DNA of 64,000 nt, taken from Candidatus Binatia bacterium (GTDB lineage: Bacteria > Desulfobacterota > Binatia > HRBIN30). Shown here piece after piece: positions 1-64,000 of the stretch (positions are counted from its first letter, which is position 1; the number at the start of each line of letters is the position of its first letter). The translations under genes and the position numbers were made by a program. The stretch covers positions 1 through 64,000 of the forward strand of contig JAOAHD010000010.1 in the NCBI GenBank assembly GCA_026415395.1. Direction: 5' to 3'. The notes beneath the pieces were generated by a model. That model was not told where the DNA came from and did not search any database. It was given only the letters and a program-made list of their open reading frames with translations.

Positions 1-170
1 CCTCTCGGGGAACGTGTGCCCTCGGGCTACTCCACCGAGCGGGTGCATGAACCCGCTCTGGTCTCAAACCCCTCTCGGGGAACGTGTGCCCTCGGGCTGA
101 TGATTAAAAAGATTGAAGTCGTCAATGATTCTCGTCTCAAACCCCTCTCGGGGAACGTGTGCCCTCGGGC
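1..170 (-). CRISPR. Leader-proximal end of a CRISPR array (3 repeats, 2 spacers, cut by window edge)
   Basis: Two full 37-nt repeats lie at 61-97 and 134-170, with the last 27 nt of a third at 1-27; they are identical where they overlap. Spacers are 28-60 (33 nt) and 98-133 (36 nt). Read on the minus strand, each repeat holds two short hairpins (GCCC-GA-GGGC and CCCC-GAGA-GGGG) and ends in TTTGAGAC, which fits the 8-nt 5' crRNA handle left by Cas6 in type III systems. On that basis I infer leftward transcription, with the leader to the right and these as the newest spacers. Spacer 98-133 is AT-rich (11 G/C of 36), unlike the host, as expected of foreign DNA. The array continues off the left edge. 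Confidence 0.95.
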
Positions 171-841
171 AGTGGGAGCCGCTCCGGTCGAAGTTCTGCG
201 CCCTTAGCCTGGGGTTTCCGCCAGTCGCCGCCTGCGTCCACACAATGCTTGTGACTCTACAGGGGGTATACGGTTTAAGCCCCGGAATTGACAGAATTTG
301 CCGCGTGCGCCACTCGTGACACGAGGCATTGCGGAAAATCGCGGAGAAACCCCGCAAAGCCGTCAGAGGCCCGCGACTGGCGCGATTAACCGTCCCAGTG
401 CAGACCTCAGGCGAGCTCAGCGGACCTACGTGCACCGTAACCCACTTTTCAAAGAGCAGGACCCGCCTTCTTGGCGCCAAGGCCCTTTTGCGCGTTCTCG
501 CGCAAGCACGCTCTTGCACGAAAGCCACGGTCGATGCAACGGGACAGCCCCCAATGCCGTCCCCGCTGGGAAGTCCTGGCGAGCGTTTCGTCCCCATGGC
601 AGCGCCTCGGCCCATGATGTCTGTCGGCCCTGTGTGGAGACGAGCTTTTACACCCGACGCGCAAATTGCAACAGGTGCTCGAGGCTCGCGGCAACGTTGC
701 AGCGCGTCATCCCGGCGCGACGGCGATTCACACCGAACCGCGGACCCGTTTGCTCCGAACCCGCCCTGGCTCGGAATCGACCGAGAAGAACTTGCGTTGC
801 CCCTTGGTTCTGTGGCAACACGAGGCCTTTGGGAGGCAGGG
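171..841. promoter_or_regulatory. CRISPR leader and divergent intergenic region
   Basis: This stretch of about 670 bases has no convincing gene. An open frame from 329 joins the first CARF gene, but its translation resembles nothing I recognise and the better start is at 842. The part next to the array should hold the leader and the leftward array promoter; the right part should hold the rightward cas promoter. Visible structure is a small inverted repeat CACAA-TGC-TTGTG (241-253) and a perfect palindrome GCAACGTTGC (691-700). The latter matches the core of the motif found at 2064, 7852 and 22505. I see no strong sigma-70 promoter. Confidence 0.45.
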
Positions 842-2047
842 ATGTACAGCGGCTCCACTTACTTGGTCGCCGTCGCCGGCGTGCAAGCGAAGCGGATTGT
901 CGAGGCGTTTTATGCACTCACGGTCGCAGCACCCAAACCCGTGAAGATCGAGCGCATCGACGTGATCGGAACCCAACGCGTGTGGGATGCCTACCGCGCC
1001 ACACTCGGGCCTCACGCGAGCATTCTCTCAAAGGTCGCTCGGCAACACGGGATCTGTGTACCCGAACTCCGCTTCCATCTCCTCACGAACCCCTCGGGCA
1101 CAGAGCCGCTCCGCGATTTGCTGACCACCGACGATAACATGGCAGCATGGCGACAAGTCCTCGAAATCGTTCGGACGCTCATCGCCGAGAGCAGCACCCT
1201 GCTTGGGGTATGTGCTGGCGCCCGCCAAGCGCTGCGGCAAGCGCTGACCCTCGCCTTTCAACTTTTGGCCCGACCGCAAGATCGCCTCTTCGACATCCGC
1301 GTGCGCGGACTGCTTGCCGAAGCGCGTCCCACCGCGGGCCGTGCACGGCGCTCCACACCAAGAGTGGTCCTCAGCGAGCTTCCGTTTCTACGTGTGCAGG
1401 AATTACCCCGCCGCGCGGACGCCCTCGAGCAACCTACCCTCGTCGCCGCTGTGCAACCGGGGCTTGACGATCATCCCCAGCCGAGCCTGGAGTTCCACCT
1501 GGACGAACGGGGAACGCTCACCCGCGTAGTCGTGGACGGTCGCACGCTTTGGCCCAATCGGCTGCGGATCCGCTTGCGCCAACGCGATCTTGTTCTTTGG
1601 CTTCACCTCGCCCAATTGCGGAAACAGCACTGCCCAGCGCCCTCATCCGTGGTGACCGCTCCTCCCTGCCACCGCGTGGCCGATGCGCAGGAAATCCCCA
1701 AAGATGCGGAAACGGCGCAGTGGGCACCGTTGCCAGAGGCCAAGGGCGCTCGCTCGGGGTTGGATCCGCACACCGGCGCCGCCAACGGCTCCCCGATCCG
1801 CCCCTGCCCTTGTTGCTTCCGTGAGGCTGCTCAGCTTTCCGCGTTCGTGCCTGAGAGTGACCGCGAGCTTCCCGACGAATATGTCCGGCAAGCCATGTCC
1901 CGCATCAAACGCGCCCTATCCCAGTTCGGCTTGCCCTTGGCTCACCTCGAGGCTGTCAGGTTTCGCGGCGCTGGGAGCCGCCCGCATACGTCCTACGGAA
2001 TCCATCTCGACCCCGACCGCATCACGATCCGGACCCCCAATCCCTAA
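842..2047 (+). CDS. Degenerate NE0113-family CARF protein (CRISPR accessory, paralogue of 6742-7899)
   Basis: The product is 401 residues. The start is ATG at 842 because GGGAGGCAGGG precedes it; an in-frame start at 329 would add non-homologous residues. The N-terminus (LVAVAGVQAKRIVEAFYAL, residues 8-26) matches the NE0113 family opening seen in the gene at 6742. Residues 122-131 align with that protein's AGGRKT loop, LSELPFLRV (177-185) with its LAELPFLRL, and both carry a late Cys cluster (CPCC at 322-325 here). The ligand-loop residues differ (SSPQV becomes VQAKR, AGGRKT becomes CAGARQ). The NE0113 family belongs to the CARF cyclic-oligoadenylate-binding group. I infer a CARF protein with altered or lost ligand chemistry. 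It is the first gene of the cas operon. Confidence 0.7.
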   Translation: MYSGSTYLVAVAGVQAKRIVEAFYALTVAAPKPVKIERIDVIGTQRVWDAYRATLGPHASILSKVARQHGICVPELRFHLLTNPSGTEPLRDLLTTDDNMAAWRQVLEIVRTLIAESSTLLGVCAGARQALRQALTLAFQLLARPQDRLFDIRVRGLLAEARPTAGRARRSTPRVVLSELPFLRVQELPRRADALEQPTLVAAVQPGLDDHPQPSLEFHLDERGTLTRVVVDGRTLWPNRLRIRLRQRDLVLWLHLAQLRKQHCPAPSSVVTAPPCHRVADAQEIPKDAETAQWAPLPEAKGARSGLDPHTGAANGSPIRPCPCCFREAAQLSAFVPESDRELPDEYVRQAMSRIKRALSQFGLPLAHLEAVRFRGAGSRPHTSYGIHLDPDRITIRTPNP

Positions 2048-2063
2048 CCCAGATCTGCAAGCG

Positions 2064-2088
2064 CCAACGGTTGGTGGCAACGTTGCCA
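2064..2088 (+). promoter_or_regulatory. Copy 1 of the 25-bp CCAAC-N6-TGGCAAYGTTGCCA motif
   Basis: The right half (2075-2088, TGGCAACGTTGCCA) is a perfect 14-bp palindrome. The left part (CCAACGGTTGG, 2064-2074) is itself dyad-symmetric. The motif lies between two genes, 54 nt before the ATG of the TPR gene. The same layout recurs at 7852-7876 and 22505-22529. It may be an operator; that is inference. Confidence 0.6.
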
Positions 2089-2141
2089 ACTCCCCCACCC
2101 CTCTTTCCTCGGGTTTCCTTCCTCCAATAGGCTTCGTTGCC

Positions 2142-3365
2142 ATGACAGAGCAACGCATCCACGAAACGGGCCAATCCCCCGGAGTGGAGGCGGTGAGGCA
2201 GTGGAAGAACCAGGGGAATTGGGAAGAGATCGCTAAGCAATTACCGGAAATTCAGCGACCCGTCCAGGTAGCCCAAGCCGACCTCGCAAGCGAGGTGGGA
2301 TTTGCGCTTACCCAACTCGGGCGCCTGGAAGAGGCCCGGGCTCTCTACACCGAGTTGTACGAAGCTGCCCCAAGCCATCGCATCGCCAGCGGACTGGCCT
2401 ACATCCACTACCTCGCTCTGCTGCAGCACAAAATCAAAAAGCCGCGGCTGAACGACCCAGAATCCTGGCGAAGGGGTTTCGAACGTTGGATTGCGGAAGC
2501 GCTGCGCTTGGAACCGAAATCCCTGAAAGACAAGTATCGGCTAGCCGTTTACCACGCGAGTATCCTGGCGCAAAAAGATGCAGTGGCCCTCCGGCTGTTC
2601 CGCGAAGTGATCGGTCTGTTCGAGGCCCTGCCAGAAGAGGTGCGGAACGAACAGCACCGGTACTTTAAAACTTACGTCATGGCGCTTTACGGTGCGGCTC
2701 GCTCCGCTTATCGCCTAAAGCGCTACGAAGATGCACGCCGGTACATCTATCGCTGCATTCGCGTGGACAAGAATCGCAACCACCAAGAACCCCTCTTCAA
2801 ATTTTTCCTGGCGGGAAAAGTCCTGTTTGCTCTGGGCGAGCATGCCGACGCGGAACGCGCATTGCGGATCGCGTTGGAGCATGCCCGACATCGCGAACAC
2901 GATTTCGTTTATGCCCTCCTGGCAGAAATTGCCTTAGCGACGAACCGACCCGCCGACGCCGTCAATTGGCTGGAGTCGAACGTCCGACCGCACCACCGAA
3001 AGCCGTACATTTGGCGACTGCTGGGCGATGCGGAACTCGCCCGCGGGGAGCGGCGGCGCGCATTGAAGCTCTACAAAAGTTCGCTGTTGAAAGATCACGT
3101 CGGCCGCCACCTGACGTTGTTCAAGATGGGGCAGATTTACGAGAGCATCCGCGAATTCGGCGAGGCGCGCCGCTGTTATGAGCAGGCAGCCGACTTCCGG
3201 CGCCGGCGCTACGTGACCGAGTATCCGGAAGCACTGGAGGCGCTTGCCAAGCTCTGCGAGCAGCAAGGAGACATCGAAGGAGCACGTAACGCTTACAAGA
3301 GAATGGCTCTGCTGCCAACGTTTGCGGATCGTGCTCAGGCTGAACTCGCCCGACTGGCAGGCTAG
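2142..3365 (+). CDS. TPR-repeat protein of the CRISPR adaptation module
   Basis: The product is 407 residues, almost wholly helical, with tandem tetratricopeptide-like units. Examples are LTQLGRLEEARALYTELYEAAP (positions about 57-78), AYRLKRYEDARRYIYRCI, LFALGEHADAERALRIALEHA and REFGEARRCYEQAADF. There is no signal peptide, membrane segment or catalytic motif, so it is probably a cytoplasmic scaffold. Start ATG 2142 is the first Met before the helical part; the upstream frame is not conserved-looking and the ribosome site is weak. It lies 36 nt before the primase gene, whose own N-terminus is TPR-like. Known CRISPR-associated primases carry a TPR domain fused to the polymerase, so I infer this protein works with the primase and Cas1-Cas2. 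Confidence 0.8.
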   Translation: MTEQRIHETGQSPGVEAVRQWKNQGNWEEIAKQLPEIQRPVQVAQADLASEVGFALTQLGRLEEARALYTELYEAAPSHRIASGLAYIHYLALLQHKIKKPRLNDPESWRRGFERWIAEALRLEPKSLKDKYRLAVYHASILAQKDAVALRLFREVIGLFEALPEEVRNEQHRYFKTYVMALYGAARSAYRLKRYEDARRYIYRCIRVDKNRNHQEPLFKFFLAGKVLFALGEHADAERALRIALEHARHREHDFVYALLAEIALATNRPADAVNWLESNVRPHHRKPYIWRLLGDAELARGERRRALKLYKSSLLKDHVGRHLTLFKMGQIYESIREFGEARRCYEQAADFRRRRYVTEYPEALEALAKLCEQQGDIEGARNAYKRMALLPTFADRAQAELARLAG

Positions 3366-3401
3366 CAACAGCGGGCAAGCAAATTTGTTTTGGGGGCAAC
3401 A

Positions 3402-5141
3402 ATGGCAACGCGAGAGAGCAGTTCCTCTTCAGTCGCCTCAGGACATCTCGCACTCGCTGCGCGTGCAGCAGCGGAGGGCAATTATGCGCTCGTCAAAGAG
3501 CTCTACGCGGCTGCTGCAGCAGCGGGTGCGGTAGAGGGCGAGCGCGCGAAGTGGGCCTTGCTCCTGATCGAAGCGGGCGAACTCGAAGAGGGCTGGAGGC
3601 TCCAGGGCCAGCAGCCGGAAGGCATCCTGAGCCAAGAGAAGGGCTCGCAGCCGGAATCAGAGGACACGGGAGACGACTTTCTCACCTTCGAGGCCACTCC
3701 CCGCGTGGATCAGGGGAAGACACCATCCACGGACACTGCGTTGATTGAGCTCTTTCGACGTTGGTTCGCCGGCCGTGGCGATGTTTACGCGCGCCAATGG
3801 TACGACGCTCGCAACGATCGAACGGGCTATGTCCCTGTGCGAGAGCCGCTCGACGATCGCGTGATTGCCCAACACCTCGAAGGGCGCATCACCATTGGTC
3901 AGTACCTTCTATATCCAGACCACCACGTAAGTTTTGCCGTGATCGACCTTGACCCGACAAGTGCAGCCCTCGAGCAAGCACGCCTGGAACAAACGGATGA
4001 GCTTGGCGGCTTGGGCTTACCCGCACTGCGTGAGTACGCCAGTCGCATCGTCCGTACGGCGAGAGAGCTCGACGTGCCCACTTTGCTGGAGGACACGGGT
4101 GGGGCAGGGTTGCACATTTGGATCTTTTTTGCCCCGCGTGTTCCTGCCCGCCGTGCCCGTGCCTTCGTGCGCGAACTGCTCTGGCGCAGTGGGTCGCAAC
4201 CGGCGAGTGTCGTGGTGGAGATCTTCCCGAAGCAAGACGAACTTACCGGCAAGGGTCTCGGCAACCTCGTGAAGCTGCCGCTCGGGGTACATCAAGCAAC
4301 CCTTCGCCCCTCGCGCTTCTTGCAAGGTGAAAGTCTGGAACCCCTACCAGAGCTGTCTGCCCTGCGGAGCGTTTGCCCGGTGGATCCGGTGATCTTTGAC
4401 CGACTGCTGAACGACAGAGTGGTACCGCTGCGTCCCCTGCAAGCGCCAACTCCAACGCCGCAAGAGCCAAGTCTTCCGACGAGTCCCCTGGGTTCTCCCC
4501 GCGCGTTAGCCGAAGCCCTCGCGGCCATCGAGAGCCGGAAGCCCGTGGCGGAAGCCGTCGACCGCGTTTTGGAAAACTGCGCCGTGCTGAGAGAGCTCGC
4601 GCGGAGGGCGCTCGAAGGGGAGCCCCTACCTACGACGGGGTTGAGGTGCCTGCTCTACAGCATTGGCCTCATTGGCCGCGACAATCCCGTCATCGAGCAA
4701 ATTTTTGCGCGCACGGGTGCAAGCAGAAAGGAGCTAGAGCGGGTCCGCCGTGGCCTACAGTCGCCAGTGGGCTGCAGGCGCCTCAAGGAGTATTTTCCAC
4801 AACTTGCCGAGCGATGTAGCTGCCCTGAGGTACCGGAGGCCGGCTACGCCACTCCGGTGCTGTTTGCACTCTCGGGTTCGCCCCACTTCCACCGCCGCGA
4901 ACCTTTGTCTCCAGTAGCAGCCGATGAATGGCTGGGATCGGATTTCCCCGACACGGGGAGCTCGAAGGAGGAACTGCGCAAAATCATCGCCCGGTTGGAA
5001 GAGGTCGAAAAGATCCTGCGTGAACTTCTCGGGCGTCCGCCATCCAACCCATCTACTCCGGAGAGCTCCGCACCGCCTTGGGAGCCCGCCACCGAAGCTG
5101 CCGAAACCTCGCCTTCGGGTGGACGGTCTCCCAAGACCTGA
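3402..5141 (+). CDS. CRISPR-associated AEP primase-polymerase (CAPP/TOTE-type primase)
   Basis: The product is 579 residues. Residues about 14-75 form a TPR-like helical region. Residues about 115-300 form an archaeo-eukaryotic primase core: motif I FAVIDLDP (Asp182 and Asp184, metal ligands), motif II GGAGLHIW (His238), and VVEIFPKQDEL (Glu273) followed by GNLVKLPLG. The C-terminal helical part has Cys393, Cys416, Cys458, Cys472 and Cys474, resembling the Fe-S or zinc end of PriL-type primase domains. It matches the family called TOTE-type AEP or CRISPR-associated primase-polymerase, which makes primers and DNA and is linked to spacer acquisition. ATG 3402 follows a GGGGG stretch; an upstream TTG at 3390 is possible. 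It sits 87 nt before cas1, and no reverse transcriptase is present. Confidence 0.88.
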   Translation: MATRESSSSSVASGHLALAARAAAEGNYALVKELYAAAAAAGAVEGERAKWALLLIEAGELEEGWRLQGQQPEGILSQEKGSQPESEDTGDDFLTFEATPRVDQGKTPSTDTALIELFRRWFAGRGDVYARQWYDARNDRTGYVPVREPLDDRVIAQHLEGRITIGQYLLYPDHHVSFAVIDLDPTSAALEQARLEQTDELGGLGLPALREYASRIVRTARELDVPTLLEDTGGAGLHIWIFFAPRVPARRARAFVRELLWRSGSQPASVVVEIFPKQDELTGKGLGNLVKLPLGVHQATLRPSRFLQGESLEPLPELSALRSVCPVDPVIFDRLLNDRVVPLRPLQAPTPTPQEPSLPTSPLGSPRALAEALAAIESRKPVAEAVDRVLENCAVLRELARRALEGEPLPTTGLRCLLYSIGLIGRDNPVIEQIFARTGASRKELERVRRGLQSPVGCRRLKEYFPQLAERCSCPEVPEAGYATPVLFALSGSPHFHRREPLSPVAADEWLGSDFPDTGSSKEELRKIIARLEEVEKILRELLGRPPSNPSTPESSAPPWEPATEAAETSPSGGRSPKT

Positions 5142-5228
5142 TGTGACAGCGAGCTGGGACACAGTGTCGCTTGTCGGGCGGTTTGCGTTCGATACACGGA
5201 CAAATTCACTCGACTCTTGGGGGGTAGG

Positions 5229-6236
5229 ATGAAAACAGCGTACATCACAGAACCGGGGGCCACCGTGCGCCGAAACGGCCCCGTACTCGAAGTCTGGCTC
5301 GGAAACATCAAGCGCACAGAACTTCTCGTCCATGATCTGGATCAGCTTGTCTTGATGGGCAACATCTTGGTTACGCCCGCAGTTCTCGACTTTCTCGTCA
5401 ACGAACGGATCGACACGGTGTTTTTGTCCCTGCACGGCAAGTTTCGCGGGCGGCTCATGCACCATCACTCGAAGAACGTCACCTTGCGGCTTGCCCAGTA
5501 CGATGCGCTGCGCGACAAGGGGCGCGCGCTCGAATTTGCCCGGCGGATTGTGCACGGGAAAATTGCCAATATGCGCGCCTTCTTGTTCAAGGCTGCGCGG
5601 CGGCACAGCGCTGGGGCGCCACTGACCGAAACCGCCCACCGACTCGGAGCGGTGCAGGAACAGCTTGCCGAAGCCTCGACGCTAGATGAAGTTCGCGGCT
5701 TCGAGGGGCGCGCTTCCGCTCTGTATTTCGAAGTGTTCAACGTGCTCCTGAAGAATCCGGATTTCGAGTTCTCCGGGCGGAACCGGCGGCCGCCGCTGGA
5801 TCCGGTGAACGTCTTGCTCTCCTTAGGCTACACCCTGCTGGCCAACGCGGTGGAAACGGCCGTGCAAATCGTGGGGCTCGACCCGTACGTCGGCGCCCTC
5901 CACGAAATTGCTTACGGCCGACCGTCGCTGGTGTGCGATCTCATGGAGGAATACCGGGCGATGATTGTGGATCCGATGGTGGTCGCATGCATCAACCAGC
6001 GAGTGTTCACCACCAACGACTTCGAACCCGGGCAAGAAGGAGAGCCCATCCGTTTCAAACGAGAGGCGATGAAGTACTTCATCGAACTCTTTGAACGGCG
6101 CCTCCGCAACGAAATTTTGTATCCGCCAAGGAATCAGCGGCTCAAGTACCGCCAGGTGATCGAGGAGCAAGTGCGGCACTTCGCTCGGTGCGTTCTCGGT
6201 CAGGAGCAACGCTACGAACCATTCGTCGTGCGCTAA
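5229..6236 (+). CDS. cas1: Cas1 spacer integrase
   Basis: The product is 335 residues, the usual Cas1 size. Cas1 with Cas2 captures prespacers and inserts them at the leader end of the array. The three metal ligands are visible: Glu168 in YFEVF, His225 in GALHE and Glu240 in CDLMEEYR, with the typical N-terminal beta domain before them. The start is ATG 5229, directly after GGGGGGTAGG; a TTG at 5217 in the same frame is less likely. It follows the primase gene and precedes cas2 by 23 nt. It is not fused to a reverse transcriptase, Cas4 or Cas6. Confidence 0.97.
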   Translation: MKTAYITEPGATVRRNGPVLEVWLGNIKRTELLVHDLDQLVLMGNILVTPAVLDFLVNERIDTVFLSLHGKFRGRLMHHHSKNVTLRLAQYDALRDKGRALEFARRIVHGKIANMRAFLFKAARRHSAGAPLTETAHRLGAVQEQLAEASTLDEVRGFEGRASALYFEVFNVLLKNPDFEFSGRNRRPPLDPVNVLLSLGYTLLANAVETAVQIVGLDPYVGALHEIAYGRPSLVCDLMEEYRAMIVDPMVVACINQRVFTTNDFEPGQEGEPIRFKREAMKYFIELFERRLRNEILYPPRNQRLKYRQVIEEQVRHFARCVLGQEQRYEPFVVR

Positions 6237-6259
6237 TTGAGACCTGGAAGGAGGGGGCA

Positions 6260-6538
6260 ATGTTCACGGTGATCGCATTTGACATCTCCGACGATCGTGT
6301 GCGCTACCGTGTGGTGAAAGCGCTGAAAAAGTACGCGGTCCGCGTGCAAAAGTCTGTGTTCGAGGCACCGCGGCTGCCGGAAAATCACCTGCGGCGCCTG
6401 CAACGGCAGGTCGAGAGGCTGATCGACCCGAAGACGGACCGAGTACGCTACTATTTTCTCTGCGCCGCTTGCAAACCGCGAATCGAAAGTTGGGGGCGTG
6501 GCGAGGTCACAGAGTACGAGGAATTTCGCGTGATCTAA
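6260..6538 (+). CDS. cas2: Cas2, structural partner of Cas1
   Basis: The product is 92 residues with the Cas2 ferredoxin-like opening MFTVIAFDISDDRVRYRVVK (Asp8 is the conserved acidic residue), then KSVFEA and the C-terminal YYFLCAAC strand. Cas2 bridges two Cas1 dimers in the integrase complex. ATG 6260 is chosen over an upstream frame-open start at 6188 because GGAGGGGG immediately precedes it and the fold begins there. It ends the adaptation gene set; about 200 nt of non-coding DNA follow before the next gene. Confidence 0.96.
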   Translation: MFTVIAFDISDDRVRYRVVKALKKYAVRVQKSVFEAPRLPENHLRRLQRQVERLIDPKTDRVRYYFLCAACKPRIESWGRGEVTEYEEFRVI

Positions 6539-6741
6539 ACTCACCCTCTGCCGAGGACACCGGTCAGAAGAGCAGTCCAGAGTCGCGGGCTGCACCTGGC
6601 CACACCAAAAGCCGAAGGGCACAACGACAGGCGGGTTGCTGAGCGCCCCTGCCAGGTCTCGCCCGCAGCACACAATGGTTTGGCAAATCTTGACAACGCA
6701 GCACCTTTCCACGTATGTGCCCGCCTCGAGTGGTGCAGACG

Positions 6742-7899
6742 ATGGGGTGGGAGAGGACGCTGCTGTTCGTTGCCGGATCGTCCCCGCAGGTGATCACCGA
6801 AACTGTGTGGGCTCTCTGCCGGCAACGGCCCGTGCCGCGCACGCAAGTGTTCGTCATTACCACCACTGCGGGGCGAGACCACATCGAACAACGACTACTG
6901 AGGAGGGGCGGTCCGTGGTCGAGGCTCCAACGCGACTACCCAGCCGCACGCAATTTCCACTTCAATCGCAAGCAGGTGCTCGTGCTGCCAGGGCCGGACC
7001 GGCAGCCGCTCGATGATGTTCGCAGCGAAGCCGACAGCAAGGCTGCCGGGGACTTCATTCTGGATTTCGTTCGCAACCACACAAGACCGGAGCACCCTCC
7101 CCTGCACGCTTCCATCGCGGGCGGGCGAAAAACGATGGGCTATCTGCTCGCCACCGCAATGGTTTTGTTTGGCCGCGTGGACGACCGCTTATCGCATGTG
7201 CTGGTGCGTCCCCCGGAGCTGGAGGGCAGTTCATTTTTCTACCCGCCACCACGGGGCCGCTTTGTGAAGGCCGAGACCCCGGCCGGCAAAACAATTGAGG
7301 TTCAGCTGAAAGACGTGTCGATCGATCTTGCCGAACTCCCCTTTTTGCGCTTGCGGCTTTGGCAAGATAGCCGCGACCTCGCCGCAAACAGTTTCTCTGA
7401 GCTTGTTCAGCGTTTGCAGCAGCGTTTGGGCCAGGTTGTGCGGCCTACTGTTGAAATCGATGTGGCGCTCTGCCGCTTGGTGTGTGGTGGTGAAGCCATC
7501 CACGTTTCTCCCCTGCGGGTAGGGATCTACGCGCTTCTTGCGCGGCGGCGGCAGAGCCATCTTCCCGGGAGCGTTTGCGCTGGTTGCTCTAGGTGCTTCC
7601 TGCCGGCTGAAGAAATCGGGCGGGGTTTCAGAGAAGAACTCCGCACGCTCATGCAACAGCTGAAGAGTGTGGCAGTTGGGAAAACGTGGTCAGAGCGCAA
7701 CTTCCGCCCGGAAATTTCCAAACTCAATGCGCTCCTCGAAGAAAAGCTGGGCAGTGCGAGCAAACCGTACGAAGTGCAAATCAGAGGAGAACGCGGCCAA
7801 CGTCTTTACGGTATCGCCGCGGCACCAGAACTCCTGATAGTCAGTGGCCTGCCAACCATTGGTGGCAATGTTGCCACGAGTGCCACAGCGGTTGCGTAA
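6742..7899 (+). CDS. NE0113-family CARF protein (Csm6-like / ring-nuclease family)
   Basis: The product is 385 residues from ATG 6742; ATG 6715 is an equally open alternative and neither has a clear ribosome site. Residues 6-24 (TLLFVAGSSPQVITETVWA) and AGGRKT (126-131) are the two ligand-loop signatures of the NE0113 CARF family. This family sits with type III systems and is often annotated as CRISPR-associated ring nuclease Csm6. It should bind, and perhaps cleave, cyclic oligoadenylate made by Cas10. The C-terminal half has a Cys cluster (CAGCSRC) and no HEPN motif that I can see. The last 40 bases of the gene contain copy 2 of the 25-bp motif. It has a degenerate paralogue at 842-2047. 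Confidence 0.85.
   Translation: MGWERTLLFVAGSSPQVITETVWALCRQRPVPRTQVFVITTTAGRDHIEQRLLRRGGPWSRLQRDYPAARNFHFNRKQVLVLPGPDRQPLDDVRSEADSKAAGDFILDFVRNHTRPEHPPLHASIAGGRKTMGYLLATAMVLFGRVDDRLSHVLVRPPELEGSSFFYPPPRGRFVKAETPAGKTIEVQLKDVSIDLAELPFLRLRLWQDSRDLAANSFSELVQRLQQRLGQVVRPTVEIDVALCRLVCGGEAIHVSPLRVGIYALLARRRQSHLPGSVCAGCSRCFLPAEEIGRGFREELRTLMQQLKSVAVGKTWSERNFRPEISKLNALLEEKLGSASKPYEVQIRGERGQRLYGIAAAPELLIVSGLPTIGGNVATSATAVA
7852..7876 (+). promoter_or_regulatory. Copy 2 of the 25-bp CCAAC-N6-TGGCAAYGTTGCCA motif
   Basis: CCAACCATTGG (7852-7862) is followed by TGGCAATGTTGCCA, whose T at 7863 is next to that run; the symmetric part is 7863-7876 with one central mismatch. It lies inside the 3' end of the NE0113 gene and 99 nt before the GTG of cas10. 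The 14-mer is identical to that at 22516-22529. Confidence 0.55.
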
Positions 7900-7974
7900 T
7901 CGGTCAGGATCCATCATGAACAAACCGCAGCACGGGAGGCAGCCCGCACAAGCGATTCAGAAGGAGAAACACCT

Positions 7975-10900
7975 GTGACGAACGTCGATCGCTGGACTCT
8001 CAAGATTCACGCGTTTTTGCACGACCCACCCCATAAGCCACTTGCTTTGGGGCGGGGCCACGCGGCACAAGGAGCCAGCATCGCCGAGCGCATCACCGAA
8101 AAAGCACTCAGCAACGGCACTGCCAGCCTCATTGCGACAGCGGACCACCTGGCCGCAGGGGCTGACCGGCAGAGCTGGCTCGCGCAATTTCGCGTCGACC
8201 CGAAACAGCAACTGCAACTCATCCATCCGCTCGAAGGAAAGCCCATCTTGCAACCCGGAACGCGCAGGGGCCAAGCGTTCGAGCTGGTCTTTCCGACTGA
8301 GTGCGTCGATGCGGCCGAACGCATCGGCGCACAACTGCCAGGGGTGATCGGAGAGCTACCGAATAACCGCCTGCGCTTCCTAGTCTTGTGGCGTTTCCTG
8401 CCTGAGCTCCTCGCACGGATGGAAGGACGCCAGCGAAATCTAGGCTTGCTTTGGCCGCTCTTACCTGCCGATTCCCGCATGCCCGATCACTCGGTTCTCA
8501 TTCATGATTCCTTGGTTTCCGCCTTGGCGACGATTTTAGACCAAGGCACCAAAGCTGCCCTTCTCCGCGTACAGTTTGCACCCGTGCAGGACTTCATCGA
8601 AGCCTCGCGAAAACTTCGCGATCTCTGGGCTTCGTCGAGCATCCTGGCCGAAACCACTTGGTGCGCCATGGAAACAATCGTCGAGGAGTTTGGTCCGGAT
8701 CACGTGCTGTTCCCCAGCTTACGCGACGAGCCCCGTTTCGACCGCTGGTTACTTGGCCAACCACAGCTGCGGGAGTGCGCACCGGAGGATCCTGGCAAGC
8801 GGCAGCAGTCGCCGCTGTGGGCCGTGTTCGATGAGACCGAGCGCTATCTCCCCCGTGCGCTGCGTACGCCTTCGCTCCCGAACGTGTTCACCGCTGTCAT
8901 TCCCTACGAGCAGGCCGAAGAGATAGCCCGAAAGGTTGAGAAGAAAGTGCGTGCGTTTTGGGAAGACAGCGTTCGCCAAGCAGGGGACTGCGCAGGCGAA
9001 GGACAAGAGTACGGCGAACGGGCGCGCGAGCAAGCGCAAGCCTTGTTGCAAGTGTTCTGGAGCGTGGTGCCGTGGCCGCTCGACCAAAGTCCTCGAACTT
9101 GGGTCGCGTCAACCCATGAGACTTGCTGGCACAAGCGTACCCCGATTGTTTCTGAGGCGCTGGCAACCATCGACACCGTAGAGGAAGTGTTCTCCGGGTA
9201 CGAACCCAATGCTGGCCTCCTGTATCCGGACATAACCGACCAGGCCACGTTGCTGGTTGACGCGGTGAAACGTGAGCGGGCGCAGCACGTTAGCGACGAA
9301 GGTGGGCTCAAGTGTAGTTGCTGCGGCGAGCGGCAAGTGCTTGGCGGCAATGACTTTTGGATCCAACGGACCGAAGGGCTTGCCAAACGCAAGGACCGCA
9401 AGCGGCTCTCCGAAGGCGAACAGCTTTGCGGACCTTGCACATGGAAGCGCCTATTCGAACTGGAGGGTTTGCGCGAGGAGGATTCCGGCCCCTTCGGCCC
9501 TCGCCACCCCTCCACCGGAGATGTTGCCGCAGCCCAGTTCAAGCTGGACGTGATTCTGGCCTGCAGAGACGGCAACAAGAAGCTCCTAGAGAAGGTGAAA
9601 GCTTTCGTTGACGCGGTACAGGCTGATGTGAGCGAAGGAAGGCTAGATGAAGGGGATACCCGAGTGTTCTGCCCCCAGGCGGTGGATCTGGCAGCGCGGA
9701 AATCGGAGGAAAAGACACTGATTGAGTTTGCCCGAATCGACGGTCAGTGGCTGTTGGACTTCCCGCGCGAAGAGGCACCAGAGGCGAAGCCGGAGGAAAC
9801 GCTGCGCGCGGCGCGAGAGCTGCGGCGCGCGGCTGCTGACGCCAACATCGATGCGCCGCGCCCGTACTTGGCGGTGATCGATTTCGACGGCGACAGCATG
9901 GGGAAGTGGCTTTCGGGGACGCATGAACACTTCCCGAGAGTCTTACAGACTCTACACACGAAGGTCGTCGAGATGCTCAAGGCCGACCACCCCGCGGGCT
10001 GGCAAGCCCTCGCCGAACGCCCACGCTTCCTCAGCCCCGCCTTCCACGCGTCGTTGAGTGCAGCCGCTGCAACATTTGCTCGCGTGGCAGCACCGATGAC
10101 CATCGAAGGGGAGGCGCTACCGGGACACCTCATTTACGCTGGCGGCGACGATGCCTTGTTCCTGGCCCCCGTTCCAGTCGCCCTAGAGCTTGCTCTGCGG
10201 TTGCGCCTGCGTTTCTCCGGCTGGCCCAAGAAGTTCGAATCACTCCTTCTCAAAGCGGATGAGAGTAACTTTGCAGGGTTCCGCGAATTGCTTCGTAGCC
10301 ACTTCAATACGCCGAGCGCTTGGACCTTGGCGACGTTCGGTACGCAAAGTGGTCGCCCTGAGCCTGCCGACCAGTGGGAACAGGTGAGGAAAGTGGGCCT
10401 TGCCTTCGGCACGAACGCAACCGCATCCGCTGGGATGTGCGTGTTCCATTACCGCTGGCCCTTGGGTTCGGCGTTGCGAATGGCTCGGGAGGCCCTGAAT
10501 GCTGCCAAGCAGGTAGCGCGGAACTCGCTCGGGATCATCGTGCAGCGGCGTTCGGGTTCGATCAGTCGGACCGTCTTGCCCTTTTTCCTCAAAGACACAT
10601 CGGACCAAGCCTCCTCGCCAACAATCTTTCCGGTGCTGAGCCTCATCGAGGCAACCGCAGCGTTCATGAAGGAGGAACAAGGGGTGTCCGCGCGCCTTGC
10701 AACCGCGTTCCGAGAGGAGATCGCAGCCCTCCACATCGAACCGCGAGCGGGCAGACTGCCCGGAACAAAGCGCGCTGACAGCCAACTCTGGGACATTGGG
10801 GAAGCACTGGCACGGCGTGTGGTTCTCCGGCGAGACTTGGCTGGGAGCAAGCGGTCGGACGAGTCGAAAAAAGAAAATCCCGTGCGCGATTACCTCGAGC

Positions 10901-11028
10901 GAGTGGTCCTCGACCTCGGCCGCGGTGTACGGGCAACCTGTAAGGACAACCCAGTGCAGGCTCTGTTCGAATGGAGCGAAGCGTTAACTGTGGCAGCATT
11001 TTTGGCACGACCTGGGGAGCGGGGGTGA
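7975..11028 (+). CDS. cmr2: Cas10/Cmr2, signalling subunit of the type III-B complex
   Basis: The product is 1017 residues, from GTG 7975 behind AAGGAGAAAC. The N-terminus has the Cmr2 opening KIHAFLHDPPHK (His16-Asp17) and TADHLAAGADR (56-65), an HD-like region. RVQFAPVQDFIEASRKLRDLW (about 198-218) is typical of Cmr2. Cys447, Cys449/450, Cys485 and Cys488 form a probable zinc site. The cyclase palm carries IDFDGDSMG (635-643) and AGGDD (722-726), so cyclic-oligoadenylate synthesis should be intact. Target RNA binding by the Cmr complex would switch on this activity and thereby the CARF proteins encoded nearby. It is separated from cmr3 by 3 nt, so the cmr genes form a tight operon. Confidence 0.96.
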   Translation: MTNVDRWTLKIHAFLHDPPHKPLALGRGHAAQGASIAERITEKALSNGTASLIATADHLAAGADRQSWLAQFRVDPKQQLQLIHPLEGKPILQPGTRRGQAFELVFPTECVDAAERIGAQLPGVIGELPNNRLRFLVLWRFLPELLARMEGRQRNLGLLWPLLPADSRMPDHSVLIHDSLVSALATILDQGTKAALLRVQFAPVQDFIEASRKLRDLWASSSILAETTWCAMETIVEEFGPDHVLFPSLRDEPRFDRWLLGQPQLRECAPEDPGKRQQSPLWAVFDETERYLPRALRTPSLPNVFTAVIPYEQAEEIARKVEKKVRAFWEDSVRQAGDCAGEGQEYGERAREQAQALLQVFWSVVPWPLDQSPRTWVASTHETCWHKRTPIVSEALATIDTVEEVFSGYEPNAGLLYPDITDQATLLVDAVKRERAQHVSDEGGLKCSCCGERQVLGGNDFWIQRTEGLAKRKDRKRLSEGEQLCGPCTWKRLFELEGLREEDSGPFGPRHPSTGDVAAAQFKLDVILACRDGNKKLLEKVKAFVDAVQADVSEGRLDEGDTRVFCPQAVDLAARKSEEKTLIEFARIDGQWLLDFPREEAPEAKPEETLRAARELRRAAADANIDAPRPYLAVIDFDGDSMGKWLSGTHEHFPRVLQTLHTKVVEMLKADHPAGWQALAERPRFLSPAFHASLSAAAATFARVAAPMTIEGEALPGHLIYAGGDDALFLAPVPVALELALRLRLRFSGWPKKFESLLLKADESNFAGFRELLRSHFNTPSAWTLATFGTQSGRPEPADQWEQVRKVGLAFGTNATASAGMCVFHYRWPLGSALRMAREALNAAKQVARNSLGIIVQRRSGSISRTVLPFFLKDTSDQASSPTIFPVLSLIEATAAFMKEEQGVSARLATAFREEIAALHIEPRAGRLPGTKRADSQLWDIGEALARRVVLRRDLAGSKRSDESKKENPVRDYLERVVLDLGRGVRATCKDNPVQALFEWSEALTVAAFLARPGERG

Positions 11029-11031
11029 GGC

Positions 11032-12186
11032 ATGGACATTCTGGAATTGGAACCGCTGGATGTGTTTTCCATCCGCTCGGCGCGCCCGTTCGATGTCGGC
11101 GGCGTCGTGCATGCGGATTTCGTGTGGCCGCCACCAGCTTGGACTGTAGTCGGCGCGCTCCGCGGCGTGCTCGCGGAACTCCTCGGCCTCCCCGCGGTGG
11201 AGTATGGCCGAGCTGGGTCAAACCATCCGCGGTTCGCCAACGTGGTCGACCGCATCGGCAAGCCCGATGGCCCTGCCAAGTTTGTCATCGGCCCTGCACT
11301 CGTGTTGGATGTCGAAACGCAGAGCCTGCGATGGCCTGTACCGGCAGATGTCTTCGCCGTGCGGGAAGGCACCCTCAAACTGCGGCGTCTCCGTGCCACG
11401 CTCCTGCCGCGCGAATGCCAGTGCAATTTCAAGCAGGGACGCACGTGCGTGCTCGCTCCGCCTTCGGATCTCTCAGCGCACCCGGAAAAATCTCTTCCCC
11501 TCCGAGCCTTCGACTCAGGTTTGCTCTTGGAGTGGCTATCCGGCAAGGAGACGTTGGAGCTCGGAGCCCGCAGCGCACAAGACTCCAGTCCAGATTTTTT
11601 CACCGAGCCGCGCATCGGGATCTGCATGGACTCGACAGCGAACACAGTACGGGAAGGCCTGTTCTATATGCGTAGCGCCGTGCAGCTTGCTCTCGGGCGC
11701 AGCCTCGCGGTTCCATTGCTCGATCGAGGCGACGGCCTGCCTTGGGAGGCCCTGCAGGGCCAAGTTGCGCGCTTCGGGGCCGACGGGCACTTGGTACGCC
11801 TTCGGCCGCCGCGCCCGTTCAACCTTCCGCCGGCGCCGGGAGATCGGCCGCTCAAGCGCGCGCGCATCCTTTGTGCTGCACCGATCCACCCAGGAGACTT
11901 GGACAACATCGAGGTGGAGGGCCATCAGGTCCGCGTTCTCGCGGTCGCGGCAGGGAAGCCGGTACGCATTGGCGGCTGGCGGCTGCTGACTGTGCGGCGC
12001 AACGGAGCGGAAGTCGAGCAAGGCCCCCGCACTTTGCGAACGTACTATCCGGCGGGAACGGTGCTGTACGTCGAGTCGGACGGCGATTTGAGAAAGCTCC
12101 ACGGGCAAAACCTCGCCCAATGCGAGGAAGAACGGGCTGCAGGGTTTGGATTCGCACTCGTAGGGCAGTGGCCAGAGCAAGTTTAG
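11032..12186 (+). CDS. cmr3: Cmr3 (Cas5-group RAMP of type III-B)
   Basis: The product is 384 residues. The N-terminal LEPLDVFSIRSARPFDVGG matches the Cmr3 signature in which a D/R-x-R-PF segment follows the first beta strand, and PPAWTVVGALRG is the usual next helix. Cmr3 binds the 5' handle of the crRNA and contacts Cas10. It starts 3 nt after the cas10 stop and ends 14 nt before cmr4. Assignment rests on this signature plus gene order; overall length is normal for the family. Confidence 0.92.
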   Translation: MDILELEPLDVFSIRSARPFDVGGVVHADFVWPPPAWTVVGALRGVLAELLGLPAVEYGRAGSNHPRFANVVDRIGKPDGPAKFVIGPALVLDVETQSLRWPVPADVFAVREGTLKLRRLRATLLPRECQCNFKQGRTCVLAPPSDLSAHPEKSLPLRAFDSGLLLEWLSGKETLELGARSAQDSSPDFFTEPRIGICMDSTANTVREGLFYMRSAVQLALGRSLAVPLLDRGDGLPWEALQGQVARFGADGHLVRLRPPRPFNLPPAPGDRPLKRARILCAAPIHPGDLDNIEVEGHQVRVLAVAAGKPVRIGGWRLLTVRRNGAEVEQGPRTLRTYYPAGTVLYVESDGDLRKLHGQNLAQCEEERAAGFGFALVGQWPEQV

Positions 12187-12200
12187 GAGGAGGTCATTTC

Positions 12201-13157
12201 ATGGCAGAGCAACGGATGTTCGATACACGGCTCCTCGTGATGCTAGCGGAAACACCGGTGCACGCTGGCACGGGCGCAGAGCTTGGGGCGGTCGACCTAC
12301 CGATTCAAAGGGAACGTCACACACGGTTTCCCACCATCCATGGGTCGGGAGTAAAAGGCGTGTTGCGCGACCTTTCGGAGCGGGTAAACGGCAATGGCAA
12401 AGAATCGGTAACGACCGTGCTCTTTGGAAGCCCCCCGCCAAAAGCTGCCGGCGGAGAGGGCCTCGAGGCTGGATCCTTAGTGGTCGCCGATGCTCGCTTG
12501 CTCTTGCTACCGGTGCGCAGTGTTGGGCATGCATTCGCGTGGGTTACGTGCCCCTATTTGCTGAGCCGCTTCTTGCGCGACGCTGGCGATTGCCAACCGG
12601 ACAAACGCGGCGACATTGAGGCCGCAATCAAGGCAAGCACGATTCCAAGCACGGACAAGGGAGTGGTGCACACTGCATTTCCACTTTCCGCGGCGATGAT
12701 CGAGGAACTCGAGCTACCCGTGGAGAAGAAAGACCTAAATAAGCTCATTGGCCTGCTGCAGCAAATGCTGCCCGGTGGGGCGGAAATGCAGTACTGGCGG
12801 GATTTGTTGCCGAAGAACTTGCTCATCGTTCCGGACGACGTGTTTTCGGACCTCGCCTTGCACGGCACCGAGGTAGTCACGCGCGTGCGCCTCAGCGACG
12901 AGAAGACCGTCGAGAAAGGAGCGCTGTGGACAGAGGAATACCTGCCGGCGGACTCCCTCCTCTACAGCGTGCTGGGGCTGGAAAGCCGCCGCCTCGCCAC
13001 GAAGTGGGCCAAGAAGGGCCAACCCACGGGGCCCGCCGATGGTTGGAAGTGGGTGGCCGACCTCGTGCAAAAGAACCCCGTGGCTCAGTTTGGCGGAAAG
13101 GAAACGGTGGGGCGTGGCTTCTTCCGTCTCCAACTTTGGCCAGCGGCGGCCAACTAA
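12201..13157 (+). CDS. cmr4: Cmr4 (Cas7-group backbone RNase subunit)
   Basis: The product is 318 residues. ATG 12201 follows AGGAGGAGGTC, a strong ribosome site; the longer open frame from 11742 is a shadow over cmr3. The N-terminus TPVHAGTGAELGAVDLPIQ followed by RERHTRFP is the Cmr4 signature. Asp32 in VDLPIQRE is the expected catalytic residue that cuts target RNA at 6-nt steps. GSGVKGVLRD supplies the RAMP basic loop, and the C-terminal GGKETVGRGFF gives the glycine-rich loop. Several copies of Cmr4 form the filament on the crRNA. Confidence 0.96.
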   Translation: MAEQRMFDTRLLVMLAETPVHAGTGAELGAVDLPIQRERHTRFPTIHGSGVKGVLRDLSERVNGNGKESVTTVLFGSPPPKAAGGEGLEAGSLVVADARLLLLPVRSVGHAFAWVTCPYLLSRFLRDAGDCQPDKRGDIEAAIKASTIPSTDKGVVHTAFPLSAAMIEELELPVEKKDLNKLIGLLQQMLPGGAEMQYWRDLLPKNLLIVPDDVFSDLALHGTEVVTRVRLSDEKTVEKGALWTEEYLPADSLLYSVLGLESRRLATKWAKKGQPTGPADGWKWVADLVQKNPVAQFGGKETVGRGFFRLQLWPAAAN

Positions 13158-13172
13158 TCAGGAGGGCCCATC

Positions 13173-13529
13173 ATGCCGGAGAAAGCAAAACACATCGAGC
13201 AGGAACGGGCTCAGTGGGCACTTGAGACGGTGCGCGAGCTCCAGAAGCAAGTAGGCAAAAAGGACGAGTTGCTCAGCCACATCCGCAAGCTGCCCTCGCA
13301 CATCCAGACGTCGGGGCTTGCGCAAACGTTATTGTTTTATGGCCAAAAACAGCCGGCCATTGCCGAGGCGCTCGTCCGGCACCTGCAACTGGACGCCAAC
13401 GGCAACGCGGATATCGCCCACGCGGTCAGTGAGCTTGTGCGAAGCGCAGCCAGAGTGCGCCAGAAGACACGCGATGCACTCAACGCGGCGCAGTGGCTCA
13501 AGCGCTTTGCGGAAGTGGAACTGAAATAA
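13173..13529 (+). CDS. cmr5: Cmr5 small subunit of type III-B
   Basis: The product is 118 residues and all-helical. It opens with a run of helices (IEQERAQWALETVRELQKQ) and contains LPSHIQTSGLAQTLLFYGQK, the most typical Cmr5 stretch, in which the protein stacks along the inner filament next to Cmr4. ATG 13173 follows GGAGGGCCC. It sits between cmr4 and cmr6 as in other Cmr operons. It has no enzymatic motif and is expected to be structural. Confidence 0.94.
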   Translation: MPEKAKHIEQERAQWALETVRELQKQVGKKDELLSHIRKLPSHIQTSGLAQTLLFYGQKQPAIAEALVRHLQLDANGNADIAHAVSELVRSAARVRQKTRDALNAAQWLKRFAEVELK

Positions 13530-13597
13530 GTGCAACGGGACTAAGGCGTCATGATTCGCCGGTTACTGAGTTTGTCTTCCACGCAAGGAGAGGATTA

Positions 13598-14869
13598 ATG
13601 CCAAACGGTACACGCGGAGGTGCGCAAAGGCCTGCGGGGCGGGGTGCCGCGGCTGGCGGAGGCCACACAGGCGGCCCTGGCCGGGGACAAGGCGGGGGAA
13701 GACATCATGGCGGCGGCGCGGGTGGTGGCCAGGGCGACGGCTTCGAGGTGGCAACCCTCCCCCAAAGCACGCAGGAACTCGTCGAGCACGCACGTCGTGA
13801 GAAGTTCGTAGTTCACCCTGCCCTCGAGCTCTCGAAGTTTGTGGAATGGCAGCAAACACAGCGCAAATTGGAACCGAATCGGCGGCGTGCCTACGGTTAC
13901 GTTATTGACTGCTTGAAGGGGTCGGCAACACTGGCACAAAGTTGGCGTCGTCGGCGCAAGGCTTGGCTTGAGGCTTTGGGTAAGCGGGCGCGGGTCATCG
14001 AGGTCGAGGCGCTATCCCCATGCGTCCTCTGGTTGGCTGCACCAACTCCGCTCGAGTTGGGGTTTTGTTTGCACCACACTTACGGCTTGCCGTATCTCCC
14101 CGGCTCTGCACTGAAAGGCTTGGCGCGCAAGGCCATGCTCCGGGAGGAACTGGGCGTTCCTGTCGTGGTCCCCGATGACGAGCCAGAAAAGAAGGGGGCA
14201 AGCACAACGGACAAGGTGGACGAACTGTTCGGCGCGGGCGGACACGACGGACGAGTCGGGAAGGTAGATTTCCTGGATGGCATTCCGCTGGATGCAAGCT
14301 GCCTGGAACTAGAGGTCATGAGTCCGCACCACCCTAAGTACTACCAAGGAGAGTCGAAAGTTCCGCACGATTGCGAGGACCCCATCCCCCTGCCTTTCCT
14401 ACGGATCAAGCCGACGAGCAGGTTCGAGATTGCGCTCTTTGCCCGCACCGATACGGAGGTTGAGAAGTATCTCGACCAAGCAGAGCGTTACCTCCTGCGC
14501 GGCCTCGAAGAGCTTGGCGTGGGAGCCAAAACATCTTCCGGCTATGGCCTCTTCAAACTCGCACTGGCTAGTCCCGCCAAAGAGCATGCGCGCCCCTCTG
14601 CGAGTGACGAAACGACCGCGGGCGAGCCGGCGCGGGTTGTCGAGCGAAGAACCATCGCCGGGGCAACAATCGACAGCTTCGATATCGCCAAGGATTTAGT
14701 CGTGTTCACTGACGAACAGGGAAATCTTTTCCATGCCTCCATCAAAGAATGCGAACAGCGATTTGGCTTTAACCGCTCCGGTCTAAACCAGCTGCGTACC
14801 AGGAAGGTGCGCTTCGAGATCCACGTCGAGGGTACGACGGTCGTCGCCGCGTACAAAAAAAGGGAGTGA
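13598..14869 (+). CDS. cmr6: Cmr6 with Gly-rich N-terminus and C-terminal extension
   Basis: The product is 423 residues, longer than a usual Cmr6. ATG 13598 follows AAGGAGAGGATTA. Residues about 1-48 are an extreme Gly/Arg/His-rich tail. The RAMP core is shown by LPYLPGSALKGLARK (a Cmr6 signature) and by VGAKTSSGYGLFKL near residue 315. About 95 further residues follow, including a linker and a segment DLVVFTDEQGNLFHASI that looks like a small beta-barrel. Cmr6 caps the target-3' side of the filament with Cmr1. The extension could bind RNA, but that is inference. The gene follows cmr5 by 68 nt and precedes cmr1 by 4 nt. Confidence 0.92.
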   Translation: MPNGTRGGAQRPAGRGAAAGGGHTGGPGRGQGGGRHHGGGAGGGQGDGFEVATLPQSTQELVEHARREKFVVHPALELSKFVEWQQTQRKLEPNRRRAYGYVIDCLKGSATLAQSWRRRRKAWLEALGKRARVIEVEALSPCVLWLAAPTPLELGFCLHHTYGLPYLPGSALKGLARKAMLREELGVPVVVPDDEPEKKGASTTDKVDELFGAGGHDGRVGKVDFLDGIPLDASCLELEVMSPHHPKYYQGESKVPHDCEDPIPLPFLRIKPTSRFEIALFARTDTEVEKYLDQAERYLLRGLEELGVGAKTSSGYGLFKLALASPAKEHARPSASDETTAGEPARVVERRTIAGATIDSFDIAKDLVVFTDEQGNLFHASIKECEQRFGFNRSGLNQLRTRKVRFEIHVEGTTVVAAYKKRE

Positions 14870-14873
14870 CGCG

Positions 14874-15935
14874 ATGAAGAGCCAAGAAACACTAGAGGCA
14901 CAACTTCGCATCGTCACACCAGTGTTCTGTGCTGGCGCGGAGCAGAACGGTGCGTCCGAAATCCGCCCCTTCAGTATTCGCGGGGCGCTGCGCTGGTGGT
15001 ATCGGGCAGTTGCGGGAGATTCCCTTAAGGAAGAGGCTTCTGTATTCGGCGCTACGACCGGCAACGGCACGGCCTCTCCGATCGCTCTGCAACTCGGGTC
15101 CTGGCTTTCCGAAGAAACTCCTCTGGACGACCGATTGCAACCAAAAAGGGCACCGGAGTCAGGGGCAGCGTACCTGGGCTACACCTTGTACCTCGGCAGC
15201 AACAACAGAAAGGCGGTGACTCCGGGTAAAGAGCCAGTCACCCTCCGACTCCGGTGGAATTGGAAGCCCGCGTCAAGTGAGAGGCAGCAATACATCCGGA
15301 GGGCCTGGGCTGCGTCGTTGTGGCTTTTCGGTCACCTGGGCGGCTTGGGCACTCGGGCACGTCGCGGCTTCGGCACCCTCGCGTTGGAAAATTGGACCGG
15401 CTGGGAGGAGGAAACGGGTCTACTCGGCACCGCACACGGGGCCGCGTCGCCAGAGCAATGGAAGGAGCGCTTCGACAGCGGATTCCAAAAGATTGGTCAA
15501 TGGTTTCCGGCACCGACCGGCGCTTTGCATCAGCACGTGAGCCAGAACCTGCAAGTGTATCTGTGGAGAACGGGCAAGCGGAGCTGGGATCAGGCTCTCG
15601 ACGAAATCGGGAAGGTTTTCCAAGACTTTCGGAGAAGACCGGAAATTCATCGGCCGGAGCTTCTTGCCGCCTTTGGGTTGCCCATTCGTTTCCGCCGCCA
15701 CCCTGCCCGGTTCGCGCGGCCGGAGAAGTTCAATCGCGCGGCCTCGCCGTTGCAAATTCGGGTGGTTCCAATCGGGAGCAACTACCACCCGATGGTCTGG
15801 CGCGCGGCAGGCCCACTCGTGCCAAAGCAAGAGCTCCGGCTGTCGTACTCAGGCCATTACTCGGACCAGCCGCCGAGAGAGTGGGATCGCGCCCTTGAGC
15901 AGTTCCTCGACCACATCCGACCGCACTGCGTCTGA
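14874..15935 (+). CDS. cmr1: Cmr1 (Cas7-group RAMP, filament cap)
   Basis: The product is 353 residues. The N-terminal pattern LRIVTPVFCAGAEQNG followed by EIRPFSIRGALRWWYRAVAG is the strongest known Cmr1 signature (RPxSIRGxLRWWWR in the family). GGLGTRARRGFGTL gives the RAMP glycine-rich loop near residue 160. Cmr1 sits at the end of the Cmr filament and binds the 3' end of the crRNA. It starts 4 nt after cmr6, and its stop codon TGA overlaps the ATG of cas6, so the two are translationally coupled. Confidence 0.95.
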   Translation: MKSQETLEAQLRIVTPVFCAGAEQNGASEIRPFSIRGALRWWYRAVAGDSLKEEASVFGATTGNGTASPIALQLGSWLSEETPLDDRLQPKRAPESGAAYLGYTLYLGSNNRKAVTPGKEPVTLRLRWNWKPASSERQQYIRRAWAASLWLFGHLGGLGTRARRGFGTLALENWTGWEEETGLLGTAHGAASPEQWKERFDSGFQKIGQWFPAPTGALHQHVSQNLQVYLWRTGKRSWDQALDEIGKVFQDFRRRPEIHRPELLAAFGLPIRFRRHPARFARPEKFNRAASPLQIRVVPIGSNYHPMVWRAAGPLVPKQELRLSYSGHYSDQPPREWDRALEQFLDHIRPHCV

Positions 15936-16867
15936 TGACCGAACTCCCGCGCCTGCACGTTTGGCTCGTCCACTACGAAGTCACCCGTGCAGGGGTTTTG
16001 CCGCCACTGCCAACAACCGCACTGCACGGCGCTCTTGCGCGGACTTTGTACGACGACGTTTGCGTTGCTCCGGCGCGCCTCCACTGCGACGGCTGTCCAG
16101 CGCAGCTTTCGTGTGCATATCCGACCCTCTTCGAGCCGACCGCCAGCAATGGCGCACGAGCGCGGCCTTTCGGCGTCACCACGGAGCCGCCGAGGCCCTT
16201 AGCGATCGCACCAGACAAACCGTTTCTTCCCACAAGCGAACGCCCCTTCGCCGTCAAGAGGGGCGACATCCTCACCTTCCGGATCGTCGCTACAGGCTGC
16301 GTGTGGCAATACTGGAAGGCGCTCCGCAAAGCCTTGCAACGTGTCGGCCACCGTGGTCTCGGGCCCCATGGCTCGCGAGCGACCTTGGAGTTGGCGGAAG
16401 TGGTCGAGTTGACCAAACTGCTGCCGACGGAGCCGGTGCAGGAGGTCACGCTGAGCTTTGTTACTCCGCTGCGCATCAAACATCAGGGACGGATTGCCTC
16501 GCAGCTCGATCCGTCCATGCTTTTCGAAGCCATCGTCCGGCGGGCGCGTTTGCTGTCGCTATTCGAAGCCCAGCCTTGGGAGCCGCCAGCCGAGTGGCAG
16601 CAGCTCGCCGGTTCCTTGCACTCGGTTGCCGACCTGCGTTTAGTGCGGGTCGGCCGTTACTCCGGCCGGCAAGGGCGGTGGATGTTATGGCCCGGATTGG
16701 TCGGGACGATGCGACTCAGCGGCGATGCTGTAAATGAGCTGCTTCCCTTGTTGCACTTCGGTTCACTGGCACAAATTGGCAAAGCATCCACGTTCGGCTT
16801 CGGACGCTACGATCTCGGCCAACTGCGGTACTCCCGTACGGGAGCTGACGCCGGCGGGGTGGCCTAA
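15935..16867 (+). CDS. cas6: Cas6 pre-crRNA endoribonuclease
   Basis: The product is 310 residues. Cas6 cuts within the repeat to give crRNAs with an 8-nt 5' handle. The C-terminal IGKASTFGFGRYDL is the glycine-rich RNA-binding loop of the Cas6 C-terminal family. An earlier CDGCPAQLSCAYPTLFEP shows the Cys-containing segment common in this bacterial subgroup. A catalytic His is not certain from inspection; His21 and several others are candidates. Its start overlaps the stop of cmr1 by one base. The repeat hairpin CCCC-GAGA-GGGG just before TTTGAGAC is the expected cleavage site. Confidence 0.92.
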   Translation: MTELPRLHVWLVHYEVTRAGVLPPLPTTALHGALARTLYDDVCVAPARLHCDGCPAQLSCAYPTLFEPTASNGARARPFGVTTEPPRPLAIAPDKPFLPTSERPFAVKRGDILTFRIVATGCVWQYWKALRKALQRVGHRGLGPHGSRATLELAEVVELTKLLPTEPVQEVTLSFVTPLRIKHQGRIASQLDPSMLFEAIVRRARLLSLFEAQPWEPPAEWQQLAGSLHSVADLRLVRVGRYSGRQGRWMLWPGLVGTMRLSGDAVNELLPLLHFGSLAQIGKASTFGFGRYDLGQLRYSRTGADAGGVA

Positions 16868-16878
16868 GACAGCAGAGT

Positions 16879-18609
16879 ATGGGAAAGACGATCCTCCTCA
16901 GTGCGCTCGGCAAAGGGAATTATTCTAAGCGCGACTACGAATACCACGACCGGACATACACTACCTCCTACGCACCTGTGGCAACGGCAGCCTTGGCTTT
17001 CGAGCCAGAAGAGAGGGCCGACTTGTCCGTGCGCCTGCTCAGTACAACCGAAGCAAAGGAAAAGCACTTCGGCGGCATTCAACAGGCTTTCCGCGACTTA
17101 AACATCGAAGACGTGGAATTTCGGGAAGTTCCGGAAGGAGCTGACCTCCAGGGCACCTCAACCATCTTACGAACCCTCGTCGATGTTGTTCCACCCGATG
17201 AAACGGCGAGCGTGGCGGCGGATGTGAGCCTCGGCTTTCGCCATCTCCCTCTGCTTTATGTTGCGGCTTTGGCGTACTTGGTTGGACTCACTGGCATACG
17301 CGTCCGCGGAATTTACTACGGCGCCGCGGACCTAGTCCCGCCGCCAGAAGCCTGCCCCATTCTCGACCTGACTCGGGTTTTCGAGTTCCTCCAGTGGTAC
17401 CAGGCGCTGGCAGCACTCAGCGAGACTGGCCGGGCACAAGGGCTGGCTAAAGTTCTGCGCCATCACGTGCGCAACTTGTTCGTTTCGTCTCCCGGGACGC
17501 CGACCCCTTCCCGCACGCTATCTTCACTGCGCGACGCGGCGGAATCCTTGGCAACTCCTCTTGCCTGCGGGCTTCCGCTCGAGTCCGGCATGGCCGCGAC
17601 GAAGCTGCTGGCTCTTCTCGGTCGAGCTGCGCAGGAAGCCCCCGATGAGGGGTTGTTTGCCGGCCAGAAGTTAGCCGGAATTGTGCAAAGTTGGGCGCTC
17701 GATGCCGCTGTGGAGAACAAGCGCAACGTGGCGCTCACAGAGGGAGAATTGCGCCGGCAGTGGGCGTTTATCCGCTGGTGCTTTGAGCACAACGACTTTG
17801 CCAACTGCTTCGAGGCCTTGCGCGAGTGGGTCGTGAACCTTGTACTGTGGCGACAAGGTAGAACCGCGAATTGGCTCGACTACGACTCGCAGCGCAAGCC
17901 AGCGGAACGGCTTCTCAACGCGCTGAGCTACCGCGTCCGGAACAACTTTGGGCAGTGCACTGCGACTCAAAGGGCGTTGGCCAGCACTTGGGACAAGATT
18001 TCGGAAAAGCGCAATTTACTCGCCCATGCGGGGATGAAGGCAACGGAAGTCAAAGTGGCTCCACAGCCGGTGGCGGCTCTACTTCAGGAAGCCGAAGAGC
18101 TTCTCACGAGTGTCACCGAAATGGATGTTCGACTTGTCGGCACACGGACTGTACTCGTGGCTGCCTTGGGGCGATCGCCGGGAGCCTTGTTTACCGCGCT
18201 TCACCATGTGCGGCCACAAATGCTCATCGTGTTGACCTCTCAGGAGAGTGTCGCACGGCTGGAGGCAACCTTAGCTGCTGCAGACGCAACAACGATCGAG
18301 ACCCTACCCGTTGTTTTGGAAGATCCTTACCGCGCATTTCGCCAAGCCGAACGTGTGATCGAGCAGTGCCGCCCTTCCCTCCTTGTCGCCAGCAGGCTGG
18401 TGGTCAATCTCACCGGCGGTACGACCGCCATGCAGTACCTCGCCGAGCGGGTTGCAGACGAGGCAAAACGGCTAGGAACACCGGTGCAACGGGTTGCCGT
18501 GTTAGATGAACGGCCGCAAGCAGCGCAGCAGGCGGATCCTTTCCAACTCGGTGCCATCGAATGGATCGATGGACCTCCAGAGTCACACGGTTCCAACTCC
18601 TCGGCGTGA
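16879..18609 (+). CDS. CARF-HEPN-CARF protein (Csx1/TM1812-like RNase with a second CARF domain)
   Basis: The product is 576 residues. Residues 1-165 form a TM1812/Csx1-like CARF domain: KTILLSALGKGNY at the start and ADVSLGFRHLP at 114-124, the position of DxTHGFR in the family. Residues about 175-410 are helical and carry the HEPN RNase motif R378-N-L-L-A-H383 in EKRNLLAHAG. Residues about 418-563 form a second Rossmann/CARF unit: TVLVAALGRSPGALFTAL (424-441) and VVNLTGGTTAM (508-518), the phosphate-loop pattern of Card1/Can1-type CARF domains. It should be an RNase switched on by cyclic oligoadenylate, with two ligand sites per chain. It ends the cas operon, 5 bp from a convergent gene. 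Confidence 0.85.
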   Translation: MGKTILLSALGKGNYSKRDYEYHDRTYTTSYAPVATAALAFEPEERADLSVRLLSTTEAKEKHFGGIQQAFRDLNIEDVEFREVPEGADLQGTSTILRTLVDVVPPDETASVAADVSLGFRHLPLLYVAALAYLVGLTGIRVRGIYYGAADLVPPPEACPILDLTRVFEFLQWYQALAALSETGRAQGLAKVLRHHVRNLFVSSPGTPTPSRTLSSLRDAAESLATPLACGLPLESGMAATKLLALLGRAAQEAPDEGLFAGQKLAGIVQSWALDAAVENKRNVALTEGELRRQWAFIRWCFEHNDFANCFEALREWVVNLVLWRQGRTANWLDYDSQRKPAERLLNALSYRVRNNFGQCTATQRALASTWDKISEKRNLLAHAGMKATEVKVAPQPVAALLQEAEELLTSVTEMDVRLVGTRTVLVAALGRSPGALFTALHHVRPQMLIVLTSQESVARLEATLAAADATTIETLPVVLEDPYRAFRQAERVIEQCRPSLLVASRLVVNLTGGTTAMQYLAERVADEAKRLGTPVQRVAVLDERPQAAQQADPFQLGAIEWIDGPPESHGSNSSA

Positions 18610-18614
18610 GCGAA

Positions 18615-19904
18615 CTACCGGAACTTTTGACCCAATTGGATCGCAACTTGCCGATGGATGAAGACGCCCGTGCGCTCCGGCCAGTCAGGGCCGGAAGCCC
18701 CAAAGCCCAGGAGCACTGTCAGCGTGTTGGCCGGCGGAGGCAGTTCAGGCCAGGGAGTTTCGCCGTCGGTAAACACGACGATGTTATCGCATCTCTCTTT
18801 CACTGCAGCATCGAAGGCGACCCGCAAATCCGTGCCGCCACCTCCCCGCAAAAACTCCCCCAAGCGACGCACGTCGACACGCTGGCTCGTGTGCACGTCG
18901 GCGTCGCACGCGATGAGATGCACTTCTCTCGTGCCCAGCGAATGGAGGGAGCGGAGCACCAACGCCTGGGCTTCGTTCACGGCGATACCGAGGAGTTCAT
19001 CGGTCATGGATCCCGAGGTGTCGATGATCACCGCAGTCTTCGGTCGTGGCGCCACCCAGCCAGGCCTTAGAATGCCCGGAGCCGGCCGGCGCGATAAGCG
19101 GCGGAACGAACGCCGTGCCCGACCATGCGCAAGCTGCATCCCGTAACGGAAAAAACTGAACACGATGAGCAATGGGTCCAGCGTCGCCGGACAGAGAATT
19201 TTCGCCGCCCAGCGGCGCGCTCCCTTCGGGATCGTACCCCTGCCTCCGGAGTCAAGAATCCTACTCGCTGTAATCTTCCGTATTTGCTCGCGTTCGTGCT
19301 CGGGAAACGCGTCGATGTCGTCGCCGTCCAAAAGGTCCCGCTTCAGGGAAACGCGGAAGGGCAGTCTAACGCGCTGGGCCGAGCCGTCTTCAAAGCGGAT
19401 TCGCAGAACGTGCACGCTGTCGCGATCGGGTTCTCCGCGGAGCAGCTGCGCCAGGTACTCCTCGAGGATCAAGCCGCGCGGCAACGAGAAGAACAACGAA
19501 GGACGAATCGCTTGCCGCGGTAAATCAAAGGATTCTTCCTCAATATCATCGGCAATCTCCAAGTCGGCAGCAATATTTGCCAAGAGCAGGCTGTGTTCGT
19601 CGATCACGATGCCCCGACCGACGAGCGCCGCGACCATCCGCTCGTGGTGGCGCCGAAGTGGATGCAAAATTTCGTGGTAGAGGAGCCCCGCAAGTACAGC
19701 TTCGCTTTGCTGAAGCACGAACCGGGGAGAAAATTCCAACGCCCAATCGCGCCGTACACCGAGCGTGGCCACGCGGTCCGAAGGCACGAAGCGTAAGGCG
19801 AAGGCCGCGTGTGCATAATATGGAAGGCGACTCACGAGTAGGGCGCGCGCGTTGTGGAGCGCACGCAGCGCCGCTTGGACCGTCTTTTCGTCAGACCCCG
19901 GCAC
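18615..19904 (-). CDS. DUF2201-type zincin-like / VWA-domain protein
   Basis: The product is 429 residues from GTG 19904 behind GAGGG. The N-terminal half has a zinc-peptidase-like motif HEILH (77-81) followed by a helical region, typical of the DUF2201 N-terminal domain. The C-terminal half is a VWA fold with a MIDAS DTSGS (295-299) and a later TDGE. Such proteins pair with MoxR ATPases, which remodel or activate targets. Its start overlaps the end of the AAA gene by 14 bp, so the two are translationally coupled. It is convergent with the CRISPR operon, 5 bp away. Whether the metallopeptidase is active is unknown. Confidence 0.85.
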   Translation of the reverse strand: MPGSDEKTVQAALRALHNARALLVSRLPYYAHAAFALRFVPSDRVATLGVRRDWALEFSPRFVLQQSEAVLAGLLYHEILHPLRRHHERMVAALVGRGIVIDEHSLLLANIAADLEIADDIEEESFDLPRQAIRPSLFFSLPRGLILEEYLAQLLRGEPDRDSVHVLRIRFEDGSAQRVRLPFRVSLKRDLLDGDDIDAFPEHEREQIRKITASRILDSGGRGTIPKGARRWAAKILCPATLDPLLIVFSFFRYGMQLAHGRARRSFRRLSRRPAPGILRPGWVAPRPKTAVIIDTSGSMTDELLGIAVNEAQALVLRSLHSLGTREVHLIACDADVHTSQRVDVRRLGEFLRGGGGTDLRVAFDAAVKERCDNIVVFTDGETPWPELPPPANTLTVLLGFGASGPDWPERTGVFIHRQVAIQLGQKFR

Positions 19905-20967
19905 GTTGCGCCCTCAGCAGCGGCTCGAGATACCGGGTGCCGTATCTCGGGTAGTCCCACTCCTCTTGCCTACATTCGCATAGGGTCAGCACCGCAGGTA
20001 CGAGTACGTCGAGCGTCGAGTTTTTCGCCAGGTAATCGATCGCTTCCCAGCAGGCCAGCCACGCGCCGTAATCTTTGCGTGACGAAGCAAGCACTGCTGC
20101 ACCGAGGATGGCGGCGAACTTAAGATCGCCGCGCTTCGGAATCGGCCACTTGCGCGGAGCAGCGAGGATCTCTGCCGGGGACGGCAACTCGCGCGCGTTG
20201 CTCCACCACGAACCGTACTCGCTCGCAGCGCCTTCGCCGACCAGAGTGGCGTATGCCTCCACAATTTCATCCCGCTTCGGGTTGGAGCCCAGGCTCGCGG
20301 CGAGGCGCGACCCGTAATCCCAAGTGCGCGGCGTGGGAAAGGGGCCCGACTGCGCCACCTCATCTCTCGGAATTTGCACTAGCAAGTTCGGTCGCCACTG
20401 GCCGATGAAAGTCGCCACACGCGCCCGCTCTTCCCCCCACGCCAGTTCGTCGAGGTTGCCAATCTTTGGTGGGTTGCCCCAATACGAAGCGAACCCCTTT
20501 GCCCATTCCTCCGGCGGGACGGGAAATTCCACGTGTGCAAGACGCGACGAGGTCGGAGCCCTAAGGTATGTGCCGTTCACCGCATCCTCGGGTCGGTTGG
20601 AAGCACAGACGCGCCACACGTTCGGCGAAATTCGCCGGCCGCCTACGAGCCCGGAGTCGAGGAACCGTAGAATCCCGGCTTGGGCATCTTCGTAAAGGGT
20701 GCTCAGTTCGTCAATGAAGACGATGCCCTCTTTTAAGCTGGCCGCTTCGATAAAGTCGTTCACGGGCATCGTGCGCACGCCATCAGCCGAGGGGACGGGA
20801 ACCGCGAAATCTTCCGCCGTCCGAACCGTTGGGATGATGAGTTTGAGCCCCAGCCGCCTAGCAAAGGCCTCGATGGTGGAGGTTTTCCCGACGCCGGGTG
20901 GCCCCCACAAAATCGTCGGAATCCGCGCCGTGTAATACCGCTGCAAAATTTCATCGATTTGAGCCAT
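19891..20967 (-). CDS. MoxR-type AAA ATPase
   Basis: The product is 358 residues. Walker A is GPPGVGKT (22-29), Walker B is GIVFIDELST (81-90, Asp86-Glu87), and sensor 1 is CASNRPED (Asn124). This order and a helical C-terminus fit MoxR/RavA-type ATPases, which act as hexameric remodelling machines with a VWA partner. ATG 20967 follows GGGAGTAATTC. It is the middle gene of a three-gene operon, 24 nt after the basic protein and overlapping the VWA gene. Confidence 0.92.
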   Translation of the reverse strand: MAQIDEILQRYYTARIPTILWGPPGVGKTSTIEAFARRLGLKLIIPTVRTAEDFAVPVPSADGVRTMPVNDFIEAASLKEGIVFIDELSTLYEDAQAGILRFLDSGLVGGRRISPNVWRVCASNRPEDAVNGTYLRAPTSSRLAHVEFPVPPEEWAKGFASYWGNPPKIGNLDELAWGEERARVATFIGQWRPNLLVQIPRDEVAQSGPFPTPRTWDYGSRLAASLGSNPKRDEIVEAYATLVGEGAASEYGSWWSNARELPSPAEILAAPRKWPIPKRGDLKFAAILGAAVLASSRKDYGAWLACWEAIDYLAKNSTLDVLVPAVLTLCECRQEEWDYPRYGTRYLEPLLRAQRAGV

Positions 20968-20991
20968 GAATTACTCCCGTGTTTAATCAGC

Positions 20992-22446
20992 TCACGCCTG
21001 TGCTTCCTCAGCAGTCGCGGCGTGCAGTTCTTTCAGCGCAAACCGTTTCATGAAACGACTGTGGTTCCGGTCGCGACAGGTCTTTGCCCAGCGCACCAAA
21101 CAGGCACTGCCGACGGCCACGTCTAGAACCTTGTGCAGTTCCCGCCCACACTTGGCTATCTCCGCCGCCAATTCCTCCCAGGAGTCGAACACGCCAGTCT
21201 GCGGGTTCTGCACCCGTGGCACACGTTGACGCCCGTAGGGAACAAAGGTGAAGAATTCCCGTAGATCGATTGAACCATCGGTACGAACGCGGGCATACAC
21301 CAAAGTTCCGCGACGCAAACCGAAACCCATGTGCCACAATGCGTTTACCTTCCTGCGAAGAGGCTCTACCCGCCGCTGCAACGCTTGGTATGGGTGCGGT
21401 TGGGTATGGGAGAGGAAGAATGTAAACGTCGGACCGCCAAACACCTTCGTCCGGCGCCGGCAAATGAGCCAAAACTGCCGCCCGTCGACCCTGCGTCGTA
21501 AGCCGCGGTTCATGCGCCCGATGGACTTCCGCACAAACCGTTCGAGGAACACTGCGTGTGGTTGCACAACCAGAGCCTTGCGCGTGCTCACGCCCCGCAA
21601 GTGTGTCCTCAGCAGATTCTGAAACGGCACCCACCTTCCTCCGAGCGCTGTGCCCAGCCCGACATCGATTCCGTGCCGCAAGACCAAGAGGCAACGCAAA
21701 CGGCGTCGTGGCACCCGCAAAACCCACACGCCCTCTGCTTGTGCAAATGCGAATGCAAGTGTGCCGTCCCGGTAGCGGCGTAGAGGCAAAGCCTGCGCAC
21801 GCACAGCCAAATCAAAGATACCGAGATCCTTCAGGGTGCGGATTGTCGACGGGGAAAATGCGTAGCCAAAGAGATTCCGGCGCTTACTCGTCATCGTACG
21901 CCACAAAGTGCGCCAAGGGATCGTTAAGCCGAATTTCTGCAACAGGGTCGACCGTGGCGTTCCCCAACCGCGTCGGGACAAGCGAGCGCGCGACAAATCC
22001 GTGAGCACCGACCGCATCCACCGGCCCCGTTGGGCTAAACGCCAATAGATTTGGCTGCCCCGCCGATCCCCTGCACGGCGCAGCTCCTGGGCCACAACCC
22101 GGCTGAGCTGGTTGTCGTTCGTCCAGAGGCTATCGAGAAACACCAAGCAGTCGCACACTCCCTGCGCGGTCCGCGCAAATATTGCAAGGTCGATTTTTTT
22201 CCGTGGCTGCCGAAGCTCCGGATCGAGCACGATTCGCCCACCGACATCGACCGTTAAACGGTGGCCGCGATGGCAAACAAGTTGTCGACGGTACACGGGG
22301 ATGACCACGTGCATTCGCCTGAGCTCCTGCACCAAGGGCGCCTCTGCGTGAGCAGACTCCATGCGCGCAAAACCCCTCCCGCGGGAAACAGGCGCGGCAC
22401 GCAACGCGAGGCCGGCCTCTCGTCGAGCAACACTTAGCGATTGCAT
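20992..22446 (-). CDS. Unrecognised Arg-rich protein, third member of the MoxR/VWA operon
   Basis: The product is 484 residues from ATG 22446, which follows GAGGGCAGG. TTG 22470 or ATG 22362 (behind GGGAGGGG) are alternatives. I do not recognise the family. It is very rich in Arg, Trp and aromatic residues and strongly basic, which suggests nucleic-acid binding. Cys residues are scattered (VCHRGH, VCDCL, KTCRDRN) with no clear zinc finger. There is no signal peptide or evident membrane helix. It is the first gene of the operon, 24 nt before the ATPase, and so may be the substrate or effector handled by MoxR/VWA. Copy 3 of the 25-bp motif lies 59 nt upstream of its start. Confidence 0.7.
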   Translation of the reverse strand: MQSLSVARREAGLALRAAPVSRGRGFARMESAHAEAPLVQELRRMHVVIPVYRRQLVCHRGHRLTVDVGGRIVLDPELRQPRKKIDLAIFARTAQGVCDCLVFLDSLWTNDNQLSRVVAQELRRAGDRRGSQIYWRLAQRGRWMRSVLTDLSRARLSRRGWGTPRSTLLQKFGLTIPWRTLWRTMTSKRRNLFGYAFSPSTIRTLKDLGIFDLAVRAQALPLRRYRDGTLAFAFAQAEGVWVLRVPRRRLRCLLVLRHGIDVGLGTALGGRWVPFQNLLRTHLRGVSTRKALVVQPHAVFLERFVRKSIGRMNRGLRRRVDGRQFWLICRRRTKVFGGPTFTFFLSHTQPHPYQALQRRVEPLRRKVNALWHMGFGLRRGTLVYARVRTDGSIDLREFFTFVPYGRQRVPRVQNPQTGVFDSWEELAAEIAKCGRELHKVLDVAVGSACLVRWAKTCRDRNHSRFMKRFALKELHAATAEEAQA

Positions 22447-22504
22447 CCAACCTGCCCTCAACGAGCGCAAACCCTACACGCGGTTGGGGCCACAACTCAA
22501 GAGG

Positions 22505-22529
22505 CCAACCGGGTTTGGCAATGTTGCCA
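22505..22529 (+). promoter_or_regulatory. Copy 3 of the 25-bp CCAAC-N6-TGGCAAYGTTGCCA motif
   Basis: CCAAC at 22505-22509, six variable bases, then TGGCAATGTTGCCA (22516-22529), the same 14-mer as at 7863-7876. It lies 59 nt upstream of the leftward Arg-rich gene, where a promoter-operator would be expected. No gene covers it. This copy is the one that links the three-gene operon to the CRISPR locus. Confidence 0.6.
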
Positions 22530-22652
22530 TTCAGCAGCGCACCCAGAGGGGGCAGCAACCGGTGCTGCGCAAAATTCCTGCGATGTACAAACTCTAAGGT
22601 CGAAAGGGCTCCAAGCGTGTCACGCTGCCGGGTGAGGTTCCGCTCGAACGCG

Positions 22653-22693
22653 AAAAGTCGGAGGGGCGGGGTTTTCCCTCATCCACCCCTCCG
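22653..22693 (-). terminator. Rho-independent terminator of the 22715-24577 gene
   Basis: On the minus strand, an 8-bp stem CGGAGGGG / CCCCTCCG (22693-22686 with 22666-22659) encloses a loop that holds its own GGG-AAAA-CCC pairing. AC and then TTTT follow. It begins about 20 nt after the stop of the lipoprotein gene, so it fits as that gene's terminator. Confidence 0.65.
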
Positions 22694-22714
22694 GCGTTTG
22701 GTCGCAGGCGATCA

Positions 22715-24577
22715 TCATTGCGGTGTGGGAGATGGGGTCGGTCCTCCGCACACGACGCTCAACGTGCCAGCCAAGTCCAGCGTGAGGGCTTCGGTCAACG
22801 AAAGGTCGAGCACCGGGAATCCAAAACCCATTTTCCCTTGGCTCAGGTTTCCGGCTTCGACGTTGGCACACCCAAAGGGAGCGCCCACGACTTTCGCGAC
22901 ACAGGCTCCGGCTCCGCACCCCGTGGGCCCGTCGCGCAGGACTCTGGTCGTGTTGTCGACGTCGTAAATGACAACTTCCGTCGTGCCCGACGTGATCGAG
23001 CCACTCACCGCCAGTTCTCCAGCATCCGGGTCGCAAGGTTCAGTGGGGCTGGGACACGGATCGGTACTTCCGGCCGGCTGAATGCGCAGGCACAAGTTCT
23101 CGAACAACAACATTCCGCCCGGCGGGAACGGATCCGTGCGCGTAATCCGGACCGGACTCCGACACACTCCAGGGTGAGGGTCTCCTTCTCCTTCTCGAAT
23201 GGCGCGGCTCACTTGTCCGTCGGGCAGCGTGAATTGAGCCGAGCAATCAGGATCCTCCGGCAAGCCTCCCTCAGGGCCTGGTGGGTTGGAGGTGTTGTGG
23301 TCCTGCTCTACCAGGGTGTTGTATCCGGGCGCACCGCCGTCGCAGTCGATGAAACCCGAGCTGTCGGCAGAGAGGCGAACGCAGGCAAACCCGGCTCCCA
23401 GCGGAAGCGCAACGCGATTGAATACCGTACCCTCCCGCGGGATGGTGATTTGCCGTACGCCCTCTTCGTTCATCGGACCAAAACGCCACTCCTGCCGGCC
23501 AGCCAAATTGACGCCGAGGCCGAACGAGGCCGTTTGAATGAACACGCGCGAGGCCGCAGTACCGGGACGCACAACACAGGTACGGCTGAACTCTTCTCCA
23601 CCACCTCCCGTTGCCGTCGCCGTTGGCGTGGGAGTGGGAGTTCCGGTAGCGCCAGGGGCTGTTGGACTACCCTCACCCGGAGCGGTTGTGCCCGTCGCGG
23701 TTGGTGACGGACCGCCAGGTGTCGGTGTCCGCGTTGGCGGGCGGGTCAGTGTTACTGTCGGAGTGTGCGTACGGGTTGGCGTTTGTGTGCGCGTACCGGT
23801 TGCCGTTCGGGTTGGGGTCGAAGTGCGGGTCGGGCTGGAGGTGAACGTAAAGCGCGGGGTGCGTACCGGCGTGGGCGTTGGCGCCATGGCGGCATCGAGG
23901 AGTAACTGGAGCGTGTCGTCCGTCCCGGCAATTTGCCGGGCCTGTAAGTTCAGGTCGCCAGCGTTGCTGGCTGCTAGCGTATCGGGCAGCGAGCGGATGC
24001 GAGAAAGCATCGCACGGAGTTCGGTCACGTTCGCTGCACAAAGATCGAAGCCAGCGCTCACGCGGTCGAGCACCAGGCGGACGAGCGCCTCTGTCTGGAA
24101 GTCGATGTCTTGCTGATCGTCGGCTGCGGTCACGAAGGCGCGCGTCCATGCCGCCGATCCGGGATCCCCCACATACACCACGTAGCGACACACCGAGGCG
24201 GGATCGCGGCTGTCCGGAAGTGAGAGTCGATAGCGGCCCTCGGCATCTGTTGCCGCAGTTGCCACCGGCGCCTGAAAGGAGCCGTCGGTTCCGACAACCG
24301 CTAACGCCACGCGCACGCCCGAACCCACGGGTCTAACGTTGGCAGCAAACAATGCCTCTGCCCGACTGATCAGCGCTCGCCTCGCGCTTACCAGCCAATG
24401 TTCGGCGGAAGCTACCCGTCCTTCAGGCATGCGCACCTGCCCGCCGATTTGAACCTGCACACCTGGTGTCGCTGGCGGCGGCGGATGGCGAATGTCCAAG
24501 TTCGATTCCGTGCCACATGCGGACAACGCGAGGGCTAAGCCCACGGCTGCGATCGAAGCTCTCATCTGTGCTCTCAT
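22715..24577 (-). CDS. Secreted lipoprotein with Thr/Pro-rich linker
   Basis: The product is 620 residues from ATG 24577; ATG 24565 is also possible. The N-terminal signal peptide ends in LALSAC, with lipidated Cys21 and no basic gap after it. Residues about 40-250 are a globular domain containing a carboxypeptidase-regulatory-like stretch (TDAEGRYRLSLPDS). A linker of about 95 residues built from TPT/TRT units follows. The C-terminal region, about 265 residues, is Gly/Pro-rich with several Cys and ends in a short TPSPTPQ tail. I do not recognise a catalytic domain. It is probably a cell-surface protein. It stands alone on the minus strand with its own terminator. Confidence 0.8.
   Translation of the reverse strand: MRAQMRASIAAVGLALALSACGTESNLDIRHPPPPATPGVQVQIGGQVRMPEGRVASAEHWLVSARRALISRAEALFAANVRPVGSGVRVALAVVGTDGSFQAPVATAATDAEGRYRLSLPDSRDPASVCRYVVYVGDPGSAAWTRAFVTAADDQQDIDFQTEALVRLVLDRVSAGFDLCAANVTELRAMLSRIRSLPDTLAASNAGDLNLQARQIAGTDDTLQLLLDAAMAPTPTPVRTPRFTFTSSPTRTSTPTRTATGTRTQTPTRTHTPTVTLTRPPTRTPTPGGPSPTATGTTAPGEGSPTAPGATGTPTPTPTATATGGGGEEFSRTCVVRPGTAASRVFIQTASFGLGVNLAGRQEWRFGPMNEEGVRQITIPREGTVFNRVALPLGAGFACVRLSADSSGFIDCDGGAPGYNTLVEQDHNTSNPPGPEGGLPEDPDCSAQFTLPDGQVSRAIREGEGDPHPGVCRSPVRITRTDPFPPGGMLLFENLCLRIQPAGSTDPCPSPTEPCDPDAGELAVSGSITSGTTEVVIYDVDNTTRVLRDGPTGCGAGACVAKVVGAPFGCANVEAGNLSQGKMGFGFPVLDLSLTEALTLDLAGTLSVVCGGPTPSPTPQ
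23605..23885 (-). repeat. Degenerate tandem codon repeat encoding the Thr/Pro linker
   Basis: Within the lipoprotein gene, this stretch repeats short ACN-CCN and ACN-CGN units, seen on the plus strand as runs of GTNGGNGT. It encodes alternating Thr-Pro and Thr-Arg. Such tracts vary in length by slippage. The two flanking regions are ordinary coding sequence. Confidence 0.75.
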
Positions 24578-24802
24578 CGTCTCCCGTCCGTCACTCTGCT
24601 CAGCCGCTCCCGGTGCCGGCAACTCCCGTCCACCTCCCACCGGCGCGGCGGCTACCCGTACCATCCTGAGGGATCGCCCGTCAAATGACAACTAAAAAAT
24701 CCCGAAGCAAGCAGGGAGCCGCGCTGATCGCTCGCAAAAGGATCCGACTGCTTGCGGGTCAAGTTGACAACCTACGGGCAGCACCTTAGGGTCGGAGGGC
24801 AC

Positions 24803-25978
24803 ATGTTTCGCCAACTTTTGGAGCAAGCTGAGCACCGTGCCAGGATCGATGCCCGTCGGGCCTTTTTGCGTTTTCTCAATGGCATGGATTGGTTGCTCCG
24901 GGACCCGAAGACGGTGGTGGGGCGAACGCCGCACACGGTCGTGCTCCGAAAGGGCAAACTAGAGGTGCGGAAGTATCACCTGGGGTCCGTGACAATGCGC
25001 TACCGAACACCAGTGGTCCTGGTGCCGCCGCTAATGGTGAAGCCGTTCATCTACGACCTCTTTCCTGGTCGAAGCCTCGTGGAGTTTCTCCTGGAACATG
25101 GTTTCCAGCCTTATGTTGTCGACTTCGGCGAACCTGATGAGGCGGATCAACTGGTCCGGCTCGACCATTACGTGCTCGACTGGCTACCGGCTACCTGTGC
25201 AGCGGTTCGGAGGGATGCGCAGAGTGAGGAACTCACGATGCTCGGGTACTGCATGGGCGGGGTATTCTGTCTCATGTACGTAGCGGCCCATCATGACGCC
25301 TACGTTCGGAACCTGGTGTGCATCGCCACGCCAGTCGATATGAGCAAAATGGGCCTTTTGGCCTGGGTCGCCAAGCTCGCTGGCCGGCAGGTGGAAACGC
25401 TTGCACGACAAATCGGTAATGTACCCGGTGGGCTATCGAGCACCGCCTTTCGTCTGCTCACCCCGATGAAGAACTTCACCCGTTACACGGATCTGTTTCT
25501 GAACCTTTGGAATCACGAATACGTCACCGGCTTCGAGGCGATGAATCAGTGGGTAAGCCAATTTGTCGACTACCCGCGGGACGCCTTCGTGCAGTTCACG
25601 CGCGACTTCATGCAGCAAAACAAACTCGTGCGCGGTCAGCTCACTCTCGGCGGCCGCGTAGTTCAGCTTCGCGACGTTCAGAGCTCGATGCTGGTGTTTG
25701 CGGGCAAATCCGACCAAGTTGCTCCGCCGCCTTCGGTTCGCGCACTCATGGATCGAGTGGGCAGCCGCGACAAGACTTTTGTTCTCGTCCCAGCGGGGCA
25801 CATGGGAATTTTGGCGGGCGCTTCGGCCCCCAAGCAAGTTTGGCAGCCGATGGTGAAGTGGCTCGCGCCGCGATCGGAAGAAGTGCTCGCGCAGCCAACC
25901 CGGCAACGAAGAGCCAAGGCAACACGGGGCGTCAGCGCAAATAGCGCTGCAAAGCGAGCGGCGGGAGGACGGAGGTAA
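24803..25978 (+). CDS. PhaC-like alpha/beta hydrolase (polyhydroxyalkanoate synthase family)
   Basis: The product is 391 residues. ATG 24803 follows GGAGGGCAC; the earlier TTG at 24752 is not needed. Residues 70-110 give VVLVPPLMVKPFIYDLFPG and a strand with VVDFGEP, typical of PhaC. The lipase-like box is GYCMGG (148-153) with nucleophile Cys150, the Cys form seen in PHA synthases rather than Ser esterases. Late GKSDQVAPP and AGHMG supply the Asp and His. Length suits a class III PhaC subunit. No phaE, phaA or phaB is nearby, so the substrate is uncertain. The C-terminal 35 residues are basic and Ala-rich. Confidence 0.82.
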   Translation: MFRQLLEQAEHRARIDARRAFLRFLNGMDWLLRDPKTVVGRTPHTVVLRKGKLEVRKYHLGSVTMRYRTPVVLVPPLMVKPFIYDLFPGRSLVEFLLEHGFQPYVVDFGEPDEADQLVRLDHYVLDWLPATCAAVRRDAQSEELTMLGYCMGGVFCLMYVAAHHDAYVRNLVCIATPVDMSKMGLLAWVAKLAGRQVETLARQIGNVPGGLSSTAFRLLTPMKNFTRYTDLFLNLWNHEYVTGFEAMNQWVSQFVDYPRDAFVQFTRDFMQQNKLVRGQLTLGGRVVQLRDVQSSMLVFAGKSDQVAPPPSVRALMDRVGSRDKTFVLVPAGHMGILAGASAPKQVWQPMVKWLAPRSEEVLAQPTRQRRAKATRGVSANSAAKRAAGGRR

Positions 25979-25988
25979 GGCACTCGGT

Positions 25989-26324
25989 ATGTTATTTGTG
26001 GCAGAGTACGAATTGCGTTGGGAAGATCTCGACGCCGCAATTGCCAAGCGGTTGGAGTGGTCGGAGCACATGCCCGAGGGATTCCGCTTTGTCGGAGAGT
26101 ACGTTTGGCCCGACCGTGAGCCAGCATTCCGCGGGGTTGCGATCTTCGAGGCGGACTCCGTGGACGCTGTGAACAGCTTTGTGCTGCACTACGGAGCGAC
26201 GTTGCGCATGCGCGTGCATCCCGCCAGCGACGTACTCTCGGCGATTGCCAGCGCTACCGGAGAGCGGGTGGGCAAAGCGCCTGCCGCGCCCAAGCCATCG
26301 CAAGCGAAGAAACGCGGATCGTAA
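25989..26324 (+). CDS. Small DUF3303-like protein
   Basis: The product is 111 residues. It opens with FVAEYELRWEDLDAAI and contains FVGEYVWPDREPAFRGVAIFEADSVDAVNSFV, a small alpha-beta (dimeric ferredoxin-like) pattern resembling the DUF3303 family. A basic linker of about 25 residues ends the chain. No catalytic residue can be named. It starts 11 nt after the PhaC-like gene and is probably co-transcribed with it. Confidence 0.6.
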   Translation: MLFVAEYELRWEDLDAAIAKRLEWSEHMPEGFRFVGEYVWPDREPAFRGVAIFEADSVDAVNSFVLHYGATLRMRVHPASDVLSAIASATGERVGKAPAAPKPSQAKKRGS

Positions 26325-26474
26325 TTGCGGCGGGAAACGTGGTGTTCGGTCGGTACCGGCGCAGCGTTGGAGGTCAGGAAGAGGCGGAAACTTCGCTCCG
26401 CGCGCCCACAACCCTTGCCGCAAACTAGCGCACGCTGTTGTTCGCCACCCCAGCCATCCGTCGCCAATCTTAGC

Positions 26475-27011
26475 CTAGCGATGCAGTTTCCCGCCGTACC
26501 AGGATGGCCACCAGTACGGAGGGCCCCAAAGCCACGGGTCGACAACATAGGACGCGGGGCACGCGCACTGGGTGGTTCGCCTTGCAACCACTGGCCACAG
26601 TTTGAGTTCTTCCGCCTGGACTACGGGGAATCGATACGACCGTTCGCCGATGCTCCCCTTGTGCAGCTCGCGGAGCACACCGACGACCGTGATGCTGCGG
26701 CCCCGGACATAAATCTCCGGGTCGAGAAAGTCGCTCCGGCATGCCCAAAAGCGACCTTCGCTGGCGTCTTCCACAATCGGACGCGCAGAAGAATCGAGCC
26801 GCCGCGCCACGATTTCCAAGCACGTCTCCCGCTCGCGCACATGAACAATGGCAATTGTACCGCCCCAACGAACTCGCTCCCCTACCCCACGGCCCGTCAA
26901 AGCCTCACTCAAGCTCAACGGTGAAGCCTCCCCTGCCCGCAATGTTTGCGGCATGCGGCCACTACAAGCCAGCAGGAACAGCGAAAGAACGAGCGACAGT
27001 ACGGCCCTCAT
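26475..27011 (-). CDS. Slp-family outer-membrane lipoprotein
   Basis: The product is 178 residues from ATG 27011 (a GTG is directly before it). The signal peptide RAVLSLVLSLFLLAC ends in a lipobox with Cys16. The mature part shows the Slp pattern: VRWGGTIAIVHVRERETCLEI, then SEGRFWACRSDFLDPEIY and VRGRSITVVGVL. Slp proteins are starvation-inducible outer-membrane lipoproteins of unknown biochemical role. The C-terminus is rich in Trp, Pro and Tyr. It is a single gene facing the small gene at 27128. Confidence 0.85.
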   Translation of the reverse strand: MRAVLSLVLSLFLLACSGRMPQTLRAGEASPLSLSEALTGRGVGERVRWGGTIAIVHVRERETCLEIVARRLDSSARPIVEDASEGRFWACRSDFLDPEIYVRGRSITVVGVLRELHKGSIGERSYRFPVVQAEELKLWPVVARRTTQCACPASYVVDPWLWGPPYWWPSWYGGKLHR

Positions 27012-27127
27012 CACGGAAATCTCAGCAGCAAATCCCTTGACGAGTCACCAACGGTTTTATTGAAAGTGAAACTCTGTTGGAAAGTCCGATTTCGCAGATC
27101 GTACAACTTCTCAAGCCGAGGAGCTGC

Positions 27128-27343
27128 ATGTCGGTTGATCGCACTTTGAAAGAGGCCTTACAGTCCGTGCCCGATCCGAAGGCGGCAGAGGAAGCCGCGC
27201 TCTGGATTCGGAGAGTCGAGGTGTTGCTCGAATGGATCCTGCAACATCCCAAGCTCATCGAAGTCCGACATGAAGCAGCTCGTTTACTCACCGACCTACG
27301 CGGGGAGGACGTGCTCGAACCCCCGCCAAACCGGAAAGTCTAG
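27128..27343 (+). CDS. Small hypothetical protein
   Basis: The product is 71 residues from ATG 27128 behind GAGGAGCTGC, a good ribosome site. It appears wholly helical (KEALQSVPDPKAAEEAALWIRRVEVLLEWIL) with no signal peptide. I do not recognise the family. The reading frame ends 4 bases inside the convergent Cys-cluster gene. Confidence 0.55.
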   Translation: MSVDRTLKEALQSVPDPKAAEEAALWIRRVEVLLEWILQHPKLIEVRHEAARLLTDLRGEDVLEPPPNRKV

Positions 27344-27759
27344 CGATCCTCCTCAGCGTCCTCGTCACGAAGATCTTTCGGCTCGTCTCCTGGATCTGGC
27401 AGTTCTACCCGATAGCCACATTCCGGGTCAGCCAAGGGGATCGGCTCCGGGCGCTTCCCGTACCAAGGGTAGCCGCGACAGACTAGGGGACGCGTCTCGT
27501 AAGCGCGACATTTCCCGTCCTCCCCCAATTGGTCGCAGGTGTACAGGTGCGCGTCGGCTGGGAGTTGTCGCGTATAAAACGGGTTCCGTTGCATCGCCTC
27601 TTCGCGCGTTAATGGCCGCCAATGCTCCGCGGCAAACTGCATGTCCGACGGGATTCCGAGCACCCGTGTGAGCTGAGCAATTGCCCGGATTTCGGCCGGC
27701 GACTGGTCAACGTAAATCACCCGACAACAGGCGCCGCATGCAGTACACAGTTCAGCCAT
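27340..27759 (-). CDS. YkgJ-family cysteine-cluster protein
   Basis: The product is 139 residues from ATG 27759, where the motif begins; the longer frame to 27834 is unnecessary. Cys residues occur as LCTACGACC at the N-terminus, then YTCDQL, KCRAYETRPLVCRGYP and ADPECGY, the typical layout of the YkgJ family, thought to bind an Fe-S cluster or zinc. The biochemical role is unknown in general. The acidic tail is PGDEPKDLRDEDAEEDR. The gene overlaps the 3' end of the small gene before it by 4 bp, tail to tail. Confidence 0.85.
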   Translation of the reverse strand: MAELCTACGACCRVIYVDQSPAEIRAIAQLTRVLGIPSDMQFAAEHWRPLTREEAMQRNPFYTRQLPADAHLYTCDQLGEDGKCRAYETRPLVCRGYPWYGKRPEPIPLADPECGYRVELPDPGDEPKDLRDEDAEEDR

Positions 27760-27891
27760 GGAAACTTTGTTACTCGCAACGCAGTCTCTGTTGAAGTGGC
27801 ACACGGTTGGCCTTACCACCAGAGAGAAGTCCACACCGCTCCAGTCACTCCCGGTTGACTTCGCGATGTTCGTGCAGGTAAGCGCACCGCC

Positions 27892-29652
27892 ATGCCACAG
27901 CGACCATCGACTCGATTGCTCCCACTGGCCCTAGTGCTCGTCGCTTTGGCAAGTTGCGGAGATGATCATGAGCCTCCGGGGGCCCAGTCCGCGCCCTCGA
28001 CCAACCTTCGGGTTGGCGTCGCTGCAGTGCCCATCACCCCCTGTGGAGAGAACCCAGAGTGGGACGGTCCGATCACTTCCACCGGAGTTTGGGGGGAACA
28101 CTTTGAGGACCGCAACAGCAACGGTCGTTGGGATTTGGGTGAGCCTTACGAGAACGACGCGCGAAACTCGGAGCTCGACCCGAGTTCGCGGACGAAGTAC
28201 GATGGTATCTTCCTCGCCGGTTTTGGCAGCAACCGCATTGCGCTTGGGTGTCACGACGACATTTGGGCACGCGTTTTGGTCTTAGAGGCGGGGGAGACCA
28301 AGGTCGCGCTCGTCAGCGTCGATCTCGTGGGAACGCTCAAACATGGGCGATACTACGGTTTTGCCAAAGCCGAAGGACAGGTCGACCCGAGCCTGGGCAT
28401 CAATGCGTTCTTTTACAGCAGCACGCACAACCACGAGGCACCGGACTCGCTCGGCCTGTGGGGATCGGAGGCGTTCCGCGACGGCAAGTTCCCTCTATAT
28501 TTGGCGTTCATTGATCGCCAGGTTGCGCGCGCTATCAACCGGGCCGCAAACCCAGCAAACATGCGCCCAGCGCGCGTGCGCGCGGCAACGACAAATCCGC
28601 AGCTCGATCCCCAGCTCCGGGGTCTCCAAGTGCGGACTCGCTGCCGTCCGCCTTGGTTCTTCGACGAAGAGCTGCGAGCGCTGCAGTTCGTCGATGAAGC
28701 CGGGCAAACCATTGCCACGCTCATCAACTGGAACACCCATCCGGAGTCTCTCGAGGATCAGAATTTGTACGTCAGCTCTGACTTTCCTGGGTTTATTCGC
28801 CAACGCGTCGAGCAAGCCCTTGGCGGAACTGCGGTCTACTTTTCTGGTGACCTGGGCGCTGTAGAAATCGTCGGCGACACATGCGTGGGCAACGCCGATC
28901 CGCGCCCGGGCGGAGGCAATGAGTTCGACCGACGCACGGACCTCGGGTTTGCTCGCACGCAGCGTATTGGCGAGGTGGTGGGCGACGCGGTGCTGAGAGC
29001 GCTCGCGAACGCTGAGGACCTCGAGGTGAGCGCGTTGGATGCTCGCTCCACCCGGTACTACCTCGCAGGCAGCAACGCGCTGTTCTTTTTTGCCAACCAA
29101 ATTGGCATTCTCGACCTCGACACTGCGGTGTTTGACCAGAGCCGGTGCCCGCCAACTGCGGGCATTTGTGTGCCAATGGAGCAGCAGGTGCTGCAGATGC
29201 TCGATCGGCAGGGCCGCGCACAGGTACAAGTGGTGACCCTACCGGGAGAAGTCTTTCCGGAGCTGATGTACGGCGTCGAACAACACCGCCGGCGAGACTG
29301 TCGTGAGGCGCACACTGGAGAGCCGTACGAACCGGCGGTGGTCTCCTTCCTCAACGCACGGTATAGAATCTTTCTCGGGCTCTCGCCCGACGAGCTCGGG
29401 TACATCGTGCCCGGTTACGACTTCTACCCTGCCCCGTCGATCGACGAAGAAGCGGCGGATCCTTGCCTGGGGCGCTCTTACGATCCTAACTTCCCGGGCC
29501 GGCGAGTGCCCACGCACTACCACGAGAGCCTTTCGGTCGGCGTCGACATCGCCGCAGCGGTGAACTGTAAGATTCTCGAGCTCCTGGGCTTCGAGGGACA
29601 AATGCGGGCAAATGCTGCATGTCGGCGAACGTTTGGCTTGTCGGCGCCTTAG
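27892..29652 (+). CDS. Neutral/alkaline ceramidase-like lipoprotein
   Basis: The product is 586 residues. The signal peptide ends LVALASC (lipobox, Cys22). The mature chain begins with LRVGVAAVPITPCGENP and continues with LVLEAGETKVALVSVDLVG and FYSSTHNHEAPDSLG, matching the N-terminal region of neutral/alkaline ceramidases (Ser-containing STHxHxxP zinc site). LINWNTHPESL gives a further zinc ligand. A calcium-like loop EDRNSNGRWDLGEPYEND lies near residue 75. The protein would hydrolyse N-acyl bonds of sphingolipid-like substrates at the cell surface, but substrate is inferred. It overlaps the next gene by 34 bp. Confidence 0.82.
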   Translation: MPQRPSTRLLPLALVLVALASCGDDHEPPGAQSAPSTNLRVGVAAVPITPCGENPEWDGPITSTGVWGEHFEDRNSNGRWDLGEPYENDARNSELDPSSRTKYDGIFLAGFGSNRIALGCHDDIWARVLVLEAGETKVALVSVDLVGTLKHGRYYGFAKAEGQVDPSLGINAFFYSSTHNHEAPDSLGLWGSEAFRDGKFPLYLAFIDRQVARAINRAANPANMRPARVRAATTNPQLDPQLRGLQVRTRCRPPWFFDEELRALQFVDEAGQTIATLINWNTHPESLEDQNLYVSSDFPGFIRQRVEQALGGTAVYFSGDLGAVEIVGDTCVGNADPRPGGGNEFDRRTDLGFARTQRIGEVVGDAVLRALANAEDLEVSALDARSTRYYLAGSNALFFFANQIGILDLDTAVFDQSRCPPTAGICVPMEQQVLQMLDRQGRAQVQVVTLPGEVFPELMYGVEQHRRRDCREAHTGEPYEPAVVSFLNARYRIFLGLSPDELGYIVPGYDFYPAPSIDEEAADPCLGRSYDPNFPGRRVPTHYHESLSVGVDIAAAVNCKILELLGFEGQMRANAACRRTFGLSAP

Positions 29653-30254
29653 TCGCAATCACGTACTCTCTCGTCCCTCGTTGGGCGAACGCTCACGTTC
29701 CCTGGGTGCGCGCCGCGCTTCCTGAATTGTTACAGGAGAGCGATTGCATCATCACCGGCCGCGTCGACGCCAGCGAAGCGGACCCTCGTGGACGGGGCGT
29801 CGCCCTCATCCGCCAGCCGGCTTCCTGGTGTGGTGCCACCTTGCCCGCGCCCCTGCGAATCCGCACGGCGACTGCGCTGCCAACGGGTGGTCATTTTGTA
29901 TTCTTCGCGCGCAAGGACGCTTCCGGTTGGCGCGACCTCGCTGCTCCCGGGATCGTGCTACCCCTCAACCGCAGCGACCAGCGGCTGCTGCACCGCACCC
30001 TCGTTCGATTGTGGAAGGAGCGTCCAACCCCAACTCGAACCGCCTGGCGCCACGCGGCTCTGAGGCTGCTAGCCGCAAAGGATGAAACCTGGCGCTACCA
30101 CGCCGCGGTCACCCTCGCCACCACCACCCAACGCCGTGACTTGGACGCAGCCGAACGGGCGCAAGTTGCCGCAATTCTCCACTCCGAAACGGACCCGGCG
30201 ATCCGCCACCTGTTGGAACACATCAGTGGTGGGGTACCGGCTTCGGCGCCGTGA
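29619..30254 (+). CDS. Hypothetical exported protein
   Basis: The product is 211 residues. A signal peptide (VWLVGALVAITYSLVPRWANA) precedes a soluble part that starts HVPWVRAALPELLQESDCIITGRV, a beta-rich stretch like those in other secreted proteins of this type. The C-terminal third is helical (RHAALRLLAAKDETWRYHAAV), like HEAT-type repeats. I do not recognise the family. ATG 29619 lies within the end of the ceramidase gene in another frame, so the two are probably coupled. The end overlaps the convergent diiron gene by 32 bp. Confidence 0.6.
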   Translation: MSANVWLVGALVAITYSLVPRWANAHVPWVRAALPELLQESDCIITGRVDASEADPRGRGVALIRQPASWCGATLPAPLRIRTATALPTGGHFVFFARKDASGWRDLAAPGIVLPLNRSDQRLLHRTLVRLWKERPTPTRTAWRHAALRLLAAKDETWRYHAAVTLATTTQRRDLDAAERAQVAAILHSETDPAIRHLLEHISGGVPASAP

Positions 30255-31314
30255 GGTTCGCACCAGCCGCCTGCAGCTGGAAGAAGAACTGTAGCAGCGC
30301 CGGTGGCACAGCCGTTTCTTCTTCCTGGGTGGAATCGGGCAACGACTCGTAACTCAAGATGCCAAGCTCCTGGAACTTTTCGCGCACCCGTGGGGTCAGC
30401 AAGCCTAGTCGCTTGAGATTGGGGACAATCTTCGAGAACAGGATCTGCCGGAAGCCGACCATGAAAGGAGTGTTCAGAGACCAAGGTAACCAGACGTTGG
30501 GGTCGAGCCCGACACGCTCCCAAACTTCTGCCATCAGCAGCCGGTCGCGCATGAGCACAGTGGCCTCGATCACAAATTCCTCGCGTTCCTTGAGCTCGGT
30601 TGCGGACATTTCCTTCGTATAGAGGTCCTCGAGCGAGAGCACGCCGAAGGCCACATGGCGCGCTTCGTCGCGCATGACATAACTGGTAATTTGCTGAATA
30701 AGAGGCTCATCCGGCTGGATAAACCGCATCAGCCCAAAGGCCGCCAGCGCCAGCCCCTCGACCATAATTTGCATGCCGAGGTAGACCATGTCCCACCGGG
30801 AATCCCGGATGATTTGATTCAACAACGTGTGCAAATGGGGATTCACCGGGTAGCTCAAGCCGAGCTTTTCCGTCAGGTAGCGCCGGTACACCTCCACATG
30901 CCGTGCCTCGTCCGCCACTTGGTTTGCCGCGTAAAATTTTGCCTCCGTAAACGGCACCGCACACACGAGCTGAGCTGTGGCCAACAACGCTCCCTGCTCC
31001 CCGTGCATGAACTGCGAGAGCATCCACGCATCCATGTGATGTTTGAGTTTTCGGCGCGTGGCGACATCGAGCTTTTGGGGCGGCTGCAGAACGGCATCGA
31101 ACGCCTCCACGTTCTCCTGCCGTACCCGCTCGGGATCGACATCGATGGACCAATCGATGTCCGTTGACGCGTTCCACTGCAGGCGCTTACCCTTTTCGTA
31201 CAAGCGCACGAGCTCTTCGCGCCGGAACTTATACTCCCAATCGAACACGGCATCGTAGCTCGCTGGAACGGCCTCGCGTGCGCCGGACGCGGGTAGCTCG
31301 ATGTCTCGAAACAT
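30223..31314 (-). CDS. Ferritin-like diiron protein
   Basis: The product is 363 residues. ATG 31314 follows GGGAGGTGGGCC; a GTG at 31335 is less likely. The four-helix diiron core is plain: HGEQGALLATAQL, then VADEARHVEVYRRYL, MVEGLALAAFGLMR and MRDEARHVAFG, giving two EARH pairs plus the two lone Glu. This is the pattern of ribonucleotide-reductase-R2-like and AurF-like oxygenases. The substrate is not evident; no electron-transfer partner is encoded next to it. It is a single gene, facing the hypothetical exported-protein gene. Confidence 0.82.
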   Translation of the reverse strand: MFRDIELPASGAREAVPASYDAVFDWEYKFRREELVRLYEKGKRLQWNASTDIDWSIDVDPERVRQENVEAFDAVLQPPQKLDVATRRKLKHHMDAWMLSQFMHGEQGALLATAQLVCAVPFTEAKFYAANQVADEARHVEVYRRYLTEKLGLSYPVNPHLHTLLNQIIRDSRWDMVYLGMQIMVEGLALAAFGLMRFIQPDEPLIQQITSYVMRDEARHVAFGVLSLEDLYTKEMSATELKEREEFVIEATVLMRDRLLMAEVWERVGLDPNVWLPWSLNTPFMVGFRQILFSKIVPNLKRLGLLTPRVREKFQELGILSYESLPDSTQEEETAVPPALLQFFFQLQAAGANLTAPKPVPHH

Positions 31315-31641
31315 GGCCCACCTCCCTCTGTTCACGGTCGTGCGTGTCCCTATAAAACTTGTGCGTTAACGCCGCAAGCAAAAAGTCTTCGTGCCACCCA
31401 TTGGCCGCATGCCGCAACCCTCTGTTCCTCATCGCGGCCTTCTTTCCGCCCTATTGCTCGGCAGAGACAAGTGGTCACAAGCTGGCAACCAAGCGCCCCG
31501 TTGGTTAACTGCTCAGGCCACCCCGGTGGGCCATGCGCACGCGGCAGCAACAGTCCTACACGGCTTTAAGACACCTCGGCACGGACCATCCACCCTCCAG
31601 CATCGAGGACGGGGGCGAATCGGTTGGAGAGGCGGTGTTCC
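31315..31641. other. Intergenic region between divergent genes
   Basis: About 330 bases between the leftward diiron gene and rightward purN. It should hold both promoters. I see the ribosome site of the diiron gene at its left end but no convincing -35/-10 pair, RNA or repeat. Confidence 0.5.
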
Positions 31642-32313
31642 ATGGGTGAGTTCGACATCCTAAGAATCCCTGGCACTCGGGGCCGCCCGCCTCGTTTGGC
31701 GGTCTTGCTCTCTGGCAGCGGATCGACCTTACAGAATTTGGTCGAGAAAATCGGCAGCGGCGAACTGCAGGCTCGTATCGAGCTGGTAGTGAGCTCGCGC
31801 GCCGACGCCTACGGCCTCGTTCGCGCACAGCAGGCCGGACTCCGTAGTGCAGTTGTGCCGCGCAAGGAGTTTACGAGCGTGGACGCCTTCAACGATGCGT
31901 TGCATGCCGTACTGGACACTGCGGAGGTCGATCTGGTCGTGCTAGCCGGTTTCCTCTCCCCGTTTCAACTGCGCGGGCGCTACCAGCTCCGCGTGCTCAA
32001 TGTACACCCGGCACTCATCCCTGCGTTCTGCGGCAAAGGCTTTTACGGCCTCCACGTTCACCGGGCTGTTCTCGCTGCCGGGGTAAAAGTCAGCGGTTGC
32101 ACGGTGCACTTCGCGGACGACGAGTACGACCAGGGGCCAATCATCTTCCAGGAGTGCGTACCCGTGCTGGAGAGCGACACTCCCGAAATTCTGGCCGCCC
32201 GAGTGCAGGCCGTGGAACGCCGGTTGTACCCCGCGGCGATCCGTTTGTGGGCCGAGGGTCGCTTGGGCTTGCGTGGCCGGCGCGTGGTGATTTTGCCCGC
32301 TCGCGCCGACTGA
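31642..32313 (+). CDS. purN: Phosphoribosylglycinamide formyltransferase (PurN)
   Basis: The product is 223 residues from ATG 31642; a TTG start at 31624 is less likely. PurN transfers a formyl group from 10-formyl-tetrahydrofolate to GAR in purine synthesis. RLAVLLSGSGSTLQNL is the phosphate-binding loop, VVLAGFLSPFQLRG and LNVHPALIPAFCGKGFYG hold the catalytic Asn and His, and VSGCTVHFADDEYDQGPII holds the catalytic Asp. PurM, the usual partner gene, is not adjacent. Confidence 0.93.
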   Translation: MGEFDILRIPGTRGRPPRLAVLLSGSGSTLQNLVEKIGSGELQARIELVVSSRADAYGLVRAQQAGLRSAVVPRKEFTSVDAFNDALHAVLDTAEVDLVVLAGFLSPFQLRGRYQLRVLNVHPALIPAFCGKGFYGLHVHRAVLAAGVKVSGCTVHFADDEYDQGPIIFQECVPVLESDTPEILAARVQAVERRLYPAAIRLWAEGRLGLRGRRVVILPARAD

Positions 32314-32439
32314 GTTCCGATGCTCGCGGGCCGTGCAGGACCCGTCGGGGATCGACGTCGTCTGCGGCCAGCGAGCAGTGGCGAAAGCGAGCGCCGTGAC
32401 CAGGCGCTGCGCACGCGGACTAACCAAAATCGACTCGGG

Positions 32440-33075
32440 TTAACTCCCGGTTGAGCCCTCGGCACGCTCCGACGAAGAATTTTCCACCGGGGGAGGAGCC
32501 GCTGTGGCACCGCTTTTCGGCTTCTTCTTGCTTAGCGGCGCAAGCACCACGCTCAGCATTCGCCCCTCCATCTTGGGCGTGCCCTCTGGCGAGGCGACGT
32601 CCGACAGGGCTTCGCACACTTTGAGCAGTTTCTCACGCCCGAGGTCCTGATACGCCATTTCGCGCCCGCGGAAGCGAAGTACATACTTCACACGGTCTCC
32701 CTCGAGCAGAAATTCGCGCCCCTTTTGAATCTGCCTCTCCAGGTCCCCCACATCCGTGCGATACCCGAGGCGCAGCTCTTTCACTGTGGTCGTGGCTTGT
32801 TTGCGCCGCGCTTCGGCCTCTTTCTTGTGCTGCTGGTACTTGAATTTCCCGTAGTCCATGATGCGACATACGGGCGGGTCCGCATTCGGTGCTACCTCGA
32901 CCAAGTCGAGTTGGGCTTCCTCGGCTCGACGCAGGGCTTCCTCAATAGGTACGATGCCAATCTGGGTGCCATCCGGACCGATGAGGCGAACCCGAGGTGC
33001 GCGAATGTAACGATTGATGCGATGTTGGTCTGGGGGTGGGGGAATGAACCGTGGGCCTCGTCCGCGAAACGCCAA
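32440..33075 (-). CDS. infC: Translation initiation factor IF-3
   Basis: The product is 211 residues. The N-domain gives INRYIRAPRVRLIGPDGTQ and PPVCRIMDYGKFKYQQ, the linker KKEAEARRKQ, and the C-domain VKELRLGYRTDVGDL and VKYVLRFRGREM. The start codon is TTG at 33075, placed 6 nt after AAGGAG; ATT directly precedes it at 33078-33076. Non-AUG starts are a known feature of infC, where IF-3 represses its own translation by rejecting such codons. A C-terminal Ser/Glu/Pro tail of about 30 residues is longer than usual. The ribosomal-protein genes rpmI and rplT that normally follow are absent here. Confidence 0.95.
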   Translation of the reverse strand: MAFRGRGPRFIPPPPDQHRINRYIRAPRVRLIGPDGTQIGIVPIEEALRRAEEAQLDLVEVAPNADPPVCRIMDYGKFKYQQHKKEAEARRKQATTTVKELRLGYRTDVGDLERQIQKGREFLLEGDRVKYVLRFRGREMAYQDLGREKLLKVCEALSDVASPEGTPKMEGRMLSVVLAPLSKKKPKSGATAAPPPVENSSSERAEGSTGS

Positions 33076-33180
33076 AATGTCTCCTTCCTCGTTTGCTCGC
33101 GCTAGGAAGCCTTATTTACACCGGATGTGGGCCGGACTCAACCGTAGTCCGACCTCTTCCCAAGTTCGGGCCTCGCACCG

Positions 33181-33768
33181 TCACGCTGCTTGTCGTGCCT
33201 GCGCTGCGGCACTCGCTTGGCGAACCAGTGGAACCATCTCACCGGTGCGTTCCGGCAACACGACGTAGCCAAAAAAGATTCCCGACGCGAACAAAAACGG
33301 AATGCGCATCAGGCTGGGAGACACGAGGCTCGGACCCGTGTCTGCAAGGAGGAAACTTGCCACCCCGATCAACGCTGCCCCGACCCCGAGAAGGATAAAG
33401 TTTTCTACCTTGGCAGCCATAATCAACACAAAGAAGAAGAAGAGGAACGACTCCTGGCTTGCCCGCGTGAACAAAAGCGCAAACGACACCATCACGGTAT
33501 CGCCCACCAGCACAGGCGCCTGCGTGCGCGCATCGAAAAAGCTAAACGGTGGTGCCGACCCAAGGACGACGTTGGAAGCGATGGCCACCACCATCAGGAT
33601 GGCGATGGGGAGAGGCGAGGCATCGCGCCCAAGCTCCAAAAACGCCAACGCACCGGTGGCCAAGATCAGCGCGTAGCGGATCAGCAAAAACCGTTGTTTG
33701 CGGGCAATGGCTTCAGCCTCTCTGCGAATCACACCGTTCTGGCCAGCAACCCCTATGCCAGAACGCAA
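33181..33768 (-). CDS. Multi-pass membrane protein of unknown role
   Basis: The product is up to 195 residues from TTG 33768 (GTG 33732 is an alternative). About five to six hydrophobic helices are visible: RYALILATGALAFLEL, IAILMVVAIASNVVLG, VGDTVMVSFALLF, SFLFFFFVLIMAAKV, ILLGVGAALIGVASFLLA and IPFLFASGIFFGYVVL. This resembles the membrane-sensor N-terminus of signalling proteins, but no kinase or cyclase domain follows. The start is uncertain. It lies between the TusA-like gene and infC, all leftward. Confidence 0.6.
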   Translation of the reverse strand: MRSGIGVAGQNGVIRREAEAIARKQRFLLIRYALILATGALAFLELGRDASPLPIAILMVVAIASNVVLGSAPPFSFFDARTQAPVLVGDTVMVSFALLFTRASQESFLFFFFVLIMAAKVENFILLGVGAALIGVASFLLADTGPSLVSPSLMRIPFLFASGIFFGYVVLPERTGEMVPLVRQASAAAQARQAA

Positions 33769-33816
33769 TTTGGCTTTGGGACAAACGAGGGGAAGTTGGA
33801 GACACAGCCGTGCCCG

Positions 33817-34089
33817 TTACTTCTGGATCACGATGTGCCATTCGTTTGCCTGCGCATCGTGACAGATCTCCAGTACCGCGTATCCCTCTGCCTCAGCCGC
33901 ACGCGGGAGCTCGGCAGCCCCTTTCGGGTCGTCAAGCCGCAGGCACAGGATGGCGCCGATCGGCAATTGTTCGAGGCGCACCTTGGCGCGCACCCAATTC
34001 ATCGGGCAGCGAACTCCGCGGAGGTCGTAGACTTCCGCGTTGTTGCCGTAGGGCTCGTTGCTATACTGGCCGCGGCTCGGGTCGTTCAT
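33817..34089 (-). CDS. TusA-like sulfurtransferase
   Basis: The product is 90 residues. YDLRGVRCPMNWVRAK carries the TusA signature with catalytic Cys28 followed by Pro29, and LPIGAILCLRLDDPKGAAELPRAAEAEGY is the second half of the domain. TusA-family proteins carry persulfide sulfur for tRNA thiolation or sulfur oxidation. An N-terminal tail of about 18 residues precedes the domain. The sulfur partner genes are not nearby, so the pathway is unknown. Confidence 0.88.
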   Translation of the reverse strand: MNDPSRGQYSNEPYGNNAEVYDLRGVRCPMNWVRAKVRLEQLPIGAILCLRLDDPKGAAELPRAAEAEGYAVLEICHDAQANEWHIVIQK

Positions 34090-34153
34090 TCTTTCCGGTA
34101 CTCACCCGCTTGCGGGCGGTCATCGTATAGCGGCAAGGTCTTAGGCGTGCAGC

Positions 34154-36145
34154 ATGGCTAGCGTAAAAGAATTCATTCTCCGGTCAGCGAGCATCCCGAG
34201 CGACCGGCTTTACCGCATCGACTACGAAAGCGCCCTCAATCCGGCGCAGCTCGAGGCGGTTACGACCTTGCGCGGCCCCCTCCTCGTCGTGGCCGGAGCT
34301 GGCACGGGCAAGACCCGTACACTGGTGTACCGGGTTGCGCGCCTGGTGGAGCACGGGGTCCCGCCTCAACAGATCCTGCTCCTCACGTTCACCCGCAAGG
34401 CTGCGGAGGAGATGCTGCAACGGGCGGCCTTCCTGCTCGATGGCCGGTGTCGCGCCGTGCAAGGAGGCACCTTTCACGCTTTCGGGAATGCCGTGTTACG
34501 AGAGTACGGGAACGTGATTGGCCTGTCGCCGCATTTCACCATCCTCGACCAAGGCGACATGGAAGACGTGATCCAACGGGTGCGCAGCGAACTCGGACTT
34601 GACCGAAGCAAGGTTCGCTTCCCCCGCAAGCAGGCAATTGCCGAAGTTATCAGCATGAGTGTGAACAAGGAACAGCCGATCTCGCTTACGCTGCAAGAGC
34701 TCTATCCGCATTTCCTCGAGCATGCCGAGGCAATCGAGCGCGTGGCGCGGCTGTACCAACAATACAAACGCGAGCGACAGCTTGTGGACTATGACGATTT
34801 GCTCGTGCTCTTGCGGGAGCTGTTGCGAGGGCACGCCGCGATTCGCCGTGCCCTGGCGGACCGCTACCGCTTCGTGATGGTAGACGAGTATCAAGACACC
34901 AATCGGCTGCAAGCCGACATCGTTTGGCTCCTCGGGCAGGAACACGGCAACGTGATGGTCGTTGGCGACGATGCGCAAAGCATTTATTCGTTTCGCGGAG
35001 CCAACTACCGGAACATCCTCGATTTCCCCCAGCGCTTTCCGGACGCGCGGGTGGTCACTATCGAGCAAAATTACCGCAGCACGCAGCCTATCTTGGACCT
35101 CGCAAATGCGGTCTTAGCGCGCGCAAGTGAGGGATACGGAAAGCAGCTCTTTTCCGCCCAACGCGAGGGCGAGCCTCCTTTTCTCGTGGCGCTGCCGGAT
35201 GAGCGTACTCAGTCGCAGTTTGTTTGCCAGCAAATCCTCGAACTACGAGAGCAAGGCTACCGGTTGCAAGACATCGCCGTGCTCATGCGTTCCGGGTTCC
35301 ACTCGTTTGACCTGGAGATGGAGCTTGCCCAACATCGCATCCCCTTCGTCAAGCGTGGGGGCTATCGGCTTGTCGAAGCTGCGCATGTGAAAGACGTGCT
35401 CGCTCACTTGCGCCTCGCGGTCAATCCTTTCGATGCAATTTCATGGCACCGGGTGCTTTTGTTGATCGACGGCATCGGCCCACGCACCGCGGTTGCCATT
35501 GAAGATTGGATCCAGCGGCATCCAGAGCCGGTCGGTGCCTTGCAATCCTTCCCTCGAACTGAGGTGCGGCAGCGGCTTGTGGCGTTGGCCACACTACTCG
35601 ACCGCCTCGACCGCCTCTCAGCTCCGGAGGCCCAAGCAGACGAAGTGTTGCGCTACTACGAGCCGCTATTGCAGCGACACTACCCCGAAGATCACCCGCG
35701 CCGCCGGCGTGATCTCGAGCACCTCGTAGGGTTAGCCGCGCAACACCGTTCACTCGCCGCATTCCTCACCCGCATGGCGCTCGACCCCCCAACCGATGCA
35801 GTCGACGGGGTGATGGCTGCGGAACGTGACGACGAACTCCTCGTGCTCTCGACCATCCACTCTGCAAAGGGGCTCGAGTGGCGAGCCGTGTTCCTCATCT
35901 GGGCAACCGAAGGTCGATTTCCGTCGGCGCTGTGCTTGCGTCCCAATGAACTCGAGGAAGAACGCCGGCTGCTCTACGTTGCCGTCACCCGTGCCAAAGA
36001 ACGGTTGTACATTACGTACCCGATTCAAGTCTTTGACCGCAGCCGGGGGCTCACCTTCGGGAAGGTGTCCCGCTTCCTTGAGGACATCCCCGAACACGTT
36101 TTGGTGCCCGCCCGCGTGGTCTTTACCGACTCCACCCCGGCCTAA
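34154..36145 (+). CDS. UvrD/Rep-family ATP-dependent DNA helicase
   Basis: The product is 663 residues, a usual length for this superfamily-1A group. Motif Q is LNPAQLEAV, Walker A VVAGAGTGKT, motif Ia LLLTFTRKAAEEM, Walker B MVDEYQDTN, motif III VVGDDAQSIYSFRGA, motif IV VVTIEQNYRST, motif V LSTIHSAKGLEW and motif VI YVAVTRAKERL. All helicase motifs are present, so it should unwind DNA 3' to 5' in repair or replication restart. An extra 30 N-terminal residues precede motif Q. It is the first gene on its strand after the TusA-like gene, divergently oriented. Confidence 0.95.
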   Translation: MASVKEFILRSASIPSDRLYRIDYESALNPAQLEAVTTLRGPLLVVAGAGTGKTRTLVYRVARLVEHGVPPQQILLLTFTRKAAEEMLQRAAFLLDGRCRAVQGGTFHAFGNAVLREYGNVIGLSPHFTILDQGDMEDVIQRVRSELGLDRSKVRFPRKQAIAEVISMSVNKEQPISLTLQELYPHFLEHAEAIERVARLYQQYKRERQLVDYDDLLVLLRELLRGHAAIRRALADRYRFVMVDEYQDTNRLQADIVWLLGQEHGNVMVVGDDAQSIYSFRGANYRNILDFPQRFPDARVVTIEQNYRSTQPILDLANAVLARASEGYGKQLFSAQREGEPPFLVALPDERTQSQFVCQQILELREQGYRLQDIAVLMRSGFHSFDLEMELAQHRIPFVKRGGYRLVEAAHVKDVLAHLRLAVNPFDAISWHRVLLLIDGIGPRTAVAIEDWIQRHPEPVGALQSFPRTEVRQRLVALATLLDRLDRLSAPEAQADEVLRYYEPLLQRHYPEDHPRRRRDLEHLVGLAAQHRSLAAFLTRMALDPPTDAVDGVMAAERDDELLVLSTIHSAKGLEWRAVFLIWATEGRFPSALCLRPNELEEERRLLYVAVTRAKERLYITYPIQVFDRSRGLTFGKVSRFLEDIPEHVLVPARVVFTDSTPA

Positions 36146-36284
36146 CCGCCACGTGTGGTTATCAAAGAGATCTTCGGGCAGCACCCTAGGGCCACTCCCA
36201 CCGGCTCGACCTCTGGGCGCCATGGCGTAAGCCGCTCGAACCCCAAACGAGACCTGCGGGCCGACAAACCGGATCGCCCCGCAG

Positions 36285-37088
36285 TTACATGCCGCCAACT
36301 CGTTTCGCTGCCTGCGGCGAACGTGCCCCCGACGGCTGGATCGTGCGCTGCGGGAGTGCGCTGCTCAGAATATGCGGAGGCAGCGGCGGCAGACTTCTCA
36401 AGCGCCAATAGAGCAGGGTCTGGATAGCACCCACGCCGTCCTTCCAGCGAATTTTTTTACCGTCGCGCACGCTCCGCGGACGGTAACCGACGAGCGGGAC
36501 CTCTACGATCTGAAAACCGTAACGGATCACCTTTGCGGTTACCTCCGGACAAAACTCGAACCGCTCACAGCGCAACTGCAGGGCACGTAGCACCTCCGTA
36601 GGCACCGCTTTGTAGCAGGTTGCCACATCGGTCAGATGTGCTCCGTAGAGAACCCGCACAAGCTGCCGCAAAATGATATTAATTGCCTTGTTTGGCCATG
36701 GCATTTCTTTAGGCATACCGTAAGTAAAGCGGCTCCCAAAAACGATCGTTGCCTCGCCCCTTGCCACCGGTGCGACAACCTTCGGCAGTTCTTCGATATC
36801 CAGCTCCAAATCGGCGTCCTGAATGACTACCACATCGCCGGTGCAATGCTCCAAAGCAGTGCGGATTGCAGCGCCTTTTCCTCGGTTGACAGCGTGAGTG
36901 AGCACTCGGATGCCAGAGAGCGATTGGAGCACCTCCGAGGTCCCATCCGTGGAGCCATCGTCCACGACAATAATCTCGGTACGCAGTGGCAACTCCTGCA
37001 GCCGGCGCACGACTTCGCCAACAGTGCCCCTCTCATTGAACACCGGCACCACCACCGACGCCAAAAAATCACTGCGAGGCGTGCCCAT
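36285..37088 (-). CDS. Family 2 glycosyltransferase (DPM1-like)
   Basis: The product is 267 residues. ATG 37088 lies 8 nt after GGAG. The GT-A fold is shown by VVVPVFNERGTVGEVVRRL, IIVVDDGSTDGT and IQDADLELD (metal-binding DAD). The acceptor region has FCPEVTAKVI and RDGKKIRWKDG, typical of dolichyl-phosphate or polyprenyl-phosphate sugar transferases. No membrane helix is present. The same architecture begins the fused protein at 37690-39177, suggesting paralogy. The leftward promoter region lies in 37089-37512. Confidence 0.88.
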   Translation of the reverse strand: MGTPRSDFLASVVVPVFNERGTVGEVVRRLQELPLRTEIIVVDDGSTDGTSEVLQSLSGIRVLTHAVNRGKGAAIRTALEHCTGDVVVIQDADLELDIEELPKVVAPVARGEATIVFGSRFTYGMPKEMPWPNKAINIILRQLVRVLYGAHLTDVATCYKAVPTEVLRALQLRCERFEFCPEVTAKVIRYGFQIVEVPLVGYRPRSVRDGKKIRWKDGVGAIQTLLYWRLRSLPPLPPHILSSALPQRTIQPSGARSPQAAKRVGGM

Positions 37089-37512
37089 GATTTCATCTCC
37101 GACTCTACCACGGCACAGGAGCAAAGCAAGCAAGCATCACTAACTACACACGCAACAGAGGACCCTGCTTAACGTACAGCTCTCTCGCGCACAAACTCAG
37201 AATGCGCATCACCCGGTCGGAACAAACTTTGCTGTCATTCAAAACGCCCCCTGCTCCCGCTGTTTGCACCACAGCTTTGATTGTCAACTGGCAAACGACG
37301 GGTGCTACCGCGGGCCAAGGACGCAAATGCCTTGCACCAGCAAACGGATCCTCTCGGCGATCGTGCCTGCATGCTCACTTCTTCCGTGCGTCAGTGCGCC
37401 AACCCGTACTCGTTCTCAGAAAGCGCTAACGGAGCCCACTCAAGAGTATTGGAGAACACGAGATTTTCGGGCAAAAAGGCGGGAACTGAACAGCAAGATG
37501 CTGAGGAACGGC
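37089..37512. other. Intergenic region without a visible gene
   Basis: About 420 bases between the leftward glycosyltransferase and the small rightward gene. Open frames here are short and lack ribosome sites. No repeat, RNA or terminator hairpin was found; it presumably holds both divergent promoters. Confidence 0.5.
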
Positions 37513-37740
37513 ATGGCTGAGAATTCCAGCACGAACTTCGAACGGAAGGCGCCTAGCCCTGCTCAAGAGACTGCGGCCGACGCCCGCAGTGCAGAAAGCC
37601 GACTGAACCGGTGGCGGGCGCAGCTTTTGAGTTTTCGGGCCGAGCCGCAGCAGTTCGAGAAGTGGCTCGATCGGCTCTTGCTCCTCGGCTTAGTGACCAC
37701 GCTCGCCATCGTCTTCTACATTTTTTTCTTGAGCGGCTAA
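37513..37740 (+). CDS. Small tail-anchored membrane protein (putative)
   Basis: The product is 75 residues from ATG 37513, 5 nt after GAGGA. An acidic-Ser N-terminus is followed by a charged helix and a single C-terminal hydrophobic helix LLLLGLVTTLAIVFYIFFLSG, the layout of a tail-anchored protein. I do not recognise the family. Its 3' end overlaps the convergent glycosyltransferase-methyltransferase gene by 51 bp, which lowers confidence. Confidence 0.5.
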   Translation: MAENSSTNFERKAPSPAQETAADARSAESRLNRWRAQLLSFRAEPQQFEKWLDRLLLLGLVTTLAIVFYIFFLSG

Positions 37741-39177
37741 CTCTGCGGAAGGCTGCCTCCGAGCAATGACCAGGAGCGACAATCCCCAGCGATGAGCTCC
37801 ACCCTCACGACCCTCGAGCCATGGCGCGATCCATCCGTTGATCTTTGCCTGAACGTGAGGAAAGCTCCGGCGCCGAAGTAGCCGGCTGTTCACCCACCAA
37901 GCGAGTGCCCCGATTCGGTTGAGCCAGGCAATTTTTTCCGCAACCAACCCCACCTCCGTGAGCTTCGAGAGCAGTTCCTGTTCACTGTATCTCCGGTGGT
38001 GACCTAGGGTGCGGTCGAGCTCTCCGAAGAGCGCCGGCGTCCCAGGCACAACGAGAATCACACGCCCCTGCGGCTGCAGCGCGCTGGCTAACTTCCGCAA
38101 GGCATCTACGTCGTCCTCCAGGTGCTCCAGCACGTTGCAACAGAGGACGGTGTCGAATCGTCCGCGCCACTCAGAGGGCAAGTCGCGGGTAAGGTCGAGC
38201 CGCTCCACGTGCACGCGAGGGTCGTTTGCGAACTGCTGTCGGAGCAACTTGAGGCAAATGGGGTCCACATCGGTGGCCACGATTTCACGAGCGTGGCGAA
38301 GGTGGCGCGTCATGTTTCCAATACCCGCACCGACTTCCAACACCGTGCGACCGACGAACTGAACGAAGTGCCCGTAGAGCCAGGCTTGGTAACGCCGCAG
38401 CCCGCGCAACCGCTGCAAAGTCAACAGCTCTGCACGAACCCGACGGCGGTCTGCAACGAGCCCGTACTTTAGGATTGTCCACAACGCGACCACGCCATCC
38501 TTCCAGCCAATTTTCTTACCTTCCAGGTAGCCGCGGCCAGAGTACGAAATGGACACCTCGAATATTCGCGCGCCGCTTCGTGCGACCTTGGCGGTGATCT
38601 CCGGCTCGATGCCAAAACGGTTAGAACGCAAACGCAAGCCCCGCACCACTTCGGTGCGAAAGGCTTTATAACATGTCTCCATGTCCGTCAGGTTGAGATT
38701 CGTGAACATGTTCGACAGGAAGGTGAGGAAATGGTTCCCCACCGCATGCCAAAACAACAACACGCGCCGCGGCGATCCGGTAAAGCGGGAGCCATAAACC
38801 ACATCCGCACGCCCATCGAGGATGGGCTGCAGCAACGTGGGGTACTCAGCCGGGTCATACTCCAAGTCGGCATCCTGGATGAGCACAACTTCGCCAGTGG
38901 CTCGCGCAATGCCATCGCGCACGGCCGCACCCTTCCCCTTATTCACCGTGCGTACGAACAAGGAAATCTCGTTGCACTGCCCTTGCGGACCTTGAACACG
39001 GAGCGGAGGGCCCCCAGGCACAAGGCCGATCGATCGGAGTTCCACGACTGTACCGTCGGTCGACGCGTCGTCGAATACCAGAACCTCTTTATCAAAGGGC
39101 GCCGCACACACGCGGCGGAGCAGCTCGGCAATGGTGCTGCGCTCGTTGTACACGGGTACGATGACGGTCAGCTTCAT
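37690..39177 (-). CDS. Family 2 glycosyltransferase fused to a class I methyltransferase
   Basis: The product is 495 residues. Residues about 1-240 are a GT-A domain: LTVIVPVYNERSTIAEL, VLVFDDASTDGT, IQDADLEYDPAEY and GKKIGWKDG. Residues about 265-480 are a Rossmann SAM-dependent methyltransferase: TVLEVGAGIGNMTRHL, IVATDVDPICLKLL and DTVLCCNVLEHLEDDV. The GT part resembles the separate enzyme at 36285. Such fusions occur in surface-polysaccharide or glycolipid loci; the acceptor is unknown. The pair of GT genes may act in one pathway, though they are separated by 600 bases. Confidence 0.88.
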   Translation of the reverse strand: MKLTVIVPVYNERSTIAELLRRVCAAPFDKEVLVFDDASTDGTVVELRSIGLVPGGPPLRVQGPQGQCNEISLFVRTVNKGKGAAVRDGIARATGEVVLIQDADLEYDPAEYPTLLQPILDGRADVVYGSRFTGSPRRVLLFWHAVGNHFLTFLSNMFTNLNLTDMETCYKAFRTEVVRGLRLRSNRFGIEPEITAKVARSGARIFEVSISYSGRGYLEGKKIGWKDGVVALWTILKYGLVADRRRVRAELLTLQRLRGLRRYQAWLYGHFVQFVGRTVLEVGAGIGNMTRHLRHAREIVATDVDPICLKLLRQQFANDPRVHVERLDLTRDLPSEWRGRFDTVLCCNVLEHLEDDVDALRKLASALQPQGRVILVVPGTPALFGELDRTLGHHRRYSEQELLSKLTEVGLVAEKIAWLNRIGALAWWVNSRLLRRRSFPHVQAKINGWIAPWLEGREGGAHRWGLSLLVIARRQPSAELAAQEKNVEDDGERGH

Positions 39178-39313
39178 CGCGGCCTAGGCGGCTAGCGACG
39201 CGTCGCCCAGCAAGCAACCTGGAGTTGCAGAATTCACCCCAACCTCGCGCCGCGGTCGAATCCAGACTTGCCATGGTTGCGTACGCACACCCCGCAGGAT
39301 AACCGAGTTTCTC

Positions 39314-39982
39314 GTGTGTGCCCGCCCGCCGCACTTGTTGTTCTTCATTGCGCTCGCCCTTACCACCCTCTCGTCCAACGGCTGCATCGGCAGTCATCCA
39401 CCAGCGCTTTCGGCCATCACCGTCGCAGGGGTCAACGAGCAAGGAGAGCCCGATCCAGTCTATGCAGCCCGCACGGTGTTCGGCCCCCCGTTGCCGGTCG
39501 TTGGCGTCCGCCCAGGGCGTCCCCCCAAGGCCGGCACGCTGCTGTGGAACGAACCGACACGCGGAACGATCCACATCACCCTTGCCAAAGGGCGCCAAAG
39601 CTTCACCTTTCACACCACCACCTGGGGGCAGGCACGAAGGTTTGTCGTCGCGTTCTTCCTCGACGGGGCAAGCGAACCAGCCTTGGCGCTGGAAACCGAG
39701 GGAGAGGAAACTCACGATAACCGTTTGCTGCGGCCGCTGGGTTTGGATGGGGAGCTGCTTGCCGCCCGAGCCGCCACCCGCGCTGTACGCTGGCGGGGAT
39801 ATGAAGTGCGAATCGAGGACATCGCGCTACCGGACACGCGTTTTCCGCTGGACATGGTCGGACCGTGGAAGCTTCGCCCGGACAACGTCGCCGACCTTGT
39901 GGGAACGGTGGTGTTCATGGTTCAAGAGGTTTCGCCTGCAAGTGGAAACAATCTAGGCCCAGCAGCGAAGCCGACGCCGTAA
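39314..39982 (+). CDS. Hypothetical lipoprotein
   Basis: The product is 222 residues from GTG 39314. A signal peptide LLFFIALALTTLSSNGC ends in Cys24, the probable lipidation site. The mature part is beta-rich (GTIHITLAKGRQSFTFHTTTW) with no motif that I recognise. It precedes the mdh gene by 110 bp on the same strand and is unlikely to share its function. Confidence 0.6.
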   Translation: MCARPPHLLFFIALALTTLSSNGCIGSHPPALSAITVAGVNEQGEPDPVYAARTVFGPPLPVVGVRPGRPPKAGTLLWNEPTRGTIHITLAKGRQSFTFHTTTWGQARRFVVAFFLDGASEPALALETEGEETHDNRLLRPLGLDGELLAARAATRAVRWRGYEVRIEDIALPDTRFPLDMVGPWKLRPDNVADLVGTVVFMVQEVSPASGNNLGPAAKPTP

Positions 39983-41035
<1,053 letters not shown>

Positions 41036-41057
41036 TTTTCTCGAAGAGGGCAGCACA

Positions 41058-42230
41058 GTGAACATCCACGAATATCAAGCGAAGCAAGTTCTGCGGCGTT
41101 TTGGCATCTCGGTGCCGGAGGGGCGCGTCGCGGCCACGCTCGAAGAAGCGCTCACAGGCGCGGAGCAAATTGGTTATCCGGTGGTCGCCAAGGCTCAAAT
41201 TCATGCTGGAGGCCGAGGCAAGGCCGGTGGCGTCAAGGTGTGCCGCGAAGCCTCGGACCTCAAAGCATTCGTGGAGCGCATCTTGGGGAAGCCACTCGTC
41301 ACCCACCAAACGGGGCCGAGCGGGCGTATTGTTCGCAAAATTCTCATCGAGCCAGCGTGCGCGATTGAGCGGGAGTTTTATCTCAGCTTGACTCTCGATC
41401 GCGGCCGTGGCTGGGTGACCATGATGGCGAGTGCCGAAGGCGGTGTCGAGATCGAGGAGGTGGCAGCGCGCTCCCCCGAAAAGATCCTGCGCGAGCCCAT
41501 CGATCCCGCGGTCGGTGTGCAGCCATTCCAAGGGCGGAAACTGGCCTTCGGCCTGGGTTTGCCGAAAGAAATCGTGGGCTCGTTTGTCTCGTTGGTTCAA
41601 GGACTCTACCGCGCTTATGTAGAAACGGATGCCTCGCTGGTCGAAGTGAATCCACTCGTACTGACCCGGGAACAGAAGCTCGTTGTTCTCGACGCCAAGG
41701 TGAGCTTCGATGATAACGGTTTGTTCCGCCATCCCGACTTACGCGAGCTCCGCGACATTCATGAGGAGGACCCGCGCGAGGTCGAGGCGTCCAAGTACGA
41801 TCTGAACTACATCTCGCTCGATGGCAACATCGGCTGCATGGTGAACGGCGCCGGGCTCGCCATGGCGACTATGGACATCATCAAACTGTACGGTGGCTCG
41901 CCAGCGAACTTTTTGGACGTGGGCGGTGGTGCGACGAAGGAGAAAGTGACGGCGGCATTCAAGATTCTGCTTTCCGACCCCAACGTCAAAGCTGTGCTCG
42001 TCAATATTTTCGGTGGCATTATGAAATGCGATGTGATCGCCGAAGGGGTGGTGGCGGCGGCGCGCGAGGTACAACTCCGGGTCCCGCTGGTGGTCCGCCT
42101 CGAAGGTACAAATGTCGAGCTGGGTAAGAAAATCCTGGCCGAATCTGGTCTCGACATCATCCCGGCAAGCGACATGGCCGATGCGGGCCGCAAGGTAGTA
42201 GACGCAGCTCGACGAGCGGCGGGGCAGTAA
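41058..42230 (+). CDS. sucC: Succinyl-CoA synthetase beta subunit
   Basis: The product is 390 residues from GTG 41058; an upstream frame through mdh is a shadow. It opens [17 protein letters not shown], the family start, followed by the ATP-grasp segment [29 protein letters not shown] and [18 protein letters not shown], both typical of SucC, are present. SucC and SucD form succinyl-CoA synthetase in the citric acid cycle. Here the alpha subunit gene sucD, which normally follows, is missing from this window; the next gene is an unrelated leftward lipoprotein. Confidence 0.96.
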
Positions 42231-42298
42231 CCCTACTCTGGGAAGCATGCCTGGATAGCGGCAAGACTGCCGGACGGTGTTACTGCCTTTGCTGGGGC

Positions 42299-43045
42299 TT
42301 ACAGGTCCTTGCGCACCACAACGGTTCCCGAGCCGAGCGAGGCCGCGCTTAAAACCCCGTCGAGAACCAACTGCACACGCAAGCGCCGCGCATCGACTGC
42401 GCGAATCACCGCGGCAATGGTGTCTTGCGGGTCGGGAAGAAAAATCACCGCAGGCGTGGTGGAACTCGTTTCATCGCTCGATGCACGCCCGAGGGCACGA
42501 GTGATCTGGGTGTCCCCCACGGTGCCCGAAAACGCCACACCAAAAGTACTTTGCCCATCGAATGGCGAGCAATCCGTTTGACCCTGCGCTGGAGCACAAA
42601 TATCGATCCGTGCCTCTGGGCGCGGTGCCACCGCCGTACTCGGAAGCGGTGCACCCACCGCCACGGCCACGCCTGGCTGATCGACAATGATCGCCGCTGG
42701 GCCCGCAGTGCCCGTCAGGCGATAGCGTACCAATGCTGGCGCACTGTCGAGCAAGCGCAAGGTAAGGCCAAAAGGTGTGGCTCCGTTTTCCACGAAGATC
42801 TGAAACGGGGCACTGGCGACAATCTCCTGTCCGGCCAGGGAACGGAAAACCCGATCCCCGGCGTGCACCTCGATTACCTCGAAGCGGATGGGCCCTGCCA
42901 CTTGGGGCAACACCTCGAAGGCGATCTCCGGCAAGTTCGGCGGATTGGAGCCCGACTCCCCACAACCCAAAACCGACGCGACAAACACCAACACCCCCAA
43001 ACACCGCCAAGCTTGTCTCGGCCACAGTGGACAGCGCCCTGACAT
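42299..43045 (-). CDS. Hypothetical lipoprotein
   Basis: The product is 248 residues from ATG 43045 (GTG 43063 is an alternative). LGVLVFVASVLGC is a lipobox ending in Cys28. The mature part is beta-strand-rich and acidic, with NLPEIAFEVLPQVAGPIRFEVIEV at its start. No known motif was found. It is probably anchored in a membrane. It is a single gene, convergent with sucC. Confidence 0.6.
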   Translation of the reverse strand: MSGRCPLWPRQAWRCLGVLVFVASVLGCGESGSNPPNLPEIAFEVLPQVAGPIRFEVIEVHAGDRVFRSLAGQEIVASAPFQIFVENGATPFGLTLRLLDSAPALVRYRLTGTAGPAAIIVDQPGVAVAVGAPLPSTAVAPRPEARIDICAPAQGQTDCSPFDGQSTFGVAFSGTVGDTQITRALGRASSDETSSTTPAVIFLPDPQDTIAAVIRAVDARRLRVQLVLDGVLSAASLGSGTVVVRKDL

Positions 43046-43306
43046 GCGTGTCGCTGTTCGCACCGCGGCATTGCAGGGTCAAGAGACAGCACGCTCCGTA
43101 GCTAAGCGCCGATTCCTATCACTTAGGGGAATGCGAACGGATTGCCGCCAACGCCCGCTGGATTCACATTCGTTTACCTAACTGAACCCGCCGCGTGAGA
43201 TTTCTCGCTGGCAGCTCCCAGCCTAACTCGGACAACATCGCAAGCGAGGTCTTGCGGAAAGCGCTGCGATACCAAGCTTGAGGCAGCGTGCTAACCCGTA
43301 GGAGCA

Positions 43307-43675
43307 ATGGAGCGCGATCGCTTTATCGATTTGGTTCAAGAGGTCTGGGAGCAGTTCCCCGAGCCCTTCGCCTCCAAACTGGAAAACGTCGTACTCATCG
43401 TGGAGGACGCGCCCAGCCCTGAGCTACTTCGTTCCATGGGGCTGAACCCGAGGCGCGACACCCTCTTTGGTCTTTACCGCGGCGTGCCACTTCCGCAGCG
43501 CGGAGCGACGTTTGCAAACCACCCGCCGGACACTATCACCATTTTTTACCGGCCGCTGGTTCAACGCTTTCACACCGAGACCCAACTCCGCCGTGAGATT
43601 GCACGCACGATCATTCACGAAGTAGCCCATCACTTTGGAATGAGCGAGGCGGAAATCCGCAAACTCGGGTACTAA
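43307..43675 (+). CDS. Small zincin-family metallopeptidase-like protein
   Basis: The product is 122 residues. TIIHEVAHHFGMSEAEI carries the zinc motif HExxH (with a third His at HH), the signature of the small zincin family (PF06262) commonly annotated metallopeptidase. The chain is short and entirely this domain: an N-terminal DLVQEVWEQFPEPF region and the core beta strands. No export signal. It is a single gene, and its substrate is unknown. Confidence 0.8.
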   Translation: MERDRFIDLVQEVWEQFPEPFASKLENVVLIVEDAPSPELLRSMGLNPRRDTLFGLYRGVPLPQRGATFANHPPDTITIFYRPLVQRFHTETQLRREIARTIIHEVAHHFGMSEAEIRKLGY

Positions 43676-43744
43676 CTCGCTTGCTCCTCACCAACCTGCG
43701 CGTCCAGCTCCGTTGAGCCTCTTTCGAGCAACTTCGGTGAACGG

Positions 43745-45175
43745 CTAACGCAGACCGTACTTCTCCAACTTGCGGTAAAGCCGTTGGCGTTCGATGCCTA
43801 GCAGGCGAGCCGCTTCCGACTTGTTCCCTCCGGTTCGTGCCAATGCTGCAGCAATCGCGCGCCGCTCCAGCTCCGCAAGCGGGACGATCTCATCGTCCCG
43901 CCCCTCAGGGGCAAGCGGCTCCCTGACGTGGGCGCCAAAGCGGATTCGGTCTGGCAAATCCTCCACGCCGATTTCAGGCGCCCGCGACAGCGCAAATGCC
44001 CTTTCGATGGTATTTTGCAGCTCTCGAATATTCCCAGGCCAGGAATACGCCAGCAGCCGCTCCATGGCGGCTGGAGTTACCCGCTTCGGTTCAACCCCAT
44101 AATCGCGACTAAAGCGCTGCACGAAGTGCTCGACCAACAAGGGGACGTCTTCCAGCCGCTCCCTCAGTGGTGGCAGGTGAATGGCCACGACGTTCAAACG
44201 GTAGTAGAGATCGCTGCGGAACGCCCCTCGCTGCACCGCATCCTCCACGTCGCGATTTGTGGCCGCAATCAAGCGAATGTCGACTTTCACCGCCCTCGTC
44301 GAACCCAACGGAGTCACTTCGCGCTCCTGAATCGCGCGCAAAAACTTCACCTGAAGCGGAAGTGGGATCTCGGTCACCTCGTCCAGAAACAACGTACCAC
44401 CGTTCGCCGCCTGAAAAACACCTTCGTGATCGTCGATCGCTCCCGTAAATGCGCCCCGGCGGTGACCGAACAACTGACTCTCCAACAGAGTTTCCGACAG
44501 TGCGCCACAATTCACAGCGACAAACGGACGGTCCCGCCACGGCCCTCGCTGATGGATGATGCGAGCAACCAGTTCCTTACCTGTGCCCGGTTCCCCCGAA
44601 ATCAGCACGTTACTTTTATTTTCGCTCACCGCTTCGATGATGCGGTAAACCTCCTGCATCGCTGGGCTGCGGCCAATGATGTCGCCAAAGCCAACGCGGT
44701 GCCGAACCTCCTGACGGAGCAACCGAACCTCGCGCTGCAAATTGCGCAGCTCGAGCAGTCGCGAAACCGCCAACAGCAGCTCCTCGGGATGACAGGGCTT
44801 AATCAGATAATCCCCGGCCCCGAGCTTCAGTGCCTCGACCGCCGACTGAATCGTGCCATGGCCGGTGAGCACAATCACCGCCGTTTCGTGCCCACGAGCC
44901 TTCATTTCCCGGAGAAGTTGTAGCCCGTCCATCACGGGCATGTTCAGGTCCGTGATCACCAAATCGTACGCTCGTTCTCCCAAGCGTTCCAATGCTTCCT
45001 TACCGTTGGCTGCACTATCAACGGAGTGACCCCGCCGTTCGAGGATTTTCGTCAAGGTCCGCACCATGTTGGCCTCGTCTTCGACCAGCAACGTGCGAAT
45101 CGAGCCAACACGTTGGGACACCAGCGGCTCGCCCTGCTGTTGGCAATCTCCCGCAAGGTGCGCTTGCTCGCTCAT
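43745..45175 (-). CDS. NtrC-family sigma-54 response regulator
   Basis: The product is 476 residues. The receiver domain (about 28-140) has RTLLVEDEANM and the phosphoacceptor Asp in YDLVITDLNMPVMDG. The AAA domain has Walker A GEPGTGKE and the sigma-54 contact loop GAFTGAI, with Walker B GGTLFLDEVTEIP. The C-terminus is a Fis-type helix-turn-helix, NKSEAARLLGIERQRLYRKL. It should activate sigma-54 promoters when phosphorylated by the kinase encoded just before it, with which it shares an ATGA overlap. The target genes are not evident; no clear -24/-12 element was found nearby. Confidence 0.95.
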   Translation of the reverse strand: MSEQAHLAGDCQQQGEPLVSQRVGSIRTLLVEDEANMVRTLTKILERRGHSVDSAANGKEALERLGERAYDLVITDLNMPVMDGLQLLREMKARGHETAVIVLTGHGTIQSAVEALKLGAGDYLIKPCHPEELLLAVSRLLELRNLQREVRLLRQEVRHRVGFGDIIGRSPAMQEVYRIIEAVSENKSNVLISGEPGTGKELVARIIHQRGPWRDRPFVAVNCGALSETLLESQLFGHRRGAFTGAIDDHEGVFQAANGGTLFLDEVTEIPLPLQVKFLRAIQEREVTPLGSTRAVKVDIRLIAATNRDVEDAVQRGAFRSDLYYRLNVVAIHLPPLRERLEDVPLLVEHFVQRFSRDYGVEPKRVTPAAMERLLAYSWPGNIRELQNTIERAFALSRAPEIGVEDLPDRIRFGAHVREPLAPEGRDDEIVPLAELERRAIAAALARTGGNKSEAARLLGIERQRLYRKLEKYGLR

Positions 45176-46791
45176 TGGCTTACCCGCCCCGGCACGCCCA
45201 GCAAACCGACGAACTCCTCGTCGACCTCACCGCGAGGCAGCTCGATCGTGAAGGTCGTTCCCCGGTTCACCTGACTCTGCACCCGAATCTCACCGCGAAA
45301 CTGTTTCACCACCGAGTGCACCACGGAGAGTCCCAAACCGGTGCCCTGCCCCGGCTCCTTGGTCGTGAAGAAGGGATTGAAAATGCTGCTCAAATGTTGC
45401 GGCGGGATACCCACGCCGGTGTCGCTAAAGTCGAGGCGAATGCGATCGTTGCCCAGAGGCATCGTGCGAATCCGCAGTTCGCCACCGTTGGGCATTGCCT
45501 GCACCGCATTCGTGATAAGATTCAGGAACACTTGCCGCAGCGCGTTCTGGTTCGCCACACAGAGGCCCACGTCGCCAAATTCGGTGTGCACCTGCACGCC
45601 CCGCGTTTGCAAGCTCTTTTGCATCAGTTGCAAGGTTTTCCCCAGCAATGCGTTCACATCCACCACTTCGGTCTCCGCCCGCGAGGTCCGCGAAAACTCG
45701 AGCAAATTGTCGATGATTTCCTGCACCCGCCGCATTTCTTCCAAGGCAATGCGCAAGTCCTCTTCCACCTCGGGTTGTCCTGGAGGCAGAATTTCTTTGA
45801 GGTCGAACAACGCGTTGGCAATAATGCCTAAGGGGTTGCGGATCTCGTGGGCAATCCCAGCCGCGAGTTGGCCGATCGCGGCCATCTTCTCCGACTGAAT
45901 CAGCTGGCTCTCCAGCCGCTTGCGCTCCGAAATATCCACGCAAATTACCTGGAAAAAGCGCTGCCCCGCATACTCAATCAGACCCGCGTTGATGAACACG
46001 GGGATACGTTCCCCATCCCGCTGCAGCAAGTGCAGGTCGTCGCGGCGTGCGTGGCCGCGGCGCCTCGCCTCGTCCAGCAAGCGTTGGACCCGCTGTCTTT
46101 CTTCGCCTGGGACGAGGTCCCAAAAGCGCAACCCAACCATTTCCTCGCGGCTAAGTTGCACGAGTTTTTCCGCAACTCGGCTTGCTCCCAAGATGGTGCC
46201 GAAGTCACAGTCCACCCGGAAAATCGCTGCCGGCGCATTGTCCACTGCCTGACGGTAGCTCGCTTCTTGCTCTCGCAAATCGGCTTCGCGCCCAGCCACG
46301 AAGAAGTCCGTGACATGGAGGATGCGCTCTTCAAACTCCTGCCGTAACAACCGCAACAAGGCCGCCGCCCGCACCGGGTCGTGCTTGCGTTGCTCCTCGA
46401 TCCGTTCCTCGAACAGCCTCACTAAGCGCATTTGCCCGCTCAGGAAGCGCGAGGCGGGAAAATGAGAGATAAAGCCGCGCCGCGCGTGGTTGCGAAGAAA
46501 GACGTAGGTTTCCACGTCCTCCGGGTCCTCGATGTGCCGAAACCAACGCTGGAGCGCAGACAACATCCAGTCGCGCACCTCTGCCCACTGAGGCTCGGGA
46601 ATTTGGAAGGCGCGGCCGACGATGCGAATCCATTCTTCCACTACTTGCGGCATCGCCGCTTCGAGCAAGGCTACCAATTCACGGCGCAACCCGCGTTCCC
46701 CTTCCGGCACCAGGTACAGGCCGCAGCCGCGCATGTAGTTACGCACCCGAGTCAGTTGTTCGTCCAGCAATCGATCCCGAGCAGCGCCCAT
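45172..46791 (-). CDS. Sensor histidine kinase of the NtrC-type pair
   Basis: The product is 539 residues from ATG 46791. Residues about 15-170 are a helical N-terminal sensor of unrecognised family. A PAS domain follows (AVDNAPAAIFRVDCDFG). The phosphoacceptor H-box is AAGIAHEIRNPLG, and the ATP-binding domain shows NLITNAVQAM, DTGVGIP and GTGLGLSVVHS. No membrane helix is seen, so it is soluble. Its stop overlaps the start of the regulator gene. Confidence 0.93.
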   Translation of the reverse strand: MGAARDRLLDEQLTRVRNYMRGCGLYLVPEGERGLRRELVALLEAAMPQVVEEWIRIVGRAFQIPEPQWAEVRDWMLSALQRWFRHIEDPEDVETYVFLRNHARRGFISHFPASRFLSGQMRLVRLFEERIEEQRKHDPVRAAALLRLLRQEFEERILHVTDFFVAGREADLREQEASYRQAVDNAPAAIFRVDCDFGTILGASRVAEKLVQLSREEMVGLRFWDLVPGEERQRVQRLLDEARRRGHARRDDLHLLQRDGERIPVFINAGLIEYAGQRFFQVICVDISERKRLESQLIQSEKMAAIGQLAAGIAHEIRNPLGIIANALFDLKEILPPGQPEVEEDLRIALEEMRRVQEIIDNLLEFSRTSRAETEVVDVNALLGKTLQLMQKSLQTRGVQVHTEFGDVGLCVANQNALRQVFLNLITNAVQAMPNGGELRIRTMPLGNDRIRLDFSDTGVGIPPQHLSSIFNPFFTTKEPGQGTGLGLSVVHSVVKQFRGEIRVQSQVNRGTTFTIELPRGEVDEEFVGLLGVPGRVSQ

Positions 46792-47237
46792 GCCTCGCAA
46801 TTCGCCTCGAAGCCGGCAAAATAACAACCTATGCTACATGCCTCCAGCGCTGGGGTGTGTGTCGCCCGAGCTGCCCTTCTCGCTGATCTTAGGTGTCGTA
46901 CCTCGGAATGCCCTCGGGCCGCGCTGGAATCGCCGACGCCCTTTCAGAACTAAAAGGCAGGGTGCTTTAAACTCGCGTTCGTTTCCCGAACGGGAATGGA
47001 ATGCGTACTCCTTGCGTTTGCGGCTGGTACGAGCGTTGCCGAAACTCTGCACCGGCCCGGACTCGTGTCACGCGTGGTTCCCCTCCGTAAGCGTTAACGA
47101 ACCCGGCGCCGCAGGTGGGGCGAATCGTGAACCCATGCGGTCGATCCTCACCGAAAGAATCGCCACCATGCTTTACAGGGGCGCGCGCAACGTGCTAGGA
47201 CGCGGCGCCAAACAACTGTTCACTTGGGAGTATGGGG
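46792..47237. other. Intergenic region with an inverted repeat
   Basis: About 445 bases without a supported gene, between the leftward kinase operon and a rightward gene. The notable structure is a palindrome TTCCCG-AA-CGGGAA at 46983-46996, which could be a dimeric regulator site. No -24/-12 promoter was clear. Confidence 0.5.
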
Positions 47238-47696
47238 ATGCAAAACGACGAGCTGTTGGAACGACTCAAAGCGTTGACCTTTTGGAGCGGGCATCGAGAA
47301 ATGTCGATCGAAGACCTGGCTGCCATCCAGCCTGGTCTTGGCCGCATCATGCCCGAGATCGGTCAACGAACCTGGAAGCTCTACTATGCGGCGAAGGCGG
47401 GCAATTGGGCTCTGGCAAACTTTCAAGCGAAGGAAATCCGCGGACTAATGGAGCTGGGCGCGTTCACCCGCCCAAAGCACGAAGCGGCGCTTGTGGAATT
47501 TCTCGAGCAACACTGGACGCCGCTTCAGGAGGCCATCAAGAAAGAGGACTTCTCTGCGTTCGAAGCAGCGTTCCACAAAGCGGTGGATGCGGCCAATGCC
47601 TATCATGAGCTGAAAGACAAGCCGTACATCGTCTGGAAATTGCCCGATCACCCACCACCCGACCTCGACTTGTCTCCCCGAAAAAAGAATGCCTAA
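47238..47696 (+). CDS. Small helical protein of unknown function
   Basis: The product is 152 residues from ATG 47238, 7 nt after GGGAG; ATG 47232 is too close to that site. The chain looks like a soluble helical bundle (DELLERLKALTFW, MEIGQ-type helices, HWTPLQEAIKKEDFSAFEAAF). No heme motif or catalytic residue is seen and I do not recognise the family. It starts the rightward run leading to the gluconate dehydrogenase-like genes, 9 nt before the next, so it could belong to that operon. Confidence 0.65.
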   Translation: MQNDELLERLKALTFWSGHREMSIEDLAAIQPGLGRIMPEIGQRTWKLYYAAKAGNWALANFQAKEIRGLMELGAFTRPKHEAALVEFLEQHWTPLQEAIKKEDFSAFEAAFHKAVDAANAYHELKDKPYIVWKLPDHPPPDLDLSPRKKNA

Positions 47697-47705
47697 CCCC
47701 GTCCT

Positions 47706-48650
47706 ATGCGTCTACTCCCCGAGCTCGAGCGTGCCGAGCGTGCGCGTACAAAGGGTTTCACGCGCCGGCAGGTGCTGCGCTGGGGCTTGCTCGGGGGCGC
47801 TGCGGCGCTCGTGCCGGTTACCGTCCCCGGATGTGGTGATGACGGCGAACCGGCCGCACCGCCTCTCGACTCCGAAGCTCCCTCGTTTCTCACGGAACGG
47901 GAGCGCGAAACGTTGCAAGCGCTCATTGAAACGGTGCTCACGCCGGACGAGGAGAGCGGTGCGGTCCTGTACGGAGTCGAGGACTACATTGCCCGCCTCC
48001 TTTCGACAATTCCGACCGAGCAAAATCCAGGATTCGTTTTTGCCGGAGGGCCGTTTAGCGGCCGCAATCCGTTCCCGGACTATGATCGAGGTGCACCCAG
48101 CGGAAATTTTCCGCGCAATAATTTCCGCGAGTTCGTTCCACTGAACCGCTGGCAACGGCTGAGCTGGCGGGCCCGCCTGCTCGGCTCAGATGCAGTGCCG
48201 GAGTTCGATTTTAACGCCTCGGTTCTCGGTCCCGTGACCGGCCTCCGGACGCAGTACCGAGTTGGGCTGCAAGAGTTGGAGGATCTCTCCCAAACCACAC
48301 TCGGCCGCCCGTTTACGGAGCTAACGGTGGCGGAACGCCAAGCCACGCTACAACGGGCAGACGCGGATTTTGTGGCCTTGGTGACCGGCCACATTCTCGA
48401 AGGCCTATTCTCTGCGCCCGAGTACGGCGGGAATCCCAACGGCCTGGGTTGGCAGCTCATAGGCTACGACGGTGATAGTCAGCCACTCGGCTATGCACTG
48501 TTCGACCGGAGCGCGGACACCTATCGCGAGCGACCCGACAAGCCGACATCGACCGCCAATCCAAACGAAACCTTTGCAGCATTTCCCACTGAAATTGCGA
48601 CGCTGTTACGGACTCTCACTCGCTTGGCTGGGGCTCCCCGCTTTCCCTAA
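47706..48650 (+). CDS. Gluconate 2-dehydrogenase subunit 3-like protein
   Basis: The product is 314 residues. The N-terminus carries a twin-arginine signal, GFTRRQVLRWGLLGGAAALVP, followed by a lipobox-like GC. LTERERETLQALIETVLTPDEESG is the start of the gluconate 2-dehydrogenase subunit 3 domain. The protein is the small partner of the flavin-dependent GMC dehydrogenase encoded 9 nt later and would travel with it through the Tat pathway. No cytochrome subunit is nearby, so electron delivery is unknown. Confidence 0.88.
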   Translation: MRLLPELERAERARTKGFTRRQVLRWGLLGGAAALVPVTVPGCGDDGEPAAPPLDSEAPSFLTERERETLQALIETVLTPDEESGAVLYGVEDYIARLLSTIPTEQNPGFVFAGGPFSGRNPFPDYDRGAPSGNFPRNNFREFVPLNRWQRLSWRARLLGSDAVPEFDFNASVLGPVTGLRTQYRVGLQELEDLSQTTLGRPFTELTVAERQATLQRADADFVALVTGHILEGLFSAPEYGGNPNGLGWQLIGYDGDSQPLGYALFDRSADTYRERPDKPTSTANPNETFAAFPTEIATLLRTLTRLAGAPRFP

Positions 48651-48659
48651 GGGACGACC

Positions 48660-50435
48660 GTGACCACCGGCGCGCGTGCACAGTTGCCCTCACGGGTTCC
48701 TGGTGTTCTTGGGAATACCTCGCTCGACCAGTTCGACGCCGTCATCATTGGTGCGGGCGCGGGCGGCTCGGCGGCAGCACGGGTTCTTACCGTAGTGGGC
48801 GGGAAGCGCGTGCTGATTTTGGAGCATGGGCCTAACTACTTTCTGGGCCTCGACGACCCGGACCCCAACAAGCCTGAGCCACTGTTCAGCAACGATGAAC
48901 TCAAACTCGCAATCCGCGGGTTCGTCGCGCAAGATCCATTACTCGAGCCGCGTACCTTCCGCGAGTCAGAGATGGCCGCGGCGGCTTTCCACCATGACGT
49001 GAATACACTCCCGAAGACAGTGGGCGGCGCAGCGATCCACGCCGATATGAAGTACCCGCGCTTTAACCGTGTGGACTTCCGCCTGGCCTCGGAGCTTGCA
49101 GCAAAGGGGGTCCACTATGAAGGCGCTGCCTTTGCTGATTGGCCGCTCACATACGATGAACTGGAGCCTTACTACACGGAGGCAGAACGACTTTCCGGGG
49201 TGCAGGGGTTGGCTGGCAGCGATCCTTTTGCCTCCCCCCGCACCTCCGACTACCCCATGCCACCCGGCTTGCCCATGTACGTGGCGGAAGTGCTGAGCCG
49301 CGGCGCCACGACCCTCGGCTACCACCCCTTTCCGTATCCCGGCGCGCAAAATTCGCGCTTTTATCGCGGCCGACCGCCCTGCAACGACTGTGGGTTTTGC
49401 TCCGGCTACGGCTGTCCAAACAATTCTAAAGGCAGCCCGGCGGTCACCACGCTGCGTGAAGCGTTACTCACCGGCCGCTGCCAGCTTCGTTACAATGCTC
49501 ATGTCACCCGGCTGCTTCACAATGGTCGCGGTCGGGTCACGGAGGTCGAATACGTCGACGAGCATGGCACCGTACAGCGTGCTCGGGGAGATATATTCCT
49601 TCTCGCCGCAAGCGCGATCGAAAGTGCGCGCTTGTGTTTGCTTTCCGGGATCGGGAACGAGAGCGGCCTCGTCGGGCGATTCCTGATGTTCCACACGCAG
49701 AACATCAGTGTGGGCTTCTATCGGCAACGGCTCCACGGGGAACGCGGCCGCTCTGTGACGCACGGAATCTCCGATCTTCGCGGGGTGCGGCCCGGCGGAG
49801 ACGAAGTTGATCCATCCATGCCCCTGGGTGGCATCGTGGAATTCGGCACCAACTCCGGCGCGATTTCCGGCGCGCAAGCTGCGGTGCAAGCATTCGAACT
49901 CGCCCGGCTGCAAAACATTCCGGGGCTTACGCTCTGGCGGCTGCTGCGCGCAAATGTTTTCCAAGGACATATCGCCGTCGCCTTGCAGCAAGCTGAAGAT
50001 GCGCCGTATTTCCACAACCGGATCGACCTCGATCCTCAGTTGCGCGACGTGTTCGGTCAGCCCGTGCCGCGCATCACGTACCGGCTCGGGACGCTCGAGC
50101 GCGCAGCCAGACAGTTTTACGGCCCTCGGTTGGTGGAACTCCATCGCGCGGCGGGCGCGGAGTACGGTTTTCTCGCCCCGCTCGACACCCCGCCGCAGTC
50201 GCGCCACGTGCTCGGAACGTTACGAATGGGCGCAGATCCAGCGAGCTCGGTTTGTGATTCGCAGCAAAGATTTCATACTGTGGAGAACCTGTTTGCTGTG
50301 GACGGCAGCGTCTTTGTGACCTCCTCTGGTTATAACCCGACGCTGACAATTATTGCCCTGGCCTTACGCGCGGCCGCGCACCTGGTCGCGCCCAGCTCTC
50401 CGGAGCGCGTGCTCGGCAAGGACGGTCCTCTTTAG
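48660..50435 (+). CDS. GMC-family FAD-dependent oxidoreductase
   Basis: The product is 591 residues from GTG 48660. FAD binding is shown by DAVIIGAGAGGSAAARVLT near the N-terminus. PKTVGGAAIHAD and a Cys-containing CNDCGFCSGYGCPNN follow, the latter typical of bacterial gluconate or alcohol dehydrogenases of the GMC group. The C-terminus has the catalytic segment FAVDGSVFVTSSGYNPTLTI. With the preceding small subunit it should oxidise a polyol, sugar acid or alcohol outside the cytoplasm. It has no signal of its own, so it is probably exported with its partner. The exact substrate is unknown. Confidence 0.92.
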   Translation: MTTGARAQLPSRVPGVLGNTSLDQFDAVIIGAGAGGSAAARVLTVVGGKRVLILEHGPNYFLGLDDPDPNKPEPLFSNDELKLAIRGFVAQDPLLEPRTFRESEMAAAAFHHDVNTLPKTVGGAAIHADMKYPRFNRVDFRLASELAAKGVHYEGAAFADWPLTYDELEPYYTEAERLSGVQGLAGSDPFASPRTSDYPMPPGLPMYVAEVLSRGATTLGYHPFPYPGAQNSRFYRGRPPCNDCGFCSGYGCPNNSKGSPAVTTLREALLTGRCQLRYNAHVTRLLHNGRGRVTEVEYVDEHGTVQRARGDIFLLAASAIESARLCLLSGIGNESGLVGRFLMFHTQNISVGFYRQRLHGERGRSVTHGISDLRGVRPGGDEVDPSMPLGGIVEFGTNSGAISGAQAAVQAFELARLQNIPGLTLWRLLRANVFQGHIAVALQQAEDAPYFHNRIDLDPQLRDVFGQPVPRITYRLGTLERAARQFYGPRLVELHRAAGAEYGFLAPLDTPPQSRHVLGTLRMGADPASSVCDSQQRFHTVENLFAVDGSVFVTSSGYNPTLTIIALALRAAAHLVAPSSPERVLGKDGPL

Positions 50436-50494
50436 CACCGGCTCGCCGTTCAGCGCGCTTTCTTTTGAAGGCACGCTCCGTTAGGGGCGAAGGC

Positions 50495-51301
50495 ATGTCC
50501 CAGTCATTTTACCGCAACCCACCGCCACGGATTTTCGGGCACCGAGGTGCTGCCGGCCAGGCACCGGAAAACACCCTGCCCTCGTTTGCGCTGGGCCTCG
50601 CGCTCGGTGCCGACATTTTGGAATTCGATGTCCATCCAACGCGCGATGGCTTTATTGTCGTCATTCACGACGACACCCTCGACCGGACGACCAACGGCAG
50701 CGGACTCGTGCGCGACCATGCTTTGCACCAGATCGAGCGCCTGGATGCTGGCTACCACTTTTCCCGCGATGGGCGCGATTTTCCGTTCCGTGGCCACGGT
50801 GTGCGGGTGCCGACGTTCGAGGCCGTGCTGAAACAGTTTCCGTTGGCAACGTGTAACGTCGAAATCAAAGAAAACGATAGTGGACTGATCGATGAAGTCA
50901 TCGCCACACTGCGCCGGCTCGATGCCGTGCATCGGGTCCTCGTTGCCGCGGAAAACGGCGCAATCCTCGAACAGGTCCGCCTCCGTGCACCCGACATCAC
51001 CACCAGCTTCTCCGCTCAGGACGTACTCACGTTCCTCGATCGCCTACAACACCAGCGATGGGACGGCTACACACCGCCCGGAATCGCCCTCCAGGTGCCG
51101 CCGCGAGTTGGCGATATCGAACTTGTGCGACCAGAGTTGATCGCAGCAGCCCATCAGCTCGGCTTGGAAGTCCATGTATGGACTTTGAACGACCCGGACG
51201 AGATTCGCCGTGTTCTCGAACTCCGGGTCGATGGCGTGGTCTCCGACTTGCCCGGGCTTGCGCAGGTGATTGCGCGGGAGTTTTCAGGTTCCGTAGCCTG
51301 A
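50495..51301 (+). CDS. Glycerophosphodiester phosphodiesterase
   Basis: The product is 268 residues from ATG 50495. FGHRGAAGQAPENTLPSF contains the catalytic His and the Glu-Asn pair. GADILEFDVHPTRDGFIVVIHDD holds the metal ligands. No signal peptide is seen, so it is cytoplasmic; it would split glycerophosphodiesters into glycerol-3-phosphate and an alcohol. It follows the GMC gene by 60 bp and is likely separate from it. Confidence 0.93.
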   Translation: MSQSFYRNPPPRIFGHRGAAGQAPENTLPSFALGLALGADILEFDVHPTRDGFIVVIHDDTLDRTTNGSGLVRDHALHQIERLDAGYHFSRDGRDFPFRGHGVRVPTFEAVLKQFPLATCNVEIKENDSGLIDEVIATLRRLDAVHRVLVAAENGAILEQVRLRAPDITTSFSAQDVLTFLDRLQHQRWDGYTPPGIALQVPPRVGDIELVRPELIAAAHQLGLEVHVWTLNDPDEIRRVLELRVDGVVSDLPGLAQVIAREFSGSVA

Positions 51302-51312
51302 GGCACGAACAC

Positions 51313-51795
51313 TCAAGCGCTTTGCAGCAAGACTCCTGCACTCACAAAGAAGCACTGCTCGGGCTCCACGTGCAGAGAAAATACCTCCGCCTCCCCGTCA
51401 GCCTCCACCGCCGCCACTTGCCAACCCGCTACGGAAAGGCGCTCCTCACCGGAATCTGTCCGGTAGCGGTAGCCCGCCGGGTAATGAAATGCCGCGCAGA
51501 GCACAGTGCCGGGCTGCAAATCCCGCAAAGCCACACACTCGAGGCTGGCCAAAAACACACCTTGAGAGGGCACCGCGCGGAACCAAGCCCCGTTTTCGAG
51601 CCGGAGGCGTAAGACCGGCGCGGTGGCTACCATTTGCACGTCGCGCATCATCCGGAAACGCACCCGCCCGGTGGCATCGCGGGTGAAAACAGGAATTGCT
51701 TTCCCCGCCACCTTGCGAATTTCCATCGGCCCCTCGGGCGTTTCCACCAGCGTCTCCGCCGCCAAGCCACAACGAACGTCCATAAGTGCCGTCAT
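51313..51795 (-). CDS. Stand-alone Hint-domain (intein/Hedgehog-like) protein
   Basis: The product is 160 residues from ATG 51795 (ATG 51783 is also possible). CGLAAETLVETPEGPMEI is the Hint start, with the splicing-type Cys followed by the block A TLVxTxxG pattern. ATAPVLRLRLENGAWFRAVPSQG matches block B, although the usual His is replaced. VFSLHVEPEQCFFVSAGVLLQS is the C-terminal block, but the final His-Asn is missing. There is no flanking extein or secretion domain. The gene follows polX by 28 bp on the same strand. Activity is uncertain because the last two residues for Asn cyclisation are absent. Confidence 0.7.
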   Translation of the reverse strand: MTALMDVRCGLAAETLVETPEGPMEIRKVAGKAIPVFTRDATGRVRFRMMRDVQMVATAPVLRLRLENGAWFRAVPSQGVFLASLECVALRDLQPGTVLCAAFHYPAGYRYRTDSGEERLSVAGWQVAAVEADGEAEVFSLHVEPEQCFFVSAGVLLQSA

Positions 51796-51823
51796 ACTGA
51801 ACGTTCCCAAGCACGTCCACCAC

Positions 51824-53614
51824 TCACCCGCGGCGCGCGCGCTTGGCCGCCCCTTTGCGCGCGGTCTTCCGTTCACCGCGCGCGCCTTTTAGGTGCGCCA
51901 AAAACTCATCCACCGGCAGGGTGTTCAGCACATCAGCCGCTGTCGCCCAGCCGCGCCGAGCGGTGGCGATCCCGAAAAACAGGTAATCGAGGTGATGGAT
52001 GCTGTGGGCATCGGTATCGATCACCAGTTTCGCCCCTGCCTGGATTGCCTTGCGAACGTGCTCATCGCGCAAGTCCAGACGTTCTGGATAGCCGTCGATT
52101 TCGAGCACGGTTCCCGTGCGAACGGCGGCGGCAAAAATCTCATCGAGATCGACATCGTACGGTTCGCGCTTTAGCAAGGCCCGGCCGGTGGGGTGGAATA
52201 AAATGTCGGCATGGGGATTTTCCATCGCCCGCACGATGCGGCGGGTCTGCTCAGCCCGGGGCAAGTGAAAGTAAGAGTGCACGGCAATTCCCACCACGTC
52301 GAGTTGAGACAATGTCTCGTTATCGATGTCCAAACTGCCGTCACGGTCGATGTTGACCTCGGCCCCTTTCAAAATTCGGAAGCCTCGTAGCTTGCTGTTC
52401 AAGCGGTCAATGTACTCCATCTGCTCGCGTAACTTGGCAGCGTCCAGGCCGACCATAGCGAGGGCGCGCGTGTGGTCCGTAATGGCAATGTACTCGCGAC
52501 CAAGCCGCCGCGCCGCCTCGACCATCTCTTCTATGGAATGAGCCCCGTCGGTCCAATTGGTCTGCACCTGCAAGTCGCCGCGGACCTCGCCGTACTCAAT
52601 TAGCTTCGGCAACTTGCCCTCCCGCGCAGCTTCGATCTCTCCGGTGTCTTCCCGCAACTCAGGCGCGATAAATTGCAAGCCCAAGGCCTCGTAGACTTCT
52701 TCCTCGGTTCGGCCAGCGATGACCCGCTCGCCGCGGAATAGCCCGTACTCGTTCAGCTTCAGTCCCTTTTCCATCGCAATGCGCCGCAGCGCCACATTGT
52801 GGGCTTTGCTACCGGTGAAGTAATTCAACGCTGCACCCCAGCTCTCGGCAGGCACAACGCGCAAGTCCAGGTCCATACCCATGTGCAGCTTCACGCTCGA
52901 CTTCGTGTGGCCTTTGCCATGCACGTACTGCACCTCCGGCATGTTGACGAAGAAGTCCATCACGGCGTCCGGGTCGTCCGCCACCACCAACAAATCGCCG
53001 TCACCCACCGTTTCCTTACAGCGACGAATCGACCCAGCGATCGCCACACGACGCACCCCGCGAACCCGCGCCAGCCGTCCCTCAATCTCCCTCACCAGCG
53101 GCAACACCGTCCCCAGCAGGAAGCGACCTTGGCTCCGTTTGAGAAACTCAATTCCGCGTAAGATTTTCTGCTCGCTCTTTTCGCCAAAGTGCGGGAGACT
53201 GCGAATTTTCCCCTCGCGCGCCGCTTTCTCCAAATCTTCCACCGTGCGCACACCGAGCTTTTCGTACAACACCTTGATGTTTTTCGGCCCCAAGCCCTCG
53301 ATCGCGGCCAAGCCACTCAGATCTACCGGCACCTTGGCATGCAGCTCTTCGTAGTACGGCAATTTGCCCGTCCGCACCATGGTCACGATTTTTTTGGCAA
53401 TGCTTTTTCCGACTCCGGGAAGCTCTTCGATGGCGCGCTCTCCGCCCTTTTCCAGCACCTGCGCAATCGGTTCCGAAAGGCTCTCCACCGCATACGCGGC
53501 CTTCTCGTAGGCCCGCGGCTTGAACGGAACATTGTCCATCTCGAGTAACATGGCGATCTCGCGCAAGATGCGCGCCACTTCTGCATTGGAGATTACCCGC
53601 TTCGCTCTGGCCAT
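51824..53614 (-). CDS. polX: DNA polymerase X with C-terminal PHP domain
   Basis: The product is 596 residues from ATG 53614 behind GGTGGA. The N-terminal part has helix-hairpin-helix repeats (ELPGVGKSIAKKI and AIEGLGPKNIKVLYEKLG) and then a Pol beta-type core with VAIAGSIRRCKETVGDGDLLV. The C-terminal PHP domain shows VQTNWTDGAHSIEEMV, AITDHTRAL and VIDTDAH, metal-binding residues of the 3'-5' exonuclease and AP-endonuclease type. Bacterial PolX acts in base-excision repair. A Hint protein gene follows it by 28 bp. Confidence 0.95.
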   Translation of the reverse strand: MARAKRVISNAEVARILREIAMLLEMDNVPFKPRAYEKAAYAVESLSEPIAQVLEKGGERAIEELPGVGKSIAKKIVTMVRTGKLPYYEELHAKVPVDLSGLAAIEGLGPKNIKVLYEKLGVRTVEDLEKAAREGKIRSLPHFGEKSEQKILRGIEFLKRSQGRFLLGTVLPLVREIEGRLARVRGVRRVAIAGSIRRCKETVGDGDLLVVADDPDAVMDFFVNMPEVQYVHGKGHTKSSVKLHMGMDLDLRVVPAESWGAALNYFTGSKAHNVALRRIAMEKGLKLNEYGLFRGERVIAGRTEEEVYEALGLQFIAPELREDTGEIEAAREGKLPKLIEYGEVRGDLQVQTNWTDGAHSIEEMVEAARRLGREYIAITDHTRALAMVGLDAAKLREQMEYIDRLNSKLRGFRILKGAEVNIDRDGSLDIDNETLSQLDVVGIAVHSYFHLPRAEQTRRIVRAMENPHADILFHPTGRALLKREPYDVDLDEIFAAAVRTGTVLEIDGYPERLDLRDEHVRKAIQAGAKLVIDTDAHSIHHLDYLFFGIATARRGWATAADVLNTLPVDEFLAHLKGARGERKTARKGAAKRARRG

Positions 53615-53698
53615 CGACGTCCACCTACCGCAACGCTTTTTCCCCAATCACCTCTTGCTGGCAAGGACGGGCGTTGGACAACGTCCTAACGCAGCGCG

Positions 53699-53726
53699 TT
53701 GCGATTTTTATGCATCGCGTTATAGA
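53699..53726 (+). promoter_or_regulatory. Candidate sigma-70 promoter
   Basis: TTGCGA (53699-53704) and TATAGA (53721-53726) with a 16-nt spacer, followed 21 nt later by a strong AAGGAGG ribosome site and the ATG at 53748. The -35 box matches 4 of 6 and the -10 box 5 of 6. It is the clearest such promoter in the window. Confidence 0.5.
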
Positions 53727-53747
53727 ATTCGGCAAAGGAGGTGCTCG

Positions 53748-53990
53748 ATGATGGCCCTCGAAAACTATTCAACCTTACCTACCTGGGCAGGCAATGCGGA
53801 CCAAACGCTGATTCTTGACCCCAGCATCGCCTGGCTGGTGGTGTTGATGCTCGTGGTCGTTGCCAGCGGCCTGCTCTGGCTCCTCAATCGCGAATTCCAC
53901 GAGCGCCAGGGTGAGCGCTGCAACGCTCCTCGCCAGCGCGAGGTACGAAGGGCGCCGCGTCCAGCCACGCAACGACTCCGCGAGGCCTGA
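53748..53990 (+). CDS. Small single-pass membrane protein
   Basis: The product is 80 residues from ATG 53748 behind AAGGAGGTG; the next codon is also ATG. A hydrophobic helix AWLVVLMLVVVASGLLWLL is followed by a basic, Arg-rich cytoplasmic tail. I do not recognise the family. It is monocistronic, with its own promoter candidate, divergent from polX. Confidence 0.7.
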   Translation: MMALENYSTLPTWAGNADQTLILDPSIAWLVVLMLVVVASGLLWLLNREFHERQGERCNAPRQREVRRAPRPATQRLREA

Positions 53991-54086
53991 TTCACCCCTG
54001 CTCGCCAGCGTTTCCTACTCGCCCTGCAAAGGGTCCCGGGCGTTGGCATTTCCTTGGCGCGGCGAATGCTCTAAACACCTTCGCCC

Positions 54087-54968
54087 GTGTGGGCCAGCGT
54101 GGTCATCCCAACGTACAACCGCCGCACGCTCGTGTGCGAGGCGATCGGCTCCGTCCTCGCGCAAAAGGGTATGCCCGCCGATGCCTTTGAGCTCATAGTC
54201 GTGGACGATGGTTCCACCGACGGTACCAGCGATTTCTTACGAAGTCAGTTTGGCGACACGATCCGGCTGGTCCAGTTGCCTACCAACCAAGGCGTGGCGG
54301 CAGCACGCAACACCGGTGCGGCGTGGGCGCGGGGGGAGTGGCTAGCGTTTCTCGACTCCGACGACCTCTGGCACCCCCGCAAGCTTGCCCGACATTTGCG
54401 CTTTGCGGAGGAACACCATTACGCCATCAGTCAGACCGAGGAAACTTGGGTCCGCAACGGCCGCGTGGTGAATCCCTGCCACCATCACCGCAAACCGCAA
54501 GGGGATATCTTCATTCCGTCATTGGAGCGCTGCCTCGTGAGTCCCTCAGCGGTGCTGCTTCGACGAGAGCTGTGGGAACGCCACCAGGGCTTCGACACCA
54601 GCTTGCCGGCCTGTGAAGACTATGACTTGTGGCTGCGGATAGCCTGCGAGGAACCGGTGGGCCTGCTTGTGGAACCGCTGGTCATTAAGCGCGGTGGCCA
54701 TGCCGACCAACTTTCCCGGCGCTTTTGGGGGATGGACCGCTTCCGCGTTGCCAGCCTGCTCCGCATCCTGTTTTGTCATCCGCTCGACGACGTGCGCGCC
54801 CACGCGCTGCTCGCGGTGATCGACCGTAAGACCCACATCTTGGCCAACGGTGCCCGAAAACGGGGGCGTGTGGAGGAAGCTGCGCGTTACCGATTGCTAT
54901 TTGAAACGGCTCGGAACTACGTGCACCTACGTTGGCCGGCTGAAGCGCAAAGAGGCCTACGAGCATGA
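54087..54968 (+). CDS. Family 2 glycosyltransferase
   Basis: The product is 293 residues from GTG 54087. ASVVIPTYNRRTLVCEAI, LIVVDDGSTDGT and LAFLDSDDLWH are the GT-A nucleotide-sugar motifs. ACEDYDLWLRIA holds the catalytic-base region, and the C-terminus is helical and basic. No membrane segment. It overlaps the following gene by 4 bp, so it is first in a run of four genes (GT2, unknown, SplB-like, murI). The acceptor is unknown. Confidence 0.9.
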   Translation: MWASVVIPTYNRRTLVCEAIGSVLAQKGMPADAFELIVVDDGSTDGTSDFLRSQFGDTIRLVQLPTNQGVAAARNTGAAWARGEWLAFLDSDDLWHPRKLARHLRFAEEHHYAISQTEETWVRNGRVVNPCHHHRKPQGDIFIPSLERCLVSPSAVLLRRELWERHQGFDTSLPACEDYDLWLRIACEEPVGLLVEPLVIKRGGHADQLSRRFWGMDRFRVASLLRILFCHPLDDVRAHALLAVIDRKTHILANGARKRGRVEEAARYRLLFETARNYVHLRWPAEAQRGLRA

Positions 54969-55507
54969 CCGATCGATCCCTTGCCGATGCTATCCGCAAA
55001 TTCGCTGCCGAACGCCACTACCGCCCGCAAACCGTCGAACAGTGGATCTCTTTGGAGCAACCCGATGCAGCAGCGCTTCTCCATTTGGCCTCGAGCCTTC
55101 GGCTCGGATGTAACCAACTCCGGGATCTTTGGGAGATTGCCGCGGAAATTGCCCTGCGGGATCAAACGACCATAGCGGCGGTACTCCGAGCGCCCGAGAT
55201 CGAACAGGTCCTGCAGGCAAAGTTGAGCCGCAATGACCGCTTACAACGCATCAAGCATCTTCTCCGTCGCCGCCGCTTCCCAACTCTCACCGCGGCTGAA
55301 GAGCGCGCCCGCACCTTCATCCAAGCGGGAGGCTTCCCCCCGACCATTCGCATCTCCTTACCACAATTTCTCGAGGGCGACGAAATTCTCGTCACTTGCC
55401 GCGCGAAGACTCCAGAGGAACTCCGGGCGCAGCTCGCAGCGTTGTCCCGCTGGGCGGAGGGCGACTTCTGCGCAAGGCTCTTTGCTTTGCTAGGGGGTGA
55501 AGCGTGA
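54965..55507 (+). CDS. Hypothetical protein, partner of the SplB-like gene
   Basis: The product is 180 residues, starting 4 bp inside the glycosyltransferase and ending 4 bp inside the radical SAM gene. It is mainly helical and rich in Arg and Leu (LRRRRFPTLTAAEERARTFI), with no signal peptide. I do not recognise the family. The tight overlaps suggest co-translation with the radical SAM protein, perhaps as a subunit, but that is inference. Confidence 0.7.
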   Translation: MTDRSLADAIRKFAAERHYRPQTVEQWISLEQPDAAALLHLASSLRLGCNQLRDLWEIAAEIALRDQTTIAAVLRAPEIEQVLQAKLSRNDRLQRIKHLLRRRRFPTLTAAEERARTFIQAGGFPPTIRISLPQFLEGDEILVTCRAKTPEELRAQLAALSRWAEGDFCARLFALLGGEA

Positions 55508-56583
55508 TTGCCTGGCAACCCGACACTGTGTGGATCGAGCGTGGGCTCGAAACGAGCCACATTGCGGGCAACGTGCACAAGTTTTATCCGGACGTCCCTC
55601 AATACACTTTCGATCCCCCACCTCCGCTGCCAGCGAGCGATTTTGCCACCGGCAAACGCCAACTCGTGATTCAGCGACACCGTGGCTCGTTCCTCCATCA
55701 CTGCCCGGCAGGCACACCCGGCCTAGTTTGCTGCAACTATCTCGTGGTGAATTTGGGGGCTAACTGCCCGTTCGATTGCAGCTACTGTTTCCTGCAAGAG
55801 TATCTGGCCCACACTCCAGGGCTCCGCCTGTTTGCCAACGTGGCCGATGCACTGGCGGAAATCGATGATGTATTGCGCCGTCACCCGCAGCGGCGCTTTC
55901 GGATCGGCACCGGAGAGCTGATCGACAGTCTCGCCCTCGATCACCTCACCGGGCACAGCCAATTGCTCATTCCCTTCTTTGCGGAACGGCCGAATGCCGT
56001 CCTCGAACTCAAAACCAAGAGCGTTGCCATCGACGGTCTCCTCCAACAATCGGCAACCCAAAACGTGGTCGTTGCCTGGTCCCTCAACGCAGCATCCATC
56101 ATCGACGAGGAGGAACCTGGCACTGCCTCGCTTAGCGAACGGTTGGCTGCGGCCCAAGCGTTACAACAAGCGGGCTATCGCGTCGCCTTCCATTTCGATC
56201 CTTTGGTTGCGATCGAAAACTGGGAAGAGTCCTACCGCGACGTGGTCCGCGCCCTGGAGGCTACGCTCGATCCACACCGGGTGGCATGGATCAGTCTCGG
56301 GCACCTCAGGCTGAGTCCGGGACTCAAGCGCGCCATGAAAGAACGGCAGCGCGGGGCGCAACTGCTTGCGGGAGAGCTTGTCCCAGGTGCGGACGGCAAA
56401 CAGCGTGCATGGCGCGGAATCCGCTTGCAAATGTACCGTGCCCTGCTGCGCTGGCTGGCAGAGTGGAACGAGGGAATCCCTCGCTACATCTGCATGGAGC
56501 CGGCCGGGGTATGGGAGAAAACCTTCGGCGAGGCGCCCACGGATCAAGAGGTTGCGGCAAGGCTCGTCGGGCCCACGTTGTAG
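55504..56583 (+). CDS. SplB-like radical SAM protein
   Basis: The product is 359 residues from GTG 55504. NCPFDCSYCFLQEYL contains the CxxxCxxC cluster motif of the radical SAM fold. The N-terminal CCNYLVVNLGANCPFDC and later ELKTKSVAIDGLL and VVAWSLNAASII resemble spore photoproduct lyase (SplB) and its non-spore-former homologues, which handle DNA or nucleic acid lesions. Whether this one repairs DNA is unknown. It follows the unknown protein with a 4-bp overlap and precedes murI by 2 bp. Confidence 0.88.
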   Translation: MIAWQPDTVWIERGLETSHIAGNVHKFYPDVPQYTFDPPPPLPASDFATGKRQLVIQRHRGSFLHHCPAGTPGLVCCNYLVVNLGANCPFDCSYCFLQEYLAHTPGLRLFANVADALAEIDDVLRRHPQRRFRIGTGELIDSLALDHLTGHSQLLIPFFAERPNAVLELKTKSVAIDGLLQQSATQNVVVAWSLNAASIIDEEEPGTASLSERLAAAQALQQAGYRVAFHFDPLVAIENWEESYRDVVRALEATLDPHRVAWISLGHLRLSPGLKRAMKERQRGAQLLAGELVPGADGKQRAWRGIRLQMYRALLRWLAEWNEGIPRYICMEPAGVWEKTFGEAPTDQEVAARLVGPTL

Positions 56584-56585
56584 CC

Positions 56586-57410
56586 ATGCCTCCACGCCCG
56601 TCCTCGCCCGCCGCGAAGTCTCGGCATGCTATTGGCGTGTTCGACTCCGGAATTGGGGGGCTCACCGTTGTCCAACAGTTGATGCGGCTCATGCCGCAAG
56701 AAGACATTATTTACCTTGGCGACACGGCGCGCACACCGTATGGGACCAAATCGCCCGAAACCATTTGCCGTTACGCAACCGAAAACGCAGCGTTCTTGCT
56801 CGACAAGGGAATCAAACTTCTCGTTGTGGCTTGCAACAGCGTATCGGCAGTAGCCCTCGATCTCTTGCGACAACAACTACCCGTACCGGTTGTCGGGGTC
56901 ATCGAGCCAGGCGCAAGGGAAGCCGCACGCCGAACGAGAAACGGGAAAGTTGGCGTCATCGGCACGGAAGCCACCATCTCCAGTGGTGCTTACACGCGGG
57001 CACTGAAACAGTTCGCCCCCACCTTGGAGATCTACACCCGTGCTTGCCCCCTATTCGTCCCGCTTGCAGAAGAAGGTTGGGTCAACAACGAGGTCGCGCG
57101 CGCGGCGGCGCGGCGTTATCTCGCAAGCTTGCGCCGCAGCGGGATCGACACATTGGTGCTCGGCTGCACGCATTATCCGTTGCTCGCTCCAGTCATCGGT
57201 GAAATTCTCGGCCCCCAGGTCGCCTTGGTCGATTCCGCCGGCACCACCGCCCAGACGGTACGCCGAGAACTGCAACGGCACAAGCTGCTGCGCAGCAACG
57301 GCAGCGGATCGTTGAGCTTCTTCGTGACCGACGCGCCAGAACGGTTCATCAAAGTCGGGAGTTTTTTTCTCGGTCAACCGGTGGAGTCGGCGGTTCGACT
57401 GGAACGCTAA
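56586..57410 (+). CDS. murI: Glutamate racemase
   Basis: The product is 274 residues from ATG 56586. GVFDSGIGGLTVVQQL is the family start. The two catalytic Cys lie in VVACNSVSA and GCTHYPLL, flanked by the usual DTARTPYG. It makes D-glutamate for peptidoglycan. It starts 2 nt after the SplB-like stop. A C-terminal SFFVTDAPERFIKVGSFFLG is present as in other MurI. Confidence 0.95.
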   Translation: MPPRPSSPAAKSRHAIGVFDSGIGGLTVVQQLMRLMPQEDIIYLGDTARTPYGTKSPETICRYATENAAFLLDKGIKLLVVACNSVSAVALDLLRQQLPVPVVGVIEPGAREAARRTRNGKVGVIGTEATISSGAYTRALKQFAPTLEIYTRACPLFVPLAEEGWVNNEVARAAARRYLASLRRSGIDTLVLGCTHYPLLAPVIGEILGPQVALVDSAGTTAQTVRRELQRHKLLRSNGSGSLSFFVTDAPERFIKVGSFFLGQPVESAVRLER

Positions 57411-57608
57411 GTCGCCCCTTGCCATGCAGGAGGCGGCGGACGCTGCTAGCCTTGCAGGTCGTATTGACGCTTCCTGACGAACGCCCGGACGGTCCTACCT
57501 GAAAACAGCCCGAAAGCAGCAGTCAGCGGCAAAACCACTGTCGCTTGCGGAGGGAGGTTGGGGTGCATAGAGAAAACGAGTCGGTAATAGCGGAGACCAC
57601 ACACACCA

Positions 57609-61241
<3,633 letters not shown>

Positions 61242-61307
61242 CTTGCGGTTGCCGGCCGTGTTTTTCGCTAGCGAGCCAAGCCGCGCGGCACTTGACTGGA
61301 TCGCGTC

Positions 61308-62531
61308 ATGAAAGTCGACCTTCCCACGACCCCCATTCGCATACCCGGATTCTTGTTCTCCGGGGTCTCCTGCGGCATCAAGGAAAGCGGCAAGCCCGAC
61401 CTCGCCGTTATTTATGCGGAACGGCCTGCCGCTGTGGCAGCCGCCTTCACCAGCAATCGCGTGCAGGCAGCCCCGGTGCAAATTGCCCGGGAGCACACGC
61501 GCGCGGGGCGCTTACGTGCGATCGTGGTGAACAGCGGGAATGCGAACGCCTTCACAGGGGCTGCCGGAATTAAGGCTGCGCGCGCGATGTGTCGCCTCGT
61601 GGGACAGCACCTACGTGTGCCTGCAGCTCAGGTGCTCCCCTGTTCCACCGGGCGCATTGGCGTGCCCCTGCCAATGGATCGCGTGGAAAGCGGCATCCGC
61701 GCGGCCTGTCAGTCGCTATCGCCCGACGGCTTTCACAGCGCTCTTGCGGCCATCATGACGACTGATGCGTTCCCGAAATTTTCGACCCGCACAGTGCCTC
61801 TGGCGGGCCAAGAGGTTGTCGTCGCCGGAATGGCGAAAGGTGCCGGCATGATCGCTCCCCGCCTCTCACTGGCACCCCATGCAACCTTGCTGGCGTTTCT
61901 CTTCACGAACGCTCCGCTCACACGCGATGCGCTGCGCGCGCTGCTTCGCGCCGTCTTGCCCGAGTCTTTCAACGCGGCGGTCGTGGACGGCGACACGAGC
62001 ACCAACGACACCGTGGCATTCCTCGCCAGCGGTGTCGCCTCCCTGGCCCCGATTGCGCCACGATCGCCAGCATTTGGTGCCATTGCTCAAGCAGCAACGG
62101 AAGTCGCACGCGAACTCGCTCGCATGGTCGTGCGCGATGGAGAAGGAGCGACGCGAATCATCGACGTGGTGGTTCGCGGTGCGCAGACCAAAGCGGACGC
62201 CGAGCGTGCGGCCGACGCGATCGCGAGATCTCCCCTATGCAAGGCTGCCTTTTACGGCGGTGACCCGTACATGGGGCGCGTCGTCTGTGCCTTGGGCTAC
62301 AGTGGTGCACGATTTGACCCGTCCCGGATTCGCATTTACCTCGATGACCTGTTGGTCGTCGATCGTGGGGTCGAACTGGTCTCTCAAGTCGAGGGCCAAG
62401 CCCAGGCCATCGCGGCTCGCTCGGAATTTCGGCTCACTGTCGACCTCCGCGCGGGATCCGCTCAGGCGTTGCGTTTTTGTTCCGACCTCACCGAAGAGTA
62501 CGTTCGCTTCAACTCAGCATACCGTACCTAA
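61308..62531 (+). CDS. argJ: Bifunctional ornithine acetyltransferase / N-acetylglutamate synthase
   Basis: The product is 407 residues. GFLFSGVSCGIKESGKPDLAV is the ArgJ start, with NSGNANAFTGAAG next. KGAGMIAPRLSLAPHATLLAFLF is the self-cleavage region: the family has a Met-Ala-Thr-Met-Leu pattern and here Thr in HATLLAF should become the N-terminus of the beta chain and the nucleophile. DGDTSTNDTV is conserved as well. It acts in arginine synthesis. It follows secA by 66 bp. Confidence 0.94.
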   Translation: MKVDLPTTPIRIPGFLFSGVSCGIKESGKPDLAVIYAERPAAVAAAFTSNRVQAAPVQIAREHTRAGRLRAIVVNSGNANAFTGAAGIKAARAMCRLVGQHLRVPAAQVLPCSTGRIGVPLPMDRVESGIRAACQSLSPDGFHSALAAIMTTDAFPKFSTRTVPLAGQEVVVAGMAKGAGMIAPRLSLAPHATLLAFLFTNAPLTRDALRALLRAVLPESFNAAVVDGDTSTNDTVAFLASGVASLAPIAPRSPAFGAIAQAATEVARELARMVVRDGEGATRIIDVVVRGAQTKADAERAADAIARSPLCKAAFYGGDPYMGRVVCALGYSGARFDPSRIRIYLDDLLVVDRGVELVSQVEGQAQAIAARSEFRLTVDLRAGSAQALRFCSDLTEEYVRFNSAYRT

Positions 62532-62903
62532 AGCGGCTCCTCTCTGGCTAAGAGAAAGCCACTCGTGGGCGAGTTTCCCACGCGTTGGCGCCTCCGGTGG
62601 GCCACAGTCCGCCACCAGAACTCCGGCCCTTTGGGGAAGGTTGCGTCACCGCCACGCAAACAGCGCAGGCTAACGCGCACCTCGTCTGGGCAGTGTTTTC
62701 CAGCGAACGGGGAAAATACCCACATTCCGCGGAGTTGCTGAACAGCTTCCTCTTCCCGCCCGACGAAGCATGCCTGCCAAGCCCTAGCTCGTTCCTGTGC
62801 CTGCGCCGTTAGTTCGCGGTTGATGTTTGCGCGGTGAGAAATCTGCTTCGTTGCCGCATTTCCCCGTGGTAGGGTAAGTTCGCCAGTCGAGCGTGGAGGG
62901 GTT
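62532..62903. other. Intergenic region without a visible gene
   Basis: About 370 bases between argJ and the sugar dehydrogenase. An open frame of 75 residues (62585-62812) lacks a ribosome site and has low complexity. No repeat or hairpin with a T run was found. Confidence 0.5.
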
Positions 62904-64000
62904 ATGAGACCGGTCAAATGGCTTCTTCTGTCCCTAGCGGCGCTTCCGGGCCGCGCCCTAGCCGTAGAAACCTGTGCGAGCGCCTCAGCCAAATACGTTT
63001 CCGCGGTCATTCTCGCGGCTCGCAATTGTTTGGTCCGCCAGTTGCCGCAAGGCAGAAGTTGCACGCCTAACAATCGAATTCCAAACCTCCGGGCCCAGCG
63101 GGTGCAAAGCTTTTGTCCGAGCGACACGGTTGCCCGGCTGGCTTGCACTGCGCGACAGGCTCTCCTGCCCACTGGCCTCCCCTACAGCTCCTTGATTGGA
63201 AGCGGGTTCACCCACGTGTGCACCACGGCTGCCTGCGGCAATGGTGTACTCGAGCCGGGTGAGCAGTGCGACGACGGGAACACCACCGGCGGCGACAACT
63301 GTTCTCCTACCTGCCAAATCGAAGGTGGTGCGTGCAATGACGTGTGCGCTGGCGTGGTTCCCGTACCCGGCACGGCCATCCGAGCGGAGCGCATTGCCAG
63401 TGGTTTGAGCCGGCCACTGTTACTCACCGCTCCTCCCCGCGACGTGAGCCGGCTGTTCATCGTGGAGAAAACCGGGCGCATTCGCATTCTCAAGTGGGGA
63501 GCCTTGCTCCCCACTCCCTTCCTCGACATCTCCGCGCTCGTCTCCAGCGGAAGCGAGCAAGGTTTGCTTGGCCTCGCATTTCACCCACAGTACGCCGACA
63601 ACGGGCGCTTTTTCATCAATTACACGGACACCGCGGGCAACACGGTGGTTGCGGAGTATCGAGTCTCCTCCAACCCCGACATTGCTGACCCCACGCCAGT
63701 TCAGGTGATCCTGCAAGTTTCTCAGCCGTACGCCAACCATAACGGTGGGCATCTCGCGTTCGGGCCCGACGGGTATCTTTATATCGGCTTGGGCGATGGG
63801 GGGAGCGCCGGCGACCCTCAAGGTAATGGTCAGAACCCGGCAACCCTGTTGGGGAAAATGCTGCGCATCGACGTCGATCATGCTGCTCCCTATGCGGTGC
63901 CGCCGACAAATCCTTTTGTCGGGGCAGGGCCACCGCTCGACGAAATTTGGGCCCTCGGGCTCCGCAATCCGTGGCGCTACAGCTTCGACCGCATCACAGG
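62904..64000 (+). CDS. PQQ-type sugar dehydrogenase with Cys-rich repeat (cut by window end)
   Basis: ATG 62904 follows GGAGGGG, and the frame is open to the end of the window, giving 365 residues so far. A signal peptide ends near residue 20 (RALA). Residues about 110-138 contain CGNGVLEPGEQCDDGN followed by GDNCSPTCQ, a Cys-rich DUF4215/Myxococcus-type repeat. From about residue 160 the beta-propeller of the glucose/sorbosone dehydrogenase family begins: RLFIVEKTGRIRIL, GLLGLAFHPQYADNGRFFINYT, NHNGGHLAFGPDGYLYIGLGDGG, and IWALGLRNPWRYSFD. It probably oxidises an aldose outside the cell with PQQ. The end is missing. Confidence 0.9.
   Translation, partial: MRPVKWLLLSLAALPGRALAVETCASASAKYVSAVILAARNCLVRQLPQGRSCTPNNRIPNLRAQRVQSFCPSDTVARLACTARQALLPTGLPYSSLIGSGFTHVCTTAACGNGVLEPGEQCDDGNTTGGDNCSPTCQIEGGACNDVCAGVVPVPGTAIRAERIASGLSRPLLLTAPPRDVSRLFIVEKTGRIRILKWGALLPTPFLDISALVSSGSEQGLLGLAFHPQYADNGRFFINYTDTAGNTVVAEYRVSSNPDIADPTPVQVILQVSQPYANHNGGHLAFGPDGYLYIGLGDGGSAGDPQGNGQNPATLLGKMLRIDVDHAAPYAVPPTNPFVGAGPPLDEIWALGLRNPWRYSFDRIT

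Follow-up and report, generated by a model that had tools for sequence, protein, structure and literature searches.

A Csx1-type CARF-HEPN-CARF protein closing a type III-B operon of Candidatus Binatia, and a possible attenuating role for its C-terminal CARF domain

Csm6 and Csx1 are described as acting in homodimers whose HEPN site is composite, and Csx1 usually has one CARF domain per chain, as the earlier note on this DNA also held (PMC9704534). Two described effectors have two effector domains in each chain (PMC6981274, PMC11229360): Can1, a monomer with the order CARF, nuclease-like, CARF, PD-D/ExK, and Csm6-2, a CARF-HEPN-CARF-HEPN fused dimer. In the Csx1-Crn2 fusion the C-terminal slot is occupied by Crn2 (PMC7293037), and Crn2, Crn3/Csx3, Csx16 and Csx20 are given as tested ring nucleases in PMC12409355. 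Among CARF domains themselves, two motifs, GTS as found in Sso2081 (motif I) and G-R-K (motif II), are reported to divide those that cleave from those that do not, and Can2 and Card1, which have no GTS, to be without cleavage (PMC10018336). The layout CARF-HEPN-CARF is already catalogued, as the named PADLOC class CARF2--CARF_HEPN_CARF, to which the protein described here adds one member. We take this class to derive from the census of CARF proteins published by Makarova et al. in 2020. A literature search found no experimental work on the class or on the role of its second CARF, and the sole paper found for the string CARF-HEPN-CARF uses it, where it occurs, for Csm6-2 (PMC11229360). Since the layout is already catalogued, the value of the analysis lies in the function of the second CARF more than in having come upon one more such protein.

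The gene lies in a window of 64,000 nucleotides, the whole stretch of DNA analysed, which forms the start of contig C10 of genome G000; the close kin of this genome include Bacterium HR30 and a Candidatus Binatia MAG. A type III-B (Cmr) operon is closed at its 3' end by an ORF of 576 aa with an ATG start (16879..18609, +), separated from the stop of cas6 by 11 bases. The cas10/cmr2 gene of the operon (7975..11028, +; TIGR02577, E 5.8e-58) has an intact cyclase motif, with GGDD at residue 723 and HD at residue 16, and its product is the expected source of the messenger. It is followed by cmr3, cmr4, a cmr5-sized ORF, cmr6, cmr1 and cas6 (11032..16867, +), assigned by NCBIfam, PADLOC and Pfam matches, the cmr5 label of ORF 13173-13529 being given by position and size. 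At the contig edge, a truncated CRISPR array end (1-171) holds three repeats spaced by 70 and 73 bases. Upstream of cas10, TPR, PrimPol and cas1 genes are bracketed by two CARF5/NE0113 genes, at 329-2047 (+; partial CARF5--CARF match, E 6.8e-20) and 6715-7899 (+; full-length CARF5--CARF match, E 5.3e-84); ahead of cas1, the first CARF5 gene is followed by the TPR-repeat gene (1683-3365, +) and the CRISPR-associated PrimPol gene (3390-5141, +; NF040561, E 2.2e-66). Directly downstream of the CARF-HEPN-CARF gene, and convergent to it, are genes for a VWA/DUF2201 protein and an AAA ATPase (18615-20967, -).

The chain consists, in order, of a CARF (residues 1-166), a helical region, a HEPN domain with R378-x4-H383 and a second CARF (421-567), an order identical to that of the PADLOC class, whose profile PDLC01839 is matched over its whole length (E 1.2e-97, residues 6-559 against positions 3-513 of 518). 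In the predicted models a CARF fold stands at both ends, as the class has it (full-chain AlphaFold2 model on alignment A2, described below: pLDDT 88.1, pTM 0.78). A recent internal duplication of one CARF is contradicted by the likeness between the two ends, which is only remote (hhalign probability 91%, 9% identity), and by their clades, the N end being CARF2 and the C end giving weak PADLOC matches to CARF1, CARF4, CARF8 and Can1. The protein resembles Can1 in having two different CARFs in one chain and a GTT loop in the second, but its sole effector is one HEPN domain, which lies between the CARFs, and the chain stops 9 residues after the second CARF. Similarly, Csm6-2 has CARF and HEPN units strung in a single chain, whereas the window protein has no second HEPN, its CARFs are not recent duplicates, and it comprises 576 aa against about 795 aa given for Csm6-2 (PMC11229360).

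The N-terminal CARF (16879..17376, +) is of the CARF2/TM1812 type, in agreement with the TM1812/Csx1-like domain claimed previously, as judged from TIGR02221 (E 8.6e-17, below the curated cut-off) and the PADLOC CARF2 models, and is presumed to be the trigger site. Residues D115, R121 and Y147 are invariant in all 26 homologues; at position 118, where 18/26 have His, the window protein has Leu, and this His aligns with H129 of Csx1-Crn2, a residue mutated in PMC7293037. The following region (residues 167-284; 17377..17730, +) is helical in the model, as is the HEPN ribonuclease domain (residues 285-415; 17731..18123, +). Model residues 2-417 match Csx1-Crn2 8y7g_B (Z 17.9, rmsd 4.2, 393 residues; VIA-align) and residues 165-417 match the CARF-truncated Csx1-Crn2 8y7f (Z 15.4), together with a weak match to Pfam Csx1_HEPN at 375-393 (E 0.2). 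The catalytic motif R378-N-x3-H383 (18010..18027, +), correctly located in the earlier note, reads RNLLAH, with R and H present in 26/26 homologues and N379 in 25/26. The N-terminal CARF, helical/HTH region and HEPN domain with RxxxxH that define Csx1 are thus all present. Csx1-Crn2 of Marinitoga (8y6z, 8y7g) has this same module plus a C-terminal messenger-binding domain; there the addition is a DUF1874/Crn2 domain, whereas in the window protein it is a Can2-like CARF.

A scan of genome contigs yielded 32 loci, 25 of them with an unbroken full-length ORF, using patterns built on the motifs of HEPN and of the C-terminal CARF and hence with a bias toward genes having these. Recurrence of the three-part chain in 25 further full-length ORFs indicates that it is not a chance read-through. 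Alignment A2 comprises the window protein and these 25, all 26 of which match the PADLOC class profiles (PDLC01838-01840). Seven loci were left out: in L026 the frame enters cmr1 once past a broken C-terminal CARF, the frames of L034 and L036 are broken, the ORFs of L035 and L037 have no C-terminal CARF, L038 is a stand-alone CARF (used only in the C-terminal alignment A3 of 27 rows) and L039 is a 57-aa fragment. The single frame of L026 (135-3035, +), running from CARF-HEPN through the broken C-terminal CARF into a Cmr1-like part, is probably a frameshift and not a true fusion. The full-length homologues, all with three parts kept, span bacteria and one archaeon, the carriers being MAGs or isolates of Chloroflexi, Planctomycetota, Gemmatimonadota, Gammaproteobacteria, Myxococcales, Anoxybacillus, Methanothrix and others. 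Within the window's class, a five-protein profile matches 9 of 148 genomes, 6 with a C-terminal CARF and the others with a plain CARF-HEPN gene (G097), a short fragment (G114) and Csx20 in the C-terminal slot (G126). Across the phylum, the C-terminal profile matches 12 of 395 genomes, with CARF-HEPN-CARF genes in two (G000 and G061) and weak matches in frames of 391-447 aa in the other ten.

A Cas10 or Cmr gene was detected at 18 of the 25 loci (tblastn, with the window Cas proteins as queries), and a cmr1 match begins at most 30 bases from the stop of the gene at 13; Cas10 is present in 24/26 carrier genomes, those of L009 and L014 being the exceptions. Within A2 the C-terminal CARF is the best-conserved part, at 40% mean pairwise identity and 10 invariant columns, ahead of the N-terminal CARF (35%, 6 columns) and HEPN (33%, 4 columns), and the helical region is the least conserved (28%, no invariant column). 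Distances among the 26 proteins are correlated between the three domains (Spearman 0.60-0.72; top permuted value 0.38), as expected for an old fusion that, judging from these sequences, would have been inherited as a unit. A viral origin of the C-terminal CARF finds no support, as a scan of viral contigs turned up no relative among its 31 pattern matches, and a Foldseek search against viral models gave nothing at E < 0.001.

The C-terminal CARF (residues 421-567; 18139..18579, +) is presumed to be a second cyclic-oligoadenylate site. Its sequence matches are weak (TIGR02710, E 0.0052; Csa3, E 0.013), and its separate AlphaFold model (alignment A3; pLDDT 93.5, pTM 0.87) is best matched by Can2 8q3z_A (Z 15.9, rmsd 2.4, 132 residues), the same residues in the full-chain model giving Z 15.8 (VIA-align). 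The second CARF-like unit proposed from the letters is therefore borne out by the predicted fold, and the comparison with Can1 and Card1 suggested at that time yields a CARF of the Can2/Card1/Can1 sort. Of the 50 structural matches listed (Z 9.6-15.9), drawn from Foldseek's own top 1000, 49 bear names of CRISPR-associated or CARF proteins, the remaining one being VC1899. We take VC1899 to be a Can2-like CARF protein. The pocket loop VVNLTGGTTAM, exactly where the earlier note had placed it (residues 508-518; 18400..18432, +), aligns with GGTK in Card1 and, in the second CARF of Can1, with NSGTT. G431, G435, S454, T512, G513, G514, T515, D543 and Q550 are invariant in 26/26 homologues, and D482, N510, T516, R545 and P554 are found in 25/26.

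Neither of the known cleavage motifs was found in this domain. Crn1 motif I (G-T-S, residues 431-433) is present in 0/26, G431 being invariant and 432 and 433 variable, and motif II (G-R-K, or lysine as in Can2/Card1) in none, with T in 25/26 and A in 1/26 at the position of T516, which aligns with Lys102 of Card1 and T384 of Can1 (HMMER). The Crn1-type CARF ring nucleases Sso2081 and Sis0455 share the CARF fold (Z about 12) but have GTS motif I and R/K motif II, whereas the window C-terminal CARF has neither. N380 and T384 of Can1, which align with T512 and T516 here, contact cA4, and PMC6981274 reports that no ring nuclease activity was seen for Can1. The site thus looks fit for cA4 binding, without known means of cutting. 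The domain also belongs to none of the tested ring nuclease families (Crn2, Csx3, Csx16 or Csx20): the best PADLOC class is that ending in _CARF, and the CSX20, CSX16 and CSX3 fusion profiles match only up to residues 465, 479 and 415, with much lower scores.

Neighbouring genes point to cA4 as the likely messenger. A CARF-RelE gene lies beside the homologue at L014 and L032, a Can2-like gene at L020 and L027, and Csx3 also at L020 (the one locus with Csx3); in a bulk scan of 140 neighbouring ORFs, Cmr5, Cas2, Cas4 and Can2-like genes are among the first 25 of 268 families. CARF-RelE and Can2 are cA4 effectors and Csx3 a cA4 ring nuclease according to the papers cited for them, and mixing of messengers within a locus is described as seldom (PMC11229360); cA4 is therefore the likely ligand by analogy, and such loci favour a single messenger over the two different ligands that the earlier note also considered. 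At L014 (11728-15092, +), CARF-RelE and CARF5-adenosine deaminase genes (E 6.7e-209) adjoin the CARF-HEPN-CARF gene, making three different CARF effectors in succession. The presence of one HEPN per chain, given that the HEPN site of Csm6/Csx1 is composite, suggests a Csx1-like homodimer.

From the observed domain order, residues, operon and recurrence, and from the predicted folds, we infer a dimeric protein, cA4 as its ligand, RNase activity and attenuation: a cA4-triggered homodimeric Csx1-type RNase that would have its own attenuator in the C-terminal CARF, a reading that we hold to be the likeliest, at about even odds. Once the complex meets target RNA, Cas10 would make cyclic oligoadenylate, most likely cA4; binding of this messenger across the paired N-terminal CARFs would, judging from fold and motif, switch on the composite HEPN RNase. 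The two C-terminal CARFs would pair separately, forming a second site for the same messenger, and this site would dampen the response through slow cleavage or sequestration of the messenger, in the manner of Crn2 within the Csx1-Crn2 fusion and of the non-enzymatic Csx15 proteins in trans.

An attenuating role is suggested because relatives hold ring nucleases in the same slot. Besides Csx1-Crn2, PADLOC has CARF2--CARF_HEPN_CSX3, _CSX16 and _CSX20 models, and in G126 (L047), of the window's class, Csx20 occupies residues 407-520 after the CARF-HEPN part (E 1.7e-28). The high conservation of the C-terminal CARF relative to the other domains also counts in favour of this role. In six-frame searches of the 26 carrier genomes, Csx3 was found in 1/26 and Crn2 (control match in B. 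subtilis), Csx20 (control matches in G126 and M. jannaschii), Csx15 (control match in G552) and Csx16 (searched without a positive control) in 0/26; all five are thus absent from 25/26, a weak absence as the genomes are drafts. The genomes were searched in six frames as a simple ORF caller can miss small genes under long antisense ORFs. A known ring nuclease is reported at 34% of Csx1 loci (PMC12409355), a loose comparison as that figure comes from complete genomes and another family set. Crn1 homologues probably do not supply a missing off-switch, as TIGR02619 matches in 7/26 carrier genomes only frames of 365-602 aa, two of them the CARF-RelE genes of L014 and L032, and no small stand-alone Crn1 was seen in the 26 by this search.

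A stand-alone homologue of the C-terminal CARF (L038:9998-10432, +; 144 aa, 36% identity in A3, same pocket) is encoded in an Abditibacterium MAG, between an intein-bearing rtcB-like gene on one side and clpC-like genes on the other, all named by eye. It is unlinked to the type III-B locus of that genome, where Cas10 is on another contig and a Csx1 gene without a C-terminal CARF is followed directly by Csx15. Such a copy in a Cas10-bearing genome is as expected for a separable attenuator, though its place outside the CRISPR locus counts against this. With Csx15 there is an earlier example of a response being limited by sequestration of the messenger, which is left uncut (PMC13148439). Catalysis is argued against by the absence of both Crn1 motifs and by the modelled likeness to Can2, Card1 and the second CARF of Can1, which bind cA4 without cutting it; like the last of these, the C-terminal CARF may trap cA4 and not cut it. 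If cleavage does occur, invariant D543 and Q550 and near-invariant R545 are perhaps candidates. We therefore tentatively put forward a new type of attenuator, either a cA4 trap or a ring nuclease without GTS and R/K motifs, in a widespread Csx1 class and also occurring alone. It need not be the only off-switch: at the Methanothrix locus Csx3 lies beside the gene, and in the window both CARF5 genes match the NCBI model TIGR02584, named ring nuclease Csm6, so a separate off-switch may exist anyway, and the Csx1 part may itself have ring nuclease activity.

Alternatively, the C-terminal CARF may be a second sensor, with RNase activity requiring messenger in both CARF dimers, which would make an AND gate or raise the threshold, or with the two CARFs reading different ring sizes. 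Its nearly invariant pocket resembles binding, non-cleaving CARFs (Can2 at Z 15.9 and the second CARF of Can1), T512 and T516 correspond to the cA4-contacting N380 and T384 of Can1 (PMC6981274), and the two CARFs belong to different clades and are only remotely alike. We consider this rather unlikely in view of the tested ring nucleases in the same slot of relatives and of plain CARF-HEPN relatives that have no second CARF (L006, L035, L037), whose existence implies that the RNase can in principle do without one.

It is also conceivable, though improbable, that the C-terminal CARF has lost ligand binding and serves as a dimerisation or scaffold domain, as the missing ring-nuclease motifs might indicate. 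The polar residues at its strand ends (S454, T512, T515, D543 and Q550 in 26/26; D482, N510, T516 and R545 in 25/26) speak against this, being a pattern of conservation that the fold alone explains poorly. The monomer raised in the earlier note would, on the model of Can1, have its own N- and C-terminal CARFs pair round one messenger molecule. This reading has in its favour the presence of two CARFs in the chain and the likeness of the C-terminal pocket to that of the second CARF of Can1, but it is very improbable given one HEPN per chain where the HEPN site is composite, an N-terminal stretch of 417 residues that matches a Csx1 subunit, and the failure of the modelled CARFs to fit the Can1 pair on superposition (6sce_A; rmsd 33.9 over 228 residues, for a monomer model).

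Type III effectors harm their own cell, and the way in which the alarm is shut off decides between recovery and death. In the present class two different messenger-binding domains are joined to one RNase. Should the C-terminal CARF prove to be a second sensor, the protein would represent an AND gate within a bacterial immune pathway. If instead it is a built-in attenuator, as we propose, the trigger and the off-switch would be two unlike CARFs of one chain, and the motif rule used for predicting ring nucleases would fail to pick out this domain, as it has none of the known catalytic motifs.
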